Source: Variovorax paradoxus
GTDB lineage: Bacteria > Pseudomonadota > Gammaproteobacteria > Burkholderiales > Burkholderiaceae_C
Direction of reading: 5' to 3'
Length of the DNA stretch: 64,000 nt
NCBI RefSeq assembly: GCF_009498455.1
Contig: NZ_CP045644.1
Coordinates: 3,351,001 to 3,415,000 of the forward strand
Position numbers and translations under genes: made by a program. The notes beneath the pieces were generated by a model, which was given only the letters and a program-made list of their open reading frames with translations, did no database searches and was not told the DNA's origin. This document shows positions 1-64,000 of the stretch, in pieces (position 1 is the first letter of the stretch; each line of letters starts with the position of its first letter).

Positions 1-877
1 GCACCGCGCGCCCGAGGTTGAGCACGCCGCCCAGGGCGTGGTGCCAAGGCAGCCAGTCGAGGAACACGGGGGGCTCGTCCTGCTCGGCGAAGCTGGCGAA
101 CATGTCCGACTGGCTCGCCGCCGTCGCCTGCAGGTTGCGGTAGCTGAGGGGCACGCCCTTGGGCACGCCGGTGGAGCCGGAGGTGAAGAGAATCCGGGCG
201 ATGTCGTCCGGGCGGATGGCCGCGTGCGCGGCGGCCACGCGGTCGCGGCGTGCGGCCGTGAGCTCGAGCGCCGAGAGCGCGTGCCACGACAGGGCGCCCG
301 GTGCGGCACCGTGCACCGCGATCACCGGCACGTCGGGGCCGCCGACGGCAGCCACAGCGCGTTCGAAGGTGGCGCCGTCCTGCACGAACAGCGCCGCCGG
401 CGGCACGAGTTCGCACACGCCCTTCAGGCGCGCGAAGTCGCGGCTCAGCAGCGAATAGGCGGGCGACACCGGCGCGACCGGCACGCCGACGTATTCGGCC
501 GCCAGCAGCAGCACCAGCTGCTCCAGCGAGTTGGGCGAGAGCACGACCAGCGGGCGGCCCTGGCCCAGGCCGAGTTCGAGCAAAGCTGCGCCCACGGCCT
601 GCACCTGCTGCCACAGGGCGCGCCAGGTGATGCGGTTCCATTCGCCGCTGTGCGCGTCGCGTTCGCAGAAGGCCGGCAGGTCGCCGCGGCGTTCGGCCCA
701 GTGGGGGATGTAGCCCGCGAAGCCTGTGCGGCCCGTGGCCTTGGGCGTGAGCGGGGAGCGCAGGATCAGCGTGCCGTCGGCGCGCCGTTCGCACAGGGTC
801 TGGCGAATCGCGTACGGCACGGCCCGGTAGCGCACCGCAGTGGGTGCCCGGGTGGGTTCGTCGGCGAGGGTTGTCAT
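1..877 (-). CDS. Feruloyl-CoA-synthetase-like AMP-dependent ligase (3' end outside window)
   Basis: This gene would activate a carboxylic acid, plausibly an aromatic one, to its CoA thioester using ATP. The first 292 residues are visible and the gene runs off the left edge. The AMP-binding signature FTSGSTGVPKG is at residues 231-241 and the DWLPWHHALGG motif, typical of feruloyl-CoA synthase relatives, is at about 274-284. The N-terminus (RYRAVPYAI, ADGTLILRSP) also follows that family. The ATG at 877 is the start of the conserved N-terminus. It is the last gene of a minus-strand operon with SDR, hydratase, thiolase and dehydrogenase genes, so it probably feeds substrate into them. The exact acid cannot be read from the sequence; ferulate itself is only a guess. 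Confidence 0.85.
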   Translation of the reverse strand, partial: MTTLADEPTRAPTAVRYRAVPYAIRQTLCERRADGTLILRSPLTPKATGRTGFAGYIPHWAERRGDLPAFCERDAHSGEWNRITWRALWQQVQAVGAALLELGLGQGRPLVVLSPNSLEQLVLLLAAEYVGVPVAPVSPAYSLLSRDFARLKGVCELVPPAALFVQDGATFERAVAAVGGPDVPVIAVHGAAPGALSWHALSALELTAARRDRVAAAHAAIRPDDIARILFTSGSTGVPKGVPLSYRNLQATAASQSDMFASFAEQDEPPVFLDWLPWHHALGGVLNLGRAV

Positions 878-968
878 GTGTGTCGTGTCTCCGGAATTTT
901 TCTGGCCCAACGCGAGGCCGCGGGCGTGTCAGGCCACCCGCGGCCGTCCCCACTTTGCGCGTGTTTAC

Positions 969-1793
969 TTACTGCGGCGAGCCGGCCACCGCCACGATCT
1001 GGCCGGTGATGTAATTCGACTCGGGCAGGCAGAACAGGTACACCGCGCCGGCCGCTTCTTCCGGCGTGCCGCCGCGGCCCAGCGGGTTGCGCTGCGCATG
1101 CGACTTCAGCAACTCGGGGTTCAGCCCCACGCGGATGTCGCGGCCTTCGATGTTCACGGTGGCGCCGGCCTTGGCATCGGCATTGGTCATGCGGGTGTGG
1201 ATCAGGCCGAAGGCCACCGCGTTGACGTTGACCTTGAAGCGGCCCCACTCGCGGCTGAGCGCGCGCGTCATGCCGATCACGCCGGCCTTGGCCGACGAGT
1301 AGTTCATCTGTCCGGCATTGCCGTTCAGCGCCGAGGTCGACGAGACGTTGACCACTTTGCGGTACACCTCGATGCCCTTTTCCTGGTCGGCCTGCGCCTG
1401 CGCCTTGATGACCGGGTAGGCCGCGCGCAGGATGCGGAAGGGCGCCGTCATGTGGCAGTCGACGATGGCGTGCCACTGCTCGTCGGTCATGCGCTGGATC
1501 ACGTCGTCCCAGGTGAAGCCGGCGTTGTTGACGATGATGTCGATGCCCTTGAAGTGGTCCATCGCCGTCTTGATGTAGCGCTCGGCGAAGTCGGGCGCGC
1601 TGACGTTGCCCGCGCAGGCCACCGCCTCGGCGCCGCTCTTCTTCAGCAGCTCGACCGTCTCCTGCGCCGGGTCGGCGTCCAGGTCGTTGACCACGATGCG
1701 TGCGCCCTGGCTGGCCAGCTTCATGGCGATGGCCTGGCCGATGCCGCGACCCGAACCGGTGACCAGTGCCACCTTGCCGTCAAGAGTTCCCAT
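969..1793 (-). CDS. SDR family 3-oxoacyl/3-hydroxyacyl-CoA dehydrogenase-like oxidoreductase
   Basis: A 274-residue short-chain dehydrogenase, probably the NAD(P)-dependent hydroxyacyl-CoA oxidation step of the operon. It shows the TGSGRGIG cofactor motif near residue 12, the NNAG motif, and the catalytic YSSAK (YxxxK). The acidic ND after the second beta strand suggests NAD(H) preference, which is inference. The ATG at 1793 is chosen because a GGAGA ribosome site lies just upstream and it begins at MGTLDGKVALVTG; an extended frame to 1853 would overlap the intergenic region. It follows the MaoC gene by about 40 bp and precedes the CoA ligase by about 90 bp. The C-terminus ends SNYITGQIVAVAG, typical of FabG-like SDRs. 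Confidence 0.9.
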   Translation of the reverse strand: MGTLDGKVALVTGSGRGIGQAIAMKLASQGARIVVNDLDADPAQETVELLKKSGAEAVACAGNVSAPDFAERYIKTAMDHFKGIDIIVNNAGFTWDDVIQRMTDEQWHAIVDCHMTAPFRILRAAYPVIKAQAQADQEKGIEVYRKVVNVSSTSALNGNAGQMNYSSAKAGVIGMTRALSREWGRFKVNVNAVAFGLIHTRMTNADAKAGATVNIEGRDIRVGLNPELLKSHAQRNPLGRGGTPEEAAGAVYLFCLPESNYITGQIVAVAGSPQ

Positions 1794-1833
1794 GTGTCTA
1801 TCTCCAGAAATGAATGAGTGAATGGATGGGGGT

Positions 1834-2271
1834 TCAGAGCGCGACCACGGCATCGCCCACGATGCGGGTCTCGCCGTACTGGTTGCGCGTTTCGATTGCG
1901 AGCTTCACGCGCTGCTCGCCGTTCACCTCGAACTTCTCGACCACCCGGCCCGTGCAGGTGATCTGGTGGCCCAGGTGCGTGATGCCGGTGAAGCGCACGC
2001 CGAAGCTGCGCAACTTGCGCTGGTCGACCCACTGCGTGAGCAGGCGTCCCAGGTAGGCCATCGACAACATGCCGTGCGCGAACACGTCGGGCATGCCGGC
2101 CTTGCGCGCGTAGTCGAGGTCAATGTGAATCTGGTTGTGGTCGCCCGAGGCGCCGGCGAACAGGGCCAGCGTGGTGCGGGTGATGGGCGGCAGGGCCAGC
2201 GGGGGCAGGGCGTCGCCGACAGTCGCGGTGGTGGGGGAAGGGGTGCTCATGGTCGTTGCCTTCTTCTTCAT
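1834..2271 (-). CDS. MaoC-type (R)-specific enoyl-CoA hydratase
   Basis: A small hot-dog-fold hydratase of 138-145 residues. The conserved hydratase-2 motif is visible: GASGDHNQIHIDLDYA with Asp and His, followed by AHGMLSMAYLGRLL. It would hydrate an enoyl-CoA intermediate. The ATG at 2271 overlaps the stop codon of the preceding MaoC-N gene in an ATGA junction, which favours translational coupling. A second ATG at 2250 has a better ribosome site (AGAAGG, 8 bases upstream) and may be the true start. Together with the upstream FAS1-like partner it probably forms a two-subunit hydratase, as known for MaoC/MaoC-N pairs in steroid and fatty-acid side-chain degradation. Confidence 0.88.
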   Translation of the reverse strand: MKKKATTMSTPSPTTATVGDALPPLALPPITRTTLALFAGASGDHNQIHIDLDYARKAGMPDVFAHGMLSMAYLGRLLTQWVDQRKLRSFGVRFTGITHLGHQITCTGRVVEKFEVNGEQRVKLAIETRNQYGETRIVGDAVVAL

Positions 2272-2708
2272 GCGTTCTTGTGAACGAGGATCGAGCGCAG
2301 GTCGGCCACGTGCTCGCCGCGCTGGTTGGTGACGCGCGACTTGCGCTCCACGAAGCTCAGTGCGCCGTCCTTCTTGTCGTAGATGTCGGCGATGTGCGTC
2401 TCGAACTGCAGCGTGTCGCCGGCGTAGGCCATGCGGTGGTAGTCGAAACTTTCTTCGCCGTGCAGGATGCGCGAGGTCACGATGCCCAGCGTTTCGCGCC
2501 AGGCGTTCGACGGAATCTGGAACTCCAGCGAGAACAGGAAGGTCGGCGGCAGCGGCAGGCCCGGATGCCCGGCATCGCGCGCGGCCGATTCGTCCAGATA
2601 GACGGGGTTGGTCTCGCCGATGGACTTGGCGAAGAAGCGCAGCTGCCCCGCCTCGGCCGTGGCCTTGTAGACCGGCAGCTTCATGCCGATGTGCTTCTTG
2701 TCGATCAT
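2268..2708 (-). CDS. MaoC N-terminal-type (FAS1-like) dehydratase subunit
   Basis: A 146-residue protein of the MaoC N-terminal/FAS1-like dehydratase family, starting MIDKKHIGMKLPVY and containing the family pattern FAKSIGETNPVYLDE and FDYHRMAYAGDTL. Proteins of this type are the catalytically poor hot-dog partner of a MaoC hydratase, matching the next gene. The ATG at 2708 overlaps the thiolase stop codon (ATGA), and its own stop overlaps the next start in the same way, so three genes are translationally chained. Role as heteromeric enoyl-CoA hydratase subunit is inferred from family and adjacency. Confidence 0.85.
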   Translation of the reverse strand: MIDKKHIGMKLPVYKATAEAGQLRFFAKSIGETNPVYLDESAARDAGHPGLPLPPTFLFSLEFQIPSNAWRETLGIVTSRILHGEESFDYHRMAYAGDTLQFETHIADIYDKKDGALSFVERKSRVTNQRGEHVADLRSILVHKNA

Positions 2709-3895
2709 GCGCTGGCCCTCTTGTAGATCGTCACGACACCGGCGCCGCCCAGGCCCAGGTTGTGCTGCAGCGCCACCTTGGCGCCTTCGACCTGGCGTTG
2801 GTCTGCCGTGCCGCGCAGTTGGTGCGTGAGTTCGTAGCACTGGGCCAGGCCGGTGGCGCCCAGCGGGTGGCCCTTGGACAGCAGGCCGCCCGAGGGGTTG
2901 GTGACCCAGCGACCGCCGTAGGTGTTGTCGCCGTCGTTCACGAGCTTCTCGCCTTCGCCTTCGCCGCACAGCCCCAGGCCTTCGTAGGTGAGCAGCTCGT
3001 TCTGCGCGAAGCAGTCGTGCAGCTCGATGACGTCGATGTCCTTGGGGCCGACGCCGGCCTGCTCGTAGGCCTGCTTCGCGGCCAGGGCCGTCATGTCGAA
3101 GCCGACCACGCGGATCATGTCCTTGGCGTCATAGGTGCTGGGCAGGTCGGTGGCGAGCGCCTGGCCGGCAATCAGCACGTCGGTGCGCAGGCCGCGCTTG
3201 CGGGCGAAGGCTTCCGACACCACGATGGCCGCGGCGCCGCCGCAGGTGGGTGGGCAAGCCATCAGGCGGGTGATGACGCCGTCCCACAGCATCGGCGCGT
3301 TCATCACGTCCTCGGTCGACACGACGTTGCGGAACACGGCCAGCGGGTTGTTGGCGGCATGGCGGCTGGCCTTGGCGCGGATGGCGGCGAAGGTCTCCAG
3401 CTTGGTGCCGTACTTCTGCATGTGCGCGCGGCCGGCGCCGGCAAACTGGCGGATGGCCGACGGAATTTCGGGATGGCCGACCAGCTCGTCCACCACTTGG
3501 GCGGCGCGCTCCAGCGCGGGTGCGCGATCGTCCCAGCGCGACTTGAGCGCACCCGGGTTCATCTGCTCGAAGCCGAAGGCCAGCGCGCAGTCGACCGCGC
3601 CGCTTTGCACCGCCTGGCGCGCCAGGTACAGGGCCGACGAACCGGTGGCGCAGTTGTTGTTCACATTGAGCACCGGAATGCCGGTCATGCCCACGCGGTA
3701 CACGGCCTTCTGGCCGCAGGTGGAGTCGCCGTAGACGTAGCCGGCATAGGCCTGCTGCACGTCGCTGAATTCGAGCCCGGCATCGGCCAGCGCCATGCGG
3801 ATGGCCTGTTCGCCCATCACGTCGTAGGGCTCGCTGGTGCCGGGTTTCTTGAAGGGGATCATGCCGACGCCGGCGACGAATACCTTGTTTGCCAT
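2705..3895 (-). CDS. Thiolase family protein (lipid-transfer/SCP-x-type acyl-CoA thiolase)
   Basis: A 396-residue thiolase-fold protein, likely the C-C cleaving step of the operon's beta-oxidation-like pathway. The nucleophile is probably Cys82 in NNNCATGSSAL, and the C-terminal catalytic histidine is in GHPLGATG. The start MANKVFVAGVGMIPF and the absence of a classical C-terminal CxGGG motif place it with non-decarboxylating lipid-transfer-type thiolases rather than with PhaA/FadA. These often act on branched, steroid or aromatic side chains; the substrate here is unknown. It lies 24 bp after the dehydrogenase gene and its stop overlaps the next start. Confidence 0.9.
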   Translation of the reverse strand: MANKVFVAGVGMIPFKKPGTSEPYDVMGEQAIRMALADAGLEFSDVQQAYAGYVYGDSTCGQKAVYRVGMTGIPVLNVNNNCATGSSALYLARQAVQSGAVDCALAFGFEQMNPGALKSRWDDRAPALERAAQVVDELVGHPEIPSAIRQFAGAGRAHMQKYGTKLETFAAIRAKASRHAANNPLAVFRNVVSTEDVMNAPMLWDGVITRLMACPPTCGGAAAIVVSEAFARKRGLRTDVLIAGQALATDLPSTYDAKDMIRVVGFDMTALAAKQAYEQAGVGPKDIDVIELHDCFAQNELLTYEGLGLCGEGEGEKLVNDGDNTYGGRWVTNPSGGLLSKGHPLGATGLAQCYELTHQLRGTADQRQVEGAKVALQHNLGLGGAGVVTIYKRASA

Positions 3896-3919
3896 GTGTG
3901 GTTCCTCGGTTGGTTTGAA

Positions 3920-5059
3920 TCAGAGTTTTCTGGCGATCAGCTCGCGCATCACTTCGCTGGTGCCGCCGTAGATGCGCGTGACGCGCATGTCGACGAAGTC
4001 GCGTGCGATGGGGTACTCCAGCATGTAGCCGTAGCCGCCGTGCAGCTGCACCATCTCGTCGAGCGCCTTGCCCAGCGTCTCGGTGGCGAAGAGCTTGGCG
4101 ATGGCTGCTTCTTCGAGCGTGAGGCGCCGGCGCATGTGCTCGCCGATGTAGTGGTCGATCAGGGTGCGCACGGCCACGGCCTGTGCCTTCACGTCGGCGA
4201 GCTTGAACTTGGTGTTCTGGAAGTCCCACACGGTCTGGTCGAAGGCGCGGCGCTCCTTGACATAAGCCAGCGTGTTCTCCAGCGCGCGCTCCAGTCGTGC
4301 GGCGGCGCCGACGGCGATGGTGAAGCGCTCCTGCGGCAGCTCGCCCATCAGGTAGGCGAAGCCCTTGCCTTCCTCGCCCAGGCGGTTGACCACCGGCACG
4401 CGCACGTTGTCGAAGAAGAGTTCGGCCGTGTCCTGCGCGTACTGGCCCACCTTCTCGAGCTTGCGCCCGCGCCGGAAGCCCGCGCGCGTGGCTTCCACCG
4501 CGATCAGGCTGATGCCCTTGGCGCCGGCGGCCGGGTCGGTCTTGCAGACCACGAGGATCAGGTCGGCCGTGAGCCCGTTGCTGATGAAGGTCTTGCTGCC
4601 GTTGATGACGTACTCGTCACCCTCGCGAACGGCGGTGGTGCGCACCGCCTTCAGGTCGCTGCCGGTGCCCGGCTCGGTCATGGCGATGGCCAGGATGGTC
4701 TCGCCCGAGGCCGTGCCGGGCAGCCACTTGCGCTTCTGTTCCTCGGTGCCGGCGCGCAGGATGTAGGGCGCGATGATGTCCGAGTGCATGCCGAAGGCCG
4801 GGCCGCTCACGCCGGAGCGCGCCATCTCTTCGCTGAACACGGCCGCGTGGCCGAAGTCGCCGCCGCCACCGCCGTAGTCCTCGGGGAGCGAGGCGCACAG
4901 CAGGCCTTCGCGGCCGGCCTTCAGCCAGGTCTCGCGGTCGACCTGGCCGGCACGGTCCCAGTCGGCTTGGCGCGGCTTGCATTCGCGTTCCAGGAAGCGG
5001 CGCACCGTCTCGCGGTACATCTCATGGTCGTCTCGAAAGACGTTGCGGGTCACGTTCAC
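3920..5059 (-). CDS. Acyl-CoA dehydrogenase (long-chain/LCAD-like active site)
   Basis: A 379-residue FAD-dependent acyl-CoA dehydrogenase, first oxidation step of the operon. The substrate and FAD motifs IAMTEPGTGSDL and QLHGGYGYMLEYP are clear. The C-terminal motif reads IYGGTSEVM, so the glutamate used by short/medium-chain enzymes (IYEGT) is absent. A glutamate instead occurs in GELPQERF, the helix-G position used by long-chain and isovaleryl enzymes. The GTG at 5059 is chosen because AGGAGA lies 7 bases upstream; an upstream ATG at 5122 would add a tail without family similarity. It is the first enzyme gene after the regulator and is separated from it by about 118 bp. Confidence 0.92.
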   Translation of the reverse strand: MNVTRNVFRDDHEMYRETVRRFLERECKPRQADWDRAGQVDRETWLKAGREGLLCASLPEDYGGGGGDFGHAAVFSEEMARSGVSGPAFGMHSDIIAPYILRAGTEEQKRKWLPGTASGETILAIAMTEPGTGSDLKAVRTTAVREGDEYVINGSKTFISNGLTADLILVVCKTDPAAGAKGISLIAVEATRAGFRRGRKLEKVGQYAQDTAELFFDNVRVPVVNRLGEEGKGFAYLMGELPQERFTIAVGAAARLERALENTLAYVKERRAFDQTVWDFQNTKFKLADVKAQAVAVRTLIDHYIGEHMRRRLTLEEAAIAKLFATETLGKALDEMVQLHGGYGYMLEYPIARDFVDMRVTRIYGGTSEVMRELIARKL

Positions 5060-5177
5060 GGATTTGTCTCCTGAGGGGCTCGTGGCAAGACCCAAAGGTA
5101 AATCCGGGGCGGGGACCACCACTCCCGATGGGGGCGGGTTGACCCGAAGGGGGCCGCGCGCCGCCGGCGCGAAGGCG

Positions 5178-7979
5178 TCAGTCCGGCGCGGTGGCGGCGG
5201 CGCCGGCGTCCCATCCGAGGTCGCGCACGCGCGCCACGGCTTCGTCGCGGCCGGACACGCGCAGCTTGCCGTAGATGCGGCTCAGGTACCACTTGACCGT
5301 CTCGGGCGACAGGCCGAGGGCGCGCGCGATCTTCTTGTTGGGCATGGCCTGGGCCAGCAGGCGCAACATCTCGACCTCGCGCTCGCTGAAGGCTTCGAGG
5401 CCGGCCGGCGTTGCGCCCGATGTACCGGGTGCGCCGGTTGCGGCGGCACCGTCCACGGGCGCCTCCGGGCGCGTGCGCACGGCCAGCAGGCGCTCGACGT
5501 AGAAGGCCAGCACCGGGTCGAGCGATTCGGTGCGCGCGAGCTCGTCGAGCATCCGGCGCGCCATCGTGTCGGCATCGACCAGGCTGCGCAGCAGGCCGAG
5601 CCGGTGCCCGCGCTGCAGCGCGTCGCGCAGCTTGCGCCGGGCGGATTCGCCGCAGCCGCGCTGGGCCTCGACCGCCGCGCTGCGCACCAGCAGCTGCACC
5701 ACGCTGCGCTGCCGGCCGCGCGCCTCGCACAGGGCGAGCAGGTCGTCCAGCTGCACGGCGGCGCGTTCAAAGTCGCCCAGCGTCACGGCCAGCCGGATGC
5801 GTGCGCGCTGTGCCACCTCGCGGATCTCGCCGAGCGACCCCGCGGCCGGGGCCGCATGGCGCGCGTCGATCGCCTCCAGCCGGGCCAGCGCCGCCTGGGC
5901 GGCCGTCAGTTCGCCGCACAGTAGGCGGCAATGCACCTCGTCGCCCAGTCGGTGGGCGAGCAGGCGATCGAGCCGGTGGCGCGTGGCGTAGGCCTCCAGC
6001 CGTTCGAGGTGGGCGAAGGCACCGGCCGTGTCACCGGCCTGCCAGGCGGCCGCGGCCAGCACCCGGTGCACGCGGAGCACGGCATCGGGCATGGCGATGC
6101 GTTCCAGCGTGCCGACCTTGTCCTCGAGCAGCGCGCGCGCCTGGCGGGCGTCGTCGAGTTCGTAGAGCACCTCGGCGAGCAGGCTGAGCGCGAGAAAGCG
6201 CGCATCGGCGCCCGCCTTGCCGGCCTGTTCGGCTTCGGCCGCCACGGCGCGGAGCACGCGTTCGGCCTGCGTCATCTGGCCTTCCATCGCATAGCTCAGC
6301 CCGACCAGGCAGCGGCCCTGCAGGCTGCCGGCGGCGGTCGCCACGAGCGGCGCGCCATCGACCATCAGCGGCGGCGCCTCGCGCTGCACGCGGCGCGCCT
6401 GCTCGTAGGCGCCTTGCTGGATATGAAGCCACGACAGGATGTTGTGGCGCACGCCGACCGCGAGCGGATCGGCATCGGGCGGCACCTGCAGCAAGTGCGG
6501 AAGCATCGCCAGCGCGGCGTCGGTGTCATCGCGCTGCAGCGCCAGCGCGGCCTGCAGCGCGGCGACATGAAAGCGGTGCGCGACCGCGTCGGCCGGCAGG
6601 TCGCGTGTCAGGTCATCGAGCGTGCGTGCGCAGGCATCGAGGTCGCGTTCGAAGAACTGCGTGCGCACCAGCCACAGCCGCATGCTGAAGCTGCGCTGCA
6701 GCTGCTCCGGTGGGAGCTGGCGCAGCAACGCCGCCAGTTCGCGACGCTCGCCGCGCACGATGAGCGACTGCGCGCACTGGTCGACCAGCGCCGCGGCCTG
6801 CGCCGGATCGCCCGACTGCACGGCATGGCGCACCGCGTCCTGCAGCAGGCCGCGGTCGCGAAACCACGTGAAGGCGCGTGCGTGCACGGTCTGCCGTGCA
6901 GGCTCGGCGAGGACGGCGAAGCGGGTCAGCAGCGCGTCGCGCAGCAGCGGGTGCAGGCGGAACCAGGTCTCGCCCGGTGGGTGCTCGACGCGGTCGACAA
7001 AGTGGTCTTCGCTTTCCAGCCGCAGGAGCAGCGTGGCCACGTCGGCGACCGTGCCCGGCGCGTCGGCGAGCGCGGCGCACAGCGGTGCACAGAGGCGCAG
7101 GCAGGGCGCCGCGCGCACGAGCAGGTCGAGTTCGCCGGGCGACAGGTGCGTGCACACCTCGTGCTCGAAGTAGTGGGTCAGGGCGGTCGCATCGCGGGCA
7201 GGCAGGCCGGCGAAGGGCTGGCCCGTGGCGGTGAGCGCGGAGGGTTCCCGTCGCTTCTTCTTCCAGTCGAGCGCAAAGAGGCGCAGACCGGCGACCCAGC
7301 CTTCGCTGAGTTCGTGCAGGGTGCGCACGGTGCGGGCATCGATTTCGCCCAGTTGTGATTTCAGAAACTGGGCACTCTCCGCCGCCGTGAAGCGCAGGTC
7401 GTGCCGGTCGAGCTCCAGGGTCTGGGCCTGGCTGCGCAGCCGTTCGAGCGACAGCCGCAGACGGCCGCGCGAGACCAGCACCAGGTGCAGGTTGGGCGGG
7501 GCGTAGTCCAGCAACCACTGCAGCGCATCGAGGATCGCGGGGTGGCGCAGCCGCTGCAGGTCGTCGAGCACCAGCGCCACATCGCGCGGGTGCGCCGCGA
7601 TGCCGCGCACCAGTGTGATGACCTGCCGCTCGATGGCATCGGGGTCGGTGCCGATGCCTGTGGTGGTCTCGTGCGCCAGCGCCGCGTCGACCTGCGCCAG
7701 GCTGGCGAGCAGGCCTTCGAAGAAGCGTGCGGGGTTGTCGTCGTCCGCGCCCGGCGTGAACCAGGCAACCTCGAAACCCATCGGCACCAGGGTCCGTCGC
7801 CAGGCCGCGATGAGCGCAGACTTGCCAGCGCCCGCCGCCCCGGTGACGGCGATGCAACGCAGCTGCCGGGCTTCGGTCAGGCGCGCCAGCAGGCGCTCGC
7901 GTCCGACCGTGCCGACAACCGGGCGCCGCGCTGCCTCGGGCTTGGCCGTTGGCGAGGCGGAGGAGGGTGGAACCGGCAT
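5178..7979 (-). CDS. MalT-like LuxR-family transcriptional regulator (ATPase plus HTH)
   Basis: A 933-residue STAND-type activator. It has a P-loop GAAGAGKSALI near residue 45, a Walker-B-like strand ALVLDDLQRL, a long helical tetratricopeptide-like middle region, and a C-terminal LuxR helix-turn-helix (FSEREVEMLRLLAQAMPNKKIARALGL). Family members bind an inducer through the solenoid and ATP through the N-terminus before activating transcription. It sits at the head of the minus-strand CoA-ester operon, which it probably controls. The ATG at 7979 is preferred; a GTG at 8018 is possible and neither has a strong ribosome site. It is a paralogue of the divergent gene starting at 8063, with the same PNKKIARALG recognition segment. 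Confidence 0.9.
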   Translation of the reverse strand: MPVPPSSASPTAKPEAARRPVVGTVGRERLLARLTEARQLRCIAVTGAAGAGKSALIAAWRRTLVPMGFEVAWFTPGADDDNPARFFEGLLASLAQVDAALAHETTTGIGTDPDAIERQVITLVRGIAAHPRDVALVLDDLQRLRHPAILDALQWLLDYAPPNLHLVLVSRGRLRLSLERLRSQAQTLELDRHDLRFTAAESAQFLKSQLGEIDARTVRTLHELSEGWVAGLRLFALDWKKKRREPSALTATGQPFAGLPARDATALTHYFEHEVCTHLSPGELDLLVRAAPCLRLCAPLCAALADAPGTVADVATLLLRLESEDHFVDRVEHPPGETWFRLHPLLRDALLTRFAVLAEPARQTVHARAFTWFRDRGLLQDAVRHAVQSGDPAQAAALVDQCAQSLIVRGERRELAALLRQLPPEQLQRSFSMRLWLVRTQFFERDLDACARTLDDLTRDLPADAVAHRFHVAALQAALALQRDDTDAALAMLPHLLQVPPDADPLAVGVRHNILSWLHIQQGAYEQARRVQREAPPLMVDGAPLVATAAGSLQGRCLVGLSYAMEGQMTQAERVLRAVAAEAEQAGKAGADARFLALSLLAEVLYELDDARQARALLEDKVGTLERIAMPDAVLRVHRVLAAAAWQAGDTAGAFAHLERLEAYATRHRLDRLLAHRLGDEVHCRLLCGELTAAQAALARLEAIDARHAAPAAGSLGEIREVAQRARIRLAVTLGDFERAAVQLDDLLALCEARGRQRSVVQLLVRSAAVEAQRGCGESARRKLRDALQRGHRLGLLRSLVDADTMARRMLDELARTESLDPVLAFYVERLLAVRTRPEAPVDGAAATGAPGTSGATPAGLEAFSEREVEMLRLLAQAMPNKKIARALGLSPETVKWYLSRIYGKLRVSGRDEAVARVRDLGWDAGAAATAPD

Positions 7980-8062
7980 CGCGGTCGATTGTGCAGCAGC
8001 ACTGCGGGGCGACACCACCCGCTGCGGGTAGGGTCGGGCGCTGTGCGCGAGAATGCACGCCG
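7980..8062. promoter_or_regulatory. Divergent promoter region between two MalT-like regulators
   Basis: An 83-bp gap separates the start codons of the two divergently transcribed MalT-like regulators, so both promoters and any shared operator must lie here or overlap the coding ends. I do not see a convincing sigma-70 pair or a clean palindrome by eye. The assignment rests on gene orientation only. Confidence 0.5.
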
Positions 8063-10843
8063 ATGCCGACCCTGCCCGCCGAGCGCACGAAACACAACGA
8101 TGCGCAGCCTGTGTCCGGATCGCTTCCGCGGTCCGCCGGGCTTCTGTTGTCGCGCGAGACCTTGCTCGCGCGCCTGTCCTTGTCCGCCTCGGCGCCGCAC
8201 CGGCTCGTCGTCGTTCAGGCGCCCGCGGGCTGCGGCAAGACCTCGCTGCTCCAGCTGTGGCGGCGCGAGCTGGTGTCGGTGGGTTCGGAGGTCGCCTGGG
8301 TCGGGCTGGGCAGCGACGACAACGACATCCTGCGGCTCGTCGACGACCTGTTCGCGGCCTTGGAGCCCATCGATGCGGCCATCACGCGCGAGGCCCGCCT
8401 GCTGGCCGGGCGCGGCAGCGATCCCGAGGCGGTCGAGCGCATGGTCATCGGCCTGGTGCAGGGCATCGCGGCGAGCGGGCGCGAGATCGTGCTGGTGCTC
8501 GACGATGCGCACCATCTGCACAGCGCCGGGGCGGTGCATGCGGTCCAGCTGCTGATCGAGTACGCGCCCGCCAACCTTCGCTGCGCCCTGGCCACGCGCA
8601 CCGCGTTGCCGCTTTTTCTCGCACGCGCACGCGCGGCGGACCAGATGCTGCAGCTCGGCCCCGACGACCTGCGTTTTTCGCGCGACGAATCGGTCGAGTT
8701 TCTTCGCGAGCGCCTGTCGGGCGCCGACGACCGCATCGCCGATCGCCTGCATGCGCTGACCGACGGGTGGCCGGCCGGCCTGCAGCTGCTGAGCGTGGCC
8801 TTGCGCCGCCGGCCGGGCGCGCTGCCGGAGCAGGTCGAGCGTGTCTGCGATCCCAAGACCTTCTCTGCCTACCTCGAGCAGGAGGTGCTGCTGCGCCTGG
8901 CGCCGGACGAGTTGCGCCTGATGGTGTGCTGCGCGGTGCCGTCGCGGTTCAATGCGCCGCTGGGCGCCGCGCTGCTCGGCGAGCCACTGGGTACCGCGCA
9001 CTGCGCCGCACTGCTGGGCCGGCTCGCGGGCGAAGGGCTGTTCATGACCCGCACCGCCGGCGCGGACGATCCGGCCGCGTGGTGGCGCATCCATCCGCTG
9101 CTGCGCGACGTGCTGCGCGCCCGCTTCGAGACCTGGCCGGCGCCCGAGCGCCGCCGTGTCCACGTCGCGGCATGGCACTGGTTCGCGGCCGAGGCCCAGC
9201 ACCACGATGCCGTGCGCCACGCCATGCAGGCCGGCGAAGCCGACGCTGCCGTCGAACTGGTGGAAGGCTGCGCGAGCGAGTTGTTCGTGCGCGGCGAGCT
9301 GCGCCAGCTGGTGAGCCTGGTGCGGCTGCTGCCGCCCGCGCTGCTGAGCGAGCGGGCGGGCCTGCGCCTGTGGATGGCCTGGGTCGAGGTGTACGAGCGC
9401 CGGCTGGCCGAGTGCGCGCGCACCGTCGCCCAGTTGCGCATCGACCTGGCCGACGCCCCGCCCGCCATGCGCTACCGGCTCACGCTGTTGCGCGGCCTGC
9501 TGGCGGTGCAGAGCGACGACACGCTCGGCGCGATGGCGATCCTGCCGGAGCTGCAGCACGCGCCCGATGGCGCGGATGGCATCGCGCGGGCCGGGCGGCG
9601 CAACATCCTGAGTTGGCTCTACGTGTACCGCGGCGAGTACGAGCGCGCGCGCCGCATCCAGCTCGACGAGGAGCCGCCGCTGGTCGAAGGGCAAGTGCTG
9701 CACGGTACGCCTTTCGGTGCGCTGGTCGGTCGTTGCCTGGTCGGGTTGGCGCATGCGGTCGAAGGCCAGATGATCCAGGCCGAGCGCATCTACCGCGACG
9801 TGCTGTTCGAGGCCGATCAGCGCGGCAGCAGCTGCGTCGATGCCGCCTGCATGGCGGCCGGCCTGCTGGCCGAAGTGCTCTACGAATTGAACGACCCGGC
9901 CGCCGCGGCGCGCCTGGTCGAAGAGCGGCTCGACGTGCTGGAGCGCGTGTCGATTCCCGACACCGTGGTGCGCGTGATGCTGGTGTTGACGCGCGCCCGC
10001 CGCATGGCCGGCCGCCCGCTCGATGCCCTGGCCCACCTGGAACAGGTCGAAGACTACGCGCAGCGGCTCGGCCTGGACCGCGTGATGGCCTACTGCCTGC
10101 TGGAGCAGTTCAAGCTGCACGCGGAGCGCGGCGAATCCGAGGCGGTGCGCGACTGCATGGCGCAGCTGGATGCGCTCGACGCGCGCCACGCGGGTGTCGA
10201 ATCCGAAACCCTCAGCGAGATCATGGTGGTCGCGGAGCGCGCGCGCATTCGCCTGGCGATCTGGGACGGTGACCTGCAGGGCGCGTTGCGGCGCATCGAC
10301 GCGCTGTGGGTCCTGTGCGAGCGGCGCGGGCGCATCCGCCGCCTGGCCTACCTGCACCTGCAGGCGGCCGTGCTCGAGCGCCGGCTGGGGCGGGACGATG
10401 TGGCGCGCGAGCGCACGCGCGAAGCCCTGCGCATTGGCCACCGGCTCGGCCTGGTGCGCTCGCTGCTCGATGCCGACCCCGACGCGCTGGCGCTGATCGA
10501 GATGGTGGGCGCCGAGCCCGGCATGGACCCGCTGCTGGCCTTCTACGCCCAGCGCATCCAGGCCTCGGCCCGCCAGTCGCAGGCGAACGCGGGGAGCGGG
10601 CAGGGCGCAGGCAGTGACTCGGCCCGCACCGCCTCGCTCGAGCTGCTGAGCCCGCGAGAGACCGAGATCGTGCAGCTGCTGCAGCAGTCGATGCCGAACA
10701 AGAAGATCGCCCGCGCGCTCGGGGTGTCGCTCGACACCGTGAAGTGGCACCTGAAGAACGTCTACGGCAAGCTCGGCGCGACCGGGCGCGACGACGTGGT
10801 GCAGCGCCTGCGCGCCGCTGGGACGAAGACCGGGGCTCCGTAG
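8063..10843 (+). CDS. MalT-like LuxR-family transcriptional regulator (second copy)
   Basis: A 926-residue STAND/LuxR activator with P-loop APAGCGKTSLL near residue 62, Walker-B strand LVLDDAHHL, a long alpha-helical repeat region and a C-terminal LuxR helix-turn-helix (LSPRETEIVQLLQQSMPNKKIARALGVS). It shares architecture and recognition-helix wording with the divergent neighbour, so the two arose by duplication. It faces the plus-strand Bug/crotonase/dehydrogenase/CoA-transferase operon and is its likely activator. The ATG at 8063 is chosen because upstream residues in the same frame are low-complexity arginine-rich and would cross the shared promoter region. Confidence 0.9.
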   Translation: MPTLPAERTKHNDAQPVSGSLPRSAGLLLSRETLLARLSLSASAPHRLVVVQAPAGCGKTSLLQLWRRELVSVGSEVAWVGLGSDDNDILRLVDDLFAALEPIDAAITREARLLAGRGSDPEAVERMVIGLVQGIAASGREIVLVLDDAHHLHSAGAVHAVQLLIEYAPANLRCALATRTALPLFLARARAADQMLQLGPDDLRFSRDESVEFLRERLSGADDRIADRLHALTDGWPAGLQLLSVALRRRPGALPEQVERVCDPKTFSAYLEQEVLLRLAPDELRLMVCCAVPSRFNAPLGAALLGEPLGTAHCAALLGRLAGEGLFMTRTAGADDPAAWWRIHPLLRDVLRARFETWPAPERRRVHVAAWHWFAAEAQHHDAVRHAMQAGEADAAVELVEGCASELFVRGELRQLVSLVRLLPPALLSERAGLRLWMAWVEVYERRLAECARTVAQLRIDLADAPPAMRYRLTLLRGLLAVQSDDTLGAMAILPELQHAPDGADGIARAGRRNILSWLYVYRGEYERARRIQLDEEPPLVEGQVLHGTPFGALVGRCLVGLAHAVEGQMIQAERIYRDVLFEADQRGSSCVDAACMAAGLLAEVLYELNDPAAAARLVEERLDVLERVSIPDTVVRVMLVLTRARRMAGRPLDALAHLEQVEDYAQRLGLDRVMAYCLLEQFKLHAERGESEAVRDCMAQLDALDARHAGVESETLSEIMVVAERARIRLAIWDGDLQGALRRIDALWVLCERRGRIRRLAYLHLQAAVLERRLGRDDVARERTREALRIGHRLGLVRSLLDADPDALALIEMVGAEPGMDPLLAFYAQRIQASARQSQANAGSGQGAGSDSARTASLELLSPRETEIVQLLQQSMPNKKIARALGVSLDTVKWHLKNVYGKLGATGRDDVVQRLRAAGTKTGAP

Positions 10844-10970
10844 CTCACCTCCACCGGGTTTTCCCGAGCCGCCCCAGAGGGGTGGGGTGTTCGCCGCACC
10901 GAACCGGATGATGGCCTCCAGCGCGTCGCGTCGCTCCTGACCGCGACAGCGACTTCCAGGAGACGCATCC

Positions 10971-11966
10971 ATGTCCGTTCGATTTTTCCCCTTTGCCGGT
11001 GCGGTCCGCGCGCTGCTTGTCGGCGCCGCACTCGCGGTGTCGGCACAGGCGCAGGCCGCTGGGTACCCCGAGCGCCCTGTGCGCATCCTCGTGGGCGTGC
11101 AGGCCGGCGCCAGCACCGACACGCTCGCGCGGCTGGTCGCGCAGAAGCTTGGCGACCGGCTGGGCCAGCCCTTCATCGTCGAGAACCGGACCGGCGCAGC
11201 CACCCGCATCGGCATGGAGACCATGGCACGCGCGCCGGCGGACGGCTACACGCTGGGGCTCGCGAACGCGGTCAGCACCAGCTTTCCGCTGATGTTCGAC
11301 AACTTCCCCTTCGTGCCGGGCAAGGACTTCGTGCCGGTCTCGATGGTCGGCCGCGCGCCGTCGTTCCTGGCGGTGCGCAGCACGCTGCCCGTGCGCAACG
11401 TCGCCGAGTTCATCGCCTATGCCAAGGCCAACAGCGGCAAGCTGAGCTTCGGCTACGGCGGCGCGGGCAGCAACCCGCACGTGGCCGCGCTCACGCTGGT
11501 GCGCTCGCTTGGCGTGAAGGCCATCGGCGCGCCCTACAAGGGCAATGCGCCCACGGCCCTGGCCGTGGGCGCGGGCGAGGTCGACTTCGCGATGCTCGAG
11601 TACGCCGCGGTGCGCCCGATGGTGGAGCGCGGCAACGTCCGCCTGCTCGCCGTGACCGAGCCCAAGCGCTTCGCGCTCCTGCCCGACGTGCCGACCAGCA
11701 CCGAGCAGGGCCTCACACGCGAGATCGAAGGCATGACGCCCTGGTTCATGTGGATGGCGCCCGCGGGCACGCCCAAGCCGGTGGTCGAGCTGCTCAACCG
11801 CCACGTCAACGAGATCCTCAAGCTCCCCGAGGTGCAGCAGCCGCTGCGCGCCGCCGGCATCGAGCCCGAAGGCAGCACGACCGCGGCCGCCACCGAGTAC
11901 TTCCTGGGCGAACGCGCGCGCATCACGCGGCTGTCGCAGGAACTCGGCGTGTCCTTCAAGGAATGA
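10971..11966 (+). CDS. Bug/TctC-family periplasmic solute-binding protein
   Basis: A 331-residue extracytoplasmic binding protein of the Bug (TctC) family. A signal peptide ends near the AQAQAA motif at about residue 29. The mature domain shows the family blocks YPERPVRILVGVQAGASTD, ENRTGAATRIG and KGNAPTALAVGAGEVDFA. AGGAG lies about 10 bases before the ATG. No TctA/TctB membrane genes are present in the window, as is usual for the hugely expanded Bug proteins of betaproteobacteria. It heads the plus-strand CoA-ester operon and probably binds that pathway's acid substrate, although Bug proteins can also serve as sensors. Confidence 0.9.
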   Translation: MSVRFFPFAGAVRALLVGAALAVSAQAQAAGYPERPVRILVGVQAGASTDTLARLVAQKLGDRLGQPFIVENRTGAATRIGMETMARAPADGYTLGLANAVSTSFPLMFDNFPFVPGKDFVPVSMVGRAPSFLAVRSTLPVRNVAEFIAYAKANSGKLSFGYGGAGSNPHVAALTLVRSLGVKAIGAPYKGNAPTALAVGAGEVDFAMLEYAAVRPMVERGNVRLLAVTEPKRFALLPDVPTSTEQGLTREIEGMTPWFMWMAPAGTPKPVVELLNRHVNEILKLPEVQQPLRAAGIEPEGSTTAAATEYFLGERARITRLSQELGVSFKE

Positions 11967-11980
11967 AACGAAAGAACCCC

Positions 11981-12835
11981 ATGGCCTCCGATACCGAAAC
12001 CATTGCCTTGCGCGAGTCGCAGCTCGTCATCGACGGCCCCGTCGCCGAGTTTTCGCACCAGCGGCCTGGCGCGCGCAACGCGCTGTCGATGGAACTGCGC
12101 GCCGACTACGCCGAGATGCTGGCGCGCGTGCGCGAGAACCGCGCGCTGCGCGTGCTCGTGCTCACCGGCTCGGGCGGCAGCTTCTGCGCGGGCGGCGACG
12201 TCAAGGGCATGAACGAGCGGCTGCAAGACCCCGACCCCGAGCGCAACTCGCCCGACGCCACGCGCCGCCGCCTCATGGACTCGCAGCTGTGGCTGACCCA
12301 GCTGCGCGAGCTCGACCTGCCGGTGATCGCCGCCGTGGACGGCGCGGCCTACGGCGCCGGCTTCGGCCTGGCGCTGCAGGCCGACTTCATCCTCGCGTCG
12401 ACGCGTGCCGCCTTCTGCATGTCGTTCGCGCGCATGGGCGCGGTGCCCGACTACGGCGCGCTGTACACGCTGCCGCGCATCGTGGGCTTGGCGCGCGCCA
12501 AGGAAGTGATGCTCACCGCGCGCCGCATCGGCGCGCAAGAAGCGATGGCGATGGGCTTCGTCCATGCGGTGCATGAACCCGCTGCACTGCCGCAGGCCGC
12601 GCGCGCCTTCGCGCACCGGCTCTCGGCCGGCCCGCGCGAGGCGGCCGCCATGACGCGCAGCCTGCTCAACAAGAGCTTCGAGACCGACTACGCCACGCTG
12701 GCCACGCTGGAGGCCTGCGCGCAGGGCGTGGCGATGGCCTCGGCCTACCACGCCGAGGCCGCGGCGCGATTCACGCGTGGCGAACCCAGCCTGTTCGATT
12801 GGGACCGCGACAGCGCGGCGCCGCAGCAGAAATAG
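11981..12835 (+). CDS. Enoyl-CoA hydratase/isomerase (crotonase) family protein
   Basis: A 284-residue crotonase. The oxyanion-hole motifs are visible as GSGGSFCAGGDVKGM and AAVDGAAYGAGFG. By eye, both catalytic glutamates of classical enoyl-CoA hydratase are missing: the GGGCELA position reads GAGFGLA and the QPE position reads MSF. An aspartate follows in AVPDYGALYTLPR, as in PaaG-type isomerases. It is therefore more likely an isomerase, ring-opening or other crotonase than a hydratase. The ATG at 11981 is preferred; another ATG at 11963 overlaps the stop of the Bug gene (ATGA) and cannot be excluded. It lies inside the operon leading to the double acyl-CoA dehydrogenase. Confidence 0.88.
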   Translation: MASDTETIALRESQLVIDGPVAEFSHQRPGARNALSMELRADYAEMLARVRENRALRVLVLTGSGGSFCAGGDVKGMNERLQDPDPERNSPDATRRRLMDSQLWLTQLRELDLPVIAAVDGAAYGAGFGLALQADFILASTRAAFCMSFARMGAVPDYGALYTLPRIVGLARAKEVMLTARRIGAQEAMAMGFVHAVHEPAALPQAARAFAHRLSAGPREAAAMTRSLLNKSFETDYATLATLEACAQGVAMASAYHAEAAARFTRGEPSLFDWDRDSAAPQQK

Positions 12836-12856
12836 AACGACAAAGAGCATCTCACC

Positions 12857-15208
12857 ATGTCCCCGCACGCATCCACCCCCGACCTCGAGACTTTCCGCGC
12901 CGAGGTCCGCCACTTCCTCGACGAGGCCATTCCCTCCGACATCCGCGCCTCGGTGCGCGCGCACTGCCTGGTCACGCGCGAGCAGGCCAGCCGCTGGCAG
13001 CGCATCCTGCATGCGCGCGGTTGGGGCGCCCCCGGATGGCCGCGCGAACACGGCGGTCCCGGCTGGTCGCTGGTGCAGCAGGCCGTGTTCCGCGAAGAGC
13101 TCGCCGCCAGCGACGCGCCGCGCTACGAAAACCTGGGCATCGACACCATCGGCCCCACGCTGATGCGCCACGGCACGCCCGCGCAGCAGGCCCGCTTCCT
13201 GCCGCGCATGCTGTCCTTCGACGACTACTGGGCGCAGGGCTATTCCGAGCCCGACGCCGGCTCCGACCTGGCCTCGCTGCGCACCACGGCGCGGCGCGAG
13301 GGCGACCACTACGTCGTCAGCGGCACCAAGATCTGGCAGAGCTACGGCCACTGGGCCAACTGGGCGCTGGTGCTCGTGCGCAGCGACAGCAGCGCGGCGC
13401 GCAAGCAGGACGGCATCTCGGTGCTGTTGATCGACCTCGAATCGCCCGGCGTCACGGTGCGCCCGATCCGCTTCATGAACGGCGCGCAGTTCCACGTCCA
13501 GCTCTTCTTCGACGAGGTGCGCGTGCCGGTCGAGAACCTCGTCGGTGTCGAGCATGCCGGCTGGAGCGTGGCCAAGGGGCTGCTCGTGATCGAGCGCCTG
13601 TTCGTCGCACGCGTCGCCGAGTGCAAGGCCGACGTGCTGGAAACCGCGCGCATGGCGGAAGGGCGCGGACCCGGCGGTGCCTCGCTGCTTGCCCAAGACG
13701 TGTACGCGCGCCGCTTCGCCGAACTCGACGTGCGCGCCCGCGCGCTCGATGCCGCCTGGTGGCCTGCTGTTCGCACGGTGGAGGCGGGCGGCGACGCCGG
13801 CCTGGACGCTTCGTTGCTCAAGCTGCAGGGCAACACGCTGCTGCAAGACCTGCAGCAGCTGCAGCTCGAGTTCGCGGGCCTCGAGGCCTTGCCCTGCGAC
13901 GCCGGTGCCATCGACGGCGTGCCCAACCCCGAGCCGCTGTCGCCCACCTACGCCGAAAACCTGGCGCTGCATGTCTGGCGCTACCGCGGCATCACGCTGG
14001 GCGGCGGCACGTCGGAGGTGCAGCGCGGCATCGTCGCCAAGGCCATCTTCGGCGGACAGAGCGCGCTCGACGGCGATGCGGGCGAGCCGCTGAACGACGA
14101 GCAGGCGATGCTCGACGCGGCCCTGCGCCGTCTGCTGGCAGATCGCTACGCCTTCGAGCACCGCCAGCGAGTGCTCGCGGACCACGGCGGCTTCGACGCG
14201 TCGTTCTGGCAGTCGTTGCACGACCTGGGCATCGGCAGCCTGTGCGTGCCCGAGCGCGACGGCGGCTTCGGCGGCGGCGCGGTCGAACTCAGTGCTGTGA
14301 TGGAGGCGACCGGCGAAGCGCTGCTGCTCGAACCTTTGCTCTGGAGCACGGTGCTCGGCGTGCAGCTGGTGAGCGACACGCCGCCTTCGGAGGTGCGCAG
14401 CCGGCTGCTCGACGGCCTGGCGGACGGCTCGCTGCGCGTGGCATTCGCGCACGGCGAAGGCAACGGCGTGGCCGATGTCGCGCGCATCGACACCCTCGCG
14501 CGGCGCGACCGCGACGGCTGGCGCCTGAGCGGACGCAAGCGTTTCGTGCTCGGCGGCGACGGCGCGCAGACGCTGCTCGTGAGCGCGCGGCTTGAAGACG
14601 GCGGCCTCGGCCTGTTCGCCTGCGACGCGGCGGCAGCGGGTGTTGCACGACGCAGCTATCGCCTGCACGACGGGCGCGGCGCCTGCGACGCCGTGTTCGA
14701 CAACGTGGCGCTGCCCATCGATGCGCTCATCGCCGGGCCCGAGCGCGCCGGCGAAATCATCGAGGAGGCCGTGGCTTTCGCGACCCTCGCGCTGGCCGCC
14801 GAGAGCGTCGGTGCGATGCGCCGCGCGCTCGCGATCACGGTCGACTACATGCGCACGCGCAAGCAGTTCGACCGCGCGCTGGCCGACTACCAGGCGCTGC
14901 AGCACCGCGTGGTCGAGCACTACCGGCTGTGGGGGCAGGCGCGCACGCTGGTGCGCGAGGCCGCGCAGGGCTGGCCTGCTGTTTCGCCGCAGGAGCGTGT
15001 GCGCCGCGTGAGCGCGGCCAAGTACGCCGCCGGCCTGGCGGGCCGCGCCATCGCGCTCGACGGTCTGCAGCTGCACGGCGCCGTCGGCCTGCAGGACGAG
15101 ACCGCCATCAGCCACTACGCCAAGCGGCTCATGGCCAACGACGTGCTGCTCGGCGATGCCACTTTCCATCTCGGCCGCTTTGCCGGCGCAGGAGCCGCGA
15201 TCCCATGA
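12857..15208 (+). CDS. Tandem double-domain acyl-CoA dehydrogenase
   Basis: A 783-residue protein containing two acyl-CoA dehydrogenase domains in one chain. The first, about residues 1-400, carries YSEPDAGSDLASLRTTA and ends with the GGGTSEVQRGIVAKAIFG motif. The second, about 415-783, is shorter and degenerate at the FAD/substrate motifs but ends with LDGLQLHGAVGLQDE and YAKRLMANDVLLGD. Such fusions resemble the alpha2beta2 dehydrogenases of steroid degradation, where one subunit supplies most active-site residues. It probably oxidises a bulky or aromatic-side-chain CoA ester. Its stop overlaps the next start (ATGA), so it is co-translated with the CoA-transferase gene. Confidence 0.92.
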   Translation: MSPHASTPDLETFRAEVRHFLDEAIPSDIRASVRAHCLVTREQASRWQRILHARGWGAPGWPREHGGPGWSLVQQAVFREELAASDAPRYENLGIDTIGPTLMRHGTPAQQARFLPRMLSFDDYWAQGYSEPDAGSDLASLRTTARREGDHYVVSGTKIWQSYGHWANWALVLVRSDSSAARKQDGISVLLIDLESPGVTVRPIRFMNGAQFHVQLFFDEVRVPVENLVGVEHAGWSVAKGLLVIERLFVARVAECKADVLETARMAEGRGPGGASLLAQDVYARRFAELDVRARALDAAWWPAVRTVEAGGDAGLDASLLKLQGNTLLQDLQQLQLEFAGLEALPCDAGAIDGVPNPEPLSPTYAENLALHVWRYRGITLGGGTSEVQRGIVAKAIFGGQSALDGDAGEPLNDEQAMLDAALRRLLADRYAFEHRQRVLADHGGFDASFWQSLHDLGIGSLCVPERDGGFGGGAVELSAVMEATGEALLLEPLLWSTVLGVQLVSDTPPSEVRSRLLDGLADGSLRVAFAHGEGNGVADVARIDTLARRDRDGWRLSGRKRFVLGGDGAQTLLVSARLEDGGLGLFACDAAAAGVARRSYRLHDGRGACDAVFDNVALPIDALIAGPERAGEIIEEAVAFATLALAAESVGAMRRALAITVDYMRTRKQFDRALADYQALQHRVVEHYRLWGQARTLVREAAQGWPAVSPQERVRRVSAAKYAAGLAGRAIALDGLQLHGAVGLQDETAISHYAKRLMANDVLLGDATFHLGRFAGAGAAIP

Positions 15209-16428
15209 CCGCCAAGGACAACGCCTTCAAAGGCCAGGGCCCGCTGGCCGGCCTGCGCGTGCTCGACATCGCCACTGTGGTGGCTGCGCCCTCGGCCGCC
15301 GCGTTGCTGGCCGACTACGGCGCCGAGGTGCTCAAGATCGAGCTGCCCGGCGTGGGCGACGGCTGCCGCGCCTTCCCGCCCTTCAAGGACGGCAAGGCGC
15401 TGTGGTGGAAGGTGACCAACCGCAACAAGAAGCTCATCTCGCTCGACCTGCGCAAGCCGCGCGGCCTGGCGCTGTTCAAGCGGCTGCTGCCGCGCTTCGA
15501 CGTGCTGATCGAGAACTTCCGCCCCGGCACGCTCGATCGCTGGGGCCTGGACCGCGACACGCTCTGGGCGCTCAAGCCCGGCCTCGTCATCCTGCGCGCC
15601 ACGGCCTTCGGCCAGACCGGCCCGTACCGCGACCGGCCGGGCTTCGCGCGCATCTTCGAGGCCATGGGCGGGCTGACCTACATCTCGGGCGAGGCCGACG
15701 GGCAGCCCATGCATGCGGGCTACCCCATCGGCGATTCGATCGGCGGGCTGTTCGGCGCGCTCGGCGTGATGACCGCGCTGTGGAAGCGCGCGGCCCACCC
15801 CGACGCGCCGGGCGAGGAGATCGACCTGTCGCTCACCGAGGCCATGCTCAAGCTGATCGAGTTCCTGCCGATCAAGTACGACCTGCTTGGCGAAAGCCAC
15901 GAGCGCTCGGGCAACACCAGCCAGTACGCGGCGCCGACCGGCGTGTACCGCACGCGCGACGGCCAGTGGGTGTCGCTGTCGGGCAGCACCAACGCGCTGT
16001 TCGCGGCCAACTGCCGCGCCATCGGGCGCGAAGATTTGCTGAGCGATCCGCGCTTTGGCGGCAACCCCGCGCGCTGCGCACACACAGCCGAACTCAACGC
16101 GCTCTTCGCCGACTGGTTCCTGGCGAACGACCTGGCCGACGTGCTCGCATCTTTCGAGCGCCACAAGGGCACGCTGGCGCCGATCTATTCGGCACGCCAG
16201 ATCGTCGAAGACCCGCAGGTGAAGGCGCGCGAGTTCCTGTGCACCGTGCCCGACCGCGATTTCGGCGAAGTGCGCATCCAGGGTGTGGTGCCGCGCTTCC
16301 TGCGCGACCCCGGTGCCATTCACACGCCCGGCGGCGCGATCGGCGAAGACAACGACGAGGTCTTCGGTGACTGGCTCGCGCTCGATGCCGACGAGCAGGC
16401 CCGGTTGCGCGAGGAGGGCGTGATCTGA
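15205..16428 (+). CDS. CaiB/BaiF family CoA-transferase
   Basis: A 407-residue class III CoA-transferase. The N-terminal block GLRVLDIATVVAAPSAAALLADYGAEVLKIE fold region and the NFRPGTLDRWG motif are typical. The catalytic aspartate is expected at about Asp177 in YPIGDS. It would move CoA onto the incoming acid of the operon, replacing an ATP-dependent ligase, which this operon lacks. AGGAG precedes the ATG, and the start overlaps the stop of the double dehydrogenase. It is the last gene of the operon and converges on the nitronate monooxygenase gene. Confidence 0.92.
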   Translation: MTAKDNAFKGQGPLAGLRVLDIATVVAAPSAAALLADYGAEVLKIELPGVGDGCRAFPPFKDGKALWWKVTNRNKKLISLDLRKPRGLALFKRLLPRFDVLIENFRPGTLDRWGLDRDTLWALKPGLVILRATAFGQTGPYRDRPGFARIFEAMGGLTYISGEADGQPMHAGYPIGDSIGGLFGALGVMTALWKRAAHPDAPGEEIDLSLTEAMLKLIEFLPIKYDLLGESHERSGNTSQYAAPTGVYRTRDGQWVSLSGSTNALFAANCRAIGREDLLSDPRFGGNPARCAHTAELNALFADWFLANDLADVLASFERHKGTLAPIYSARQIVEDPQVKAREFLCTVPDRDFGEVRIQGVVPRFLRDPGAIHTPGGAIGEDNDEVFGDWLALDADEQARLREEGVI

Positions 16429-16456
16429 GGGACCGCGGCGCGGCGGCTCGCGGGCC

Positions 16457-17428
16457 TCAGACGGCCGCGAAGCCGAGCCGCACCCGCGCTTCGCCGTACT
16501 CCCGCTGCAGCCGCGCAGCGATCGCGGCGGTGCCTTCGGCCTCGCCGATGCTGCCCACGCCTTGCCCGGCCGACCAGATGTCGCGCCACACCTTGGCCTT
16601 GGCCATGCTTTCCGAGCCGAAGTCTTCTTCCGCCGCCCCGCGGTCCGGCAGGGCGTCCGGGTCGTAGCCGGCCGTCGCCACGCTGCTGCGCAGGTAGTTG
16701 GCATGCACGCCGGAGAACAGGTCGGTGTAGACGATGCCTTCGGCGGGCGCATCGAGCACGGCCTGCCGGTAGGCGGGCGTGATGTTCGCCTCGGTCGCCG
16801 CCAGGAAGCGCGTGCCCATGTAGGCAAGGTCGGCGCCCATCGCCTGCGCGGCCAGGATGTCGTCGCCCCGTGTGATCGCGCCGCCGAGCAGCACGAGCCC
16901 GCTGAACCATTGCTTCACTTCGCCCACCAGCGCGAAGGGCGACAGGCGCCCCGCATGTCCGCCTGCCCCCGCGCACACGAGGATCAACCCGTCCACGCCG
17001 GCCTGCGCCGCCTTGCGTGCGTGCCGCTGGTTGACGACGTCGTGGAACACCAGCCCGCCGTACCTATGCACGGCCTCGACCACGGCTGCCGGGTTGCCCA
17101 CCGAGGTGATGACGATCGGCACGCGGCGGCGCACGCAGGTCGCAAGGTCGGCGGCGAGGCGGTCGTTGGTCTTGTGCAGGATCAGGTTCACCGCGTAGGG
17201 CGCGGCGGGCGCGTGCGGGTGCGTTGCGTCGTGCGCCGCGAGCTGCTGTTCGATGGCGTCGATCCACGCATCGAGCGCGGCGGCGGGGCGCGCGTTCAGC
17301 GCGGGAAACGAACCGACGATGCCGGCCTTGCACTGCGCGACAACAAGCTCGACGCTGCTGGCGATGAACATGGGGGAGGCGACGGCCGGCAGGCGCAGCC
17401 GCTGGAGCAGAGGGTGGGTTGTGGTCAT
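16457..17428 (-). CDS. Nitronate monooxygenase (2-nitropropane-dioxygenase-like)
   Basis: A 323-residue FMN-dependent TIM-barrel protein of the nitronate monooxygenase family. The start PLLQRLRLPAVASPMF, the histidine in the GGLVFHDVVNQRHARKA region and the flavin-phosphate-binding VCAGAGGHAG segment are family features. Family enzymes oxidise alkyl nitronates such as propionate-3-nitronate; many relatives have unknown substrates. It is convergent with the CoA-transferase gene and divergent from the racemase-like gene at 17553, with no obvious strong ribosome site. Confidence 0.88.
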   Translation of the reverse strand: MTTTHPLLQRLRLPAVASPMFIASSVELVVAQCKAGIVGSFPALNARPAAALDAWIDAIEQQLAAHDATHPHAPAAPYAVNLILHKTNDRLAADLATCVRRRVPIVITSVGNPAAVVEAVHRYGGLVFHDVVNQRHARKAAQAGVDGLILVCAGAGGHAGRLSPFALVGEVKQWFSGLVLLGGAITRGDDILAAQAMGADLAYMGTRFLAATEANITPAYRQAVLDAPAEGIVYTDLFSGVHANYLRSSVATAGYDPDALPDRGAAEEDFGSESMAKAKVWRDIWSAGQGVGSIGEAEGTAAIAARLQREYGEARVRLGFAAV

Positions 17429-17552
17429 GGCGCCAGTAGATGCCGGCGCGGGCGCGAAGGCCCCACTCTTCAGGAGTGGGGGCGCAGGGTGCGGTGGCGT
17501 GGACCATCGAGCGCAGCAGGCACTACAGGTCGTGCGAGAAAGGCAATTTCAG

Positions 17553-18602
17553 ATGAACGAACAGTCTCCCGCCGCCACGGCGCTTCAGAGGCCTTTGCAA
17601 GGCACTCGCATCGTCGAGTTCGAAGGCATCGGCCCGGGCCCGGTGGCCGGGCGCATCCTGGCTGCGCTGGGGGCCGAGGTCACCGTGATCGCACGTCCGC
17701 AGGCCGGCGCAGTGCAGCGCCTGGGAAGCACCACCGACAACCCGCTGCGCGCGCGCAAGCAGGTCGTCACGCTCGACCTGAAGACGCCCGAGGGCGTGGC
17801 GCAGGCGCTGGACCTCGTGGCCACGGCCGATGCGCTCATCGAAGGCAATCGCCCGGGCGTCATGGAGCGCCTCGGACTCGGCCCGTCGGTGTGCGCGGCG
17901 CGCAACCCGCGCCTGGTCTACGGCCGCATGACCGGCTGGGGCCAGGACGGCCCGCTGGCGCAGGCGGCCGGGCACGACCTCAACTACGTGGCGCTGACCG
18001 GCCTGCTGTCGCTGTCGGCGCAACCCGGCGCGACCCCGATGGTGCCGCCGACCATGGGCGACGCCAGCGGCGCGCTCGGCCTGGCCTTCGGCATGGTCTG
18101 CGCGCTGCTGGGTGCGCGCAGCACCGGGCAGGGTCGCGTGGTCGACGCGGCGATCCTCGACGTGGTCGCCATGCTGGGCACGCTGGTGCACTGGCTGCAT
18201 GCCAACAACAGCATCGGCGGCACGCAGCCCAGCGTGTTCCACGACTCGCCGTTCTACGACGTGTATGCCTGCAAGGACGGTGGCTTCGTCACCGTCGGCG
18301 CCATCGAGCCGCAGTTCTACGCCTTGCTGCTGGAGAAGCTCGGCATGGCCGACGTGGACCCACGTGAGCAGATGCAGCGCGAGAAATGGCCGGTGATGAA
18401 GCAGCGCTTTGCCGAGTGCTTTCGCGGCAAGACGCGCGACGAGTGGTGCGCATTGCTCGAGGGCACCGACGTGTGCTTCGCGCCGGTGCTGACGATTGCG
18501 GAGGCGGCGGTGCATCCGCATAACGTGGCGCGTCATCTGTTTCCGAAGACGGCCTCGGGGGCGATCGATACGCAGGTGGTGCCGCGCTTCGCGGCGTTGT
18601 AA
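17553..18602 (+). CDS. CaiB/BaiF family protein, alpha-methylacyl-CoA racemase-like
   Basis: A 349-residue class III CoA-transferase-fold protein. Its length and motifs match alpha-methylacyl-CoA racemases: EFEGIGPGPVAGRILAALGA at the N-terminus, a histidine in AAGHDLNYVALTG, and an aspartate in PPTMGDASGALG, the two acid/base positions of that enzyme. It probably epimerises a 2-methyl branch during beta-oxidation. The ATG at 17553 has GAGAAAGG upstream. The last 60 bases contain the direct-repeat copy that reappears at 29053, so the gene's 3' end is the insertion point of the accessory island. The C-terminus reads FPKTASGAIDTQVVPRFAAL. Confidence 0.88.
   Translation: MNEQSPAATALQRPLQGTRIVEFEGIGPGPVAGRILAALGAEVTVIARPQAGAVQRLGSTTDNPLRARKQVVTLDLKTPEGVAQALDLVATADALIEGNRPGVMERLGLGPSVCAARNPRLVYGRMTGWGQDGPLAQAAGHDLNYVALTGLLSLSAQPGATPMVPPTMGDASGALGLAFGMVCALLGARSTGQGRVVDAAILDVVAMLGTLVHWLHANNSIGGTQPSVFHDSPFYDVYACKDGGFVTVGAIEPQFYALLLEKLGMADVDPREQMQREKWPVMKQRFAECFRGKTRDEWCALLEGTDVCFAPVLTIAEAAVHPHNVARHLFPKTASGAIDTQVVPRFAAL
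18552..18584 (+). repeat. Left copy of island-flanking imperfect direct repeat
   Basis: These 33 bases inside the 3' end of the racemase-like gene match 29053-29085 at 31 of 33 positions by eye, in the same orientation. Both encode the peptide pattern FP--ASGA-DTQ-VP. The two copies bracket about 10.5 kb of lower-GC sequence with transposase relics, so they look like attachment-site copies or a duplicated gene end created at insertion. Confidence 0.7.
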
Positions 18603-18714
18603 AAGGAGGGGGCGCCTGCGCGCGCCTCAGGCTTCTGTGTGACGGCTTTAGACTGGTCAGAGTCATTCGCTACCGACAGGCTAAGCGACCGCTGCAATCA
18701 TCAGCGGCCGTTCG

Positions 18715-18789
18715 TTAGCGACCGCCTGGCCACTGCAGCATCTCGGCCACACCGTGCGCCTGATGGCACCAAGGTTCGTCATTCCTTAC
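18715..18789 (+). pseudogene. IS110-family transposase remnant
   Basis: A short stretch in the gap between the racemase-like gene and the PIN gene translates to ATAWPLQHLGHTVRLMAPRF and continues VIPY. This matches the conserved LQ-LGHTVRLMAP-FV-PY segment of the N-terminal catalytic domain of IS110/IS1111 transposases. The rest of the gene is missing, so it is a scar of a former insertion. The remaining bases of the 386-bp gap (18603-18988) hold nothing else I recognise. Confidence 0.6.
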
Positions 18790-18988
18790 CTCGCATTGAG
18801 GTGTTGGTCACCGCTGCGCCCCTGCCCGAACTAAGGCTTGGCCTGACCGGATGTCACAGTATGGGCGCTCCAGCCGGCCCACTGCCTAGCACTTTGCAGC
18901 CGGCCGCCGGTGCCGACCTTGGCAATCGCAGGAAGTCGACGCAGGTGGCCGCCACCTACAATCTAGGACAGTTTCCAGCAGGATGGCT

Positions 18989-20050
18989 ATGGCAGACGAC
19001 GGGCAACTTTTTGTCTTGTGCGACACCAATGTGGGCGCGCGCGATGCCCACCTTTTTCGCAAGAAGGGTGGGCCGCTTCTCATCGACATGCTCCGCGCCA
19101 AGAAGGCAAAGCTCTTGGTGCCCGATATCCTGCGCATCGAGTACATCAAGCAGTTCACCATCGCTGGCGACGAAGCTTTGCAGAAGATGGGGAAAGAGGT
19201 CGATAGGTTGAAAACGCTTTGCGGATTCGACCTATTCGGGTTGCTGCCAAAGTCGCAGTTTGGAGATGCTCAGGCCCGTGAGATATTGGATCAGCTTGAG
19301 GACGTCATCCATGTCGTGTCCATGACGGATGCACTCAAGCTCGCCGCGTCCGACCGCTCCATGGAGGGTAGGCGGCCGACGTCGAAGTCCGACCATGGTT
19401 ACAAGGATTGCCTCATCTGGGAGAGCATGCTGACGCTGCCCCCGGGTTCCGAAGTGATGTTTGTGACTCGCGATGAGGTTGGCTTCTTCGAAAATGGTGT
19501 GCTCGCCCCCAGCCTTGCCAAGGAGGCCGTGGCCAAGGGGCTGAAGCTGACTGCGTTCAGAACTACCGAGGCGAATGGCGTGTCGCCAGTCGTCGATGCA
19601 CTGAAGGCTCGATTTGCGGACCTGGCTTCCATGCGCACTGCTGACGTGCTGATGGGAGACCATCCCATAGTCCAGGCGTACATGAGAAATGAGCGCGCCG
19701 CACCAGTTCTGCCGGTGCCGGCTGCCGTGGTGATGCCGCAGCCGGAGGTCCAGCCCGGCGAACTGGAGGCTTTGCTGACAGCTCATACGAGGCACCTGAC
19801 CCTTCTGGACATCAAGGCCCTTGGGTTCGTCGGATTTTTGGACCGGGCAGGTAAGCAGCAAGCCATCGACCTGCTCGTGCAGTCTGGCGCCACCGTAGAC
19901 GCGGCGCGCAACGCGCTGGAACGCTTGGCGTTGGCCGACCTGATACGGGACACCGGGCACAACTACTTGGCCGTCAAGGGTGAGCTGCTGGAGAAGGCTG
20001 TGCAGCAGGCTGAGGCTGAAATGATTGAGCTCACGGGCTTCGGAGGCTGA
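18989..20050 (+). CDS. PIN-like domain ribonuclease (DUF4935-like)
   Basis: A 353-residue protein whose first two thirds look like a PIN nuclease. The expected acidic residues are in order: Asp12 in LFVLCDTNVG, Glu51 in PDILRIEYIK, Asp140 in HGYKDCLIWE and Asp162 in FVTRDEVGFF. PIN domains cleave RNA with bound divalent metal. The last 90 residues (LTLLDIKALGFVG, VDAARNALERLALADLIRD) look like a small helical or winged-helix module. AGGA lies 5 bases before the ATG at 18989; an ATG at 18983 is less well placed. The next gene begins 1-4 bases after the stop, so the two form an operon. There is no antitoxin-sized neighbour, so it is not a standard VapBC toxin. Confidence 0.75.
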   Translation: MADDGQLFVLCDTNVGARDAHLFRKKGGPLLIDMLRAKKAKLLVPDILRIEYIKQFTIAGDEALQKMGKEVDRLKTLCGFDLFGLLPKSQFGDAQAREILDQLEDVIHVVSMTDALKLAASDRSMEGRRPTSKSDHGYKDCLIWESMLTLPPGSEVMFVTRDEVGFFENGVLAPSLAKEAVAKGLKLTAFRTTEANGVSPVVDALKARFADLASMRTADVLMGDHPIVQAYMRNERAAPVLPVPAAVVMPQPEVQPGELEALLTAHTRHLTLLDIKALGFVGFLDRAGKQQAIDLLVQSGATVDAARNALERLALADLIRDTGHNYLAVKGELLEKAVQQAEAEMIELTGFGG

Positions 20051-20051
20051 A

Positions 20052-22484
20052 GTGGTGGAGTCCTCTACCCGCATCAAAGTCCTTGAGCGCCTGGCTCGAT
20101 CGACTACCCCTGCTGCCGATGAGGCGATCAAGCGCGCATGCGAGCAGGCAATTGCCAGCCTCGTAAACGGCGTCGACTACGAAGCCCTTGAGTTCAGCCT
20201 TGATGTGCTGCTCACGGTGGGATTTCGGCACAGCAAGGAAGTCGTAGTTGCCGCGGACGGTTTCCTGCGCACGGTTGAGAGCCGGGCGTTGGTGCATTCA
20301 GATGAGCATGGGGAAAAGTTGGAGGCGCTATCCCAGTATCGCAGCGCCCACAGGTTGATGACCAAAGCCATCGACTTGCTCAACGCCTTGCGATACCTGG
20401 AGACACCAACTGTTGTGGACAGCCTGCTGTGGGCATCGAGGCATGATGAAGAATCGGTGCGCAAGGCTGCGTTCTCAGACCTGACGGGCCTGGCCAAGTA
20501 CAACATCTCTGTGTACTTCGGCGACGGGGCAGCCAAAGGTATCGGCTCAGGGCCTCAATTTCTAGTCATTGAGGCCCTGGAGAACAAGGGTGACGACTAC
20601 CTGAGACAACACTTGCGTGGCGTGCTGACGCTCTTAGAGGGCCTTCTGTCGACATCCATGGAATCGACGAAGTGGTCGTCTACCGGCGTGACGTTGTCTC
20701 AAGCAGTAGCTCCTGCTCACAAGGGTGTGGTCGAGATCCGCACACGAAGCATTGCTCTGGTGAAGAAACTCTACCGGCTCGTTGAAAGCAAGTCGCAGAA
20801 GCTATCTGTCATCAGAGCGATGAATACAGCAGCTCGAGGTGATGGCAGGGGGGCTGTCGACAAAGATTTTGCGGAGATGATTTCCGTGAACGCTCAGGAG
20901 GTCCTGTGGTTCTTTGGCGATGTCGCCAAAGAGGAAGACGATCTGCAGATCATCCAGAAGGTCGAGTATGACAGCTACTGGATTCACTTCCACACTGCAT
21001 CGGTGGAGGTGAAGGCGACTGCGCTTGAGGTTAAGGCAATCATCGACGCTAACGCAGAGTACAGCGTCTACAAGACGCTCGTTGGCTTCGAAGGGATATT
21101 CGGCGATTGGACGAAGGAGCGTAGAGACGAGTCCTTCACGCTTGGTTCTCAGGAATCTAGAGCTAAACAGTCCAAGGTCCTGGCCGCACAGGTTCCAGCC
21201 GATGGCTTTGATGTGTGGCGCGCTCGAATCTTGAGGTTCTCTCAGACCGAGTCCAACGACCTGGCCACTTTTCCCGTCTTCTATGAGTTCCTGGCCGAGG
21301 TTGCGGCGTCGTACCCCGACTTCGGCCTTGAACTGCTCACCGAGCACGCCGAAGCACTGTCTCGGTTCCTCATACCTTTGCTTCGGGGTGTCTGGGACGG
21401 AGACAAGAAGGCGCAGCTCCTCCCTCTGATGACAAGGTGGATAGACGAGGCTTCGGAGAAGGAGACTTCGTTCCTGAGCGCCTGCGCAAAGGTCTTCCTG
21501 TCGACCAAGGATGTCGACTTCGACATCCTCGAGAGGATTCTCGAAAAGGCGACTCGCCTTCGTGACGTTTTCGTTATCCGCCAAGTTGCAACGGTGGCCG
21601 TCGGTAGGTCCGATTCGGGAGCCTGGAAGGCGGACCTGAAGAAGCTCTTCCTGCGTGCCTTGCCGCGCTTGACCGAGCTTGGGGATGCGGGCTGGGTTCG
21701 AGAGATTTGGTACAGGAAAGAGGCGACGGAGATGGTCGGCGAATTCTCTCCTGATGAGCGCCGTGAGGTGCTGAAGAACCTGCGCCTCTTGCCACAGATC
21801 GACTACCAGGCCGAGGACGTGCTGGCAGCTATTGCCGAGCGAGAGCCCAGTTTGGTTGTTGAGTACCTGTGCGACCGACTCTATGAACCCAATGCAGCTG
21901 TCGCGGCAGTTGCTGAAAAGGCGGGCTACGACTACGAAGAGCTGCCGTACCAGTTCCACACACTACAGGACAGCCTTTCCAGGGACCCGAAGGCGGTTGT
22001 CGCCGAGGTCCTGGGCCGCTACTCAGCCGACGATTCGCTCTTTGAGTTCAGGGGTGCAAAGCTGCTGCAGGCCATCTTTCCTCAGTTCTCTGAGGGCTTC
22101 CAGGTAGAACTTGTTCGCCTCATTCGAGATGGCGGCGAAAAGGGCCTTGAATTTGTTGCTGGTGTGCTGCGATCCTACGGCGGAGAGGCTTTCATCCAGC
22201 CTGTTGCCAAGGAACTCATCAAGCGGTTGCCCCGGAGCAGCCCGCTCATCAACGAGGTAAAGATTGCGCTGATGAGCACAGGTGTGGTGTCAGGCGAGTA
22301 CGGGATGGCGGAGGCCTACGACAGGAAGCGTAGCGAGGTCCTTGACTGGCTTCAGGACCCCGATGAACGCGTCCGTACTTTTGCTGCCAAGTACGCTAAC
22401 GAGCTCCAGGCTATGAGTGAGAGTGAGCGTCGTCGCGCGGACGAGTCCATTGCCGTTCGGAAGTTTGAGTACGGCGAAGAGTAG
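20052..22484 (+). CDS. Large alpha-helical (HEAT/ARM-like) protein of unknown function, partner of PIN nuclease
   Basis: An approximately 810-residue protein I cannot place in a named family. It is rich in short amphipathic helix pairs resembling HEAT repeats, for example VVDSLLWASRHDEESVRKAAF early on, PNAAVAAVAEKAGY in the middle, and DPDERVRTFAAKYANELQ at the end. It has no signal peptide, membrane segment or catalytic motif that I can see. A GGAGG ribosome site at 20042-20046 precedes GTG codons at 20052 and 20055; the first is reported. It follows the PIN gene with essentially no gap, so the two are very likely co-expressed and may form a sensor-effector pair. Codon use is less GC-rich than the flanking core genes. 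Confidence 0.7.
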   Translation: MVESSTRIKVLERLARSTTPAADEAIKRACEQAIASLVNGVDYEALEFSLDVLLTVGFRHSKEVVVAADGFLRTVESRALVHSDEHGEKLEALSQYRSAHRLMTKAIDLLNALRYLETPTVVDSLLWASRHDEESVRKAAFSDLTGLAKYNISVYFGDGAAKGIGSGPQFLVIEALENKGDDYLRQHLRGVLTLLEGLLSTSMESTKWSSTGVTLSQAVAPAHKGVVEIRTRSIALVKKLYRLVESKSQKLSVIRAMNTAARGDGRGAVDKDFAEMISVNAQEVLWFFGDVAKEEDDLQIIQKVEYDSYWIHFHTASVEVKATALEVKAIIDANAEYSVYKTLVGFEGIFGDWTKERRDESFTLGSQESRAKQSKVLAAQVPADGFDVWRARILRFSQTESNDLATFPVFYEFLAEVAASYPDFGLELLTEHAEALSRFLIPLLRGVWDGDKKAQLLPLMTRWIDEASEKETSFLSACAKVFLSTKDVDFDILERILEKATRLRDVFVIRQVATVAVGRSDSGAWKADLKKLFLRALPRLTELGDAGWVREIWYRKEATEMVGEFSPDERREVLKNLRLLPQIDYQAEDVLAAIAEREPSLVVEYLCDRLYEPNAAVAAVAEKAGYDYEELPYQFHTLQDSLSRDPKAVVAEVLGRYSADDSLFEFRGAKLLQAIFPQFSEGFQVELVRLIRDGGEKGLEFVAGVLRSYGGEAFIQPVAKELIKRLPRSSPLINEVKIALMSTGVVSGEYGMAEAYDRKRSEVLDWLQDPDERVRTFAAKYANELQAMSESERRRADESIAVRKFEYGEE

Positions 22485-22764
22485 GAGTGGCGAGCGGCCA
22501 CCAAGCCACTTGGCCGGCTGCTTCACTCTCGACACCGGTCATCGCTGCCAGCACAGAGACAGGCATGCCAATGACGGCTTCATGCCCCGGAGCGTGGATC
22601 CGGCAACCTGCAGCGGAATACCGCAACCGCTGCAAACCTGCCCCTTGGCAAATTCTGCCCGAGACTGGTTGCGGTCTCTCGAGTTTGGTTCGCGAACGAC
22701 CGCTGGTGCTGGAAGCGGCCAGTCACCCCTTCAACGATGAATGACTGCTGCGAGGATGCCCCGG
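22485..22764. other. Convergent intergenic region without recognised gene
   Basis: The 280 bases between the convergent solenoid and PD-(D/E)XK genes contain only short unsupported reading frames. I see no clear terminator hairpin. Confidence 0.5.
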
Positions 22765-24963
22765 CTACACCGTCGGTGATACCGGATAAGTCGGCATCGT
22801 ACTTAGCTGCTGCTCTGCGGTGGCCTGGGCACGGATCCTGCGCAGTTGCTCAAATTCGAACCCCGGATTGCGAGTCGAGAAGCTGATGCGGCTGACGGAT
22901 CGCAGATTCTCGACCAACTCCTCGCCCGTGGCGGAATGCTGTAGCAGCTCTTCGATGAAGCCAAGGTTGTGAAAGAAGATATTGTCGTAGGGGTGTTCGC
23001 GGTACGGATTGTGGGCAACCGCGACCAGTTTTGACAGAACCGACCGTAGGCCAACGAGGTCCCGATTGCCTGCTCCAACACGACGCGTTTGACTGGAGCT
23101 TGATGCATTCGTCAGGGCAATCTCCACACCCGCTAGTGCCTCAAGTCCGCGCCGCATCGTCGTCGTGTCGTGGAGACCACCGAAATCCGCGATGGTAAGG
23201 ACCACTTTGAGCACTTCGCGCCCGCGCAGCTCAAGGACACCGTTGGGAAGCGCTATCGAGTCTTCCTGAAGGAGGCGTAGTTCACATTTCGAGAGCTGCG
23301 TCGCACCATGCACCAGTGTCTCAGCGATGTCGATGAAAAAGGTAGCTGTGTCATTCGCCCTTGACTCGGTGCGCAAGGCTTTGGCCTTCATCTCGAACAG
23401 CACGATGTGGCGGTCTGTCTCGATAGCAAGGTCTACGTCGCCGGTGACTTGGCGGCCGCGCTTCATAACACCCCGCAGGCACAGAATGCCTCGCTGCGCG
23501 AGGCGCTCCGCCATGTGCAGTTCGAACTTCCTGCCGACTTCGGTGTTGAAGTTGGACCTGCCGTTGGCCAGTAGGCGAAAGGCCCGCTGGTAGAACGCGG
23601 CCCCCAGGAAAGCCGCCGGAGGAATCCACAGTCTGCTGCCGTCGAGCTGGACTAGCGCCGCTTCCAAGGCCTCGGCGTCGCTGCCATGGCCGGGCGAGTA
23701 GTAGTTCCGACAAGGTCGGTCCAGGGAAAAGGTATGTACCAGCATCTCCGCCGCGTGTCGGTCGAACAGCCGCGCGGCGAGTCGTGCTTCGACCTCACTG
23801 CGTTGCACAACGGTGCCTTTGCAGGGGTGTTCTGCCATGTCTTGCAGCACCATTAACAAGGCCAGGATATGGTCCGGTCTCCAAACTGGCCCGCCAGGGA
23901 GCTGGTCTGCTACCGGCACGACCACGTCGCGAAGCAATGCCTCGACCACTGGCTGGTGTATCTGAGGCAACGCGAAAACTTGGTCATAGAGTACGACCCG
24001 TCCAAGCGAACGGATGACGTCGGCGGGATAGTGGTCGCCCAGAGGTTCGAAAGGTGACCACGGCTCCGCGTCGACCAGGGCGCCCAAGTGGCAAGACGCG
24101 GTGAGCGCGTTATCGAGCAGCTGGTTTCGCCCCGTGCGCGCAGGCACCACGTGAAGGTGTTGGAGCGCTATGCGATACAGATAGCCAAGCGGGATCGACG
24201 GCTCGATCTTCATGCTCGTCATTGAGAGCTCGGGGTGGAGGTTGACATGCTTCCGCACAGGATCGTAGCGGCGCTCGAAGGTTTGCTGCAGAAACTCCAT
24301 CGCCAGGGAGCCGAGGCGACCAAAGGGCACACGCACGGTCTGGGCGATGCTTCGGCTCCCCTGGGCGCCCTGCGTCCCTATCTCCGCTCCGCGAACTTGG
24401 ATTGGGATGCCCTTTTTCGCGAAAAACCTAGCGGCGTTCGCTCTGCTGACGTGCCGTGGGGACCAGTGCGGTGACGTCTGCGTTTCATAGGCCCGGATAT
24501 ACCGAATCGCCTCGATCCAAGGCGCCTGCCCCTCTTCCATCGGGACCAACGCATCTACGAAGTGGTGGGTGTCTCGCAGCGCATCGAAGAGCAGCGGTGC
24601 AGCCAAGCGCAGCGGAGCCGTATCCTCAGTGCGCAGTACTTCCGCGAAGACTAGCTGCGTCAGCAAGTCACGCCACAACACTGACGCTCTCGGCCAGCCC
24701 AGGAGGCTGTCGTCGTCTGGCCCAGTTGGCATCATGTGCGGCACCAAGATCGATCGAACTATCCCAAAAAGCCATTGGTAGCGGTGGTGGGGCACTGCCG
24801 CTAGCGGGTACTGCCCGGCCTCTCGATAGAGCTCGGCGAAACGATCTGCCAATGGCAGTTCAACAGTTAGATTTCTCGGCAGGGTCACAGCATTGCCCAG
24901 GTCGGCTAAGTACACAGGGATGCTACCTGCGCTGGTAGCACCGCCTGCCTGTTTTGTTACCAA
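22765..24963 (-). CDS. Large protein with C-terminal PD-(D/E)XK nuclease-like domain
   Basis: A 732-residue protein without a family name that I recognise. The C-terminal third contains a restriction-endonuclease-type core. It has a glutamate in a helix (EVGRKFELHMAERL, about residue 480), an aspartate in TGDVDLAIETD (about 509-511), and the E-x-K triplet in IVLFEMKAKA (about 524-526). The N-terminal 450 residues are helical and unrecognised and may recognise DNA or a partner. The frame opens with TTG at 24963; internal GTG codons near residues 17 and 25 are alternative starts and no start has a convincing ribosome site. It is convergent with the PIN/solenoid operon and flanked by an IS66 relic, so a defence or mobile-element role is plausible but unproven. 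Confidence 0.7.
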   Translation of the reverse strand: MVTKQAGGATSAGSIPVYLADLGNAVTLPRNLTVELPLADRFAELYREAGQYPLAAVPHHRYQWLFGIVRSILVPHMMPTGPDDDSLLGWPRASVLWRDLLTQLVFAEVLRTEDTAPLRLAAPLLFDALRDTHHFVDALVPMEEGQAPWIEAIRYIRAYETQTSPHWSPRHVSRANAARFFAKKGIPIQVRGAEIGTQGAQGSRSIAQTVRVPFGRLGSLAMEFLQQTFERRYDPVRKHVNLHPELSMTSMKIEPSIPLGYLYRIALQHLHVVPARTGRNQLLDNALTASCHLGALVDAEPWSPFEPLGDHYPADVIRSLGRVVLYDQVFALPQIHQPVVEALLRDVVVPVADQLPGGPVWRPDHILALLMVLQDMAEHPCKGTVVQRSEVEARLAARLFDRHAAEMLVHTFSLDRPCRNYYSPGHGSDAEALEAALVQLDGSRLWIPPAAFLGAAFYQRAFRLLANGRSNFNTEVGRKFELHMAERLAQRGILCLRGVMKRGRQVTGDVDLAIETDRHIVLFEMKAKALRTESRANDTATFFIDIAETLVHGATQLSKCELRLLQEDSIALPNGVLELRGREVLKVVLTIADFGGLHDTTTMRRGLEALAGVEIALTNASSSSQTRRVGAGNRDLVGLRSVLSKLVAVAHNPYREHPYDNIFFHNLGFIEELLQHSATGEELVENLRSVSRISFSTRNPGFEFEQLRRIRAQATAEQQLSTMPTYPVSPTV

Positions 24964-25016
24964 GGATTAGCAAAGGAGCTCTCCACGCGCTGCTTGGCCA
25001 ACCAACCACAGGCTGG

Positions 25017-25380
25017 CTAAAGCGAACACCTCCGTAAGCGCGCAGTGAACTCGTCTTGACGACGGCGTTGGCTATGTAGCCGTGGTCGGCAGCCAGCGAT
25101 GCGGCAGCAACTCTGCAATGCGGCTGGCCGGGTGGCTACGGGCGTCTCGTCCGCACGCAACACTCGGCTGCGAAGCATCTCGCTCCTGAGCGCGTCCACC
25201 AGCAGCTGCAGGTGCACGCCGCACTGGCCCACCCAGGCGGCCAGCGTCGAGCGCGGGATCGCAAGGCCGGCCCGGCCGAAGATGGCTTTCTGCCGGTACA
25301 GCGGCAGGTGATTCAGGTACTTGGCCACGAGCATCCTTTGCTCCTAACGTCGATTCAAGATGGGTTCACGGGACGCTTAC
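25017..25380 (-). pseudogene. Internally deleted IS66-family element remnant (tnpC fragment plus terminal repeat)
   Basis: The minus-strand frame from 25334 reads VAKYLNHLPLYRQ, FGRAGLAIPRSTLAAWVG and SRVLRADETPV, a central segment of the IS66 TnpC transposase, and then loses similarity. Just outside it, the minus strand from 25380 reads GTAAGCGTCCCGTGAACCC, which has the GTAAGC start typical of IS66 terminal inverted repeats. The tnpA and tnpB genes and most of tnpC are missing, so this is a dead deletion derivative. The stretch 25381-25480 shows nothing recognisable. Confidence 0.75.
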
Positions 25381-25480
25381 ACACCTCCGGGGTCCAGGCC
25401 ACTTTGATGCAACGAGTTAGGGTGCACCTGCACTCAGGCACTGGGCACAGGCCGGCGCTTCCGTCTGCCTCTTTGGGCAA

Positions 25481-26074
25481 CTAGGGCCGCGCGAGTTGGG
25501 CACCGACTAGAGGCTCGGCAGCCGTGATCCGAATGCCAGACCACAGTGACAAGGCGGCCATGGGCCAGCAGAAGAGTGCAGTCGTGAAGAATAGGGACGG
25601 CGATGGCGTGATCCCTAACAGGCTCAGCGGAAAGCTGAAGAGTGGCGCCGCGCCGAGCGCATAGAACAGCCCATATGCAGCCAAGTATGCGACCTTGCGT
25701 GTGACCCTCACCCCGTGGCTTGCGTATTTGCGTTTGAACGATACCTGTGAGCCCACCGCCGTCGCGGTATGCTGAAGGTACGGCAGCCCCATCACGTAAA
25801 ATCTCAGCGCGCGTGCGGACTCTGGAAGCGTCAGCAGGTATTCGACCGTTTGGGCGCTCAGACGGTTGTCGCCTGCCAACGCCTGATAGCCCTTCTGTAG
25901 AAGGAATGGATGCATCTGGGGCGTTTTTCGGATGTCATCCAAGAATTCGCGAGCGAACTTGTATTCGTCCCTGAACCTGCTGCGGCGTCCGGCGCCCACC
26001 TCTACAACGATTTTCCACAGTGCGAACGCTCCCGCGATCAGCGAGAAGAGCTTCAGAAACGTTTCTAGGGTCAT
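25481..26074 (-). CDS. Small multi-pass membrane protein of unknown function
   Basis: A 197-residue protein with three likely membrane segments. One is at the extreme N-terminus (ETFLKLFSLIAGAFALW) and a hairpin of two is near the C-terminus (about residues 130-155 and 160-180, including LFFTTALFCWPMAALSLW). Between them is a charged cytoplasmic-looking region of about 100 residues. The ATG at 26074 is chosen because it begins directly before the first membrane segment; the frame extends to 26206 but those residues look non-coding. No ribosome site is strong. I do not recognise a family. Its island location suggests an accessory role. Confidence 0.55.
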   Translation of the reverse strand: MTLETFLKLFSLIAGAFALWKIVVEVGAGRRSRFRDEYKFAREFLDDIRKTPQMHPFLLQKGYQALAGDNRLSAQTVEYLLTLPESARALRFYVMGLPYLQHTATAVGSQVSFKRKYASHGVRVTRKVAYLAAYGLFYALGAAPLFSFPLSLLGITPSPSLFFTTALFCWPMAALSLWSGIRITAAEPLVGAQLARP

Positions 26075-26361
26075 TCCGCCATTGTGCGGTCCATCGATTC
26101 GTCGAAGCGTGCCACGAAAGTTTGCACGCTCGCGGCGGCATTGATTCACCCCGTCGAGTCCTGCAGGGCCCTCGCGTTCGCTGCATAACCAGCCCAAGAT
26201 TAACACTGCGTCCCCGCCGGGTCAGGATTCCATGGAAATCAACAGCTTGCTCAATTTCTTCATGGTGTGGTTTCCCGGCGAGCACGAATAGATTCGAGCT
26301 GTGCACTCGACTCGAAGTCTCGGCAAGGTTTTTCTGTAACGCTGAGCCGCGTCGCCCTTGT

Positions 26362-27435
26362 TTAAACCAGACCGAGGTCCCCAAGAATCTCCTCAACGTC
26401 GGCGGCGTCTAGTAAGTAAGAGTCTTTCGCTACGTTTGACACCAATGCCCGATTCTCTGGGGTGTCGACGCTCGCAACAAAGAACTCAAGAGAGCAGCCA
26501 GCGATTGCCTGCCGCACACTCTCGGCAGTCTCGAATACTTCACAGCGGCCATTCAATTCACCGATGAGGCAGGTCTCGGTATCCAATGGAAGCAGCACGC
26601 CAACCATGGGCACGGTGGCATCATTGAGTGGGGCCACTCGGCGTTCACCCGCCACTGCATGCACTGCTGCTGAATCGCCCAAGATGATGTTGCCCCCCGG
26701 GTACTTGCGAATACGGAACGTGAGCTTTGCAAACGCCTCCTCTCTCTCCGAGGAGGTAGCTACGCGCTTCAGTGCCTTCAGATGCCCCGACTTCATCGCA
26801 CCCTTGAGTAGGCCTTGTGTGAGTTTCCCTTCCGTTTGCAGCGCCCTTGCTTGCTCGTCCGCGTTTGCTTTGAAGTACGCAGGTAGTTCTGCCCTGGCCC
26901 GTTGAAGCATTGCTGGCGTTAACGCTTGATCCAGGTGACGACTGAGTTCCTTGAGAGGAAATTGATCACCAGCCGCCACTGTCAAAATTTGTTTGAGGAT
27001 GCGGGTCAGATTGGCGTCATCTTGAATGTGCGCGGTGAGTACGGCGGCTAACTTGGTTGGGTCTGACATTGCGTTGTATACGCCGTTCACCAAGTCGCCA
27101 GTCATCCTTTCGAAGTTTTCGCGAACATGCCGCGTGCGAACTAGCATGTGGGCGACGAGCTTGGCCGCCTGCTGGGAATCCACATTCGTCCCGTTAGCAG
27201 CTGCACGCAGGTCCGTCACGAATGCCGCCAACGCGCCTTCGTCGTCAGTGATCGCGTCGTCGACGGACCTGTCGCCATCATGCGTGTAGAACTGCCCTTC
27301 GAGCGCAATGTTCTGGATGCTGGTGTTGAATGCCGGCCTGTCTTTGCGGAAGACCCACGCGTTACTTGCGTTCTCGGGGCTACCAAATCCGCGTTGAAGG
27401 AACTGGGGAATGAAGTGATGTCGCTTACCCGCCAT
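26362..27435 (-). CDS. DUF4238 domain-containing protein
   Basis: A 357-residue protein that opens with KRHHFIPQFLQRGF, the hallmark of the DUF4238 family. The biochemical function of this family is not known to me; members are scattered in bacteria and often lie in accessory regions. The conserved paired histidines could be catalytic or metal-binding, which is speculation. AGGAG lies about 10 bases before the ATG at 27435. It shares strand with the downstream membrane protein gene (287-bp gap) and the upstream unrecognised gene (306-bp gap), so the three are not tightly coupled. Confidence 0.75.
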   Translation of the reverse strand: MAGKRHHFIPQFLQRGFGSPENASNAWVFRKDRPAFNTSIQNIALEGQFYTHDGDRSVDDAITDDEGALAAFVTDLRAAANGTNVDSQQAAKLVAHMLVRTRHVRENFERMTGDLVNGVYNAMSDPTKLAAVLTAHIQDDANLTRILKQILTVAAGDQFPLKELSRHLDQALTPAMLQRARAELPAYFKANADEQARALQTEGKLTQGLLKGAMKSGHLKALKRVATSSEREEAFAKLTFRIRKYPGGNIILGDSAAVHAVAGERRVAPLNDATVPMVGVLLPLDTETCLIGELNGRCEVFETAESVRQAIAGCSLEFFVASVDTPENRALVSNVAKDSYLLDAADVEEILGDLGLV

Positions 27436-27741
27436 ATCACGTGCTCCTGCTTGGCGTAGGTCTTCTTGTTCTTGACTAACTCCACCGTTTTAGGCTTGCT
27501 TCGCAAGCTTGACACGCGACGCTCGATCATGCACAGCGGCGCTTCTGCTTTCGCTGCCGGGCGGCCCGTGCCCATGAGTGCCCGCCGCGTTCTACTCTAT
27601 GAAGTCAGGCGATACCTCAGCGAGTAGTTGCGATGTGCTCGGCTCAAAGAAAGGAGGCTCGCGCCTTTGATCTTAAAGCACTGCATCATGGAAACGCGTA
27701 CATGCGAAATGGCGCGCTGCACGCCAGTCCGCGTGTACGAA
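27436..27741. other. Intergenic region without recognised gene
   Basis: These 306 bases separate two minus-strand island genes and presumably contain the promoter of the DUF4238 gene. A short perfect hairpin (GCTTGC-TTC-GCAAGC) occurs near 27493-27507, without a T-run, so I do not call it a terminator. Confidence 0.4.
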
Positions 27742-28875
27742 TCAGGGCCTCGGCCGGCGGCGGGGATCGGGAAGGAGTCCGGGCAACACTTCGCCCCGTC
27801 GCGTCAATTGCAGGTATGGAATCAGCGCATGCACCTGGCTTACCGGTCTACCAACGTTCCCGATCCGCGCATTCACCGACATGATGTGGTCCGGAGCCTC
27901 ACCGGGCCGTATGCGAGGAAGCTGCGGATAGCGGATCGAAATGCGCCCTTCCGTCGCTGAGATTCGAGCTGTGGCTTGGTCATACTCGTCGGGGAAGAAC
28001 TCTACCCGGATCTCGGATGCCCTTCTGAGAACCCGTTCTAGCGGGGGCAACGGGACCCGGGCGGGAGAGCGCTGCTTGAATAGAGCGCGGTCCAGTTTGT
28101 CTAGGAAGAGGTAGAGCATGCCCGCGATGCGAAGCAAGAAGTGGTTGTACGAGAACGCGGTATAGACAGTCCCCCGATAGCGCGCGTGCACTTGGGGGTC
28201 TGGCCCTCGCTGATCCTCTGGGCCTGTCATAGTTCGGACGTAGAAGCCAGTCACCAACACGCCGTTGTGGTTGGTAATAGAAATCGGTGCCAGCCGCGCC
28301 GCCCGATGCTTGAGCGCGTTGGCAGGGATACGAACCTGCTCGTGGTGGGCTTTTGTCGACGACAAGAATGCTTGGTGAACGTGCGGATTTCTGGTCTTCA
28401 GAAAGTCATGCAGGGTCATCTTTTCGCTGTCGGCGTCGGGTGCTGAAAAGCACTTGATGATGACGTGCAGTTGTTCGTACAGCTCGTTGACGGTCCGGAT
28501 CAGTTGCTCCGTTTCGGCGAGCACAGGAGCCTCGAACCCGTCGGCGGGTCCAGTTGTAACAGCATCGGCGACCTGAACAAACAAGTTTGCAATGTCGTCG
28601 AGTTCTTGATGGAGAAGATCCGCCGGGTGTTCGATGAATGGTCGATGAGCTTCGTGGAACAGCAACATTGGTGGCGCGTTGACCAAGTTTGCGTACAGCG
28701 CATTACCGCGCTGGGGAGAATAAATTTGTTCCATCGGTTGTGGGGGGGCCGAAGCGAGCCAAGTGAAGTTGCGGAGGCCTGTTGGAGTTGGCGATTGTCC
28801 TCCGAGCAGGAGCCCCGCAGCCACCGCTGCCTCGTTCACCGTTTCTCTAGAGGTCGAAGAGGATTGGGAAGACAC
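27742..28875 (-). CDS. Hypothetical protein of the accessory island
   Basis: A 377-residue frame with consistent coding character and no family I recognise. It contains a histidine-rich central part (NPHVHQAFLSSTKAHHEQ) and a helical segment FLLRIAGMLYLFLDKLDRALF near residue 260, and ends in a basic proline-arginine tail. The apparent start is GTG at 28875 with no clear ribosome site, so the true start may be further in. GC content is lower than in the core genes. It is the last island gene before the right repeat at 29053. Confidence 0.5.
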   Translation of the reverse strand: MSSQSSSTSRETVNEAAVAAGLLLGGQSPTPTGLRNFTWLASAPPQPMEQIYSPQRGNALYANLVNAPPMLLFHEAHRPFIEHPADLLHQELDDIANLFVQVADAVTTGPADGFEAPVLAETEQLIRTVNELYEQLHVIIKCFSAPDADSEKMTLHDFLKTRNPHVHQAFLSSTKAHHEQVRIPANALKHRAARLAPISITNHNGVLVTGFYVRTMTGPEDQRGPDPQVHARYRGTVYTAFSYNHFLLRIAGMLYLFLDKLDRALFKQRSPARVPLPPLERVLRRASEIRVEFFPDEYDQATARISATEGRISIRYPQLPRIRPGEAPDHIMSVNARIGNVGRPVSQVHALIPYLQLTRRGEVLPGLLPDPRRRPRP

Positions 28876-29052
28876 TCAGGCCATCTGTTTAACGTCCTGC
28901 TCTGACGACAGACTAGGGGGCGACAGTCCGCAAAGCGCCAGGATGCAGCCCTCCGTATGGACTTCCAGGAAGACTGCTACCGCTGCGTAGCGGACGATCG
29001 ATTACGTTGCTCAGCCGTTGGATGTATCGCGGCGCGCCTTTTCCCCCAAGAC

Positions 29053-29085
29053 GCCTCGGGGGCGGTCGATACGCAGATGGTGCCG
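29053..29085 (+). repeat. Right copy of island-flanking imperfect direct repeat
   Basis: This is the second copy of the 33-base repeat (see 18552-18584). In frame it encodes FPQDASGAVDTQMVP, a copy of the C-terminus of the racemase-like CaiB protein, but no matching upstream gene body is present. The porin gene begins on the other side 53 bases away, so this marks the right edge of the island. Confidence 0.7.
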
Positions 29086-29137
29086 AGTTGCGGAGCGCTG
29101 CGAGCGGCAAGGCGAGGCATCGAAGCGCGGGTCGTCT

Positions 29138-30466
29138 TCAGAACGCGTGGCGGATGCCGAAGTCGTAGCCCATCGACGAGCGCGGCGCCCAGCCCGCGGC
29201 CTGCGCCGTGCCACCCGCGAGGTAGCTCACCGAGCCGCCGGTGATGGCGCCCATCACGCCGGGGTTGTTCCAGCCGTTCTTGATGCGGATGCGGGACACC
29301 GAGGCATACAGCGCAGTGCGTTTCGACAGGTTGTGCACGTAGCCCAGTGCGATCTGGTTGGCCGTGGTGTCGCGGTGGCCGTTCAGGCCCCACAGCAGGC
29401 TGTTCAGGTCGGTCGCAGCCGGCGCGCCGTTCTTGTATTTCACCGAAGCGTACGACGCGCGGATGAGGCCGGCGCCCACGGGCACGCTCACGCCGAGCAG
29501 GTAGCCGTCGTACCGGTCCTTGCGCGTCGTGGTGGTCATGAGCGGAGCGGCCAGGCCCGGCAGGTTCTGCAGCGCACCGGTCTCGTTCTTGTCCTGCACG
29601 CGCGACAGTTCGCCGAACAGCTTGGCGGGACCGAAGTCGTACGACGCACCCAGGTTCAGCGAGTTGATCTTGCGCTCTTGCTTGGCGGTCACGAGGCCCA
29701 GTGCGTTGAGCGTCGTGCTGTCGGCGGCCGTGCTCTGGCTGTAGGCAATGGCCATGTCGAGGGGGCCCTTGGCATAGCCGAAGCGCCCGCCCACGAAGCG
29801 ACCCTTGGCCGACGGCGTGCCGGCCTGGTCGCTGCGCTTCGTGTTCTCGTGCAGCGCGTACTGCAGCTGGCCGTAGACGCCGCCCAGGTTCGGCGGCAGG
29901 AAGTAGCCGATCGAATTGCCGGTGCGCACGTAGTTGTCGGTCGCGCCCACCACCGAGCCGGGCCCGGCGGCGGCAGCCAGCCGGCTGTTGATGTTGGCCA
30001 TGAGGTTGGTGCCCACGCCCTGCGTGCCGAAGGGGCTGAACACCGTGTCGTTCCAGAAGGTCGCGGTGTAGTCACGGCCCAGTCGCACTTCACCGAAGGG
30101 GCCCGACAGGCTCAGGGTCGAGCGGCGGTTGAAGTTGTCGATGCCCTTGGCACCGTCGTCGTTGCTGATACCCGACTCCAGCCAGAAGCTGGCCGCCAGG
30201 CCGCCGCCCAGGTCTTCCGTGCCGCGAAAGCCGATGCGGCTGCCCGCATAGCCCGAGTTCGACATCGCGGTCTGGCTTTTCTTCGCGCCGCCCGCTGCGG
30301 TGGCTGGTGGCACTGCGAAGGGGTTGGGGCTGTGGTGCGTGCTCTTCGACGTGTAGCGGCTGATGCCGACGTCGACGATGCCGAACACCGTGACGGACGA
30401 TTGGGCCGGTGCGGCACCAGCGACGGTGAGCAGGGCGAGGGCGGACAGGGCGTGATGTTGCTTCAT
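29138..30466 (-). CDS. Gram-negative general porin (Burkholderiales type)
   Basis: A 442-residue outer-membrane trimeric porin. The signal peptide (MKQHHALSALALLTVAGAAPAQ) is followed by SSVTVFGIVDVGISRY, the usual start of betaproteobacterial porins. The C-terminus ends YDFGIRHAF with the terminal phenylalanine needed for assembly. Alternating beta-strand patterns and the SGPFGEVRLGRDYTA block are typical. It probably admits small acids for the neighbouring CoA-transferase and Bug pathway. The gene is monocistronic or the end of a weakly linked group. Confidence 0.93.
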   Translation of the reverse strand: MKQHHALSALALLTVAGAAPAQSSVTVFGIVDVGISRYTSKSTHHSPNPFAVPPATAAGGAKKSQTAMSNSGYAGSRIGFRGTEDLGGGLAASFWLESGISNDDGAKGIDNFNRRSTLSLSGPFGEVRLGRDYTATFWNDTVFSPFGTQGVGTNLMANINSRLAAAAGPGSVVGATDNYVRTGNSIGYFLPPNLGGVYGQLQYALHENTKRSDQAGTPSAKGRFVGGRFGYAKGPLDMAIAYSQSTAADSTTLNALGLVTAKQERKINSLNLGASYDFGPAKLFGELSRVQDKNETGALQNLPGLAAPLMTTTTRKDRYDGYLLGVSVPVGAGLIRASYASVKYKNGAPAATDLNSLLWGLNGHRDTTANQIALGYVHNLSKRTALYASVSRIRIKNGWNNPGVMGAITGGSVSYLAGGTAQAAGWAPRSSMGYDFGIRHAF

Positions 30467-30632
30467 GGCAGGTCTTGCGTTGCGTGCTTCTTCAGGGATG
30501 AACGAGGCCGCTGGTGCGCATCGCTGCGTTCCAGGGCTCGGGTGTGCCGAAGGGCGTGCGCTCTTCAGTGACTTCGGTGCGGTGGGTGGGGGAGGCGCGT
30601 GGCCTCGGGGCGCGTCAGGGCGCCCCTGGCGC

Positions 30633-31865
30633 TCAGGCCGCGGGTTCGCTCGCTGCGCCGTCGGCGAACATGGCCGCGATGGTCGACGCCTCCAGCCCGG
30701 CTTCGGCCAGGATGCGGCGTGTGTCCGCGCCGCGACGCACCGGTGCGCGCAGCGAAGGCGTCAGCGGCTCGCTGGACGTGAAGCCGATGCCGGGCACCGG
30801 TACCCGCCGCGAGGTGTGGGACAGCGACAGTTCCACGTGCGGCCAGTCGCGCGCCATCTGTGCCGCCGCCTGTGCGGGGCGCATCACCGGCGTGGCGGGC
30901 ACCTCATGGCGGGTCAGCAGCGCATCCCATTCGGCCACGGTCCGTCCGCCCAGCGCCTGGCCCAGCAACGCCTGCGCGCGCGTCACATCGCGCTGCTCGG
31001 CGGCCTCGTGCAGTTGCGACAGCAGCGCTGCGTCCGTGCCGGCTTCGCGCAGCGCGTTCAGCAGTCCCACCGCCTGGTTGGCCGCATTGCAGACGATGGC
31101 CAGCTGGCCGTCGGTTGCCTCGAAGGTGCCCGACAACGGGCTGCCGGAAAACGCGGTCGACGCACTGCGCGGCATCTCCATGCCACTGACCAGCGGCCCC
31201 GCGTAGGTGGGCGCCATCAGCGTGAGCGCCGCGCCCATCATCGACACCTGAAGCCATTCGCCGCGTGTGCGCGCCTCGCCGTTCGTGCTGCGGTCGCGCC
31301 GGTAGAGCGCGCTCATCACCGCCAGCGCGGCCTGTTGGCCCACCGCGTAGTCGACCAGGGGGAAGCCCACCCGTTGCGGCTTGCCGTCGCTGCCGGCGTT
31401 GGCGGCCATCAGGCCGCTGGCAGCCTGGATGACGTGGTCGTAGGCGCGCCGGTCCGAGGCAGGGCCGAAGCCGGTGATCGAGCAGATGACCAGCTGCGGA
31501 TGGCGTTCGATCAGTTGCTGCGGATCGAAGCCGAGCGCCGCCAGCTTGCCGGGCCGGAAGTTCTCCAGCAGCACGTCCGCGCTGCCGATCAGCGCTGCCA
31601 GCGCCTCCCTGGCTCGCGGGTCGCGCGCATCGAGGGCCAGGGAGCGCTTGCCCGCGCCCTGCGTCACGAAGGTCTCGCCCAGCCCGAGGGCGGTCAGTTC
31701 GGCATCCAGACCTTTGGCGCGGATCATGTCGTCGCCGTCGGCGCGCTCGATGCGGATCACTTCGGCGCCGAGCAGGCTGAGCTGGTAACCGGCGAAGGGC
31801 CCGGCCAGCACGTGGGTCCAGTCGATGACGCGCAGGCCTGCCAGGGGTGTGGTGTTCGATGTCAT
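30633..31865 (-). CDS. CaiB/BaiF family CoA-transferase
   Basis: A 410-residue class III CoA-transferase. Family marks are GLRVIDWTHVLAGPFAGYQLS at the start, ENFRPGKLAALGFD, and the probable catalytic aspartate in FPLVDYAVGQQAAL. It begins 4 bases after the stop of the upstream Bug gene, so the two are one operon under the divergent LysR regulator. The acid it activates is presumably the ligand of that Bug protein. The substrate is not evident. Confidence 0.92.
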   Translation of the reverse strand: MTSNTTPLAGLRVIDWTHVLAGPFAGYQLSLLGAEVIRIERADGDDMIRAKGLDAELTALGLGETFVTQGAGKRSLALDARDPRAREALAALIGSADVLLENFRPGKLAALGFDPQQLIERHPQLVICSITGFGPASDRRAYDHVIQAASGLMAANAGSDGKPQRVGFPLVDYAVGQQAALAVMSALYRRDRSTNGEARTRGEWLQVSMMGAALTLMAPTYAGPLVSGMEMPRSASTAFSGSPLSGTFEATDGQLAIVCNAANQAVGLLNALREAGTDAALLSQLHEAAEQRDVTRAQALLGQALGGRTVAEWDALLTRHEVPATPVMRPAQAAAQMARDWPHVELSLSHTSRRVPVPGIGFTSSEPLTPSLRAPVRRGADTRRILAEAGLEASTIAAMFADGAASEPAA

Positions 31866-31869
31866 CGCG

Positions 31870-32832
31870 TCACTCCGGCTTGACGCCGCTGTTCTTCACG
31901 TAGCGCGCCCAGCGCGCGATCTCTTCCTTGGCGAAGCGGCGGCTTTCTTCCAGCGTGAAGGCCAGCGGCTGCGTCCCGTTGCTCGCGCGCAGCTGCACCG
32001 ACTCCGGCGACGCCAGCGATTTGCGGACCGCGGCATTCAGCATCTCGGCGACAGGCGCCGGCGTGCCGGTTGGCACGAACACGGCGGTCCATCCGGCGAG
32101 CTCGAAATCGGCCATGCCTTGTTCGCGGAACGTGGCCACGTCCGGCGTGGCCGGATAGCGCTGAGCGGCGGCCACGGCCAGCGGCTTCAGCTTGTTGCCA
32201 TCGATGAAGACCTTGGCCACCGACGCGTCGGAAAACGCGAAGTCGATGTGCCCGCCTGCGAGGTCCGTCAGCGATTGCGGGTTCGACTTGTAGGGGACGG
32301 TGACGGCATCGATGCCCGTCGTCTTGCGGAAGATTTCGCAGGCCACCTGCGTCACGGCGTTGCCGCTTCCGCACCGCAGCTCATTCGGATGGGCCTTGGC
32401 GTAGGCCCGCAGGTCGGCCAGGTTGCGCCACTTGGCGTTGCCCGCGACGTACAGCGAGATCGGGCTGGTGCCCAGGCCCGCCACCATGTCGAACGACCCG
32501 GGCTCATAGCCCAGCTTGGACGGGAAGAACGAAAAGTTGACGGCGTTGGTCGTAGCCGAGCCGATCAGCAGCGTGTAGCCATCGGGTTTGGCGCGTGCGA
32601 CCGCTGCCGCGCCCAGCGCGCCGTTGGCCCCCTGCTTGTTGTCGATGACGACGGGCGTTTTCAGCAGCTCCGTCAGGTCCTTGGCCAGCACGCGCGCCCC
32701 GATGTCGGTGCCGCTGCCCGCGGCGAACGGCACCACCAGCGTGAGGGGGCGCGAGGGGTAGGGCGCCTGCGCCCAGGCGGAAGCGGTCCCCAAGGCGCAC
32801 AGCGCGCCGAGGAGGAAGGAACTGCGAAGCAT
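31870..32832 (-). CDS. Bug/TctC-family periplasmic solute-binding protein
   Basis: A 320-residue Bug protein with a signal peptide ending at ASAWAQ and the family blocks YPSRPLTLVVPFAAGSGTD, DNKQGANGALG and PYKSNPQSLTDLAGGHIDFAF. The ATG at 32832 is supported by AGGAG 8 bases upstream; a longer frame to 32916 would run through the LysR operator. It heads a two-gene operon with the CoA-transferase and is divergent from the LysR gene. Confidence 0.92.
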   Translation of the reverse strand: MLRSSFLLGALCALGTASAWAQAPYPSRPLTLVVPFAAGSGTDIGARVLAKDLTELLKTPVVIDNKQGANGALGAAAVARAKPDGYTLLIGSATTNAVNFSFFPSKLGYEPGSFDMVAGLGTSPISLYVAGNAKWRNLADLRAYAKAHPNELRCGSGNAVTQVACEIFRKTTGIDAVTVPYKSNPQSLTDLAGGHIDFAFSDASVAKVFIDGNKLKPLAVAAAQRYPATPDVATFREQGMADFELAGWTAVFVPTGTPAPVAEMLNAAVRKSLASPESVQLRASNGTQPLAFTLEESRRFAKEEIARWARYVKNSGVKPE

Positions 32833-32908
32833 GGTGTTGTCTCCTGGTCTTGTGGGCTGAACGATAGGTTGCCGCCCGGCGCGCGGCAACCTACATTTCA
32901 TGGGGACC

Positions 32909-32925
32909 TTTTCCATTTTGGAAAA
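32909..32925. promoter_or_regulatory. LysR-type operator palindrome
   Basis: TTTTCC-ATTTT-GGAAAA is a perfect 6-bp-arm inverted repeat containing the T-N11-A pattern of LysR sites. It lies immediately before the LysR start codon (32928), in the 95-bp gap to the divergent Bug gene, so it can serve both autoregulation and activation. Confidence 0.7.
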
Positions 32926-32927
32926 CC

Positions 32928-33827
32928 ATGAACTTGAACGACCTCCATCTGGCTGTGGTGATCGCGCGCGAAGGCGGGCTGAGCAGCGCCTCCGCGTGCC
33001 TCGGCATTTCGCCGGGCACGCTGAGCAAGGCCGTGACCCGGCTCGAGCGCGCCACCAAGGTCAAGCTGTTCGAACGGCTGGCCCGGGGCATGCGTCCCAC
33101 CGAGCTGGGCCAGGCCTTCCTGAAGCGCGCGCAGCGCATCGACCTGGACGCCGCCGATCTCTATGCAGAGCTGCGCGACCTGCGGCAGGTGCGCACCGGC
33201 GTGCTGCGCTGTGGGGTCGGCAACGGCATCCCCGATCGCTGGGTGCTGCCGGTCGTGACCGCGCTCATCGAGCGCGGCATCAGCGTGGACCTGTCGGGCG
33301 GCAACTCCGACTCGCTCACGCGCGGCGTGGCCATGGGCGAGCTGGAGTTCGCCTTGACTGGCCTGCACAAGAAGCCCGCGGCGCCCCTGGCATGGGAAGG
33401 CCTGCGAGACGACCCCCTGGTGCCGATGGCGCCGATCGGCCATCCGCTGGCGCGCACGAAACGCGAGGTCGGATGGGAGCAACTGGCGCAGGCGCGATGG
33501 ATTGTCATGGCGCCGGGCACATCGACACACACCGAGTTCGAAGCGAACTTTCGCGCGCACAAGCTCGACCCGCCCGAGCCGGTGGGCACCTCGCGTTCGG
33601 CCCAGCGCGAGCTGGCGCTGCTGCGCTCACTGGGCGCCTTGATGCCTGTGCCGCGTTCGGTCCTGAAAGAGCCCCATGTCGCGGCGCAGTTCGTGGCGGT
33701 CAGCCCCGTCGGCGGGTGGCGGTCGACGCGCCGGGTGGGCATCGTGCGGCGCGCCGGCGGCTACCTCAGCCCCTCTGCTTTGCAAGCCATGGAGGCACTG
33801 GAAGGCATCCTGCGCAAGGAGCGCTGA
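32928..33827 (+). CDS. LysR-family transcriptional regulator
   Basis: A 299-residue LysR regulator. The winged helix-turn-helix covers residues 1-60 (LGISPGTLSKAVTRLERATKVKLFER), followed by the effector-binding periplasmic-protein-like domain. It is divergent from the Bug/CoA-transferase operon across a 95-bp gap containing a clear palindrome, so it almost certainly controls that operon, probably with the transported acid or its CoA ester as inducer. Confidence 0.92.
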   Translation: MNLNDLHLAVVIAREGGLSSASACLGISPGTLSKAVTRLERATKVKLFERLARGMRPTELGQAFLKRAQRIDLDAADLYAELRDLRQVRTGVLRCGVGNGIPDRWVLPVVTALIERGISVDLSGGNSDSLTRGVAMGELEFALTGLHKKPAAPLAWEGLRDDPLVPMAPIGHPLARTKREVGWEQLAQARWIVMAPGTSTHTEFEANFRAHKLDPPEPVGTSRSAQRELALLRSLGALMPVPRSVLKEPHVAAQFVAVSPVGGWRSTRRVGIVRRAGGYLSPSALQAMEALEGILRKER

Positions 33828-33960
33828 GGGTGGGCTGCCTCGGGCCGGTCCTGCGGGCGCAATGTCCGCGCAACAACTGCTGGCAGCCTTGCCGGATTGT
33901 CCAGGCGTGCCTCGACCTGCGAGGTCGCGTGATCCGGGCGATTCAGAAAGGACTCAGCGC

Positions 33961-34182
33961 GTGGTTGTGACAGGGAGAAGATGGGGCGCATGCGCCGCGT
34001 TGATGGCGGCATTGCTGATGGGCGCATGCTCCACCACGCCGAGCACGCCGAGCACGCCGAGCACGCCGAGCACGCCGAGCACGCACATAGCACGGGGCAT
34101 GCTTCAGACTTGGTGCGACCGATTGGGGTATTCGATCAGGCTCGGCAACGGCATGCGTATCTGGACCACCTTATCTAGGTAG
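33961..34182 (+). CDS. Short lipoprotein-like frame, probably a truncated gene
   Basis: A 73-residue frame starting at GTG with AAAGGA 8 bases upstream. It has an N-terminal hydrophobic stretch and a lipobox LMGAC, then Thr-Pro-Ser repeats encoded by five 9-bp units, and then about 30 unrelated residues ending at the stop. A lipoprotein signal with a Ser/Thr/Pro linker normally precedes a larger domain, so this looks like the 5' end of a gene cut by insertion. The 3' half of an alginate-lyase-like gene on the same strand at 44.9 kb is a possible other half, but the middle would be lost. Confidence 0.5.
   Translation: MVVTGRRWGACAALMAALLMGACSTTPSTPSTPSTPSTPSTHIARGMLQTWCDRLGYSIRLGNGMRIWTTLSR
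34036..34080 (+). repeat. Five tandem 9-bp repeats (ACGCCGAGC)
   Basis: Five exact copies of ACGCCGAGC encode Thr-Pro-Ser units of the lipoprotein linker. Copy number of such units commonly varies between strains by slippage. Confidence 0.9.
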
Positions 34183-34488
34183 CTGCCGGCGTAGGGCACG
34201 CCCAGTTTGTCCAGCGCGCTGCTGACATACGCATGAATCCCATGCCAAGACGTAGCCGACATGGGGAAGCGCGCCCACCGCGTTGATATCGCTTGGCCGC
34301 GTGGGCCGCTGCGATTGCCGGAGCTCCGCTGTCGGGGCATTTCCCCAATGTGGTGGCCCCCCGCATCACCGCAGAGGACGCCGAGCGTTGTTGCTCGCGT
34401 GCAGTCGCCACCGAAGACCTGGTTAATGTCGGACCACAAGGCGCCTCAGACTAGGCGCTCGTTTGGTCCGCCCACTCAGGAACGCGCG
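34183..34488. other. Intergenic region with unrecognised short frames
   Basis: About 306 bases between the truncated lipoprotein and the tannase gene. A minus-strand frame from 34262 to 34104 (HGIHAYVSSALDKLGVPYAG and on) has protein-like composition but no family I recognise and no ribosome site. It may be a gene fragment. Confidence 0.3.
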
Positions 34489-36165
34489 CTACGGAGCAGT
34501 GCAGGTATAGCTAGCATCGCTGTTGACATCGCCACCAGGGACGTAGCGCGGGTACTGCGGATACTGGCAAACGGGGATGGATTTCGCCGCGCCGGTGCTG
34601 GTCTTGCTGTTGAAGGTGAGCTGCGTCGGTGCCGCGCCGGCCTCCACCCACTTCACAATCGCATCATCCCATCGAACTTGAGTCAGAGCTTGCGACCCTC
34701 CATGACCGGTGCCAGGAACGACGAAGTACCGGCTGGAGGTCGACGGGTCCGCAAGCCCCATGCTTTTGGCGATGGAGTACACGTTGTTGATGATTCGAGT
34801 GTGCTCGTTGACCGACAAGAGCCCATCGGCGCCATCGTGGTAAGTGAGGAACTTCTTTCCGCTCGCAATGAATTTTGCGAGGGCAATCTTGTCGACGTCC
34901 GAGCCCACGAGTTGAAGGCCGGCGGTTACTGGGCCGTAGTCGACATTGACATCAAAGGTCGCCTGTTTTGCCGCGGTCAGCCACGATGCGTCGTTCGTTG
35001 CCATAGCGACGTACCCACCCCCGAGACCACCGAACGATGCGGGATTTGCATTTGCCCAGCCATAGGGAGAGTAAATCGTGTTGCCAGTTGCATCCGCCCA
35101 GCCTCCCGCGAAGAGCTTTTGAACTGTCGGAAGCTGCGCCGGGGTCAAGCAGACCGCTGGGTCAGTACTTGCCAAAGGCTGTCCGCAGACCTGAGTGGAT
35201 GGGTCAAAGGTGCACCTCGAAGGATTCGAGATCACCCCATCGGCCAAGTTATCTGCCGCGTCACAGGAGGCCACTGCTGCTTTGTATACGGCGCTCCACT
35301 GAGCGCCGCTTGGCATTACAGGGGTTCCAGCAAGACCTGCCATGCTCGTCCATGCGACCGTCTGCCCAGGCATGCTGAAACCGTAGCAACCAGATACGGC
35401 CCCATCGAATTCTTCAGGCCAACGTTGAACTGCGATCGCGGCATTGCGACCTCCGTTCGAGCATCCAACGAAGTACCGGTACTTCGCATCCTGCTTGAAA
35501 AACTCCCGAATCACCGCTTTGGCGAAGTACAACGTACTGCCGAGTGAGGCATACGAGTAATCAGCCATGGACTGCTTTCCAGCTTCTGTGCCGTCAAAAA
35601 AGACCGCCGGCGCAGCCTGTCCAGCAACGCCAGCGCGATTGCCACCGTTGGACGACGCGTAAACAGCAGCCTGCTTCGTGATAGCGTACGTGACTTCAGT
35701 GATTGCTCCCGAATTGTCCTTGGTGAAGGCTGAGCGAATTCGACCGTCAAACCCTCCGCCTCCTTGCTGATAGTAACGTCCGCTCCAGTTATCTGGGACC
35801 ACGACCTCTATATCAAGATAGGGGGCGCGGGTCGCCAGTACCTGGCACATGCCGGTGGTGCCGAGGGAGGCATCACCCTCGATGCGGTTGGCCGCAGTCA
35901 CGGTTGCCGAAGCGAATGTCTTTCCGACTATCGAAGTGCAGGTCGCCTTGAGAGCATCAACGCTCGGCAGGGCATTCGGATCTGTGCCGGTGTCCCCACC
36001 GCTGCCATTGCTGCCACTGACGCCGCTATCACCTACGGGAAATACGAAGGGCAGGCTGGCACCACCGTTGTTTCCGCCGCCACAGGCCGCCAGTACGAGA
36101 GTGAAAGACAGTGCGACAGCCGTGCACATCCTTTTTGAAAGAAGGTTGGGACGCGAATCAATCAT
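34489..36165 (-). CDS. Tannase/feruloyl esterase family lipoprotein
   Basis: A 558-residue secreted hydrolase. The signal sequence ends in a lipobox (LVLAAC) followed by a Gly/Ser-rich linker. The alpha/beta-hydrolase nucleophile is in FVGCSNGGRNA, with the adjacent cysteine typical of the family. The acid is in YHDGADGLLSVNEH and the histidine in VPGTGHGGSQ. Members cleave ester bonds of gallate or hydroxycinnamate esters. It would release an aromatic acid outside or at the outer membrane for uptake with the Bug protein downstream in the cluster and hydroxylation by the FAD enzyme. The exact ester is unknown. Confidence 0.9.
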   Translation of the reverse strand: MIDSRPNLLSKRMCTAVALSFTLVLAACGGGNNGGASLPFVFPVGDSGVSGSNGSGGDTGTDPNALPSVDALKATCTSIVGKTFASATVTAANRIEGDASLGTTGMCQVLATRAPYLDIEVVVPDNWSGRYYQQGGGGFDGRIRSAFTKDNSGAITEVTYAITKQAAVYASSNGGNRAGVAGQAAPAVFFDGTEAGKQSMADYSYASLGSTLYFAKAVIREFFKQDAKYRYFVGCSNGGRNAAIAVQRWPEEFDGAVSGCYGFSMPGQTVAWTSMAGLAGTPVMPSGAQWSAVYKAAVASCDAADNLADGVISNPSRCTFDPSTQVCGQPLASTDPAVCLTPAQLPTVQKLFAGGWADATGNTIYSPYGWANANPASFGGLGGGYVAMATNDASWLTAAKQATFDVNVDYGPVTAGLQLVGSDVDKIALAKFIASGKKFLTYHDGADGLLSVNEHTRIINNVYSIAKSMGLADPSTSSRYFVVPGTGHGGSQALTQVRWDDAIVKWVEAGAAPTQLTFNSKTSTGAAKSIPVCQYPQYPRYVPGGDVNSDASYTCTAP

Positions 36166-36237
36166 TTTTTGTCTCCTGAAGTTAACGAAAGTGACGACCT
36201 TCCTCGTCGTCGGGTTGCAGACCTTGTGACCGGTCTC

Positions 36238-37194
36238 TTAATCGACCCTGATGTTGTTGGCCTTGATGAGTCGACCCCAGCGCTCGCGCTCATCCTTCAC
36301 ATACTTCGCCATGTCGGTGGGCGTACCTGGCAGTCCCTCGACGCCAAGCCCAAGAAAGCGCTCTTTCACAGGTTTAGAGTTCAAGGCTTCGACCAGTGCC
36401 TTGTTGAGCTTTGCCACGGTTTCCTGCGGGGTTCCGCTGGGCACGGAAAGTCCTTGCCATGCGTAGGCTTCGAAGTCGGAAAGTCCCTGCTCGGCCAGTG
36501 TCGGAACGTCCGGCAGCGTGGCGATGCGCTTCGAGCTCGCGACACCGATGGCCTTGACCTTGCCGGCCAGCACGAACTGATTGCCGCTCGCCGTGTCGAC
36601 CATCATGAAGGGGACCTGACCGCCCAGGATGTCCTGCATCGCCGGCGCCGCGCCGCGGTAGGCAACGTGCGTCATTGCAACGCCGGTTTTCTCGCGCAGC
36701 AATTCGGCCGCCAGGTGATGAGGACTGCCGGCGCCGGCCGATGCGTAGTTGATGCCGCCGGGTTGGGCCTTGGCCCATGCGACGAACTCCTTGAAGTTCT
36801 TCGCGGGTACTTGGGGCCCCACCACCAGCACGAGCGGAAAGCGCGCCAGCATGCCGACCGGCGTGAGGTCCTGCTCCGCGTTGTAGCTGAGTTTGGAAAA
36901 GAGGAACGGATTGGCGGCGAGGGTGGCGAAGTCAGCCGTCAGCAAGATGTTGCCGTAGTCCTTGGACCGGGCCGCATAGTCGGCAGCAATATTGGTCGCT
37001 GCGCCCGGCTTGTTGTTGATCACGATCGGCCGCGCGAGGATTTTTCCCATCGTCTCGGCTGTGGCTCGCGCCACGGAGTCCGAGCCTCCGCCAGCCGCAT
37101 AGCCAACCACCCACTCGATGGGCTTGCTGTCTTGTGCGAGAGCCAGGGGCGCGGCTGCCGCGAGCGCTAGGCTTGTCAGGATCGATCGAATCAT
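36238..37194 (-). CDS. Bug/TctC-family periplasmic solute-binding protein
   Basis: A 318-residue Bug protein with a signal peptide ending ALAQD and the family blocks IEWVVGYAAGGGSDSVAR, NNKPGAATNIAADYAA and AYRGAAPAMQDILGGQVPFM. GGAGA lies 7 bases before the ATG at 37194. It is in line with tannase, DUF2783, FAD-hydroxylase and metallo-hydrolase genes, so the ligand is probably an aromatic acid released by the esterase. No TctA/B genes are near. Confidence 0.92.
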   Translation of the reverse strand: MIRSILTSLALAAAAPLALAQDSKPIEWVVGYAAGGGSDSVARATAETMGKILARPIVINNKPGAATNIAADYAARSKDYGNILLTADFATLAANPFLFSKLSYNAEQDLTPVGMLARFPLVLVVGPQVPAKNFKEFVAWAKAQPGGINYASAGAGSPHHLAAELLREKTGVAMTHVAYRGAAPAMQDILGGQVPFMMVDTASGNQFVLAGKVKAIGVASSKRIATLPDVPTLAEQGLSDFEAYAWQGLSVPSGTPQETVAKLNKALVEALNSKPVKERFLGLGVEGLPGTPTDMAKYVKDERERWGRLIKANNIRVD

Positions 37195-37216
37195 GGAATT
37201 TCTCCGTTGGTTGTAT

Positions 37217-37414
37217 TTAAGAAGATCCGGCGGGACGGGCTGCTGCGAATGCTTGACGCAGAACGCTGAGTGACCCGATGTGATTGGCGAGAAGCAGCAG
37301 CAGGCGCGCATTGAATGCATGGCTTTCCTGCGTCGAAAGGCCTTGATGCGCCTCGATCAACGCTTCGTAGCAATCATCTGGTGCATCAAGGTGCGGTGAA
37401 GTGATCAGTTCCAT
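37217..37414 (-). CDS. DUF2783 domain-containing small protein
   Basis: A 65-residue protein matching the DUF2783 pattern: DDCYEALIEAHQGLS, then LNARLLLLLANHIG-type text (here NARLLLLLANHIGSLSVL). The function is unknown. These small proteins commonly neighbour class A flavin hydroxylases and may be accessory subunits, which is inference. The ATG at 37414 lies 10 bases after the hydroxylase stop. The TTG at 37438, which would overlap the hydroxylase, is less likely. Confidence 0.75.
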   Translation of the reverse strand: MELITSPHLDAPDDCYEALIEAHQGLSTQESHAFNARLLLLLANHIGSLSVLRQAFAAARPAGSS

Positions 37415-37424
37415 GGTCTCGTCT

Positions 37425-39125
37425 TCAATGGATGGCAAGAGCGCTCATCAAAGCCCGATGAATCTGAGCTGCACTCGGTTGGCGCCAGCGTGCGCAGACA
37501 TGCTGGTCGGGGCGCAGCAGGTACGTGGTGTTGGGCTGCATGTCGTAGCGCTGGCCCAGCAGTCCCTGCGTGTCGATGAGGTCGGCCTCACCGAGGTCCG
37601 ATGCGGGCCCGATTCGCAGCACTCTTAGCGAGACGCCCTTGAGGTCGAGATCCTGGATGCCGCGTTTCAACGAGTGGGCCGCTGAACCTTCGGCGACTAG
37701 CACCGTGAATCCCTGCGCGAGTTCGCGCAGCAACCAGCCATCGCTACCGTCTGGCCGATTGATCGGCGCATCCGCTGCCGGCGCTCCGGGGACCATGCAG
37801 CCCGAGAAGTTCTCGGCGTCTGGCGTATTGAGGATCGAAGCATGCAAGGTCGCAGGCACCGACAGTCGACCGCTGTTGACGAGCGTGCGCGCAAACGAGT
37901 GCGACTTGGATAACTCGAGTACTGCGTCGCGAAAAAGTCGGCTGATCTCGCTCTTGGGCGTGATGAAGTCCGTGGCGCGCGTTGAGTTGCGGATGTTCTC
38001 GTCGGCAGCGTATTCGCGCTCATCGGCATAGGTGTCCAGGAGCGCAACGGGCGCTGCCTTTTCGAGCACGGCTGCCAGTTTCCACGCGAGGTTCTCGGCG
38101 TCCTGCACGCCCGAGTTCGCGCCGCGCGCTCCGAAGGGTGATACGCCATGCGCGGAGTCACCTGCAAAGATGACGCGGCCATGGCGAAAGCCCTCCATCC
38201 GCAGGCACGAGAAGGTGTAGACGCTGGCCCATTCGAGCTCGAACTCGGCGTCCCTCATCGTCGAGTGCTCTAGCAGCGCTTTCACGCGTGGGATGATGTT
38301 CTCGGGCTTTTTTTCCTCCTCCGGATCGGCGTCCCAACCAAGTTGGAAGTCGATGCGCCAGACATCGTCGGGTTGCCGGTGCAGCAGCACGCTCTGGTTT
38401 GGATGAAACACCGGGTCGAACCAGAACCAGCGCTCGGTCGGCGCCTCGTGCTTCATCTTGACGTCTGCAATCAGGAAGCGGTCGCGAAACGTGCGTCCCT
38501 TGCTTTCCTGGCCGATGAGCTTGCGAACCGCGGAGCGGCCGCCATCGCAGGCGGCGACGTAGTCGGCCTCCAAGTCATAAGAGCCATCGGGAGTTTCGAC
38601 TGTGAGCACGACGTGGTCGTCGTGTTGCGCGACACCGGAGACGGTGTTCTTCCAGCGCAGGTCGATCAGAGGCAACTGCGCCGCGCGCTGCGCAAGGTAG
38701 CCCTCGACGTAGTACTGCTGCAGATTGATGAATGCAGGCCGGCCAAAGCCCGCTTCGGGCAGCAGGTCGAAGCTGTAGACCTCTTCTTCCTTGAAGAAGA
38801 CCTTGCCGACGTTCCACGATACCCCTTTGTCGACCATTCGATCGCCGCAGCCCAATCGGTCGAATATTTCAAGCGTTCGCTTGGCGAAGCAGATGGCACG
38901 CGAGCCGGTGGACAGCGTGTTGTCGTTGTCCAGAAGCACGACCGGAATTTCGCGCTGTGCGAGGTCGATGGCAAGCGCAAGGCCCACAGGGCCTGCACCC
39001 ACCACAACGACCGGTCGCCGTACGGGGTGCAAGACGTCCTGGTCCGGATGCCTTGTGTAGTCGAATGCGAGCTTCTGATAGTCGAGCTCGTCCCGCCCGC
39101 CCGCGGCGAGTTCTTTGAATTTCAT
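37425..39125 (-). CDS. Class A FAD-dependent aromatic hydroxylase (MhpA/PheA-like)
   Basis: A 566-residue flavoprotein monooxygenase. It has the Rossmann motif VVVVGAGPVGLALAIDLAQ, the DG motif region VAACDGGRSAVRKLIG and the GD motif VIFAGDSAHGVSPFGARGAN, with the C-terminal thioredoxin-like domain seen in phenol and 3-(3-hydroxyphenyl)propionate hydroxylases. It uses NAD(P)H and O2 to hydroxylate an aromatic acid. AGGAG lies 7 bases before the ATG. The gene lies between the metallo-hydrolase and DUF2783 genes in one operon. The substrate is not evident. Confidence 0.9.
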   Translation of the reverse strand: MKFKELAAGGRDELDYQKLAFDYTRHPDQDVLHPVRRPVVVVGAGPVGLALAIDLAQREIPVVLLDNDNTLSTGSRAICFAKRTLEIFDRLGCGDRMVDKGVSWNVGKVFFKEEEVYSFDLLPEAGFGRPAFINLQQYYVEGYLAQRAAQLPLIDLRWKNTVSGVAQHDDHVVLTVETPDGSYDLEADYVAACDGGRSAVRKLIGQESKGRTFRDRFLIADVKMKHEAPTERWFWFDPVFHPNQSVLLHRQPDDVWRIDFQLGWDADPEEEKKPENIIPRVKALLEHSTMRDAEFELEWASVYTFSCLRMEGFRHGRVIFAGDSAHGVSPFGARGANSGVQDAENLAWKLAAVLEKAAPVALLDTYADEREYAADENIRNSTRATDFITPKSEISRLFRDAVLELSKSHSFARTLVNSGRLSVPATLHASILNTPDAENFSGCMVPGAPAADAPINRPDGSDGWLLRELAQGFTVLVAEGSAAHSLKRGIQDLDLKGVSLRVLRIGPASDLGEADLIDTQGLLGQRYDMQPNTTYLLRPDQHVCARWRQPSAAQIHRALMSALAIH

Positions 39126-39219
39126 CTGTGGCTCCTGGTGAAGCGACCCTGAGAGTCGCCGGTGCTCGGTCAGCGCTGCGATCTGTGAAGGCGTGAACCG
39201 ATGCGATCGAGTGGGGCGT

Positions 39220-40179
39220 TCAGCCTTCGAGTGCTTCCCACATTTCGATATCGCGCTCGGCCGTCCAAATGCGTGGATCCGGATGCCGCGTGACTTCGTC
39301 GTAGCAGCGCGTCACGTCGAAGGGCATGCAATGGTCGAAGATGACCCAGTGGCCGTACTTGGGCTTCAGCGTCGCGAAGGTTTCCTTGTAGACCGTCTGG
39401 AGGTCTTTGCCGGCGGCGACGCCCGCTTCAACGCTTGCGCGCACGTCCGCTATGAACCCACCGGTGGCCTCGAGGCCAGCGGCGACCTGCTCTTCACCCA
39501 CAAGGGCAGCGCCTCGCCCGGGCACTAGAGCGGCAGGCTTCAGGGCGGCGAGGTTTCCGAGGGTCTGCGGCCAATCTTTGAAGTAGGCGTCGCCAGCGTA
39601 TGGCGTCGCGTTGAATTCGACCAAGTCGCCACCCAGCAGCACGCGGTCCTGTGGCAGCCAGACCACTGTGTCGCCCTTGGTGTGGCCGCGACCCAGCTGC
39701 AGCAGCTGGACCTCCACCTTCCCGAGCCACAACGTCATCTTCTTGTTGAAAGTCATGGTCGGCCAGGTGACGCCGCGCGGAATGCTTTCCGCATTACGGA
39801 AGAGTCGTGGAAAACGGCCGATCTCGCTTGCCTTGTCCTGTTCGCCGCGTTCGACGATCAGGTCATAGGTGTCCTGACTCGAAATGATCTCTTGTGAATT
39901 GAAACCGCTGGCGCCGAGCACGCGGACCGCGTGGTAATGAGTCAGCACGACGTACCTGATCGGTTTGTCTGTGACCTCGCGAATGCGGCGTACCACGTCT
40001 TGGGCCATTGCCGGCGTGGCTTGCGTGTCGGCAACCAGCACGGCGTCATCGCCCACGACAACGCCTGTGTTCGGGTCTCCCTCGGCGGTGTAGGCGTAAG
40101 TGTGTTCCGAAAGCTGGGTGAATGTGATCTGTTTCTCCTCGAGGTCGGCATGGGAGGCAAATTTCTTGGGTGCGGCCAT
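39220..40179 (-). CDS. Metallo-beta-lactamase-fold hydrolase with altered metal motif
   Basis: A 319-residue MBL-fold protein. The usual HxHxDH reads HYHAVR in VLTHYHAVRVLGAS, so the Asp and third His are replaced. The later ligands look present (GRGHTKGD, GGDLVE, IFDHCMPF). It may therefore bind a single metal or act differently from typical hydrolases. The ATG at 40179 is chosen because GGAGA lies 8 bases upstream; an ATG at 40203 lacks this. It is the first gene of the aromatic-hydroxylase operon. Its reaction is unknown; ring-cleavage or ester hydrolysis are possibilities. Confidence 0.85.
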   Translation of the reverse strand: MAAPKKFASHADLEEKQITFTQLSEHTYAYTAEGDPNTGVVVGDDAVLVADTQATPAMAQDVVRRIREVTDKPIRYVVLTHYHAVRVLGASGFNSQEIISSQDTYDLIVERGEQDKASEIGRFPRLFRNAESIPRGVTWPTMTFNKKMTLWLGKVEVQLLQLGRGHTKGDTVVWLPQDRVLLGGDLVEFNATPYAGDAYFKDWPQTLGNLAALKPAALVPGRGAALVGEEQVAAGLEATGGFIADVRASVEAGVAAGKDLQTVYKETFATLKPKYGHWVIFDHCMPFDVTRCYDEVTRHPDPRIWTAERDIEMWEALEG

Positions 40180-40670
40180 GTATCGGGTCTCCAGATCGGG
40201 CATTCGTGTAGGTCAAACGTGTCTGCATTATCGAAGGCAAATTCCCCTATGGCAAATGCATTTGATATCGGTGAAGCTGGTGTTTTCCCTAGCCGCAGGC
40301 GTGCCCCGCGCTCGACCTGTGCCGCGGTAGCTGCCAGTGAAGAAGGTAGAGATTTGCAAGGCGACGGTCAGGGCCAGGCAGGAGGAGGCCCGGCCAAGGC
40401 CGTTCGGCCGCAAGCTGGCCTGTTCGCCAGCGGCTTGCGTGGGGCCTTCGACGCAGGAAGAGCCGATGGATCCGCTATGGGGACGCGGCGAGCATCTGAC
40501 GTACGTTGCTCAGCAGCGTGTTTGGAGGTTGCCGCGCATGGATGGACCGGGTGCGACTTCGCAGCCGGGCGCCATTTCGCCCGGACAAAGCCCCATGCAT
40601 CGGCTGGCGGCAGAACTCCGATGGCGGCGCCCCGCGCGGGCGAGCACGTCGGGCCCGATGGCGCCGGCGT
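40180..40670. other. Intergenic region between metallo-hydrolase and IclR genes
   Basis: About 490 bases. The part next to 40180 must hold the promoter of the MBL/FAD/DUF2783 operon, and an IclR operator is expected there. The rest contains only unsupported frames in all directions; I see no palindrome or terminator that I would defend. The sequence composition shifts to higher GC near 40.3-40.7 kb, which suggests an old junction. Confidence 0.4.
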
Positions 40671-41456
40671 TCAGTCTTGGGAAACCGTTGAGCAGTAATC
40701 CGCGAGCGCCGTCGCAATCGAGCCGTCCCAGCGCGCATCGAAGTTCTCTTCGCGTCCGAAGACAAGAACTACCAAGTCGAGGTGCCCGTTCGCACCGAGG
40801 ATGGGGGCGGCAAGTGCGTTGACCCCGGGAATGGGATTTCCCACGGCGCGCGCCATTCCCCGCGTGCGAGTTTCGGCGATCTCTTCCACGAAACGCGCCT
40901 TTGCCAGCGCTTGGTCTGCGCTCGCCTGTGCAAGGCGTTGAAGTTCGATGTCGACGAGGCGTTGCGTCGCCGTCGTTTGCATGTAGGCGGTGAAGACACG
41001 GCCGGCTGCGGTGGAGACGAGAGACATCACACTTCCGACGCGCAGATTGGTTTCCAGCGGAAAGTCAACCGCGCTCAACTGAACGATCGTCGGTCCCAAC
41101 TGCCCCCAAACAACGAGTGCGACTGTGTGTTGCACTTTTTGCTTGAATGGTCCAAGTGATTCTTCTGCGCGACGAAGCGCGGGTGACTGGGCAAGTCCGG
41201 CCAAGCCCAGGCGCAAAGCCAGCGCGCCAAGTTGATACCGCCCCGTAGGGGGATCCTGCTCGACAAGCCGAATCTTGCAAAAACTGACAAGGTAAGGATG
41301 CGCTTTGGCCGGGGGCATGCCTGCTTCTCGGGCAATGTCGCGCAACAGCATGGGAGCGGCATGTCGACTGAGAACCCGCAGAAGCTGTCCACCAACTTCA
41401 ATGGATTGGATGCCCTTGCGATCGTCGCTTGCTTCGGAAACGTTGCTGTCTGGCAT
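40671..41456 (-). CDS. IclR-family transcriptional regulator
   Basis: A 261-residue IclR regulator with N-terminal winged helix (IQSIEVGGQLLRVL, LLRDIAREAGMPPAKAHPYL) and a C-terminal effector domain (SLVSTAAGRVFTAYM, GMARAVGNPIPGVNALAAPI). It begins 4 bases after the stop of another IclR gene and is homologous to it. It is upstream and co-directional with the MBL/hydroxylase operon and probably regulates it, alone or as a heteromer. Confidence 0.9.
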   Translation of the reverse strand: MPDSNVSEASDDRKGIQSIEVGGQLLRVLSRHAAPMLLRDIAREAGMPPAKAHPYLVSFCKIRLVEQDPPTGRYQLGALALRLGLAGLAQSPALRRAEESLGPFKQKVQHTVALVVWGQLGPTIVQLSAVDFPLETNLRVGSVMSLVSTAAGRVFTAYMQTTATQRLVDIELQRLAQASADQALAKARFVEEIAETRTRGMARAVGNPIPGVNALAAPILGANGHLDLVVLVFGREENFDARWDGSIATALADYCSTVSQD

Positions 41457-41460
41457 CCTG

Positions 41461-42276
41461 CTAACCTAGACCGGGCGCGAGCGGCCCGCGGGTCATCGAT
41501 GAATCACTCGGCAAGCCCAGCCGGTCCGAGAGATTCCGCGTCGCGCGTCGTAGCGCTGTGGGAACAGGCCCGTCCCAGTCGACGTCGATGCTGCCCACCC
41601 TTCCCGTGACGGTGATTGCGCAAACCATCGTCGATGCGTGATTGAAGACTGGTGCACTGAAGGAAACAAGGCCAGGCACTGGTTGGCCGGAGATGCGAGC
41701 CAACCCCTGCAGCTTGGCATCAGCTATTGCGCTGACGAAGGTGTCGTCCTGGAGCACGTGTCGCTTCGCTTGCTCGATCTCGAGCGCTTTCTGAACGACC
41801 TGTTGAGGCCAAAACGCGCAGAAGGCCCGACCCGTCGCCGAAGTCGTCAGAGCAAGCGTCGCGCCTTCGTACAGGGTTGCGTGCAAAGGGGCGTCCGCGC
41901 GCAAGACCCGGATCACGGTGGGGCCGGCGCTTCCCCAAACCGACAACGCAACTGTCTGATCCAATTCCAAGCGCAACTGCGCGATCGAACCGAGCGCCAG
42001 TTCGATCGGATCGAGGCTGCGCAGTTCGCTCAATCCCAAATCGATCGCAAACTGGCCCAGGCTGTAGTGCTTGGTGGATGGATTCTGCTTCACAAGGCCC
42101 ATCCGCGTGAAGCTTGTCAGGTAGGCGTGCGCAAGGCTGGCCGACATCCCTGCGGCCGATGACAGGGTTCGCAACTCCACCGAGTCACGAAGCCGGCTCA
42201 GAACTTCCAAGAGTCGTCCAGCCGTTTCCACCGACTTGATCCCCCGACTTTCCTGCCCACCCACCTGGTCTCGCAT
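41461..42276 (-). CDS. IclR-family transcriptional regulator (tandem paralogue)
   Basis: A 271-residue IclR regulator with HTH segment LRTLSSAAGMSASLAHAYLTS and effector-domain text TSATGRAFCAFWP and LARISGQPVPGLVSFSAPV. It shares the start pattern IKSVETAGRLLEVL with the following gene (IQSIEVGGQLLRVL), indicating tandem duplication. The two are co-transcribed with a 4-base gap. The effector is probably an aromatic acid, inferred from context. Confidence 0.9.
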   Translation of the reverse strand: MRDQVGGQESRGIKSVETAGRLLEVLSRLRDSVELRTLSSAAGMSASLAHAYLTSFTRMGLVKQNPSTKHYSLGQFAIDLGLSELRSLDPIELALGSIAQLRLELDQTVALSVWGSAGPTVIRVLRADAPLHATLYEGATLALTTSATGRAFCAFWPQQVVQKALEIEQAKRHVLQDDTFVSAIADAKLQGLARISGQPVPGLVSFSAPVFNHASTMVCAITVTGRVGSIDVDWDGPVPTALRRATRNLSDRLGLPSDSSMTRGPLAPGLG

Positions 42277-42441
42277 GGCTGAAAGTGTAAGGGACGTCCC
42301 ATACCAGGCTCATCAAGTAATGACTGGCACGTTTCACGTGTGCATTGTTGTTTGCACGCCCGGTGGCGGTATTCCTAAGTCGTCAATAAACCACGCCCCT
42401 TGCGCGTGATGTCGGAACCGACGTGCGCGGGTTAGGGTTGG

Positions 42442-42539
42442 TCTACGGCGAGCCGAGCTCGATGTTCCAAGGGAGCCGCGCCTCGTAGTCGTCAACGGTC
42501 TGTGCCTTCGGCAGCTTCTTGAGCAGCGCGACGAGGCAT
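42442..42539 (-). pseudogene. IS66-like transposase C-terminal remnant
   Basis: The minus strand here reads LVALLKKLPKAQTVDDYEAR then LPWNIELGSP and a stop. The KLPKA-TVDDYEALLPWN pattern resembles the C-terminus of some IS66 TnpC proteins. No other part of the gene is present. Similarity is short, so the assignment is tentative. Confidence 0.45.
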
Positions 42540-42972
42540 CGGGCTCGACGTTGTCGGCATCAGGTGCCCTGAATCTCGCGCGTGCCCCGGCATCCCGCAG
42601 AAAAGTCCGAGCATCCTCAGAATGCCTGCCGGCCGCGATGCCCCGCTTGGCTACCCGTCGCACCGTCGGTCTGTCAGACCGTGGGCAGAGGGGGGCGGAC
42701 ACGGTCGCTCGATTGTCTGTACAACGCCAGCCGGTCCAGCAAGCCGTGCGGACGATGCCGTTGCATGCGGCACAGCAGCCTTGGCAAGCGATGAATTTGC
42801 TTCAGCCTTGCCGCGCGCTTCGCACAGGAGCTGCATGAGTGCCGCTCCATCGATGAGCCGGATGTTGCGGCCGTTGACGAATGCGGTTGCTTCCTGCGTG
42901 AAGCCCAGAGGTCACGACGAAGGCCAAGTTTTCATCCGCACCCCCTCTAGGGTCGGGGATCGATGAATCCAG

Positions 42973-43065
42973 CATTTAGGGCGCACGAAGCTGGAAACCA
43001 CCGTCCGGTATTTGGAAGTCGAGGTAGAGGATGCGCTGGAAATTTCGGAACCGACCGAGCTTTAG
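42973..43065 (+). pseudogene. Tyrosine recombinase 3'-end remnant
   Basis: The plus strand encodes HLGRTKLETTVRYLEVEVED and continues ALEISEPTEL to a stop. This is the C-terminal active-site region of a site-specific integrase: the HLG-H-type motif followed by the nucleophilic Tyr in TTVRYL. Upstream sequence has no matching open frame, so only the tail survives. It is on the opposite strand to the intact integrase and belongs to a different family. Confidence 0.65.
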
Positions 43066-43113
43066 CGAAAGCCCGGCAGGCGAGGCATTGACTCGGGTGT
43101 CGGGTTTCGCCCT

Positions 43114-43132
43114 GATTCTGTTGAAAAACTCG
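43114..43132 (+). repeat. Inverted repeat, left arm
   Basis: GATTCTGTTGAAAAACTCG is the reverse complement of 43254-43272 with one mismatch (18 of 19). The arms are 121 bases apart. They may be ends of a small or decayed insertion sequence; I do not know the family. Confidence 0.65.
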
Positions 43133-43253
43133 AGTGGCGCTCTCTTGGGCACATTTGCAGGGGTGGTCAAACCATTCCCTGGGCCGTGATCGTCAATCCT
43201 GGGTCGATCTGAGAGGTCGATTTTCGCCACGGTGCAGCGGTGAACGCTGCGAC

Positions 43254-43272
43254 CGAGTTCTTCAACAGAATC
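43254..43272 (-). repeat. Inverted repeat, right arm
   Basis: CGAGTTCTTCAACAGAATC pairs with 43114-43132 (18 of 19). The flanking plus-strand peptide TEFFNRIALKADIG is transposase-like in flavour but too short to name. Confidence 0.65.
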
Positions 43273-43360
43273 GCCCTCAAAGCAGACATCGGTGGCTCCG
43301 AGGGCGACGACGGCAATCGCTGCATTGCGGTCACAGGCCTATGTCAAGCTAAGCGAGCGA

Positions 43361-44593
43361 CTAGCTCTTGCGGCCTTCAATGAATGCGGCCCACGCGTCC
43401 ATCATCTCTCGACGACGCTCTATGGCGTCACTGCGTCGATAGGCTTCCTCGGTCTTGTTCGCGATGACATGGGCTAGTGCCAATTCGGCCAGATCTCTCG
43501 GGAAGGTGGTGCGATCTCCTGCCCAATCCCGAAATGTGGAGCGGAACCCGTGCGGAACTGCCCCGACATCCATGCGCCGCAGGACAGCCGTTAGGCTCAT
43601 ATCCGACAGTGATTTCTTGTCCTTGGAGCCGGGGAAAACCAGGTCCGATTGGGCGCCTTGGGGCAGGGTCTCGAGCAATTTCACCGCCGCTTTGCTCAGC
43701 GGTACTCGGTGCTCCCGACCTGCTTTCATCCGCTCGGCGGGAACTGTCCATATGCCGGCTGTCACGTCCAACTCGGACCAGGTCGCGCCTCGCACCTCCC
43801 CTGAGCGCGCCGCGGTCAGGATGGCGAACTCCAATGCCCGGGCGGCCATACCTTCGCGTTGAGACAGGTCCCCAGTGAATGCAGGCATGTCATCGATCGG
43901 CACGGCCCGATGGTGCTGAACCTTTTGAATCTTCATTGGGGCGGCGAGCACCTTGTCCAGGTGGCCTTTCCAACGGGCCGGATTGTCACCCGTGCGGTAC
44001 TTTCGCACCGTACCCCAGTCCAACACTGACTCGATGCGACCGCGCAGACGGGATGCTGTCTCGTTCTTCGTCTTCCAGATCGGCTCTAGGCACAGCAGTA
44101 CGTGTTGCAAGTCGATGTCCTGCATCAGCATGTGACCGAGATATGGCGAAGCGTAGGTCTTGAGAGTGTTCTCCCACTGCTGACGATGCTTTGGGTTCTT
44201 CCACTCGTCTGCCTTGGACTTGATGAATTCCGCCACGCACCAGTTGAAGTCTTTTTCGGCAGCGCGACGGGCGAGCATGGCGCTACGTTGAGCGCGCTTG
44301 GAGGTGAGGGGATCGAAGCCTTGGCGCACGAGCTTGTGCATCTCCCTGGCTTTTTCGCGGGCCTCGGCCAAGCCGATCTCTGGAAAGGGGCCTAGCCCGA
44401 GGTCGCGACGCTGCTCGCCAACCATGATGCGCAGGATCCAGCCACGATGCCCTGAGGTGACACGCAGATGCAGGCCGGGAGCGCCACCAACGGCATGACG
44501 ACCTTCGGCCTTGATGGCGGCTACGGCACGGGCTGAGAGTTCAGGGGCGATCTTGGGCAAAGGAGTTGTTCCGTCGAACTTTTCTTGTCCCAC
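43361..44593 (-). CDS. P4-type tyrosine integrase (DUF4102 arm-binding plus recombinase)
   Basis: A 410-residue integrase of the prophage-P4/genomic-island class. The N-terminal arm-type DNA-binding domain (LHLRVTSGHRGWILRIMVG, DLGLGPFPEIGLAEAREKA) is intact. The catalytic residues follow: Arg in TAARSGEVRGATW, His-x-x-Arg in VPHGFRSTFRDW, and His plus Tyr in LAHVIANKTEEAYRRSD. It is transcribed away from the junction at about 44.7 kb, where an attachment site is expected. It is presumably the enzyme that inserted the catabolic block to its left. It appears functional. Confidence 0.93.
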   Translation of the reverse strand: MGQEKFDGTTPLPKIAPELSARAVAAIKAEGRHAVGGAPGLHLRVTSGHRGWILRIMVGEQRRDLGLGPFPEIGLAEAREKAREMHKLVRQGFDPLTSKRAQRSAMLARRAAEKDFNWCVAEFIKSKADEWKNPKHRQQWENTLKTYASPYLGHMLMQDIDLQHVLLCLEPIWKTKNETASRLRGRIESVLDWGTVRKYRTGDNPARWKGHLDKVLAAPMKIQKVQHHRAVPIDDMPAFTGDLSQREGMAARALEFAILTAARSGEVRGATWSELDVTAGIWTVPAERMKAGREHRVPLSKAAVKLLETLPQGAQSDLVFPGSKDKKSLSDMSLTAVLRRMDVGAVPHGFRSTFRDWAGDRTTFPRDLAELALAHVIANKTEEAYRRSDAIERRREMMDAWAAFIEGRKS

Positions 44594-44745
44594 ATTGTGC
44601 CCACATAAAACATTGGCCGTTGTGAGATCAAATCAGATTGTGTTGGACCGACTTGAAAAAAAGCCTTTTAAAATCAATGAGTTATGGACTTCATCGGATT
44701 CGCTCGGACGGTGGTTCTAGGGACGTCCACTCCGCCAGTTCCGAC
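44594..44745. other. Integrase upstream region and probable attachment-site zone
   Basis: This AT-richer stretch (for example a run of A at 44655-44661) lies between the integrase start and a terminator hairpin and then a 5'-truncated gene. Integrase promoters and att sites of P4-type islands are normally here. I could not find a matching second att copy in the window. Confidence 0.4.
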
Positions 44746-44786
44746 AAGGGTTAGCAGATTAGCGTCTGCTAACCCTTTTGTCTTTT
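44746..44786 (+). terminator. Rho-independent terminator
   Basis: A perfect 13-bp stem (AAGGGTTAGCAGA / TCTGCTAACCCTT) with a 6-base loop is followed by TTGTCTTTTT. On the plus strand this is a strong intrinsic terminator. There is no intact plus-strand gene directly upstream, so it probably belonged to the gene or RNA disrupted or used by the island's insertion. Confidence 0.85.
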
Positions 44787-44886
44787 TGGAATCTGATTCT
44801 TCGACTTTGGAATATGGCCACGCTGCGGGCGTCGCCTTCTTCGTCTGTCGACGGTCGTAGACGCGCGAGATCATCGCGCCATCCGT

Positions 44887-45886
44887 GTGCAGCGTGGCGT
44901 CTTGAGTGTCGGTGTGCAGCTACTGGGCCAGGACCAGTGCACCATGGCCTCGATGCTGGCCATCGGCGTGCTCTGCGACCGCCAGGACATCTACGACGAG
45001 GCGATCAGCTACTACAAGGCAGGCCAGGGCAACGGCGCGGGCCTGCAGGCGGTCTACTACGTGCATCCCGGCTACCTGGGGCAATGGCAGGAAAGCGGAC
45101 GCGACCAGGGCCACTGCACGCTCGGCATCGGCCTTGCGGGCGCCTTGTGCGAGATGGCGTGGAACCAGGGCGACGACATCTACGCCTACGAGAACAGCCG
45201 CTTCCTGGCGGGCGCCGAGTACGTGGCGAAGACCAATCTTCGCGATGGCGCCGACGCCTTCTACACGATGCCCTACTTCACCAACGTCGACAAGCAAGGC
45301 AAGCAGTCCGAGCTGTCGATGGGAGCCCAGGGCCATCGGCGAGGCATCTGGGAAAGCGTGCACAACCACTATGCCAATCGCCTGGGCATCGCGACCCCCT
45401 ACACCGCCTTGCAAGCCATCCAGATGCGTCCCGAAGGAGTCGGCGGCAAAGGCGACGAACTGGGCTTCGGCACGCTGACCTTCACGCGCGATCCGCTGCC
45501 GACCGCTGGACGGCCCAGCGGGTTGACCGCGCGCTTGCGCGGCACGCAGGTGGTGCTGTCATGGTGGGGCTGCACCGGTGCGCAGAGCTACTCGGTGCGC
45601 CGTGCGGACCAGCCCGGCGGCCCGTACCGCGAGATCGCATCGGGCATCACCGATGTGCTCACGTTCAACGACACCGCGCCCGGCGCGACCGGTGCGAACG
45701 GCGTGTACCACTACGTGATCGTCGCGGCTACCGCCTCGGGCGACAGCGCACCGTCCAGCGAAGCGCGCGTGTCCGTGACGCCCGAGCTGCTGCTGCAGTG
45801 GAAGCCCGATGGCGGCGCGCGCACGCCCGTCAGCCTTCCGACGGGCCTTGCGAAGAACGCAGCCGCTGCGCCACCTTCGCTCGCTG
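44887..45886 (+). pseudogene. Truncated alginate-lyase-like gene with FnIII-like C-terminus
   Basis: The translated frame matches the second half of the alginate-lyase superfamily: MASMLAIGVLCDRQDIYDEA, then HPGYLGQWQESGRDQGHC, then GAEYVAKTNL. A fibronectin type-III-like module follows (PSGLTARLRGTQVVLSWWG to about 45780). The first roughly 200 residues and signal peptide are absent, and the frame has no natural stop before it runs into the opposing nitH gene. It is therefore a broken gene at the right edge of the integrase-bearing block. Confidence 0.7.
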
Positions 45887-47197
45887 CTAAGCCGCGCGCA
45901 ATTCGGCGACCGCAGCGGAGGCGCCGCCCGCGCGCTGTTCGTCCCGTCTTTGCACAATGGCCTGCGTCAGAAACTCCGCATCTCGTGCCACGCCCGAGAA
46001 GCGGCCCGACCCCCAGGTGTGCAGCCACGGCAGGCCCAGGAAGTACAGCCCCGGCACCCCTGTCACGCCGCGCTGATGGATCGGCGCGCCACGGCCGTTG
46101 AACACCGGCGCATCCACCCACTCGAAGTCGGGCGAAAAGCCGATGCACCAGACCACGCTCGTGATGCCCGCCGCCGCGAGGTCGAGCCGGGTGCGTTCCT
46201 CGGCCGGCTCCCACACGGGCGTGTAGACCGAGGGCGGCGGCGCCTCGATGCCTTGCGTCGCGATGAACTTGTCGATCGATGCGTTGATGCGGTTGTAGGT
46301 GGCGTCGGCGCTGTCGAGGTTCTCGCGCAGGTTGGGCTGCAACTCGAAGCTGCCGCCGTCGAAGCCGTTGAGCAAGCCGTAGAGTTCCATGCCTTCGAGC
46401 GCGAAGCGGCGCAGGTCGATGTCGCGCCCGCCGTCGCGTCCGGTCACGTAGTGGTTGGTGTTGTCGCGCACGCCTTCGCGCAGCGGGTGCTCGGTGACAG
46501 GCATGTCGTAGTACTTCATGTCGGCAAGCCAGTCGACCACTTCACGGCCGCGGTAGAAGCGCGCGCAGCGTGGCGCGTTGCCGGTGGCCAGGTGAACCTT
46601 GCGCCCGGCCAGGTGCAGGTCTTCGGCGATCTGCGCACCCGACTGGCCGCAGCCCACCACGAGCACCGCGCCATCGGGCAGCTGCGCTGCATTGCGGTAC
46701 TGCGCCGAGTGGTACTGGGCGACGGTGGACGGCAGCTTCTCGGCCAGGCGCGGCACGATGGGGCGGTGGTAGCCGCCGGAAGCCACCACCACCTGGTCGG
46801 CGGTGTAGGTGCCCGCGTCGGTCTGCACGCTGAAGCGCTCACGCTCGCCGGCGCCGGGAACGCGCGAAACCCGTTCGACCGTCACGCCTTCGATGGCCGG
46901 CGCCTTCACATGCGCGACGAAACCCGCGAGCCATTCGTTGATCTGCTCCTTGACCATGAAGCCATGCGGATCGTCGCCGAGGTACCCCCAGCCCGGCAGC
47001 TGGCACTGCCAGTTGGGCGTGACCAGGCAGAACGAATCCCAGCGCTGGGTGCGCCAGCTGTGCACGAGGCTGCGCTTCTCGATCACGAGGTGGTCGACGC
47101 CGCGCTGCTGCAGGCAGTGGCTCAGGGAGAGGCCGGTCTGGCCGCCGCCGACGATGATGACGCTGTAGTGGCTGCGTCCGCCAAATGGATAGGACAT
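45887..47197 (-). CDS. nitH: Nit1C flavin-dependent oxidoreductase NitH (MSMEG_0569 family)
   Basis: A 436-residue FAD/NAD(P)H monooxygenase-like protein with two dinucleotide-binding motifs, [14 protein letters not shown] near residue 13 and [17 protein letters not shown] near 180. The text matches the MSMEG_0569 family of the conserved nitrilase cluster. It is the last gene of a seven-gene operon in the canonical order. Its reaction is not established to my knowledge. The ATG at 47197 is chosen because residues before it, in a frame to 47332, are arginine-rich and non-family. Its stop lies against the broken alginate-lyase gene on the other strand. Confidence 0.92.
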
Positions 47198-47232
47198 GGG
47201 TCTTCTTTCTTTCTCTCTGGATGTAGGGCGCG

Positions 47233-47517
47233 TCAATCGACGGCGACGACGGTGACTTCGGCACCGGCGGTGGCGGTGAAGCGCGACGCGATGCGTTCGA
47301 TCTCCGCCAGCTGGTCCATCGCCTGCGAACATGCGAAGCCATACTTGGCGCGCACGCGTTCGGAGGCGATGCCCAATGCCTCGCGCGAGCGCTGCAGGAA
47401 GTCTTCAAGCGCATAGCGTTCGCCGGGCACGAAGAACTCCTGCACCACGGAAGAGGGCGAGTAGCAGCGCGTTTCGCTGGCGTCGGGCCAGCGCACCTGG
47501 ACGTGCATCACGGGCAT
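47233..47517 (-). CDS. nitG: Nit1C small protein NitG (MSMEG_0570 family)
   Basis: A 94-residue protein of the MSMEG_0570 nitrogen-starvation-response family, starting MPVMHVQVRWPDASETRCYSPS and containing the typical YALEDFLQRSREAL segment. No catalytic motif is known. The ATG at 47517 overlaps the last bases of the preceding nitF gene, so the two are coupled. It is always found in this cluster and is probably a structural or accessory subunit. Confidence 0.88.
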   Translation of the reverse strand: MPVMHVQVRWPDASETRCYSPSSVVQEFFVPGERYALEDFLQRSREALGIASERVRAKYGFACSQAMDQLAEIERIASRFTATAGAEVTVVAVD

Positions 47518-48506
47518 GCGAGCGCCTCCTGCGGCGGCTGGATGAAGGCATCGCGGCCGAAGTCCCACAACAGCGCCTCGTTGCCGCCGGCCTGCAGCCG
47601 CACCTGCCGCGTGGCATCGACCTCGCCGACCACCGCGCAGGCGATGTCGCGCGCGGCGAAGCGGCCGAGCACCGGCGCCACCTGCGAAGGCGTCACGCTG
47701 AGCACGAAGCCGTAGCTCGGAAACGAAGAAAGCCAGCGCAGCAGCGGCACGCCTTCGGGCGTGGGCAATGCTTCGAGGTCGATGCGCGCGCCGACGCCCG
47801 AGCACTCCAGCAGCATCATCGCGGTGCCCACTGCGCCGGCCATGCTGATGTCCTTCGCGGCGCGACACAGGCCGTCTTCCGCGATGGAGGGCAGCAGTTC
47901 GAGGTCCGCACGCAGCCGCGCGGCCGGCGCCGTGGTCGATGCGTTCCAGTAGGGAAAGGGCTCTTCGTAAGCGCCGCGCAGGTCGGCCGCCATCACCAGC
48001 AGGTCGCCGGGCCTGGCATCGAAGCTGGTGAGCAGCTTGCGCGCATGGCCGAGGATCGCGACCGCCAGCTGCGGCCGTTCACTGCGGTTGTTGCTGTGGC
48101 CACCGACCACCGGCACGCCGTAGCGCACCGAGGCCTCGGCCATGCCGCGCAGCACCTCGTCGGCGGGGCTCATGCCGGTGCTCCACAGCGCGTCGACCAC
48201 CGCCGTCGGGCGTCCGCCCATCGCATAGATGTCGCTCACGTTGACCATCACGCCGCAGTAGCCGGCGAACCACGGCATGCGCACGATGAAGTCTTCCACC
48301 ATGCCTTCGATCGCGAACAGCAGGTAGCCACCATGGCCGTCGGGGATGGCCGCGCAGTCGTCGCCGATCGGCACGGCCTGCGCGAGCGCGGCATGGCCGC
48401 CCGGCAGCGAGCGGCCGAGGGCCGACACCACGTCGCTGATGTCGCGCTTGTGGGCGAAGCCGCGCGTGGCGCGCAAGGCTTCGGCGATGGCGTGGACATC
48501 CGTCAT
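47508..48506 (-). CDS. nitF: Nit1C AIR-synthase-like protein NitF (sll0787 family)
   Basis: A 332-residue member of the AIR synthase (PurM)/selenophosphate-synthetase superfamily. The N-terminal ATP-binding core shows IGDDCAAIPDG and VNVSDIYAMGGRP, and VVGGHSNN and AAKDISMAG follow. It probably activates a small substrate with ATP in the pathway of the cluster. The ATG at 48506 overlaps the stop of nitE (ATGA). Confidence 0.9.
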   Translation of the reverse strand: MTDVHAIAEALRATRGFAHKRDISDVVSALGRSLPGGHAALAQAVPIGDDCAAIPDGHGGYLLFAIEGMVEDFIVRMPWFAGYCGVMVNVSDIYAMGGRPTAVVDALWSTGMSPADEVLRGMAEASVRYGVPVVGGHSNNRSERPQLAVAILGHARKLLTSFDARPGDLLVMAADLRGAYEEPFPYWNASTTAPAARLRADLELLPSIAEDGLCRAAKDISMAGAVGTAMMLLECSGVGARIDLEALPTPEGVPLLRWLSSFPSYGFVLSVTPSQVAPVLGRFAARDIACAVVGEVDATRQVRLQAGGNEALLWDFGRDAFIQPPQEALACP

Positions 48507-49063
48507 GACAGCACCTTCGCGCGCGTGACGAAGCCGCTCACCGGGTCGTGGCAGGGCGGGTAGAAAGCGAGGCCCGCCTGCATGCGTGCGTGCGGGCGGC
48601 CGTGGATCGATGTCTCTTCCAGCGTCTTCCAGCCCAGCTTCTGGAACAGCGGCACGTTCTGCATCTGCACCTGCGCGAAGAATGCATCGCAGCCCAGCGC
48701 ATGGGCGCGCGACACCGCCAGGCGTATCAGGGTCGCGCCCAGGTGGCCCTGGCTGCGGAACGCGGGATGCACCGCGAGGCGGGAGCCCCACCATTCGCCC
48801 GGCGCCTCGCCGCGGTGGGTGCGCACCGTGCCCACCACCTGCTCGGGCATGCCGGCGTTGCACGACATGGCAACCAGAAGCTGCGCATGGTCGTCGATGG
48901 CGTCGCGGTCGTCGCGCGCGAAGATGCCCTGCTCGATGCAGAACACCGCCCGACGCAGCGCCATGGCTTCGTCGCGTTCCCATTGCTGGGCCGCTTCGCG
49001 TACCAGGTATTCGACCGGCGCGTAGTGCGGGTCGAGCCCGCAGAGGTCGTCGATGCACAGCAT
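48503..49063 (-). CDS. nitE: Nit1C GNAT-family acetyltransferase NitE (MSMEG_0567/Sll0786 family)
   Basis: A 186-residue GNAT N-acyltransferase. The acetyl-CoA-binding region appears as SRLAVHPAFRSQGHLGATLIR, and MQNVPLFQKLGW is a typical C-terminal GNAT element. The ATG at 49063 lies 2 bases past the nitD stop. The substrate is unknown; in this cluster it may acylate an amine intermediate, which is inference. Confidence 0.9.
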   Translation of the reverse strand: MLCIDDLCGLDPHYAPVEYLVREAAQQWERDEAMALRRAVFCIEQGIFARDDRDAIDDHAQLLVAMSCNAGMPEQVVGTVRTHRGEAPGEWWGSRLAVHPAFRSQGHLGATLIRLAVSRAHALGCDAFFAQVQMQNVPLFQKLGWKTLEETSIHGRPHARMQAGLAFYPPCHDPVSGFVTRAKVLS

Positions 49064-49065
49064 GC

Positions 49066-50187
49066 TCAGCCTTCGCTTTCTTTTTCGTAGACCGACAGCG
49101 ACGAGCACGCGCCGCACTTGCCGCAGCCGGCCTTGATGTCGGCGGAGCGCAGGCCCGCGGCCACCACGCGTTCGCCGAGCGGCGCGAGCAGCGACTTCAT
49201 GAACTCCGGAGAAGGCGCGGGATGGTCTTCGAGCGGCGTGCCGCTGATCGGCACGAAGGGCACGACGAAGGGGTACACCCCGCGCGCCAGCAGCTGGTCG
49301 CAGGTCTCGAGGATGGCTTCGCGCGTGTCGCCCAGCCCGGCCAGGATGTAGGTGCTGACCTGTCCGCGCCCGAACACGCCCACGGCCGCCTCGAAGGCGC
49401 TCATGTAGCGCGAAATGGGCACGCTGGCCTTGCCCGGCATGACGCGTTCGCGCACCTCGGGCGTGACCACTTCGAGGTGCATGCCCAGCGTGTCGATGCC
49501 TGCGGCCTTCATGCGGTGGAACCACTGGTCGTCGTCGGGCGGCTCGCACTGGCCCTGGATCGGAAGGTCGATCGCGGCCCGGATCGCGAACGCGCTCTCG
49601 CAGAGGATGGCCGCGCCGCGGTCGGTGGTGTTGGGCGTGCCGGTGGTCATCACCATGTGCTTCACGCCGTCGAGCAGCACGGCCGCGCGTGCGACTTCGG
49701 CGAGTTGTTCGGGCGTCTTGCGCGCGATGGTGCGGCCGGCCGCGAGCGACTGGCCGATCGCGCAGAACTTGCAGCTCTTCTTGCGGCTCTCGTAGCGGAT
49801 GCAGGTCTGCAGCACGGTGGTGGCGAGCACGTCGCTGCCGTGCAGCGTGGCGATGTGCGAGTAAGGCACGCCGTCGAAGGTCTGCATCGCATAGAAGCGC
49901 GGCTGCTTCGGAAAGCTGATGCGCGCAATGGGAATGCTGCCGCGCATCACGCGGCTCATGCCTGCCGCATCGGGCGCCTCGGCCGTGAACGGCGAATGCC
50001 AAGCGCTCGAGGTGTGGACCGGCACCATGATCGTGTGGCCGTCCACCGTCACGGCCTTGTGGTCCGACGGGCCTGCGCCGCCGCGGCGGCTCGAGACACC
50101 GGCCGAGGGATCAACCAGCCGCAACCCGAAGGACTGGAGCTCGGTCATCAGCTGCCGGCTGTCCGGCTGTGTCGTCGTTGCGGTCAT
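49066..50187 (-). CDS. nitD: Nit1C radical SAM protein NitD (MSMEG_0568 family)
   Basis: A 373-residue radical-SAM family protein. The cluster cysteines have unusual spacing: Cys129, Cys139 and Cys142 form C-x9-C-x2-C rather than C-x3-C-x2-C. A C-terminal CGKCGACS triplet may hold an auxiliary iron-sulfur cluster. The start at 50187 overlaps nitC by 77 bases; the internal ATG at 50148 would cut the overlap to 38. Its reaction is undetermined; conserved co-occurrence with NitC nitrilase suggests it modifies a cofactor or intermediate. Confidence 0.9.
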
Positions 50188-51157
50188 GGTCGGGGCTCCG
50201 TTGATCTAGAAGTTGCGTGAGATGCATCGGCACAGTGGTCTGCGCCGGCCGGTCGTTGATGGCGAGCGACAGCAGCTCGGGCCGCGCGTAGTGGCCGACC
50301 GAATCCATCATTCGCTTGCGCTTGGCGATCAGCGCCATGTCCAGGTCGGCGATCACCATGCCTTCGCCCTCGGTGAGCGGCGGCGCAAGGTGCTTGCCCT
50401 CGGGCGAGACGATGGCGGTGTGGCAGCCGCCGCGCAGCGCCTTCTGCAGATTGGCATCGGGCGTGACCGAGCGGATCTGTTCGTCGGTGAGCCAGCCGGT
50501 GGCGTTGACCACGAAGCAGCCCGACTCGAGCGCATGGTGGCGGATGGTCACTTCCATCTGCTCCGCGAAGATCGGGCCGACCAGCGAGCCGGGAAACTGC
50601 GCGCAGTGGATCTCTTCGTGCTGCGCCATCAGGGCGTAGCGCGCGAGCGGGTTGTAGTGCTCCCAGCAGGCCAGCGCGCCGACGCGGCCGACGGCGGTGT
50701 CGACCACCTTCAGGCCCGCGCCGTCGCCCATGCCCCAGACCATGCGCTCGTGATAAGTCGGCGTGATCTTGCGGCGCTTGAGCGCCAGCGTGCCGTCGGC
50801 GTCGAACACCAGCTGTGTGTTGTAGAGGCTGCCGTGGTCGCGCTCGTTCACACCGAGCACCACCACCATGCCGTGATGCCGCGCACGCTCGGCCACGGCC
50901 TGCGTGACCGGGCCGGGCACGACCACCGCACGCTCGGCCAGCCGCAGGTGCGGCGCGCCCTGCAGCACCGGCGGCAGCACGAAGCTGAAGTAGGGGTAGT
51001 AGGGCACGAAGGTCTCGGGGAATACTGCCAGCTGCACGCCCTTGGCGGCAGCCTCGTCGATGGCGCCGCACACCCGCTCGAGGGTGCCGTCGGGCCGTTC
51101 GAAGTCGGGCGCGATCTGGATCGCCGCGGCACGCACGATGCGGGGTGGGGAAGCCAT
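50111..51157 (-). CDS. nitC: Nit1C nitrilase NitC (Nit6803 family)
   Basis: A 348-residue nitrilase-superfamily enzyme. The catalytic triad is visible as Glu48 (FPETF), Lys130 ([10 protein letters not shown]) and Cys164 ([10 protein letters not shown]). Members hydrolyse organic nitriles to acids; in cyanotrophic bacteria this gene and cluster are reported to be required for growth on cyanide. It begins 15 bases after nitB, and its C-terminal tail is encoded in DNA shared with the start of nitD. The tail (after about residue 320) is poorly conserved. Confidence 0.94.
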
Positions 51158-51172
51158 CGCTCGGGTCCTGCC

Positions 51173-51655
51173 TTACAAGGTCCAGGTGTCGAGGATGACA
51201 GCGCCGGCCTTCTTGTGCAGCAGCACGAGGTCGAGCACGTCGAGCGGGTTGATCGGCGTGATGCCCTCGATGAGCGCGCCCTCGCCATGGCCGTACAGCG
51301 CCTGCAGTGCGAAGCGGCAGGCGTAGACCTTGCCGCCTTCTTCCATGAACTTGACGATCTGCTTGTTGAAGTTCTGGTGGCCGGGGAAGGCCTCGTCGCC
51401 CAGCGTCGGAAAGCCGCGCTGCACGCCCAGCGTCACGCCGGGGCCGTACAGCAGCACCGAAGTCTCGTAGCCCTTGCGGCGCAGCCGCGTGGCCTGCAGC
51501 AGGTTGACGAACCCGATCGAGCCTTCGAAGGCTACGGTGTGGAAGGTGACGAGTGCCTTCTCGCCGGGCTCGGCCTTGACGTCTTCGAACACCTTCTCCT
51601 CGTAGTCGACGAGGAACTCGCCTTTCTCGTTGCGGGGGCGGGTGACTTTGGGCAT
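51173..51655 (-). CDS. nitB: Nit1C protein NitB (MSMEG_0572/Sll0783 family)
   Basis: A 160-residue protein of the MSMEG_0572/Sll0783 nitrogen-starvation-response family, starting [22 protein letters not shown]. It has a DsrE-like alpha/beta layout with [20 protein letters not shown] and one cysteine in [12 protein letters not shown]. Its biochemical role is unknown. GGAGT lies 6 bases before the ATG at 51655. It is the first gene of the Nit1C operon and is preceded by a repeat-rich promoter region. Confidence 0.9.
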
Positions 51656-52001
51656 GGGGTACTCCGGTTGAAAAGGGAATGAACGCAGGTCTTGCGTGCC
51701 TTTCTCTTTGCAGGCGATGTGCCAGCGCCCGGCGCGGCGCATGCGATCAACGCGCGATCAAATCGCCCCGGTGCGGCCTGCGCGCCGGAAAACTTTTTTC
51801 GACCGCACGAAAAGACCCGCGCGAAGGGGGCCGCCGGGGCCTCGCCTGCACCGGGAAGACGCATCTGCCATGCGATCAATGCACCCGATCAACGGGGTTG
51901 ATCGCACCTGATCGAGGCATCCGGCCCCTCTGGCGCGGGCGCGATTCCTGCGTGCCTGATCGGTGGCCCGATGCGATCAATGGATGCAATCAACTTTGCC
52001 G
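51656..52001. promoter_or_regulatory. Divergent nitB/MocR control region with repeated operator motif
   Basis: The motif ATGC(G/A)ATCAA occurs at 51741, 51870, 51971 and 51984, with related GCGATCAA at 51754. At 51886-51904 there is a perfect palindrome, CGATCAAC-GGG-GTTGATCG. The last two copies are exactly 13 bp apart and lie just before the MocR start codon. Repeated direct and inverted half-sites are typical of MocR/GntR-type operators, so this is the likely control region of the Nit1C operon and of the regulator itself. Confidence 0.8.
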
Positions 52002-53417
52002 ATGACCACGATCACCACCCACTGGCGCAAGCAGCTGCGCAACACCACCAAGCCGGCCTACCTGCTGCTGGCCGACCTGATCGCCGACGACATCAAGACC
52101 GGTCGCCTCGTCGTGCGCGACCGGCTGCCCACCTTGCGCGAGCTGGCGGCAGACCTGGCGCTCAACTACACGACCGTGGCGCGCGGCTATGCCGAAGCGC
52201 GCAAGCGCGGCCTGATCGATTCGCGCGCCGGCACCGGCACCTTCATCCGTTCGGGCAGTCCGAGCCTGCGGCTGCGCGGCGGCAGCGGCGCCGAGATGAC
52301 GATGAACATGCCGCCCGAGCCCGACGACGCCCACCTGATGGCGCGCATGCACGACAGCGCGAGCCGGGCCTTCGCGCAGGCCGACCTGCACGACCTGATG
52401 CGCTACCAGGACTTCGGCGGCACCGCGCACGACCGCGAGGCGGCAAGGCACTGGCTGCGCCCCTTCGTGCCCGATGCGGGCATCGACCGCATCCTCGTGT
52501 GCCCCGGCATCCACAGCGTGCTCACCGCGCTGTTCTCCCAGCTGGCGAGGCCTGGCGAGCTGATCTGCGTGGAGTCGCTCACCTATCCGGGCGTGAAGGC
52601 CGTCGCGGCGCAACTGGGCGTGCAGCTGCACGCGCTGCAGCTCGACGACGACGGCCCCATTGCGGATGCCTTCGAGCACGCCTGCAAGACGCTCAAGCCC
52701 AAGGCGCTGTACTGCAACCCGACGCTGCTGAACCCGACCGCGGGCACCGTGTCGCGCGCGCGGCGCGAGGCGCTGGCAGACGTGGCGTTGCGCTATGCCA
52801 TTCCGATCATCGAGGACGATGCCTACGGCATGCTGCCGCGCCAGACGCCCGCCGCCATCGCCACGCTGGCGCCCGCGCTCACCTACTACGTGAGCGGGTT
52901 CTCCAAGTGCTTCGGCGCGGGGCTGCGCAGCGCGTACGTGTGTTCACCGACGGTGGTGCAGTCGCAGCGCCTGGCCGGCGCGATGCGGGCCACCACCGTC
53001 ATGGCCTCGCCGATCACCAACGCACTGACCACGCTGTGGGTCGAGGACGGCACCGCCGAGGCCATGCTGCAGGCGGTGCGCGGCGAATCGATGGCGCGGC
53101 AGGCGCTGGCCGCGCGCCATCTCGGCGACAGCGGGCTGCAGGCGCATCCCGAGGGCTTCCATGCCTGGCTGCCGTTGCCGTCGGGCTGGAGCCCGGTGGA
53201 GTTTGCGTCCTACCTGCGCACGCAGAACGTCGGCGTGGTAGCGAGCGCGGCCTTTTCCACCGACGGCGATCCGCCCGAGGCCGTGCGCATCTGCCTGGGC
53301 GGCCCGATGACGCGGGAGCAATGCGACCAGGCCCTGCGGCTCATCGCCGACACGCTGGCGCATCCGCGGCACCCTCACGCAACGGTGCACTCGTTTGCAG
53401 GGGCTGAGCGCCTGTAG
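52002..53417 (+). CDS. MocR/GntR-family transcriptional regulator with aminotransferase domain
   Basis: A 471-residue MocR protein. The N-terminal winged helix (residues about 10-75, including RDRLPTLRELAADLALNYTTVARGY) is followed by a PLP-dependent aminotransferase-like domain. The PLP lysine is expected in YYVSGFSKCFGAGLR and the aspartate in IIEDDAYGML. It is divergent from nitB across a 346-bp repeat-rich gap and is the probable Nit1C regulator. The ATG at 52002 is chosen because earlier start codons (51963, 51984) fall inside the operator repeats. Confidence 0.92.
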   Translation: MTTITTHWRKQLRNTTKPAYLLLADLIADDIKTGRLVVRDRLPTLRELAADLALNYTTVARGYAEARKRGLIDSRAGTGTFIRSGSPSLRLRGGSGAEMTMNMPPEPDDAHLMARMHDSASRAFAQADLHDLMRYQDFGGTAHDREAARHWLRPFVPDAGIDRILVCPGIHSVLTALFSQLARPGELICVESLTYPGVKAVAAQLGVQLHALQLDDDGPIADAFEHACKTLKPKALYCNPTLLNPTAGTVSRARREALADVALRYAIPIIEDDAYGMLPRQTPAAIATLAPALTYYVSGFSKCFGAGLRSAYVCSPTVVQSQRLAGAMRATTVMASPITNALTTLWVEDGTAEAMLQAVRGESMARQALAARHLGDSGLQAHPEGFHAWLPLPSGWSPVEFASYLRTQNVGVVASAAFSTDGDPPEAVRICLGGPMTREQCDQALRLIADTLAHPRHPHATVHSFAGAERL

Positions 53418-53451
53418 GGCTTGCGCCGTCCGCGGTACCTCCTGCCTCAGT

Positions 53452-53553
53452 TCACCAGTCCTTGCAATCCATCAGCGCGATCCAGGTGCCAGATGTGTCC
53501 GAGCAGCGTCTGCGCACGGAGGCACCGATCAGCGGTCCCGACAGCAGATCCAT
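53452..53553 (-). CDS. Possible small protein (33 residues)
   Basis: A short frame beginning MDLLSGPLIGASVRRRC with a well-placed AGGAGAA ribosome site about 6 bases before the ATG. The good ribosome site is the only support; it could also be the residual 5' end of a lost gene. No homology recognised. Confidence 0.3.
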   Translation of the reverse strand: MDLLSGPLIGASVRRRCSDTSGTWIALMDCKDW

Positions 53554-53671
53554 CTTGGTTCTCCTGGGTTGGTTCGACGTTCATGCTCGTCGAGTTCTGC
53601 TGTTCGTGCCCCGCAGGGCGCGCAAGGTCCCTCTCGCGACCCTGCTGTTCCCATGTCGCGTCGGCTTCGCG

Positions 53672-53857
53672 CTAGCCCAGGAAGTTGACCAATGCCGGAA
53701 TCACCTGCTCGGGCGCCTCTTCCATCAACCAGTGTCCGGAGCCTTTGACGATGACGCCCTGCACGTTGGTCGCGACCATCTTTCCCTGCTCGATCAGGAA
53801 GGCTCCGCCGGCCTTTTCACCAGAGAGCACCAGCATCGGCATGGGAGCGGGAGTCAT
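53672..53857 (-). pseudogene. Alpha/beta-hydrolase C-terminal fragment
   Basis: The minus strand encodes PMPMLVLSGEKAGGAFLIEQ and ends VKGSGHWLMEEAPEQVIPAL, then VNFLG and a stop. The catalytic histidine motif GSGHWL-EE-PE is typical of epoxide hydrolase/haloalkane dehalogenase-like proteins. The nucleophile half is missing, and a transposase-like fragment abuts it, so it was truncated by insertion. Confidence 0.7.
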
Positions 53858-53861
53858 GGAG

Positions 53862-53963
53862 CTTTGCCCGCGTGAGGAAAGTGCGCAGGCTGTAGCCGAC
53901 AAGTTCGGCGTGTGCCGTCCAACGCTGTACAACTGGCAGCGCGCGGCGTGCGCTGCTGTCTGA
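53862..53963 (+). pseudogene. Transposase helix-turn-helix fragment
   Basis: The short plus-strand peptide REESAQAVADKFGVCRPTLY followed by NWQ resembles the N-terminal HTH of an IS-element OrfA-type transposase. Only about 30 residues remain. It directly abuts the truncated hydrolase. Confidence 0.5.
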
Positions 53964-54082
53964 CGCGTGCATCGGTGGACGCCTACGATAGAAACCAAAG
54001 CATTCACATTCAATGGCGCCCGACGTCGAAATGGAAATGAGGCGTGCCGTACGTCTCGCCTTCGGCGGATCAGGAGACTGCC

Positions 54083-55872
54083 ATGCGCACTCAGGATGAC
54101 AAGAAGAACGACGAGGCAAGCCGTCTCGCTCATGACGGCGGCATCGATCCCCAGCAAGCGCTGACCGGCACCACCCGACGCTCGCTCCTGCGCAGCGCGG
54201 TGCTGTTCGCGATGTTCTCGGGCAGCGGCATCAGCTTGACCGGCTGTGGCGGCGGTGGTGGCGGAGGAGGAGGGGCTTCGGCATCGGTGGTGGTGGTGGT
54301 GGTGGTGGTGGCAGTCCGCCCGATGGCTCCGGCTCGGTGTTCAAGCACGGCATCGCGAGCGGCGATCCGTTGTCCGACCGCGTGATCCTCTGGACCCGCG
54401 TGACGGCGCCCGCACCGGGCACCTTCAACGTCGAGTGGGAGGTGGCCAGCGACGAGCGCTTCGGCATCATCGTTGCGCGCGGCACCGCGAGCACCGGCCC
54501 CGAGCGCGACTACACGGTCAAGGTGGATGCCGTCGGCCTCCAGCCCGCCAGCACCTATTTCTATCGCTTCGTGATGGGCAACGAGAACTCGCCCATCGGC
54601 CGCACCAAGACGCTGCCGGTGGGCGGTGTATCGCAGGCCAAACTGGCGGTGGTGTCCTGCTCCAACTTCCCCAGCGGCTATTTCAATGTCTATGCCGACA
54701 TTGCCCGGCGCACCGACATCGACGTGGTGCTGCATCTGGGGGACTACATCTACGAGCACGGCCGGGTGGGTTATGCGTCTCAGCTTGCGATCGCCATCGA
54801 CCGAGAGTCGGTACCCGGCCACGAGATCCTGACGCTCGCGGACTACCGCCTGCGCCATGCGCAGTACCGTACCGACAGCGATCTGCGCGCCCTGCATGCG
54901 CGGCTGCCCATGATCGCGGTGTGGGACGACCACGACCTGGCCGACAACGCGTGGTCAGGCGGGGCAGAAAACCACGACGAAGCAACCGAGGGCAGCTTTG
55001 CCGCACGGCGCGCGGCTGCCGTTCAGGCCTACCACGAGTGGCTGCCGACGCGGCTGCCCGATCCAGCCAACCCGCTGCAGGTCTATCGCTCGTTCGACAT
55101 CGGCACCCTGGCGTCGATGCACATGCTCGACACCCGGCTGATCGGCCGCGACAAGCAGGTCACGCTCCAACAGTATTTGGACGGCGAGGCTGCCGCCCCG
55201 ACGCGGCAGCTGCTGGGCCAGCCGCAGGTGGACTGGCTGTCCGCGCGCATGGCCGCATCGGCCGGCACATGGCAGGTGCTCGGCCAGCAGGTGCTCATGA
55301 TGCGCATGGCCATCCCCTTGAGCATCGCGACCGACTTCAACCTCGAGACGCTGACCGCCTACCTGACGGCGCTGGCGCTTCCGGATGCCGCGCGCAGCGA
55401 CAGCCAGCGGGCCCTGATCGCGCAGCAGAAGGTGCCCTACAACCTGGACGCCTGGGACGGCTACCCCGCCGCCCGCGACACCGTGCTTGCGATGGCGCGC
55501 AGCCAGGGCAAGAACCTTATCTCGTTGGCCGGCGACACGCACAACGCCTGGGCCGGGAACCTCACCGACCCCTCGGGGCAGCGGGTCGGGGTGGAATTCG
55601 GAACCTCCTCGGTGTCGTCCCCCGGCTTCGAGCGGGCGCTGCCGCTGATTGCCAACAACCTGCTGTCCGATGGCTTCCTGCGCATGATCGACGACCTGCG
55701 CTACGCCGAAACCAGCAAGCGCGGCTATGCCGTGCTGACGCTGACGCCAGCCGAAGCACGTTGCGACTACATCGAGATCAGCACGGTGTTCAGCCGCGAC
55801 TATGCAGTGCGGACGGCCGCCACGCTGCGCACGTTGCCGGGTGTCGGTAACCTGCAGGTGCTCGCGGCCTGA
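54083..55872 (+). CDS. PhoD-like alkaline phosphatase/phosphodiesterase, frameshifted in poly-glycine linker
   Basis: A secreted calcium/iron-type phosphatase of the PhoD family. The N-terminus has a Tat-like TRRSLLRSAV signal and a lipobox (SLTGC) followed by a glycine run. The catalytic part from about 54337 shows the metal motifs LGDYIYEHGRVGY, VWDDHDLADNAW and SLAGDTHNAW. The signal and catalytic part are in different frames. Adding one base to the G4 run at 54272-54275 would join them (the span of 1790 bases is one short of a multiple of three). Translation could otherwise start at the GTG at 54337, giving a cytoplasmic 511-residue product. This may be a sequencing error, a mutation or slippage-based switching. 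Confidence 0.8.
54286..54309 (+). repeat. Eight GGT repeats (poly-glycine linker)
   Basis: Eight uninterrupted GGT codons follow the G-run in the PhoD gene and encode glycine in the catalytic frame. The run and the adjacent frameshift are prone to slippage. Confidence 0.9.
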
Positions 55873-56029
55873 GCGTCCACAGCGCCGCTTGCCAGCGCGG
55901 CTGCATCCGCAGCGCCTTGTATGGTTGAGGCGCTGGCGCGAATTTTCCCGGGTACGCACCGGTCGCGCGCAAGGGGTCCGAGAACTTCTCGGTCATTTCG
56001 AAGTCGAGGATCAAGGTCTTGTCGGTCAT
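55790..56029 (-). CDS. Possible small protein, weakly supported
   Basis: A 79-residue minus-strand frame (MTDKTLILDFEMTEKFSDPL at the start) fills most of the gap after the PhoD gene, and overlaps its last 83 bases. The first 50 residues have plausible protein composition, but there is no ribosome site and no family. It could be spurious. Confidence 0.25.
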   Translation of the reverse strand: MTDKTLILDFEMTEKFSDPLRATGAYPGKFAPAPQPYKALRMQPRWQAALWTLRPRAPAGYRHPATCAAWRPSALHSRG

Positions 56030-56100
56030 GCCGCGAATCTAGCGGCGTCACCGACAAACCGGCGACGGGGTTGGTGGGAAGAGACGGGCCGAGAAGCCCT

Positions 56101-56616
56101 TCACGCCATCCCGTACCGCAGCAACCAGTTCCAGATCACCGCCGACCCGTTCGACATCTCGAGTGCAGCCTTCGCATAGCCCATGAGATCGGCGAGCCGC
56201 ACCTCGGCGCGGATCACGACGTCGTGACGCTGAAGGTCTTCTTCGCGCACATCGGCCTGGCGGCGATCGAGTTCGTCGCGCAGCACCGTGGCGTAGGCCC
56301 GCGGGCTCTTCAATCGCAGGAACATGATCGGCTCGACCACCGCGTCGAGCTCGGGATCGACGAAGGTGTGGATCTCGGGATCGCGCGACACGACCTGGTC
56401 GCCGTGCGCGTCCCTGATGAGCTGCTGGGCCTGTTCGAGCGCAGCTTCGTTCGCCGCGTAGATCCGGCCGCCGCGTCCTTCGCAGATGAAGATGTACTGG
56501 TCGGGCCGCGAGAGCCAGTCGACCGGTCCGCGCTCGGCGAAGACAGCCAGGCCTTCGGCACCGGGCAGCAGCGACTGGCGCAGCGGGTACTTGATGAGTG
56601 GGTCTTCAGCGAACAT
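56101..56616 (-). CDS. Stand-alone EF-G domain-V-like protein
   Basis: A 171-residue protein whose second half matches the C-terminal domain V of elongation factor G: VVEPIMFLRLKSPRAYATVL, then DELDRRQADV, then VIRAEVRLADLMGYAKAALE. The first 80 residues (LLPGAEGLAVFAERGPVDWL) are not recognised. It has no GTPase domain, so it cannot act as a translocase; it might bind ribosomes or a partner. AGGAA lies 9 bases before the ATG at 56616. Its start overlaps the end of the universal-stress-protein gene by 11 bases, so the two are co-expressed, perhaps in stress response. Confidence 0.75.
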   Translation of the reverse strand: MFAEDPLIKYPLRQSLLPGAEGLAVFAERGPVDWLSRPDQYIFICEGRGGRIYAANEAALEQAQQLIRDAHGDQVVSRDPEIHTFVDPELDAVVEPIMFLRLKSPRAYATVLRDELDRRQADVREEDLQRHDVVIRAEVRLADLMGYAKAALEMSNGSAVIWNWLLRYGMA

Positions 56617-57556
56617 CTTGCAGCTTCCTCGAAATGACGGCCGGTTGGGTGTCGGCGCGTCGATCACCAGGCGCCACCAGCACGTCGCCCGTGGCCCAGC
56701 ACAGCACGCGCTGCGCGACGCTACCGAACAGGAAATCGGTGAACGGATTCGCGCGGCGCTTGCCGACCACGAGCAGCTCGGCGCGCGCATGCTGTTGCTG
56801 CACCGTGGCCTGCCGCGCCGGGTCGCCGCGGCCGATGGCCGAGAGCACGCGGTTGCGCCGCGCGCTCGACGAGTCGGTCAGCGAGAAGAGTCGCTCGCGC
56901 GCCTGCCGCATGCTGTCGTGGCGGTAGGTCTTGATGGCGTGGTCCGACACCTCGGCATAGCGCAGCTTGCTTTCGTGCAAGGTGTTGAGCGCATGGAACA
57001 GCTCCAATGCGGCATTCGGATCGAGCCCATGGGCCAGGCTCACGAGTTCGCGCGATGCGGGTGTGAAGTCGACGGCCACCAGGATGCGGCCGTAGCGCAG
57101 GCGCGTGTCGAGCCGCGTCACGAGCACCGGGCAGCGCACCTGCCGCAGCAGGCGCTCCACGGGCTGGCCGCTGAAGAAGGCGCCGGGCGAACGATCACGC
57201 TCGTGGCTCAGCACCACGAGGTCGACATACCGGGCCTCGTCCACGATCTGCGCGAGGCCGCCGCTCGGCCCTGCGACCTGCTTGACCAGCACATCGAAGC
57301 GCGAAGCCATCGACCGGGTCAGCCCTGCGAGCGCGGTTGCCGCTTCGGCGTGCGCGAACGGCGCGAAATCCGCGGGCGCGTACATGAGCTTCAGCAGCGC
57401 GCCGTGTTCGGCGGCGAGCAGGGCGGCGCGCTCGACCGCGCGGTTGCCGCGTGCCGAGAGATCGGTGACGGCAAGGATGGATTGAAAAGAAGGCGTGTTG
57501 GACGAGACGCCGCCGCCGGGAAGCACGTGCTCCCGCTGAACCTGATGGTGATGCAT
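56606..57556 (-). CDS. Tandem-domain universal stress protein (UspA)
   Basis: A 316-residue protein with two Usp domains. The first starts FQSILAVTDLSARGNRAVER and the second YGRILVAVDFTPASRELVS. The nucleotide-binding loop in the second domain is VVGKRRANPFTDFLFGSVA, a variant of the G-x2-G-x9-G(S/T) motif. Such proteins are induced by starvation, oxidants or respiratory stress. The gene overlaps the EF-G-like gene, which it precedes. Confidence 0.88.
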   Translation of the reverse strand: MHHHQVQREHVLPGGGVSSNTPSFQSILAVTDLSARGNRAVERAALLAAEHGALLKLMYAPADFAPFAHAEAATALAGLTRSMASRFDVLVKQVAGPSGGLAQIVDEARYVDLVVLSHERDRSPGAFFSGQPVERLLRQVRCPVLVTRLDTRLRYGRILVAVDFTPASRELVSLAHGLDPNAALELFHALNTLHESKLRYAEVSDHAIKTYRHDSMRQARERLFSLTDSSSARRNRVLSAIGRGDPARQATVQQQHARAELLVVGKRRANPFTDFLFGSVAQRVLCWATGDVLVAPGDRRADTQPAVISRKLQDVR

Positions 57557-57965
57557 GACGCACTCCAGTCGAACGCGACCCCGGATGAGGGGGGCGCAGC
57601 CGCGCGGGGCAGGTGCCCGGCGGTCGATGGTTTGCGCTGAAAGAGAAAGGAAAGAGGTGGACCGCCGGGCTCAGGAATGTGCGGGCGTCTGCTGAGCCGC
57701 CGCTGTCATCCACGCGAACACCGGCGTGTAGCCGCCGGAGCGGGACGTCAAGGTGTGGAGGGAGGGCTGGGCGTTCATGCCAAGGAGTCTAGGCCAGATG
57801 CGTGCAGATCCGATCAGTACCCGCACGATCCTTGCCAGATTGGAAGGGCGCCGCGCACCGCGTGCGCGGGCCGGCTTCCCCTTTTTTGTTCTCATTTGTC
57901 ATGTGCAAGGGGAGACGTGTTTCCGTGTCCCCGGTCTTCCTGGAGGTTCACGCATGAGATTCAAC
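57557..57965. other. Upstream region of universal stress gene
   Basis: 409 bases between the stress gene start and the TetR gene end. A possible 35-residue frame (57671-57778, MNAQPSLHTLTSRSGGYTPV) has no ribosome site. I see no defensible promoter motif by eye, though a stress promoter is expected here. Confidence 0.4.
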
Positions 57966-58589
57966 CTAGCGCCCCGTCGGGCCGCAGAGATAGCCCATGA
58001 GCGCATCGACGATCGAGGCCTCGAGGGCAGCGGGCTCGAACTGCGCGGGCGGCTCGATGACGGCCGCATGCACCAGCGTTTCCATGATCTGCAGCACCAC
58101 CCAGGTGGCGAGGTCGAGGTTGCGCGGCGCGAGCTCGGCGCGGTGCTCGTCCAGCAGCTGGCGCACGCGCCGGAAGATGTCGTGGTCGGCTGCGCTCTCT
58201 TCGCGCGGCGCATCGAAGAAGGGGAACTCCTTTTCGAGCACGCGATGCAGCTCGGGATACACCGCATGCGCCGCGAGCAGCGCACGCACCACGGCCTGCA
58301 CACGCCCGCGAAGGCTGCGCGCGCGCGACGTGGCCAACACTTCCTCGATGGCCGCGTACATCTGTGCGGCGTGCCGCTCGTGCAGCGCCGTGATCAGCGA
58401 GTCCTTGTTCGGAAAGTACTGGTAGAGCGAGCCCACGCTCACGCCGGCGCGTTCGGCGACCACGTTGGTGTTGGTGCCGGCATAGCCCCGCTCTCCCAGA
58501 ACGCGAGCCGTGGCTTCCAGAATGACCTCGACCATCTGCTGGGAGCGCGCCTGGCGCGGCGCCTTTCTTGGCTGGGGAAGGGATTTCAT
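57966..58589 (-). CDS. TetR-family transcriptional regulator
   Basis: A 207-residue TetR repressor with an N-terminal HTH (VAERAGVSVGSLYQYFPNKDSLITALHERH) and a helical ligand-binding domain. It is divergent from the siderophore-interacting-protein gene at 58701. The gap carries AATGCGAG/CTCGTATT palindromes, consistent with autoregulation and control of the flavoprotein gene. The ligand is unknown. Confidence 0.9.
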   Translation of the reverse strand: MKSLPQPRKAPRQARSQQMVEVILEATARVLGERGYAGTNTNVVAERAGVSVGSLYQYFPNKDSLITALHERHAAQMYAAIEEVLATSRARSLRGRVQAVVRALLAAHAVYPELHRVLEKEFPFFDAPREESAADHDIFRRVRQLLDEHRAELAPRNLDLATWVVLQIMETLVHAAVIEPPAQFEPAALEASIVDALMGYLCGPTGR

Positions 58590-58613
58590 CGGGCGTTCCG
58601 AATGCGAGTTTTC

Positions 58614-58635
58614 AATGCGAGTGAAGGCTCGTATT
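58614..58635. promoter_or_regulatory. TetR operator candidate
   Basis: AATGCGAG-TGAAGG-CTCGTATT is an inverted repeat with one mismatch in the arms and a 6-base spacer. Further AATGCGAG and CTCGCATT half-sites occur at 58601 and near 58659-58666 in the same 111-bp gap between the divergent TetR and flavoprotein genes. Confidence 0.65.
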
Positions 58636-58700
58636 CTAAGAAGAGCCGAGCAAATGCTCGCATTCAAGAGTTTCCCCCCATTCGAATCGACATACAGACA

Positions 58701-59510
58701 ATGAACGCCAATGCCTCCGAGGCCCACGCGCCGCATGCGTTGCCTTCTTCCTTTCCGCTCCTGCAGCCGATCGCTGCGGTCCCACCCGAACGGGGCACGC
58801 GGCTGAAAGCCCATGTCCTCCGGTGCAGCCTCGTGACGCCGCACATGCGCCGCATCACACTCGGCGGCCCGGACGTCGCGGCCTTCCTGCGCCACGCGGC
58901 AGCCGACCAACCCGGCGCCTGGGTGAAGGTGTTCGTGCCCGGCGGCGAAGGGCGGGCCTACACCCTTCGCCGCATCGACCGCGTCGCCGCCACGCTCGAG
59001 CTGGACTTCGTGCTGCACGGCGACAGCGGCCATGAAGGCCCGGCCTCGGCCTGGGCGGCGCGGGCGCAACCCGGCGAATGTATCGGCTTTGCCGGGCCGC
59101 GCGACGGCGGCTTTGCGCTCCCGGACGATGCGCGCTGGGTGATGCTGGCCGGCGACGCGACCGCGCTGCCCGCGATCCAGTCGATTGCCGCGAGCCTCGG
59201 GCCGGAGATCCGCCTCAAGACCTATGTCGAAGTGCCCACGGCCGCCGATGTGCAGGAGATCCGCAGCCAGGCCGTGCTGCGCACCTGCTGGCTCACCGGC
59301 GATCCGGCCGAGCCGGGGCTGGCGCTGCAGCAGCAGCTGATGCACCGCCCGCAGCCGGCGGGGCCGGGCTACATCTGGCTGGCGGGTGAGTCCGGCGTGG
59401 TGCGCACCTTGCGCGCCCATTTCCTGAACGACCAGGGCCTGGCGCGCACGCGGCTGACCGCCAAGGGCTACTGGAAGCACGGCGAAGCCGATCACCGCGA
59501 CCGGGCCTGA
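58701..59510 (+). CDS. Siderophore-interacting-protein family FAD reductase
   Basis: A 269-residue flavoprotein of the SIP/ferric-siderophore reductase family. The FAD-binding segment GRAYTLRRID, the NAD(P)H-domain text AGDATALPAIQSIA, and AGESGVVRTLRAHF and KGYWKHGEAD at the C-terminus are family features. It would reduce iron released from siderophores, or another cofactor. The ATG at 58701 is the only start near the divergent TetR operator. It is probably under TetR control. Confidence 0.88.
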   Translation: MNANASEAHAPHALPSSFPLLQPIAAVPPERGTRLKAHVLRCSLVTPHMRRITLGGPDVAAFLRHAAADQPGAWVKVFVPGGEGRAYTLRRIDRVAATLELDFVLHGDSGHEGPASAWAARAQPGECIGFAGPRDGGFALPDDARWVMLAGDATALPAIQSIAASLGPEIRLKTYVEVPTAADVQEIRSQAVLRTCWLTGDPAEPGLALQQQLMHRPQPAGPGYIWLAGESGVVRTLRAHFLNDQGLARTRLTAKGYWKHGEADHRDRA

Positions 59511-59531
59511 GCCCGACGCGCACCGGCTGGG

Positions 59532-60542
59532 TCAGTGCTCGGCCGGTGCGTGGCGCGTGCGCGTGTCCGACGGCCGCTCGCCGAAGCGCGCGCGGTACTG
59601 GGCCGCGAAATGGCCCAGATGCAGGAATCCGTACTTCTGCGCCACGTCGCGCACGCCCGTCTGCGTGGACGCGGCCTGCAGTTCGGTGCGCACGCGGTCC
59701 AGCCGCAGCTCGCGCAGGAACTCCATCGGTCCCTGGCCCGCATGCTGGCGGAACGCGAGCTGCAGGGCGCGTGCGCTGCAGCCGGCCTCGCGGCACACGT
59801 CGGCCAGCGACAGCGGCTGCTCGGCGTGCGCGGCCATGAACTCCTGCGCCTTGCGCACCGCGCGCGGCAGCAGGTGGCGCTGCGCGTCACCGGCGAGCGC
59901 GCGCGAGTGGTTGTGGCCCGCTGACATCAGCAGGCTCGACATCAGGTACTCCTCGGCATGCTCGGCCAGGCGCCCGCCGCCTTGCAGCGCATTGCCGGCA
60001 TCGAGCGTGAGCCGCAGGTAGTCGATGAAGTGCACCAGCGGCGCGAGCGCGGGGTTGTCCAGCGGCACGCCGAGGTCGAACACCAGGTGCTGGCGCACGG
60101 GCGCCTGCAGCAGCGCTTCGAGCCGCGACAGCAGCGCCGCGCGCGCGATGCGCACGATCAGGTGCGGGCTGTCGTCGGCCCAGCGCATCGACAGCAGTTC
60201 GGTGGGCGAGGGCAGCGAGGCGATGCGCGGCGTGGCTTCGACCTGCTGGCCGCCGCAGCGGATGTCGGCGCCGCCGCGCAACGGAATCTGCAACAGGAAG
60301 AAGTCTTGCAGGTAGCCCGGGTCGATCTGCACGCCGGGGCCGTACTGCACGTAATTGAGGCTCACGTCGCGGTGCAGGCGCGCGCTGTGGTGGCAGGCGT
60401 CCAGTTCGGTGCGCGGGCGCAGCATCGTGAGGCCATGCGGGCAGAACACGCGGGCCACGCTCTCGCGTGCCTCGTCCATGTCGTGGCTCTCGAACAGGCG
60501 GTAACGCTGCAGCGGCAGCCGTGGGGCGGTGGCGGTTTCCAT
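59532..60542 (-). CDS. AraC-family transcriptional regulator
   Basis: A 336-residue AraC/XylS-type regulator with an N-terminal effector domain and a C-terminal double HTH (LSLADVCREAGCSARALQLAFRQHAGQG and GVRDVAQKYGFLHLGHFAAQYRARFGERPS). It resembles the benzoate/toluate (XylS-like) subgroup. It is divergent from the SDR/StyA operon across 185 bp and is its likely activator. The ATG at 60542 is chosen over 60605 because the conserved text begins near METATAPRLPLQRY. Confidence 0.9.
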   Translation of the reverse strand: METATAPRLPLQRYRLFESHDMDEARESVARVFCPHGLTMLRPRTELDACHHSARLHRDVSLNYVQYGPGVQIDPGYLQDFFLLQIPLRGGADIRCGGQQVEATPRIASLPSPTELLSMRWADDSPHLIVRIARAALLSRLEALLQAPVRQHLVFDLGVPLDNPALAPLVHFIDYLRLTLDAGNALQGGGRLAEHAEEYLMSSLLMSAGHNHSRALAGDAQRHLLPRAVRKAQEFMAAHAEQPLSLADVCREAGCSARALQLAFRQHAGQGPMEFLRELRLDRVRTELQAASTQTGVRDVAQKYGFLHLGHFAAQYRARFGERPSDTRTRHAPAEH

Positions 60543-60727
60543 AGGGAAGCGGAGTGACCCTAGCAAAAAGCCTTCCAGCCCACAATTCGGGCCGTCCCTT
60601 GGCACCTGTGTAAAAAACCTGCGCGGCAGGGACAGCCCCTGCGTTTTCGGGATCGGCCGGCGAGGCCTTCCGCTCTACCTTTGGCCCATTCGCCGAACCG
60701 GCGATTCAACCGAGGAGAGCAAGCGTC

Positions 60728-61522
60728 ATGTTCAAGGGTCTCGAAGGCAAGAGCGCCATCGTCACGGGTGGCTCGACATTGATAGGCGCCGGCGTGGTGC
60801 GCGCCTTCCACGCGGCGGGCGTGAAGGTGGTCATCGCCGACATCGACGCCGACAAGGGCCAGCCGCTGGCCGACGCGCTCGGCGCAGGCGTGCGCTTCGT
60901 GCGCACCGACATCACCGACGACGCGCAGGTAAAAGCCTGCGTCGACGAGGCCGCCACCCGCCACGGCGGCGTGGACTTTCTCGTCAACCTGGCCTGCTCG
61001 TACGTGGACGACGGCTTCAAGTCGCCGCGCGCCGACTGGCTCACTTCGTTCAACGTGAACGTGGCCAGCGCCGTCGCGATGCTGCAGGCGGTGCACCCGC
61101 ACATGGTCGCGGCCGGCGGCGGGGCGGTGGTCAACTTCACCAGCATCTCGTCGCGCGTGGCCCAGACCGGGCGCTGGCTCTACCCCGTGAGCAAGGCCGC
61201 GATGGCGCAGCTCACGCGCAACATGGCGATGGACCTCGCACCCGACCGCATCCGCGTGAACAGCGTCTCGCCGGGCTGGACCTGGTCGGCCGTGATGGAC
61301 CAGCTGACGGGCGGCGACCGCGCGCGCACCGACCGCGTGGCCGCGCCCTACCACCTGCTCGGGCGCGTGGGCGACCCCGACGAAGTGGCACAGGTGGTGC
61401 TGTTCCTGTGCTCCGGGCACGCGAGCTTCGTCACCGGTGCCGACTACGCGGTGGACGGCGGCTACGCCGCCATGGGCCCTGAGCAGGCCGTGCCGGCCAT
61501 TCCCCGCTTGATGGAACCCTGA
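60728..61522 (+). CDS. SDR family oxidoreductase
   Basis: A 264-residue short-chain dehydrogenase. Its cofactor motif GGSTLIGAG is a variant of TGxxxGxG. The catalytic YPVSK (YxxxK) is intact, and Asp in VIADID suggests NAD(H) preference. GAGGAGAG lies upstream of the ATG. The NNAG motif is altered to NLACS. It is the first gene of the StyA-like operon and probably oxidises an alcohol from the monooxygenase step or prepares its substrate. Confidence 0.9.
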   Translation: MFKGLEGKSAIVTGGSTLIGAGVVRAFHAAGVKVVIADIDADKGQPLADALGAGVRFVRTDITDDAQVKACVDEAATRHGGVDFLVNLACSYVDDGFKSPRADWLTSFNVNVASAVAMLQAVHPHMVAAGGGAVVNFTSISSRVAQTGRWLYPVSKAAMAQLTRNMAMDLAPDRIRVNSVSPGWTWSAVMDQLTGGDRARTDRVAAPYHLLGRVGDPDEVAQVVLFLCSGHASFVTGADYAVDGGYAAMGPEQAVPAIPRLMEP

Positions 61523-61577
61523 GGCCCATCGGCAACAGAACACCACCCCCACGAGACAACCAAAGAAGGAGCAAGCC

Positions 61578-62825
61578 ATGAAGCGAATCGCCATCGTCGG
61601 CGCAGGCCAGTCGGGCCTGCAACTGGGACTCGGTCTGCTGGACGCAGGCTACGAGGTCACCATGTACAGCAACCGTTCGGCGGACGACATCCGCCACGGC
61701 AAGGTCATGTCGAGCCAGTGCATGTTCCACACCGCGCTGCAGGTCGAACGCGACCTGGGGCTCGATCAGTGGGCCAACGACTGCCCCACGGTCGATGGCA
61801 TCGGCTTTGCCGTGCCGAACCCCGAGCAGAAAGGCGCCAAGGCCATCGAATGGGCGGCGCGGCTGAACTCGAGCGCGCAGTCGGTCGACCAGCGCGTGAA
61901 GGTGCCGGCGTGGATGGCGCAGTTTCAGCAGAAGGGCGGCGAGCTGGTCTTCAAGGACGCCGGCATCGACGACCTCGAAGCCTGCACCCGCAGCCACGAC
62001 CTCACGCTGGTGGCCAGCGGCAAGGGCGAGATCTCGAAGCTCTTCGAGCGCGATGCCGCCAAGTCGACCTACGACCAGCCGCAGCGCGCGCTCGCGCTCA
62101 CCTACGTGAAGGGCATGCGCCCGCGCACGCCGTTCTCGGCCGTGTGCTTCAACCTGATTCCGGGCGTGGGCGAGTACTTCGTGTTCCCGGCGCTCACCAC
62201 CACGGGCCCGTGCGAGATCATGGTGTTCGAAGGCGTGCCGGGCGGCCCGATGGACTGCTGGGCCGACGTGAAGACGCCGCAGGAGCACCTGGCGCGCAGC
62301 AAGTGGATCCTCGACACCTTCACGCCCTGGGAGGCCGAGCGCTGCGCCGACATCGAACTCACCGACGACAATGGCATCCTCGCTGGCCGCTTCGCGCCCA
62401 CCGTGCGCAAACCGATTGCCACGCTGCCTTCGGGCCGAAAGGTGCTCGGCCTGGCCGACGTGGTGGTGCTCAACGATCCGATCACGGGGCAGGGCTCGAA
62501 CAACGCGGCCAAGTGCGCCGACACCTACCTGAAGAGCATCCTGGCGCGCGGCGACGGCGCGGCCGATGCGCCGTGGATGCAGCAGACCTTCGACCGCTAC
62601 TGGTTCGGCTACGCGCAGTGGGTCACGCGCTGGACCAACATGCTGCTCGCACCGCCGCCGCCGCATGTGCTCAAGCTGCTCGGCAGCGCCGGCGCCGTGC
62701 CGCCGATGGCCAGCGCCATCGCCAACGGCTTCGACGACCCGCGCACCTTCTTCCCGTGGTTCGCCGATCCGCAAGAGGCCGACCGCTACCTCGACACCTG
62801 CACTGCCGCTGCGGCAGCGGCGTAG
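61578..62825 (+). CDS. Styrene/indole monooxygenase StyA-like flavoprotein
   Basis: A 415-residue FAD-dependent epoxidase-like protein of the StyA family, starting KRIAIVGAGQSGLQLGLGLL and containing MSSQCMF, LNDPITGQGSNNAAK and LARSKWILD family segments. Enzymes of this group are two-component: they need reduced FAD from a separate reductase (StyB), which is not visible in the window. It is followed 13 bp later by a second copy. The substrate may be styrene, indole or another alkene. Confidence 0.88.
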   Translation: MKRIAIVGAGQSGLQLGLGLLDAGYEVTMYSNRSADDIRHGKVMSSQCMFHTALQVERDLGLDQWANDCPTVDGIGFAVPNPEQKGAKAIEWAARLNSSAQSVDQRVKVPAWMAQFQQKGGELVFKDAGIDDLEACTRSHDLTLVASGKGEISKLFERDAAKSTYDQPQRALALTYVKGMRPRTPFSAVCFNLIPGVGEYFVFPALTTTGPCEIMVFEGVPGGPMDCWADVKTPQEHLARSKWILDTFTPWEAERCADIELTDDNGILAGRFAPTVRKPIATLPSGRKVLGLADVVVLNDPITGQGSNNAAKCADTYLKSILARGDGAADAPWMQQTFDRYWFGYAQWVTRWTNMLLAPPPPHVLKLLGSAGAVPPMASAIANGFDDPRTFFPWFADPQEADRYLDTCTAAAAAA

Positions 62826-62838
62826 GCGGAGCCAGCGC

Positions 62839-64000
62839 ATGACACGACGCGTGGCCATCGTCGGCGCCGGCCAGTCCGGCATGCAGCTCGCCCTGGGCCT
62901 GTTGGCCAAGGGATACGCGGTGACGGTGTACGCGAACCGCACGGCGCAGGAAATCTTCGACGGGCCGGTGATGTCGAGCCAGTGCATGTTCGAGACCGCG
63001 CTGCAGACCGAGCGCGAACTGGGGCTCGACAGCTGGGCCGACACTTGCCCGCTCGTCGAAGGCATCGGCATGTCGGTGCGCAGCCCCGAGGGCCACCGCG
63101 CCATCGCGTGGGAAGCAAAGCTCGACGGCCCCGCGCAGTCGGTCGACCAGCGCCTGAAGATCGCTGCGTGGATGCAGCTGTTCGAAGCGCGCGGCGGCCG
63201 TCTCGTGCACCAGGACGCCGACCTCGACACGCTGGAAGACTGTGGGCGCACGCACGACCTCGTGGTCGTCGCGAGCGGCAAGGGCGAGATCTCGGCGCTG
63301 TTCCCGCGCGACGCCGCGCGTTCGCCGTTCGACCAGCCGCAGCGCGCGCTCGCGCTCACCTACGTGAAGGGCATGCGCCCGCGCGATTCCTTTTCGGCCG
63401 TGAGCTTCAACCTCATTCCGGGTGTCGGCGAGTACTTCGTGTTCCCCGCGCTCACCACCAGCGGCCCGTGCGAGATCATGGTGTTCGAAGGCGTGCCCGG
63501 TGGTCCCATGGACTGCTGGGACGACGTGAAGACGCCGCAGGAGCACCTGGCGCGCAGCAAGCAGATCCTCGCCACCTTCCTGCCCTGGGAGGCCGAACGC
63601 TGCACGCACATCGAGCTGACCGACGACCACGGCGTGCTGCGCGGCCGCGTCACGCCCGTGGTGCGCCACCCGGTCGCCACGCTGCCTTCGGGCCGTCAGG
63701 TGCTGGGGCTCGCCGATGCGGTGGTGCTCAACGACCCGATCACGGGGCAGGGTTCGAACAACGCGGCCAAGGCGGCCGACATCTACCTCAAGCGCATCCT
63801 CGAGCACGGAGACGCGCCCTTCGATGCCGCATGGATGCAGCAGACCTTCGACCGCTACTGGGAAGGCTATGCCCGCTGGGCCACCGACTGGACGCACAGC
63901 CTGCTCGCGCCGCCCACGCCGCACCTGCAGAAGCTGCTGCAGAGCGCCACGCACATGCCCGCGGTAGCGAGCGCGGTGGTCAACGGCTTCGACGATCCGC
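62839..64000 (+). CDS. Second StyA-like flavoprotein (3' end outside window)
   Basis: The frame starts at ATG 62839 (GGAG about 11 bases upstream) and runs past the right edge with at least 387 residues. It opens RRVAIVGAGQSGMQLALGLL and shares long identical blocks with the previous gene, such as ALALTYVKGMRPR, NLIPGVGEYFVFPALTT and LNDPITGQGSNNAAK, so it is a tandem duplicate that has diverged in the rest. Possibly the two form a hetero-oligomer or accept different substrates. A reductase may follow outside the window. Confidence 0.88.
   Translation, partial: MTRRVAIVGAGQSGMQLALGLLAKGYAVTVYANRTAQEIFDGPVMSSQCMFETALQTERELGLDSWADTCPLVEGIGMSVRSPEGHRAIAWEAKLDGPAQSVDQRLKIAAWMQLFEARGGRLVHQDADLDTLEDCGRTHDLVVVASGKGEISALFPRDAARSPFDQPQRALALTYVKGMRPRDSFSAVSFNLIPGVGEYFVFPALTTSGPCEIMVFEGVPGGPMDCWDDVKTPQEHLARSKQILATFLPWEAERCTHIELTDDHGVLRGRVTPVVRHPVATLPSGRQVLGLADAVVLNDPITGQGSNNAAKAADIYLKRILEHGDAPFDAAWMQQTFDRYWEGYARWATDWTHSLLAPPTPHLQKLLQSATHMPAVASAVVNGFDDP

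What the first reader, a model, noticed from the sequence alone, without database searches (positions are those of the whole stretch)
18989..22484. PIN-nuclease plus giant alpha-solenoid gene pair, candidate undescribed system
A PIN ribonuclease-like gene with the four expected acidic residues is followed with no gap by an approximately 810-residue HEAT-like protein that I cannot assign to a family. There is no antitoxin-sized partner, so it is not VapBC. The pair lies in an insertion island next to another nuclease. A solenoid sensor coupled to an RNA-cutting effector would fit an abortive-type defence, which is inference.
Basis: partly seen in the sequence, partly recalled or inferred. Interest (0 to 1): 0.75.

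Follow-up and report, generated by a model that had tools for sequence, protein, structure and literature searches.

The report
PIN nuclease–solenoid pair with swappable effectors
Two adjacent bacterial genes, a likely RNA-cutting enzyme and a giant spring-shaped protein, travel together on mobile DNA, and relatives of the spring protein carry a different enzyme instead, which points to an uncharacterised anti-virus alarm with exchangeable weapons.

Summary
A PF16289 PIN gene (18989-20050) ends one base before an 810-residue alpha-solenoid gene (GTG 20052-22484). AlphaFold gives a PIN fold plus C-terminal winged helix for the first and a HEAT/ARM-like superhelix for the second. Both are under purifying selection.

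The pair is a real unit. Of 18 loci where I could read the solenoid's context, 11 have the PIN gene directly upstream (proteobacteria, a cyanobacterial plasmid, viral-collection contigs), 6 have the solenoid fused behind a RelA/SpoT domain, and 1 has a different 268-residue protein upstream; none is an orphan. Distances of the two proteins correlate (r 0.94, 51 pairs). RelA and PIN forms are the two main branches of the solenoid tree.

The family is rare and patchy (4 of 398 other family genomes). Members occur on plasmids, in phage-like contigs and near CBASS, Dsr2-like and type I restriction genes; several have no clear defence neighbour. No NCBIfam, PADLOC or PHROGs model matches the solenoid; my paper searches found no description.

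Best reading: a two-protein, non-VapBC abortive defence; the solenoid senses infection and holds, then releases, an RNA-targeting effector. Architecture is shown; defence, trigger and RNA cutting are inferred. The neighbouring 'other nuclease' is unconfirmed.

The parts
18989..20050 (+). PIN-domain protein (353 aa from the ATG at 18989; 355 aa from 18983): PIN_12 ribonuclease-like domain (about residues 1-210), variable linker (about 230-255), C-terminal winged helix (about 258-330); proposed effector
20052..22484 (+). 810-aa alpha-solenoid (HEAT/ARM-like superhelix), GTG start one base after the PIN stop; proposed sensor/regulator
   Evidence: 220 homologues; model pLDDT 88.4; HEAT/ARM proteins as best structural matches; dN/dS 0.09-0.13
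18543..18584 (+). left copy of a 42-bp direct repeat, inside the 3' end of a CoA-transferase family III gene; left edge of the island
   Evidence: 38 of 42 identical to 29045-29085; PF02515 E 4.5e-76 for the gene
29045..29085 (+). right copy of the direct repeat; right edge of the low-GC island
22765..24963 (-).

Best explanation
A two-gene, mobile anti-invader (probably anti-phage) system. The 810-residue solenoid is the regulatory and sensing subunit. The PIN protein is the effector, tied to the solenoid through its conserved C-terminal winged helix. In resting cells the solenoid keeps the PIN nuclease off. When the solenoid binds an infection-linked molecule, the PIN domain is released or activated, cuts RNA (most likely tRNA, as VapC-type PIN toxins do) and stops translation, so the infected cell fails to produce phage. 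In the sister branch the same solenoid is fused to a RelA/SpoT nucleotide pyrophosphokinase domain, which would also block translation or signal through nucleotides. Shown: domains, fold class, gene coupling, correlated divergence, effector exchange, mobile and partly defence-linked contexts. Inferred: enzymatic activity, winged-helix contact, direction of control, trigger, abortive outcome.
For: (1) Coupling: of 12 stand-alone solenoids with readable context, 11 follow a PIN gene directly and 1 follows another protein. Pfam alone, without my own profile, puts PIN_12 above its cut-off in 10 of these 11 upstream proteins; L017 is just below (30.1 bits against 32). In one sample of 399 family genomes the 4 with a strong PIN match (E <= 2.5e-41) are exactly the 4 with a stand-alone solenoid, and the fused-solenoid genome has no PIN match; the PIN profile contained rows from 3 of those 4, so what counts is the absence elsewhere. 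47 of 120 listed PIN clusters share an exact longest-contig length with one of 120 listed solenoid clusters; nine shifted controls gave 0-3. (2) Distance correlation 0.937 over 51 pairs, 0.932 over the 11 direct loci; 0 of 2000 permutations as high in each. (3) Effector exchange: 6 loci have an N-terminal RelA_SpoT domain fused to the solenoid (PF04607 E 8.1e-10 to 1.3e-15). Of 69 hits to a fused solenoid, 64 carry PF04607; the other 5 look like the same fusions with late starts. The 16 RelA-type rows are one side of a 100/100 branch. (4) Context: CBASS effector, cyclase, E1-E2, capH and capP genes (L017); Dsr2-like gene E 1.5e-125 (L013); type I R, M and S genes (L031); portal, terminase and HNH genes (L009) and tail genes (L010); integrases (L008, L012, L013); four plasmid records. 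(5) Patchy: 4 of 398 other family genomes, 0 of 368 others in the class sample, 1 of 397 others in the phylum sample. (6) Purifying selection.
Against: No experiment was done, and no PADLOC model matches either window protein. Defence context was judged on the loci at hand, without a random-locus control, and is absent or unclear in L001, L015, L016, L018 and L020; genes around the window's own pair are not recognised defence genes. No match in 50,697 phage records. 73 of 120 listed PIN clusters have no contig-length match, which capped lists and short contigs leave uninterpretable. The correlation test mixes relatedness with coupling. Solenoid conservation is fairly even, with no long hypervariable sensor region, unlike the variable sensor of CapRel (PMC9712102, passage). 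The resting-state inhibition by the solenoid is assumed; it could instead be needed for activity.
Confidence: 0.62

Rival explanations
1. An outsized toxin-antitoxin (addiction) module. The PIN protein is a toxin and the solenoid a stable antitoxin that maintains the plasmid, prophage or island, with no phage sensing.
For: PIN fold shared with VapC toxins; plasmid, viral-contig and island locations; strict pairing; RelA/SpoT-type domains are also known toxin domains (PMC9712102 passages, PMC11559606 start of abstract).
Against: Partner is 810 aa and second in the operon, with no DNA-binding antitoxin domain found by Pfam. The winged helix sits on the PIN protein instead. The same solenoid is fused to another enzyme. 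Some loci lie near CBASS, Dsr2-like and restriction genes.
Confidence: 0.18
2. A stress- or translation-surveillance module of the host. The solenoid scaffolds RNA or ribosome-bound factors and the PIN protein trims or cleaves them. It is accessory but not antiviral.
For: HEAT/ARM scaffolds and PIN nucleases occur together in eukaryotic RNA decay (recalled). Both alternative enzymes plausibly act on translation. Fairly even conservation of the solenoid.
Against: Rare, patchy presence, a low-GC island with flanking repeat, plasmids, phage-like contigs and, at some loci, defence neighbours are not what a housekeeping function shows.
Confidence: 0.1
3. A weapon between mobile elements: the pair is cargo of prophages, plasmids and islands that excludes competing elements such as incoming plasmids rather than lytic phages.
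For: Location in contigs with phage genes (L009, L010), on plasmids (L011-L014) and on an integrase-bearing contig (L008).
Against: The same evidence fits anti-phage defence; neighbours at two loci include CBASS and Dsr2-like genes.
Confidence: 0.1

Closest known systems
DSR2 (Sir2 NADase with a HEAT-repeat sensing region)
   Same: Toxic enzyme controlled by a long helical/HEAT region that binds phage proteins (PMC11263360, passages seen). A Dsr2-like gene lies three genes downstream of one fused solenoid (L013).
   Different: DSR2 is one protein with a Sir2 NADase. Here the enzyme is a separate PIN protein, or a RelA/SpoT domain in the sister branch. No PADLOC model, Dsr2 included, matches the window solenoid at E <= 1.
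CapRel / fused toxSAS
   Same: Nucleotide-pyrophosphokinase toxin domain held by its own sensing domain, released by a phage protein, blocking translation by tRNA pyrophosphorylation (PMC9712102, passages). The sister branch here also fuses a RelA_SpoT domain to a regulatory region.
   Different: The regulatory region here is an approximately 800-aa solenoid, not a small pseudo-zinc-finger domain. The window form uses a PIN protein in trans.
DS-5 and DS-3 of DefensePredictor
   Same: PIN-based defence without a classical antitoxin. In DS-5 both genes are needed and deleting the second causes no unrestrained toxicity (PMC13092281, passages).
   Different: DS-5's partner carries DUF5830 and an AcrIF4-like domain; DS-3 is a single protein with a split PIN domain. 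The passages I saw describe no solenoid.
VapBC toxin-antitoxin systems
   Different: No small antitoxin gene; the PIN protein is 353 aa with its own winged helix; the partner is an 810-aa solenoid.
PADLOC candidate PDC-S33
   Same: Its model matches the RelA/SpoT part of two solenoid fusions (E 1.2e-12 and 1.8e-9).
   Different: 349-position model without the solenoid; no match to the window proteins.

Membership tests
PF16289 PIN_12 family | Score above the curated Pfam cut-off | tested here: met
   46 bits against 32
PIN ribonucleases | PIN fold and conserved acidic active site | tested here: met
PIN ribonucleases | RNase activity | not testable with these tools
   needs biochemistry
VapBC | Small antitoxin gene next to the PIN toxin | tested here: not met
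   downstream partner is 810 aa; upstream, no same-strand ORF of 30 aa or more lies wholly within 18603-18982
HEAT repeat proteins (Pfam) | Pfam HEAT family score above cut-off | tested here: not met
   best 16.9 bits against 23.5; some homologues carry a precomputed PF02985
HEAT/ARM alpha-solenoids (fold) | Superhelix of stacked helix pairs | tested here: met
DSR2 | Sir2 domain and match to the Dsr2 model | tested here: not met
   no Sir2 domain in Pfam, no PADLOC match at E <= 1
DSR2 | Fold match of the solenoid to DSR2's helical region | tested here: inconclusive
   not among the listed rows, which does not exclude it
CapRel / toxSAS | RelA/SpoT-type synthetase domain | tested here: not met
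   absent from the window pair; present in 6 related loci
DS-5 (DefensePredictor) | Partner with DUF5830 | tested here: not met
   no DUF5830 in the Pfam scan of the solenoid at E <= 1
Abortive defence system | Protects the population while the infected cell stops growing | not testable with these tools
   needs phage challenge

The most novel reading that the evidence does not exclude
The solenoid is a general infection sensor that has been wired to unrelated enzymes that both stop translation: a PIN ribonuclease recruited in trans through a winged-helix adaptor, and a RelA/SpoT pyrophosphokinase recruited by fusion. At least one further partner sits next to a type I restriction operon. It would be one alarm with exchangeable weapons, found from proteobacteria to cyanobacteria.
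Probability: 0.4. Interest if true: 0.78.

Novelty: new variant of a known kind. Interest (0 to 1): 0.64.

Why it matters
If it works as proposed, a large, fairly evenly conserved solenoid has been paired with two chemically unrelated enzymes that may both target translation. That would allow a direct test of whether one sensor can serve different effectors, and it gives natural swaps (PIN in trans, RelA/SpoT in cis, a third partner by an R-M operon) for mapping the control surface. It also adds an unannotated family, known from hundreds of protein clusters, to the list of candidate immune systems; the libraries searched here miss it.

Tried and rejected
VapBC: rejected, no antitoxin-sized partner. 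DSR2, CapRel and DS-5 membership: rejected for the window pair (see Membership tests). Phage records (INPHARED): no solenoid match. Sequence relatives in the PDB: none significant for either protein (best E 0.13 and 0.038). DSR2 and other immune solenoids were not among the listed structural matches; this is not evidence of absence. Empty-site test: I fetched one same-genus region holding a copy of the CoA-transferase gene (88-89% identical); of the window only that gene and an unrelated stretch (2720-3896) matched it, the right flank did not, so the insertion site is not proven. The five fusion hits without a precomputed PF04607 (P0253, P0268, P0270, P0272, P0309) were looked at (of P0270 only the first 120 residues); all look like the same fusions with late starts. 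The match of the 268-aa partner's C-terminus to the PIN winged helix is weak (E 9.2e-5 for a search of one sequence, 8.8 bits) and I do not rest the case on it. For the correlation test I used 40 of the 47 contig-length pairs; of the 7 left out one duplicates L002, the others were dropped without a recorded criterion. My PIN profiles (A4, A6) contain rows taken from several of the tested loci, so the profile hits there are partly by construction; I therefore repeated the test with Pfam alone. Weak PIN matches without solenoid in two family genomes (G380 E 1.3e-14, G218 E 1.7e-7) I take for other PIN proteins. Paper searches found no description of this pair; they cover open-licence PubMed Central papers only, so this is not proof of novelty. 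I saw passages of PMC13092281, PMC7159879, PMC11263360 and PMC9712102 and only listings or abstract starts of the rest.
Full report
What is there. On the + strand a PIN gene (ATG 18983 or 18989, stop ending 20050) is followed after one base by an 810-residue gene (GTG 20052, end 22484). The PIN protein matches PF16289 PIN_12 (E 9.8e-12) and no PADLOC, NCBIfam or PHROGs family. The second protein has only sub-threshold Pfam HEAT hits and none in the other three libraries. The pair is the first part of a low-GC stretch (57-62% against 69-72% in neighbouring 2-kb windows) that begins at the 3' end of a CoA-transferase gene and ends at a second, 90%-identical 42-bp copy of that end (18543-18584 and 29045-29085). 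This looks like an insertion island. I could not show an empty site, and of the seven island ORFs scanned only an IS66 fragment (25017-25334) is a recombination gene.

The pair is a unit. A search of about 5.8 billion proteins gave 220 solenoid homologues (120 listed, 113 of them 805-824 aa) and 172 PIN homologues (120 listed); in both only the best-sharing 7,997 candidates were scored. In 11 of 18 a PIN gene is directly upstream; in 6 of 18 the solenoid is part of a RelA/SpoT fusion; in 1 of 18 another protein is upstream. Because my own PIN profile contains rows from several of these loci, I also used Pfam alone: PIN_12 is above cut-off in 10 of the 11 upstream proteins and just below in L017 (30.1 bits against 32). 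In one sample of 399 genomes of the same family, the four with a strong PIN match (E 2.5e-41 or better) are the same four that have a stand-alone solenoid; the genome with a fused solenoid has no PIN match, and two genomes have weak PIN matches without solenoid. Independently, 47 of 120 listed PIN clusters share an exact longest-contig length with a listed solenoid cluster, against 0-3 for nine shifted controls; for contigs of 9 kb or more it is 23 of 35. I used 40 of these 47 as pairs, with the 11 direct loci, in a distance test: r 0.937 over those 51 pairs and 0.932 over the 11; no permutation of 2000 reached either. This shows that they are inherited together; it does not separate binding from simple linkage. 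dN/dS is 0.08-0.14 for both genes, with dS saturated for two of three relatives.

Effector exchange. Of 69 proteins found with a fused solenoid as query, 64 carry PF04607; the other five look like late-start versions. In 59 of these 69 (those over 990 aa) I aligned the N-termini; synthetase motifs are kept in at least 95% (for example R43, K45, S49, K53, D71, R76, E151, Q153 in P0284 numbering); that these are catalytic is recalled from the family. The Rhizobium protein adds a C-terminal poly-gamma-glutamate hydrolase domain (E 8.6e-45). In a tree of 33 solenoids the 16 RelA-type rows form one side of a fully supported branch (100/100), with the PIN-type rows on the other. The solenoid with the third partner (L031) lies inside the PIN side, next to the cyanobacterial one (100/99), so there a PIN gene was probably replaced. 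That partner is 268 aa, overlaps the solenoid start, has no Pfam family, and its C-terminus only weakly resembles the PIN protein's winged helix.

Context. L017 (G232) has CBASS effector, cyclase, E1-E2, capH and capP genes and a TPR-repeat gene upstream. L013 lies near a Dsr2-like gene and an annotated caspase-family gene. L031 lies downstream of type I R, M and S genes. L002 follows a peptidase-UvrD helicase gene that matches GajB and reverse-transcriptase-associated helicase models over its helicase part. L009 lies beside portal, terminase and HNH genes and L010 near tail and methylase genes; L008, L012 and L013 have integrases. In L001, L015, L016, L018 and L020 I saw no clear defence neighbour, but not every neighbour was scanned. 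The window's own neighbours are without family or DUF4238. I had no random-locus control, so this is suggestive only. Presence is rare: 4 of 398 other family genomes, 0 of 368 others in a class sample, 1 of 397 others in a phylum sample, and 4 of 385 in the class of one fused-type genome, that genome included.

How it probably works. Two rules follow from the anatomy: the solenoid is the constant part, and the enzyme is the exchangeable part. Known systems with this logic sense a phage protein with a regulatory region and release a toxic enzyme: DSR2 with HEAT repeats (PMC11263360, passages) and CapRel with a pyrophosphokinase toxin domain (PMC9712102, passages). A PIN-based two-gene defence that is not a toxin-antitoxin pair is also known (DS-5, PMC13092281, passages). 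I therefore take the solenoid as sensor and switch, the PIN protein as RNA-cutting effector attached through its winged helix, and translation stop with abortive outcome as the result. The core of the winged helix (residues 301-325, mean entropy 1.15) is as conserved as the active-site block 126-150 (1.13). Shown: domains, coupling, exchange, mobility. Inferred: activity, RNA target, contact, direction of control, trigger, outcome. One point speaks against a rapidly evolving sensor: the solenoid is fairly evenly conserved, and its most variable stretch is short, near residues 612-628; it may sense something conserved.

Novelty. Neither window protein matches a PADLOC, NCBIfam or PHROGs family; eight paper searches found no description (open-licence papers only). 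I rate it a new variant of a known kind: sensor-effector defence with a new sensor and an effector exchange.

Noticed in passing
L031 6666-7472 (-): In one genome the solenoid is preceded not by PIN but by a 268-aa protein without Pfam family, in a cluster with type I R, M and S genes; its N-terminus weakly resembles the start of a type I restriction subunit (PADLOC E 0.00018).
   Followed up: partly
L013 6653-10585 (+): Rhizobium plasmid protein of 1310 aa combines RelA_SpoT, the solenoid and a C-terminal poly-gamma-glutamate hydrolase domain.
   Followed up: partly
L009 9460-10167 (+) and L008 12414-13130 (+): Directly downstream of two PIN-solenoid pairs lie a DUF4145 gene and a DUF5677 gene (E 1.8e-12 and 5.7e-14): possible optional third components.
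   Followed up: no
L020 9413-9880 (-): Upstream of one RelA-solenoid fusion, past a divergent methyltransferase gene, lies an HD_4-domain gene (E 2.4e-7); HD_4 includes alarmone hydrolases by recall, so it might be an antidote.
   Followed up: partly
window 18543-29085: Low-GC island between two imperfect 42-bp copies of a CoA-transferase gene end, holding besides the pair an IS66 fragment (25017-25334), a DUF4238 gene (26362-27435) and three ORFs without family (22765-24963, 25481-26206, 27742-28875).
   Followed up: partly
window 22765-24963 (-): 732-aa protein without family match; by eye it holds a D-(x)n-ExK stretch that could be a PD-(D/E)XK nuclease, not tested.
   Followed up: no
window 34000-44600: A second lower-GC stretch (about 59-63%) with a tannase, an FAD oxygenase, two IclR regulators, a TctC gene and a phage-type integrase (43361-44593).
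   Followed up: no
RelA-solenoid fusions, P0284 residues 150-156: The fusions read C-E-x-Q-x-Q-T where alarmone synthetases usually have E-x-Q-x-R-T (usual form recalled); the second Q is kept in at least 95% of 59 sequences.
   Followed up: no
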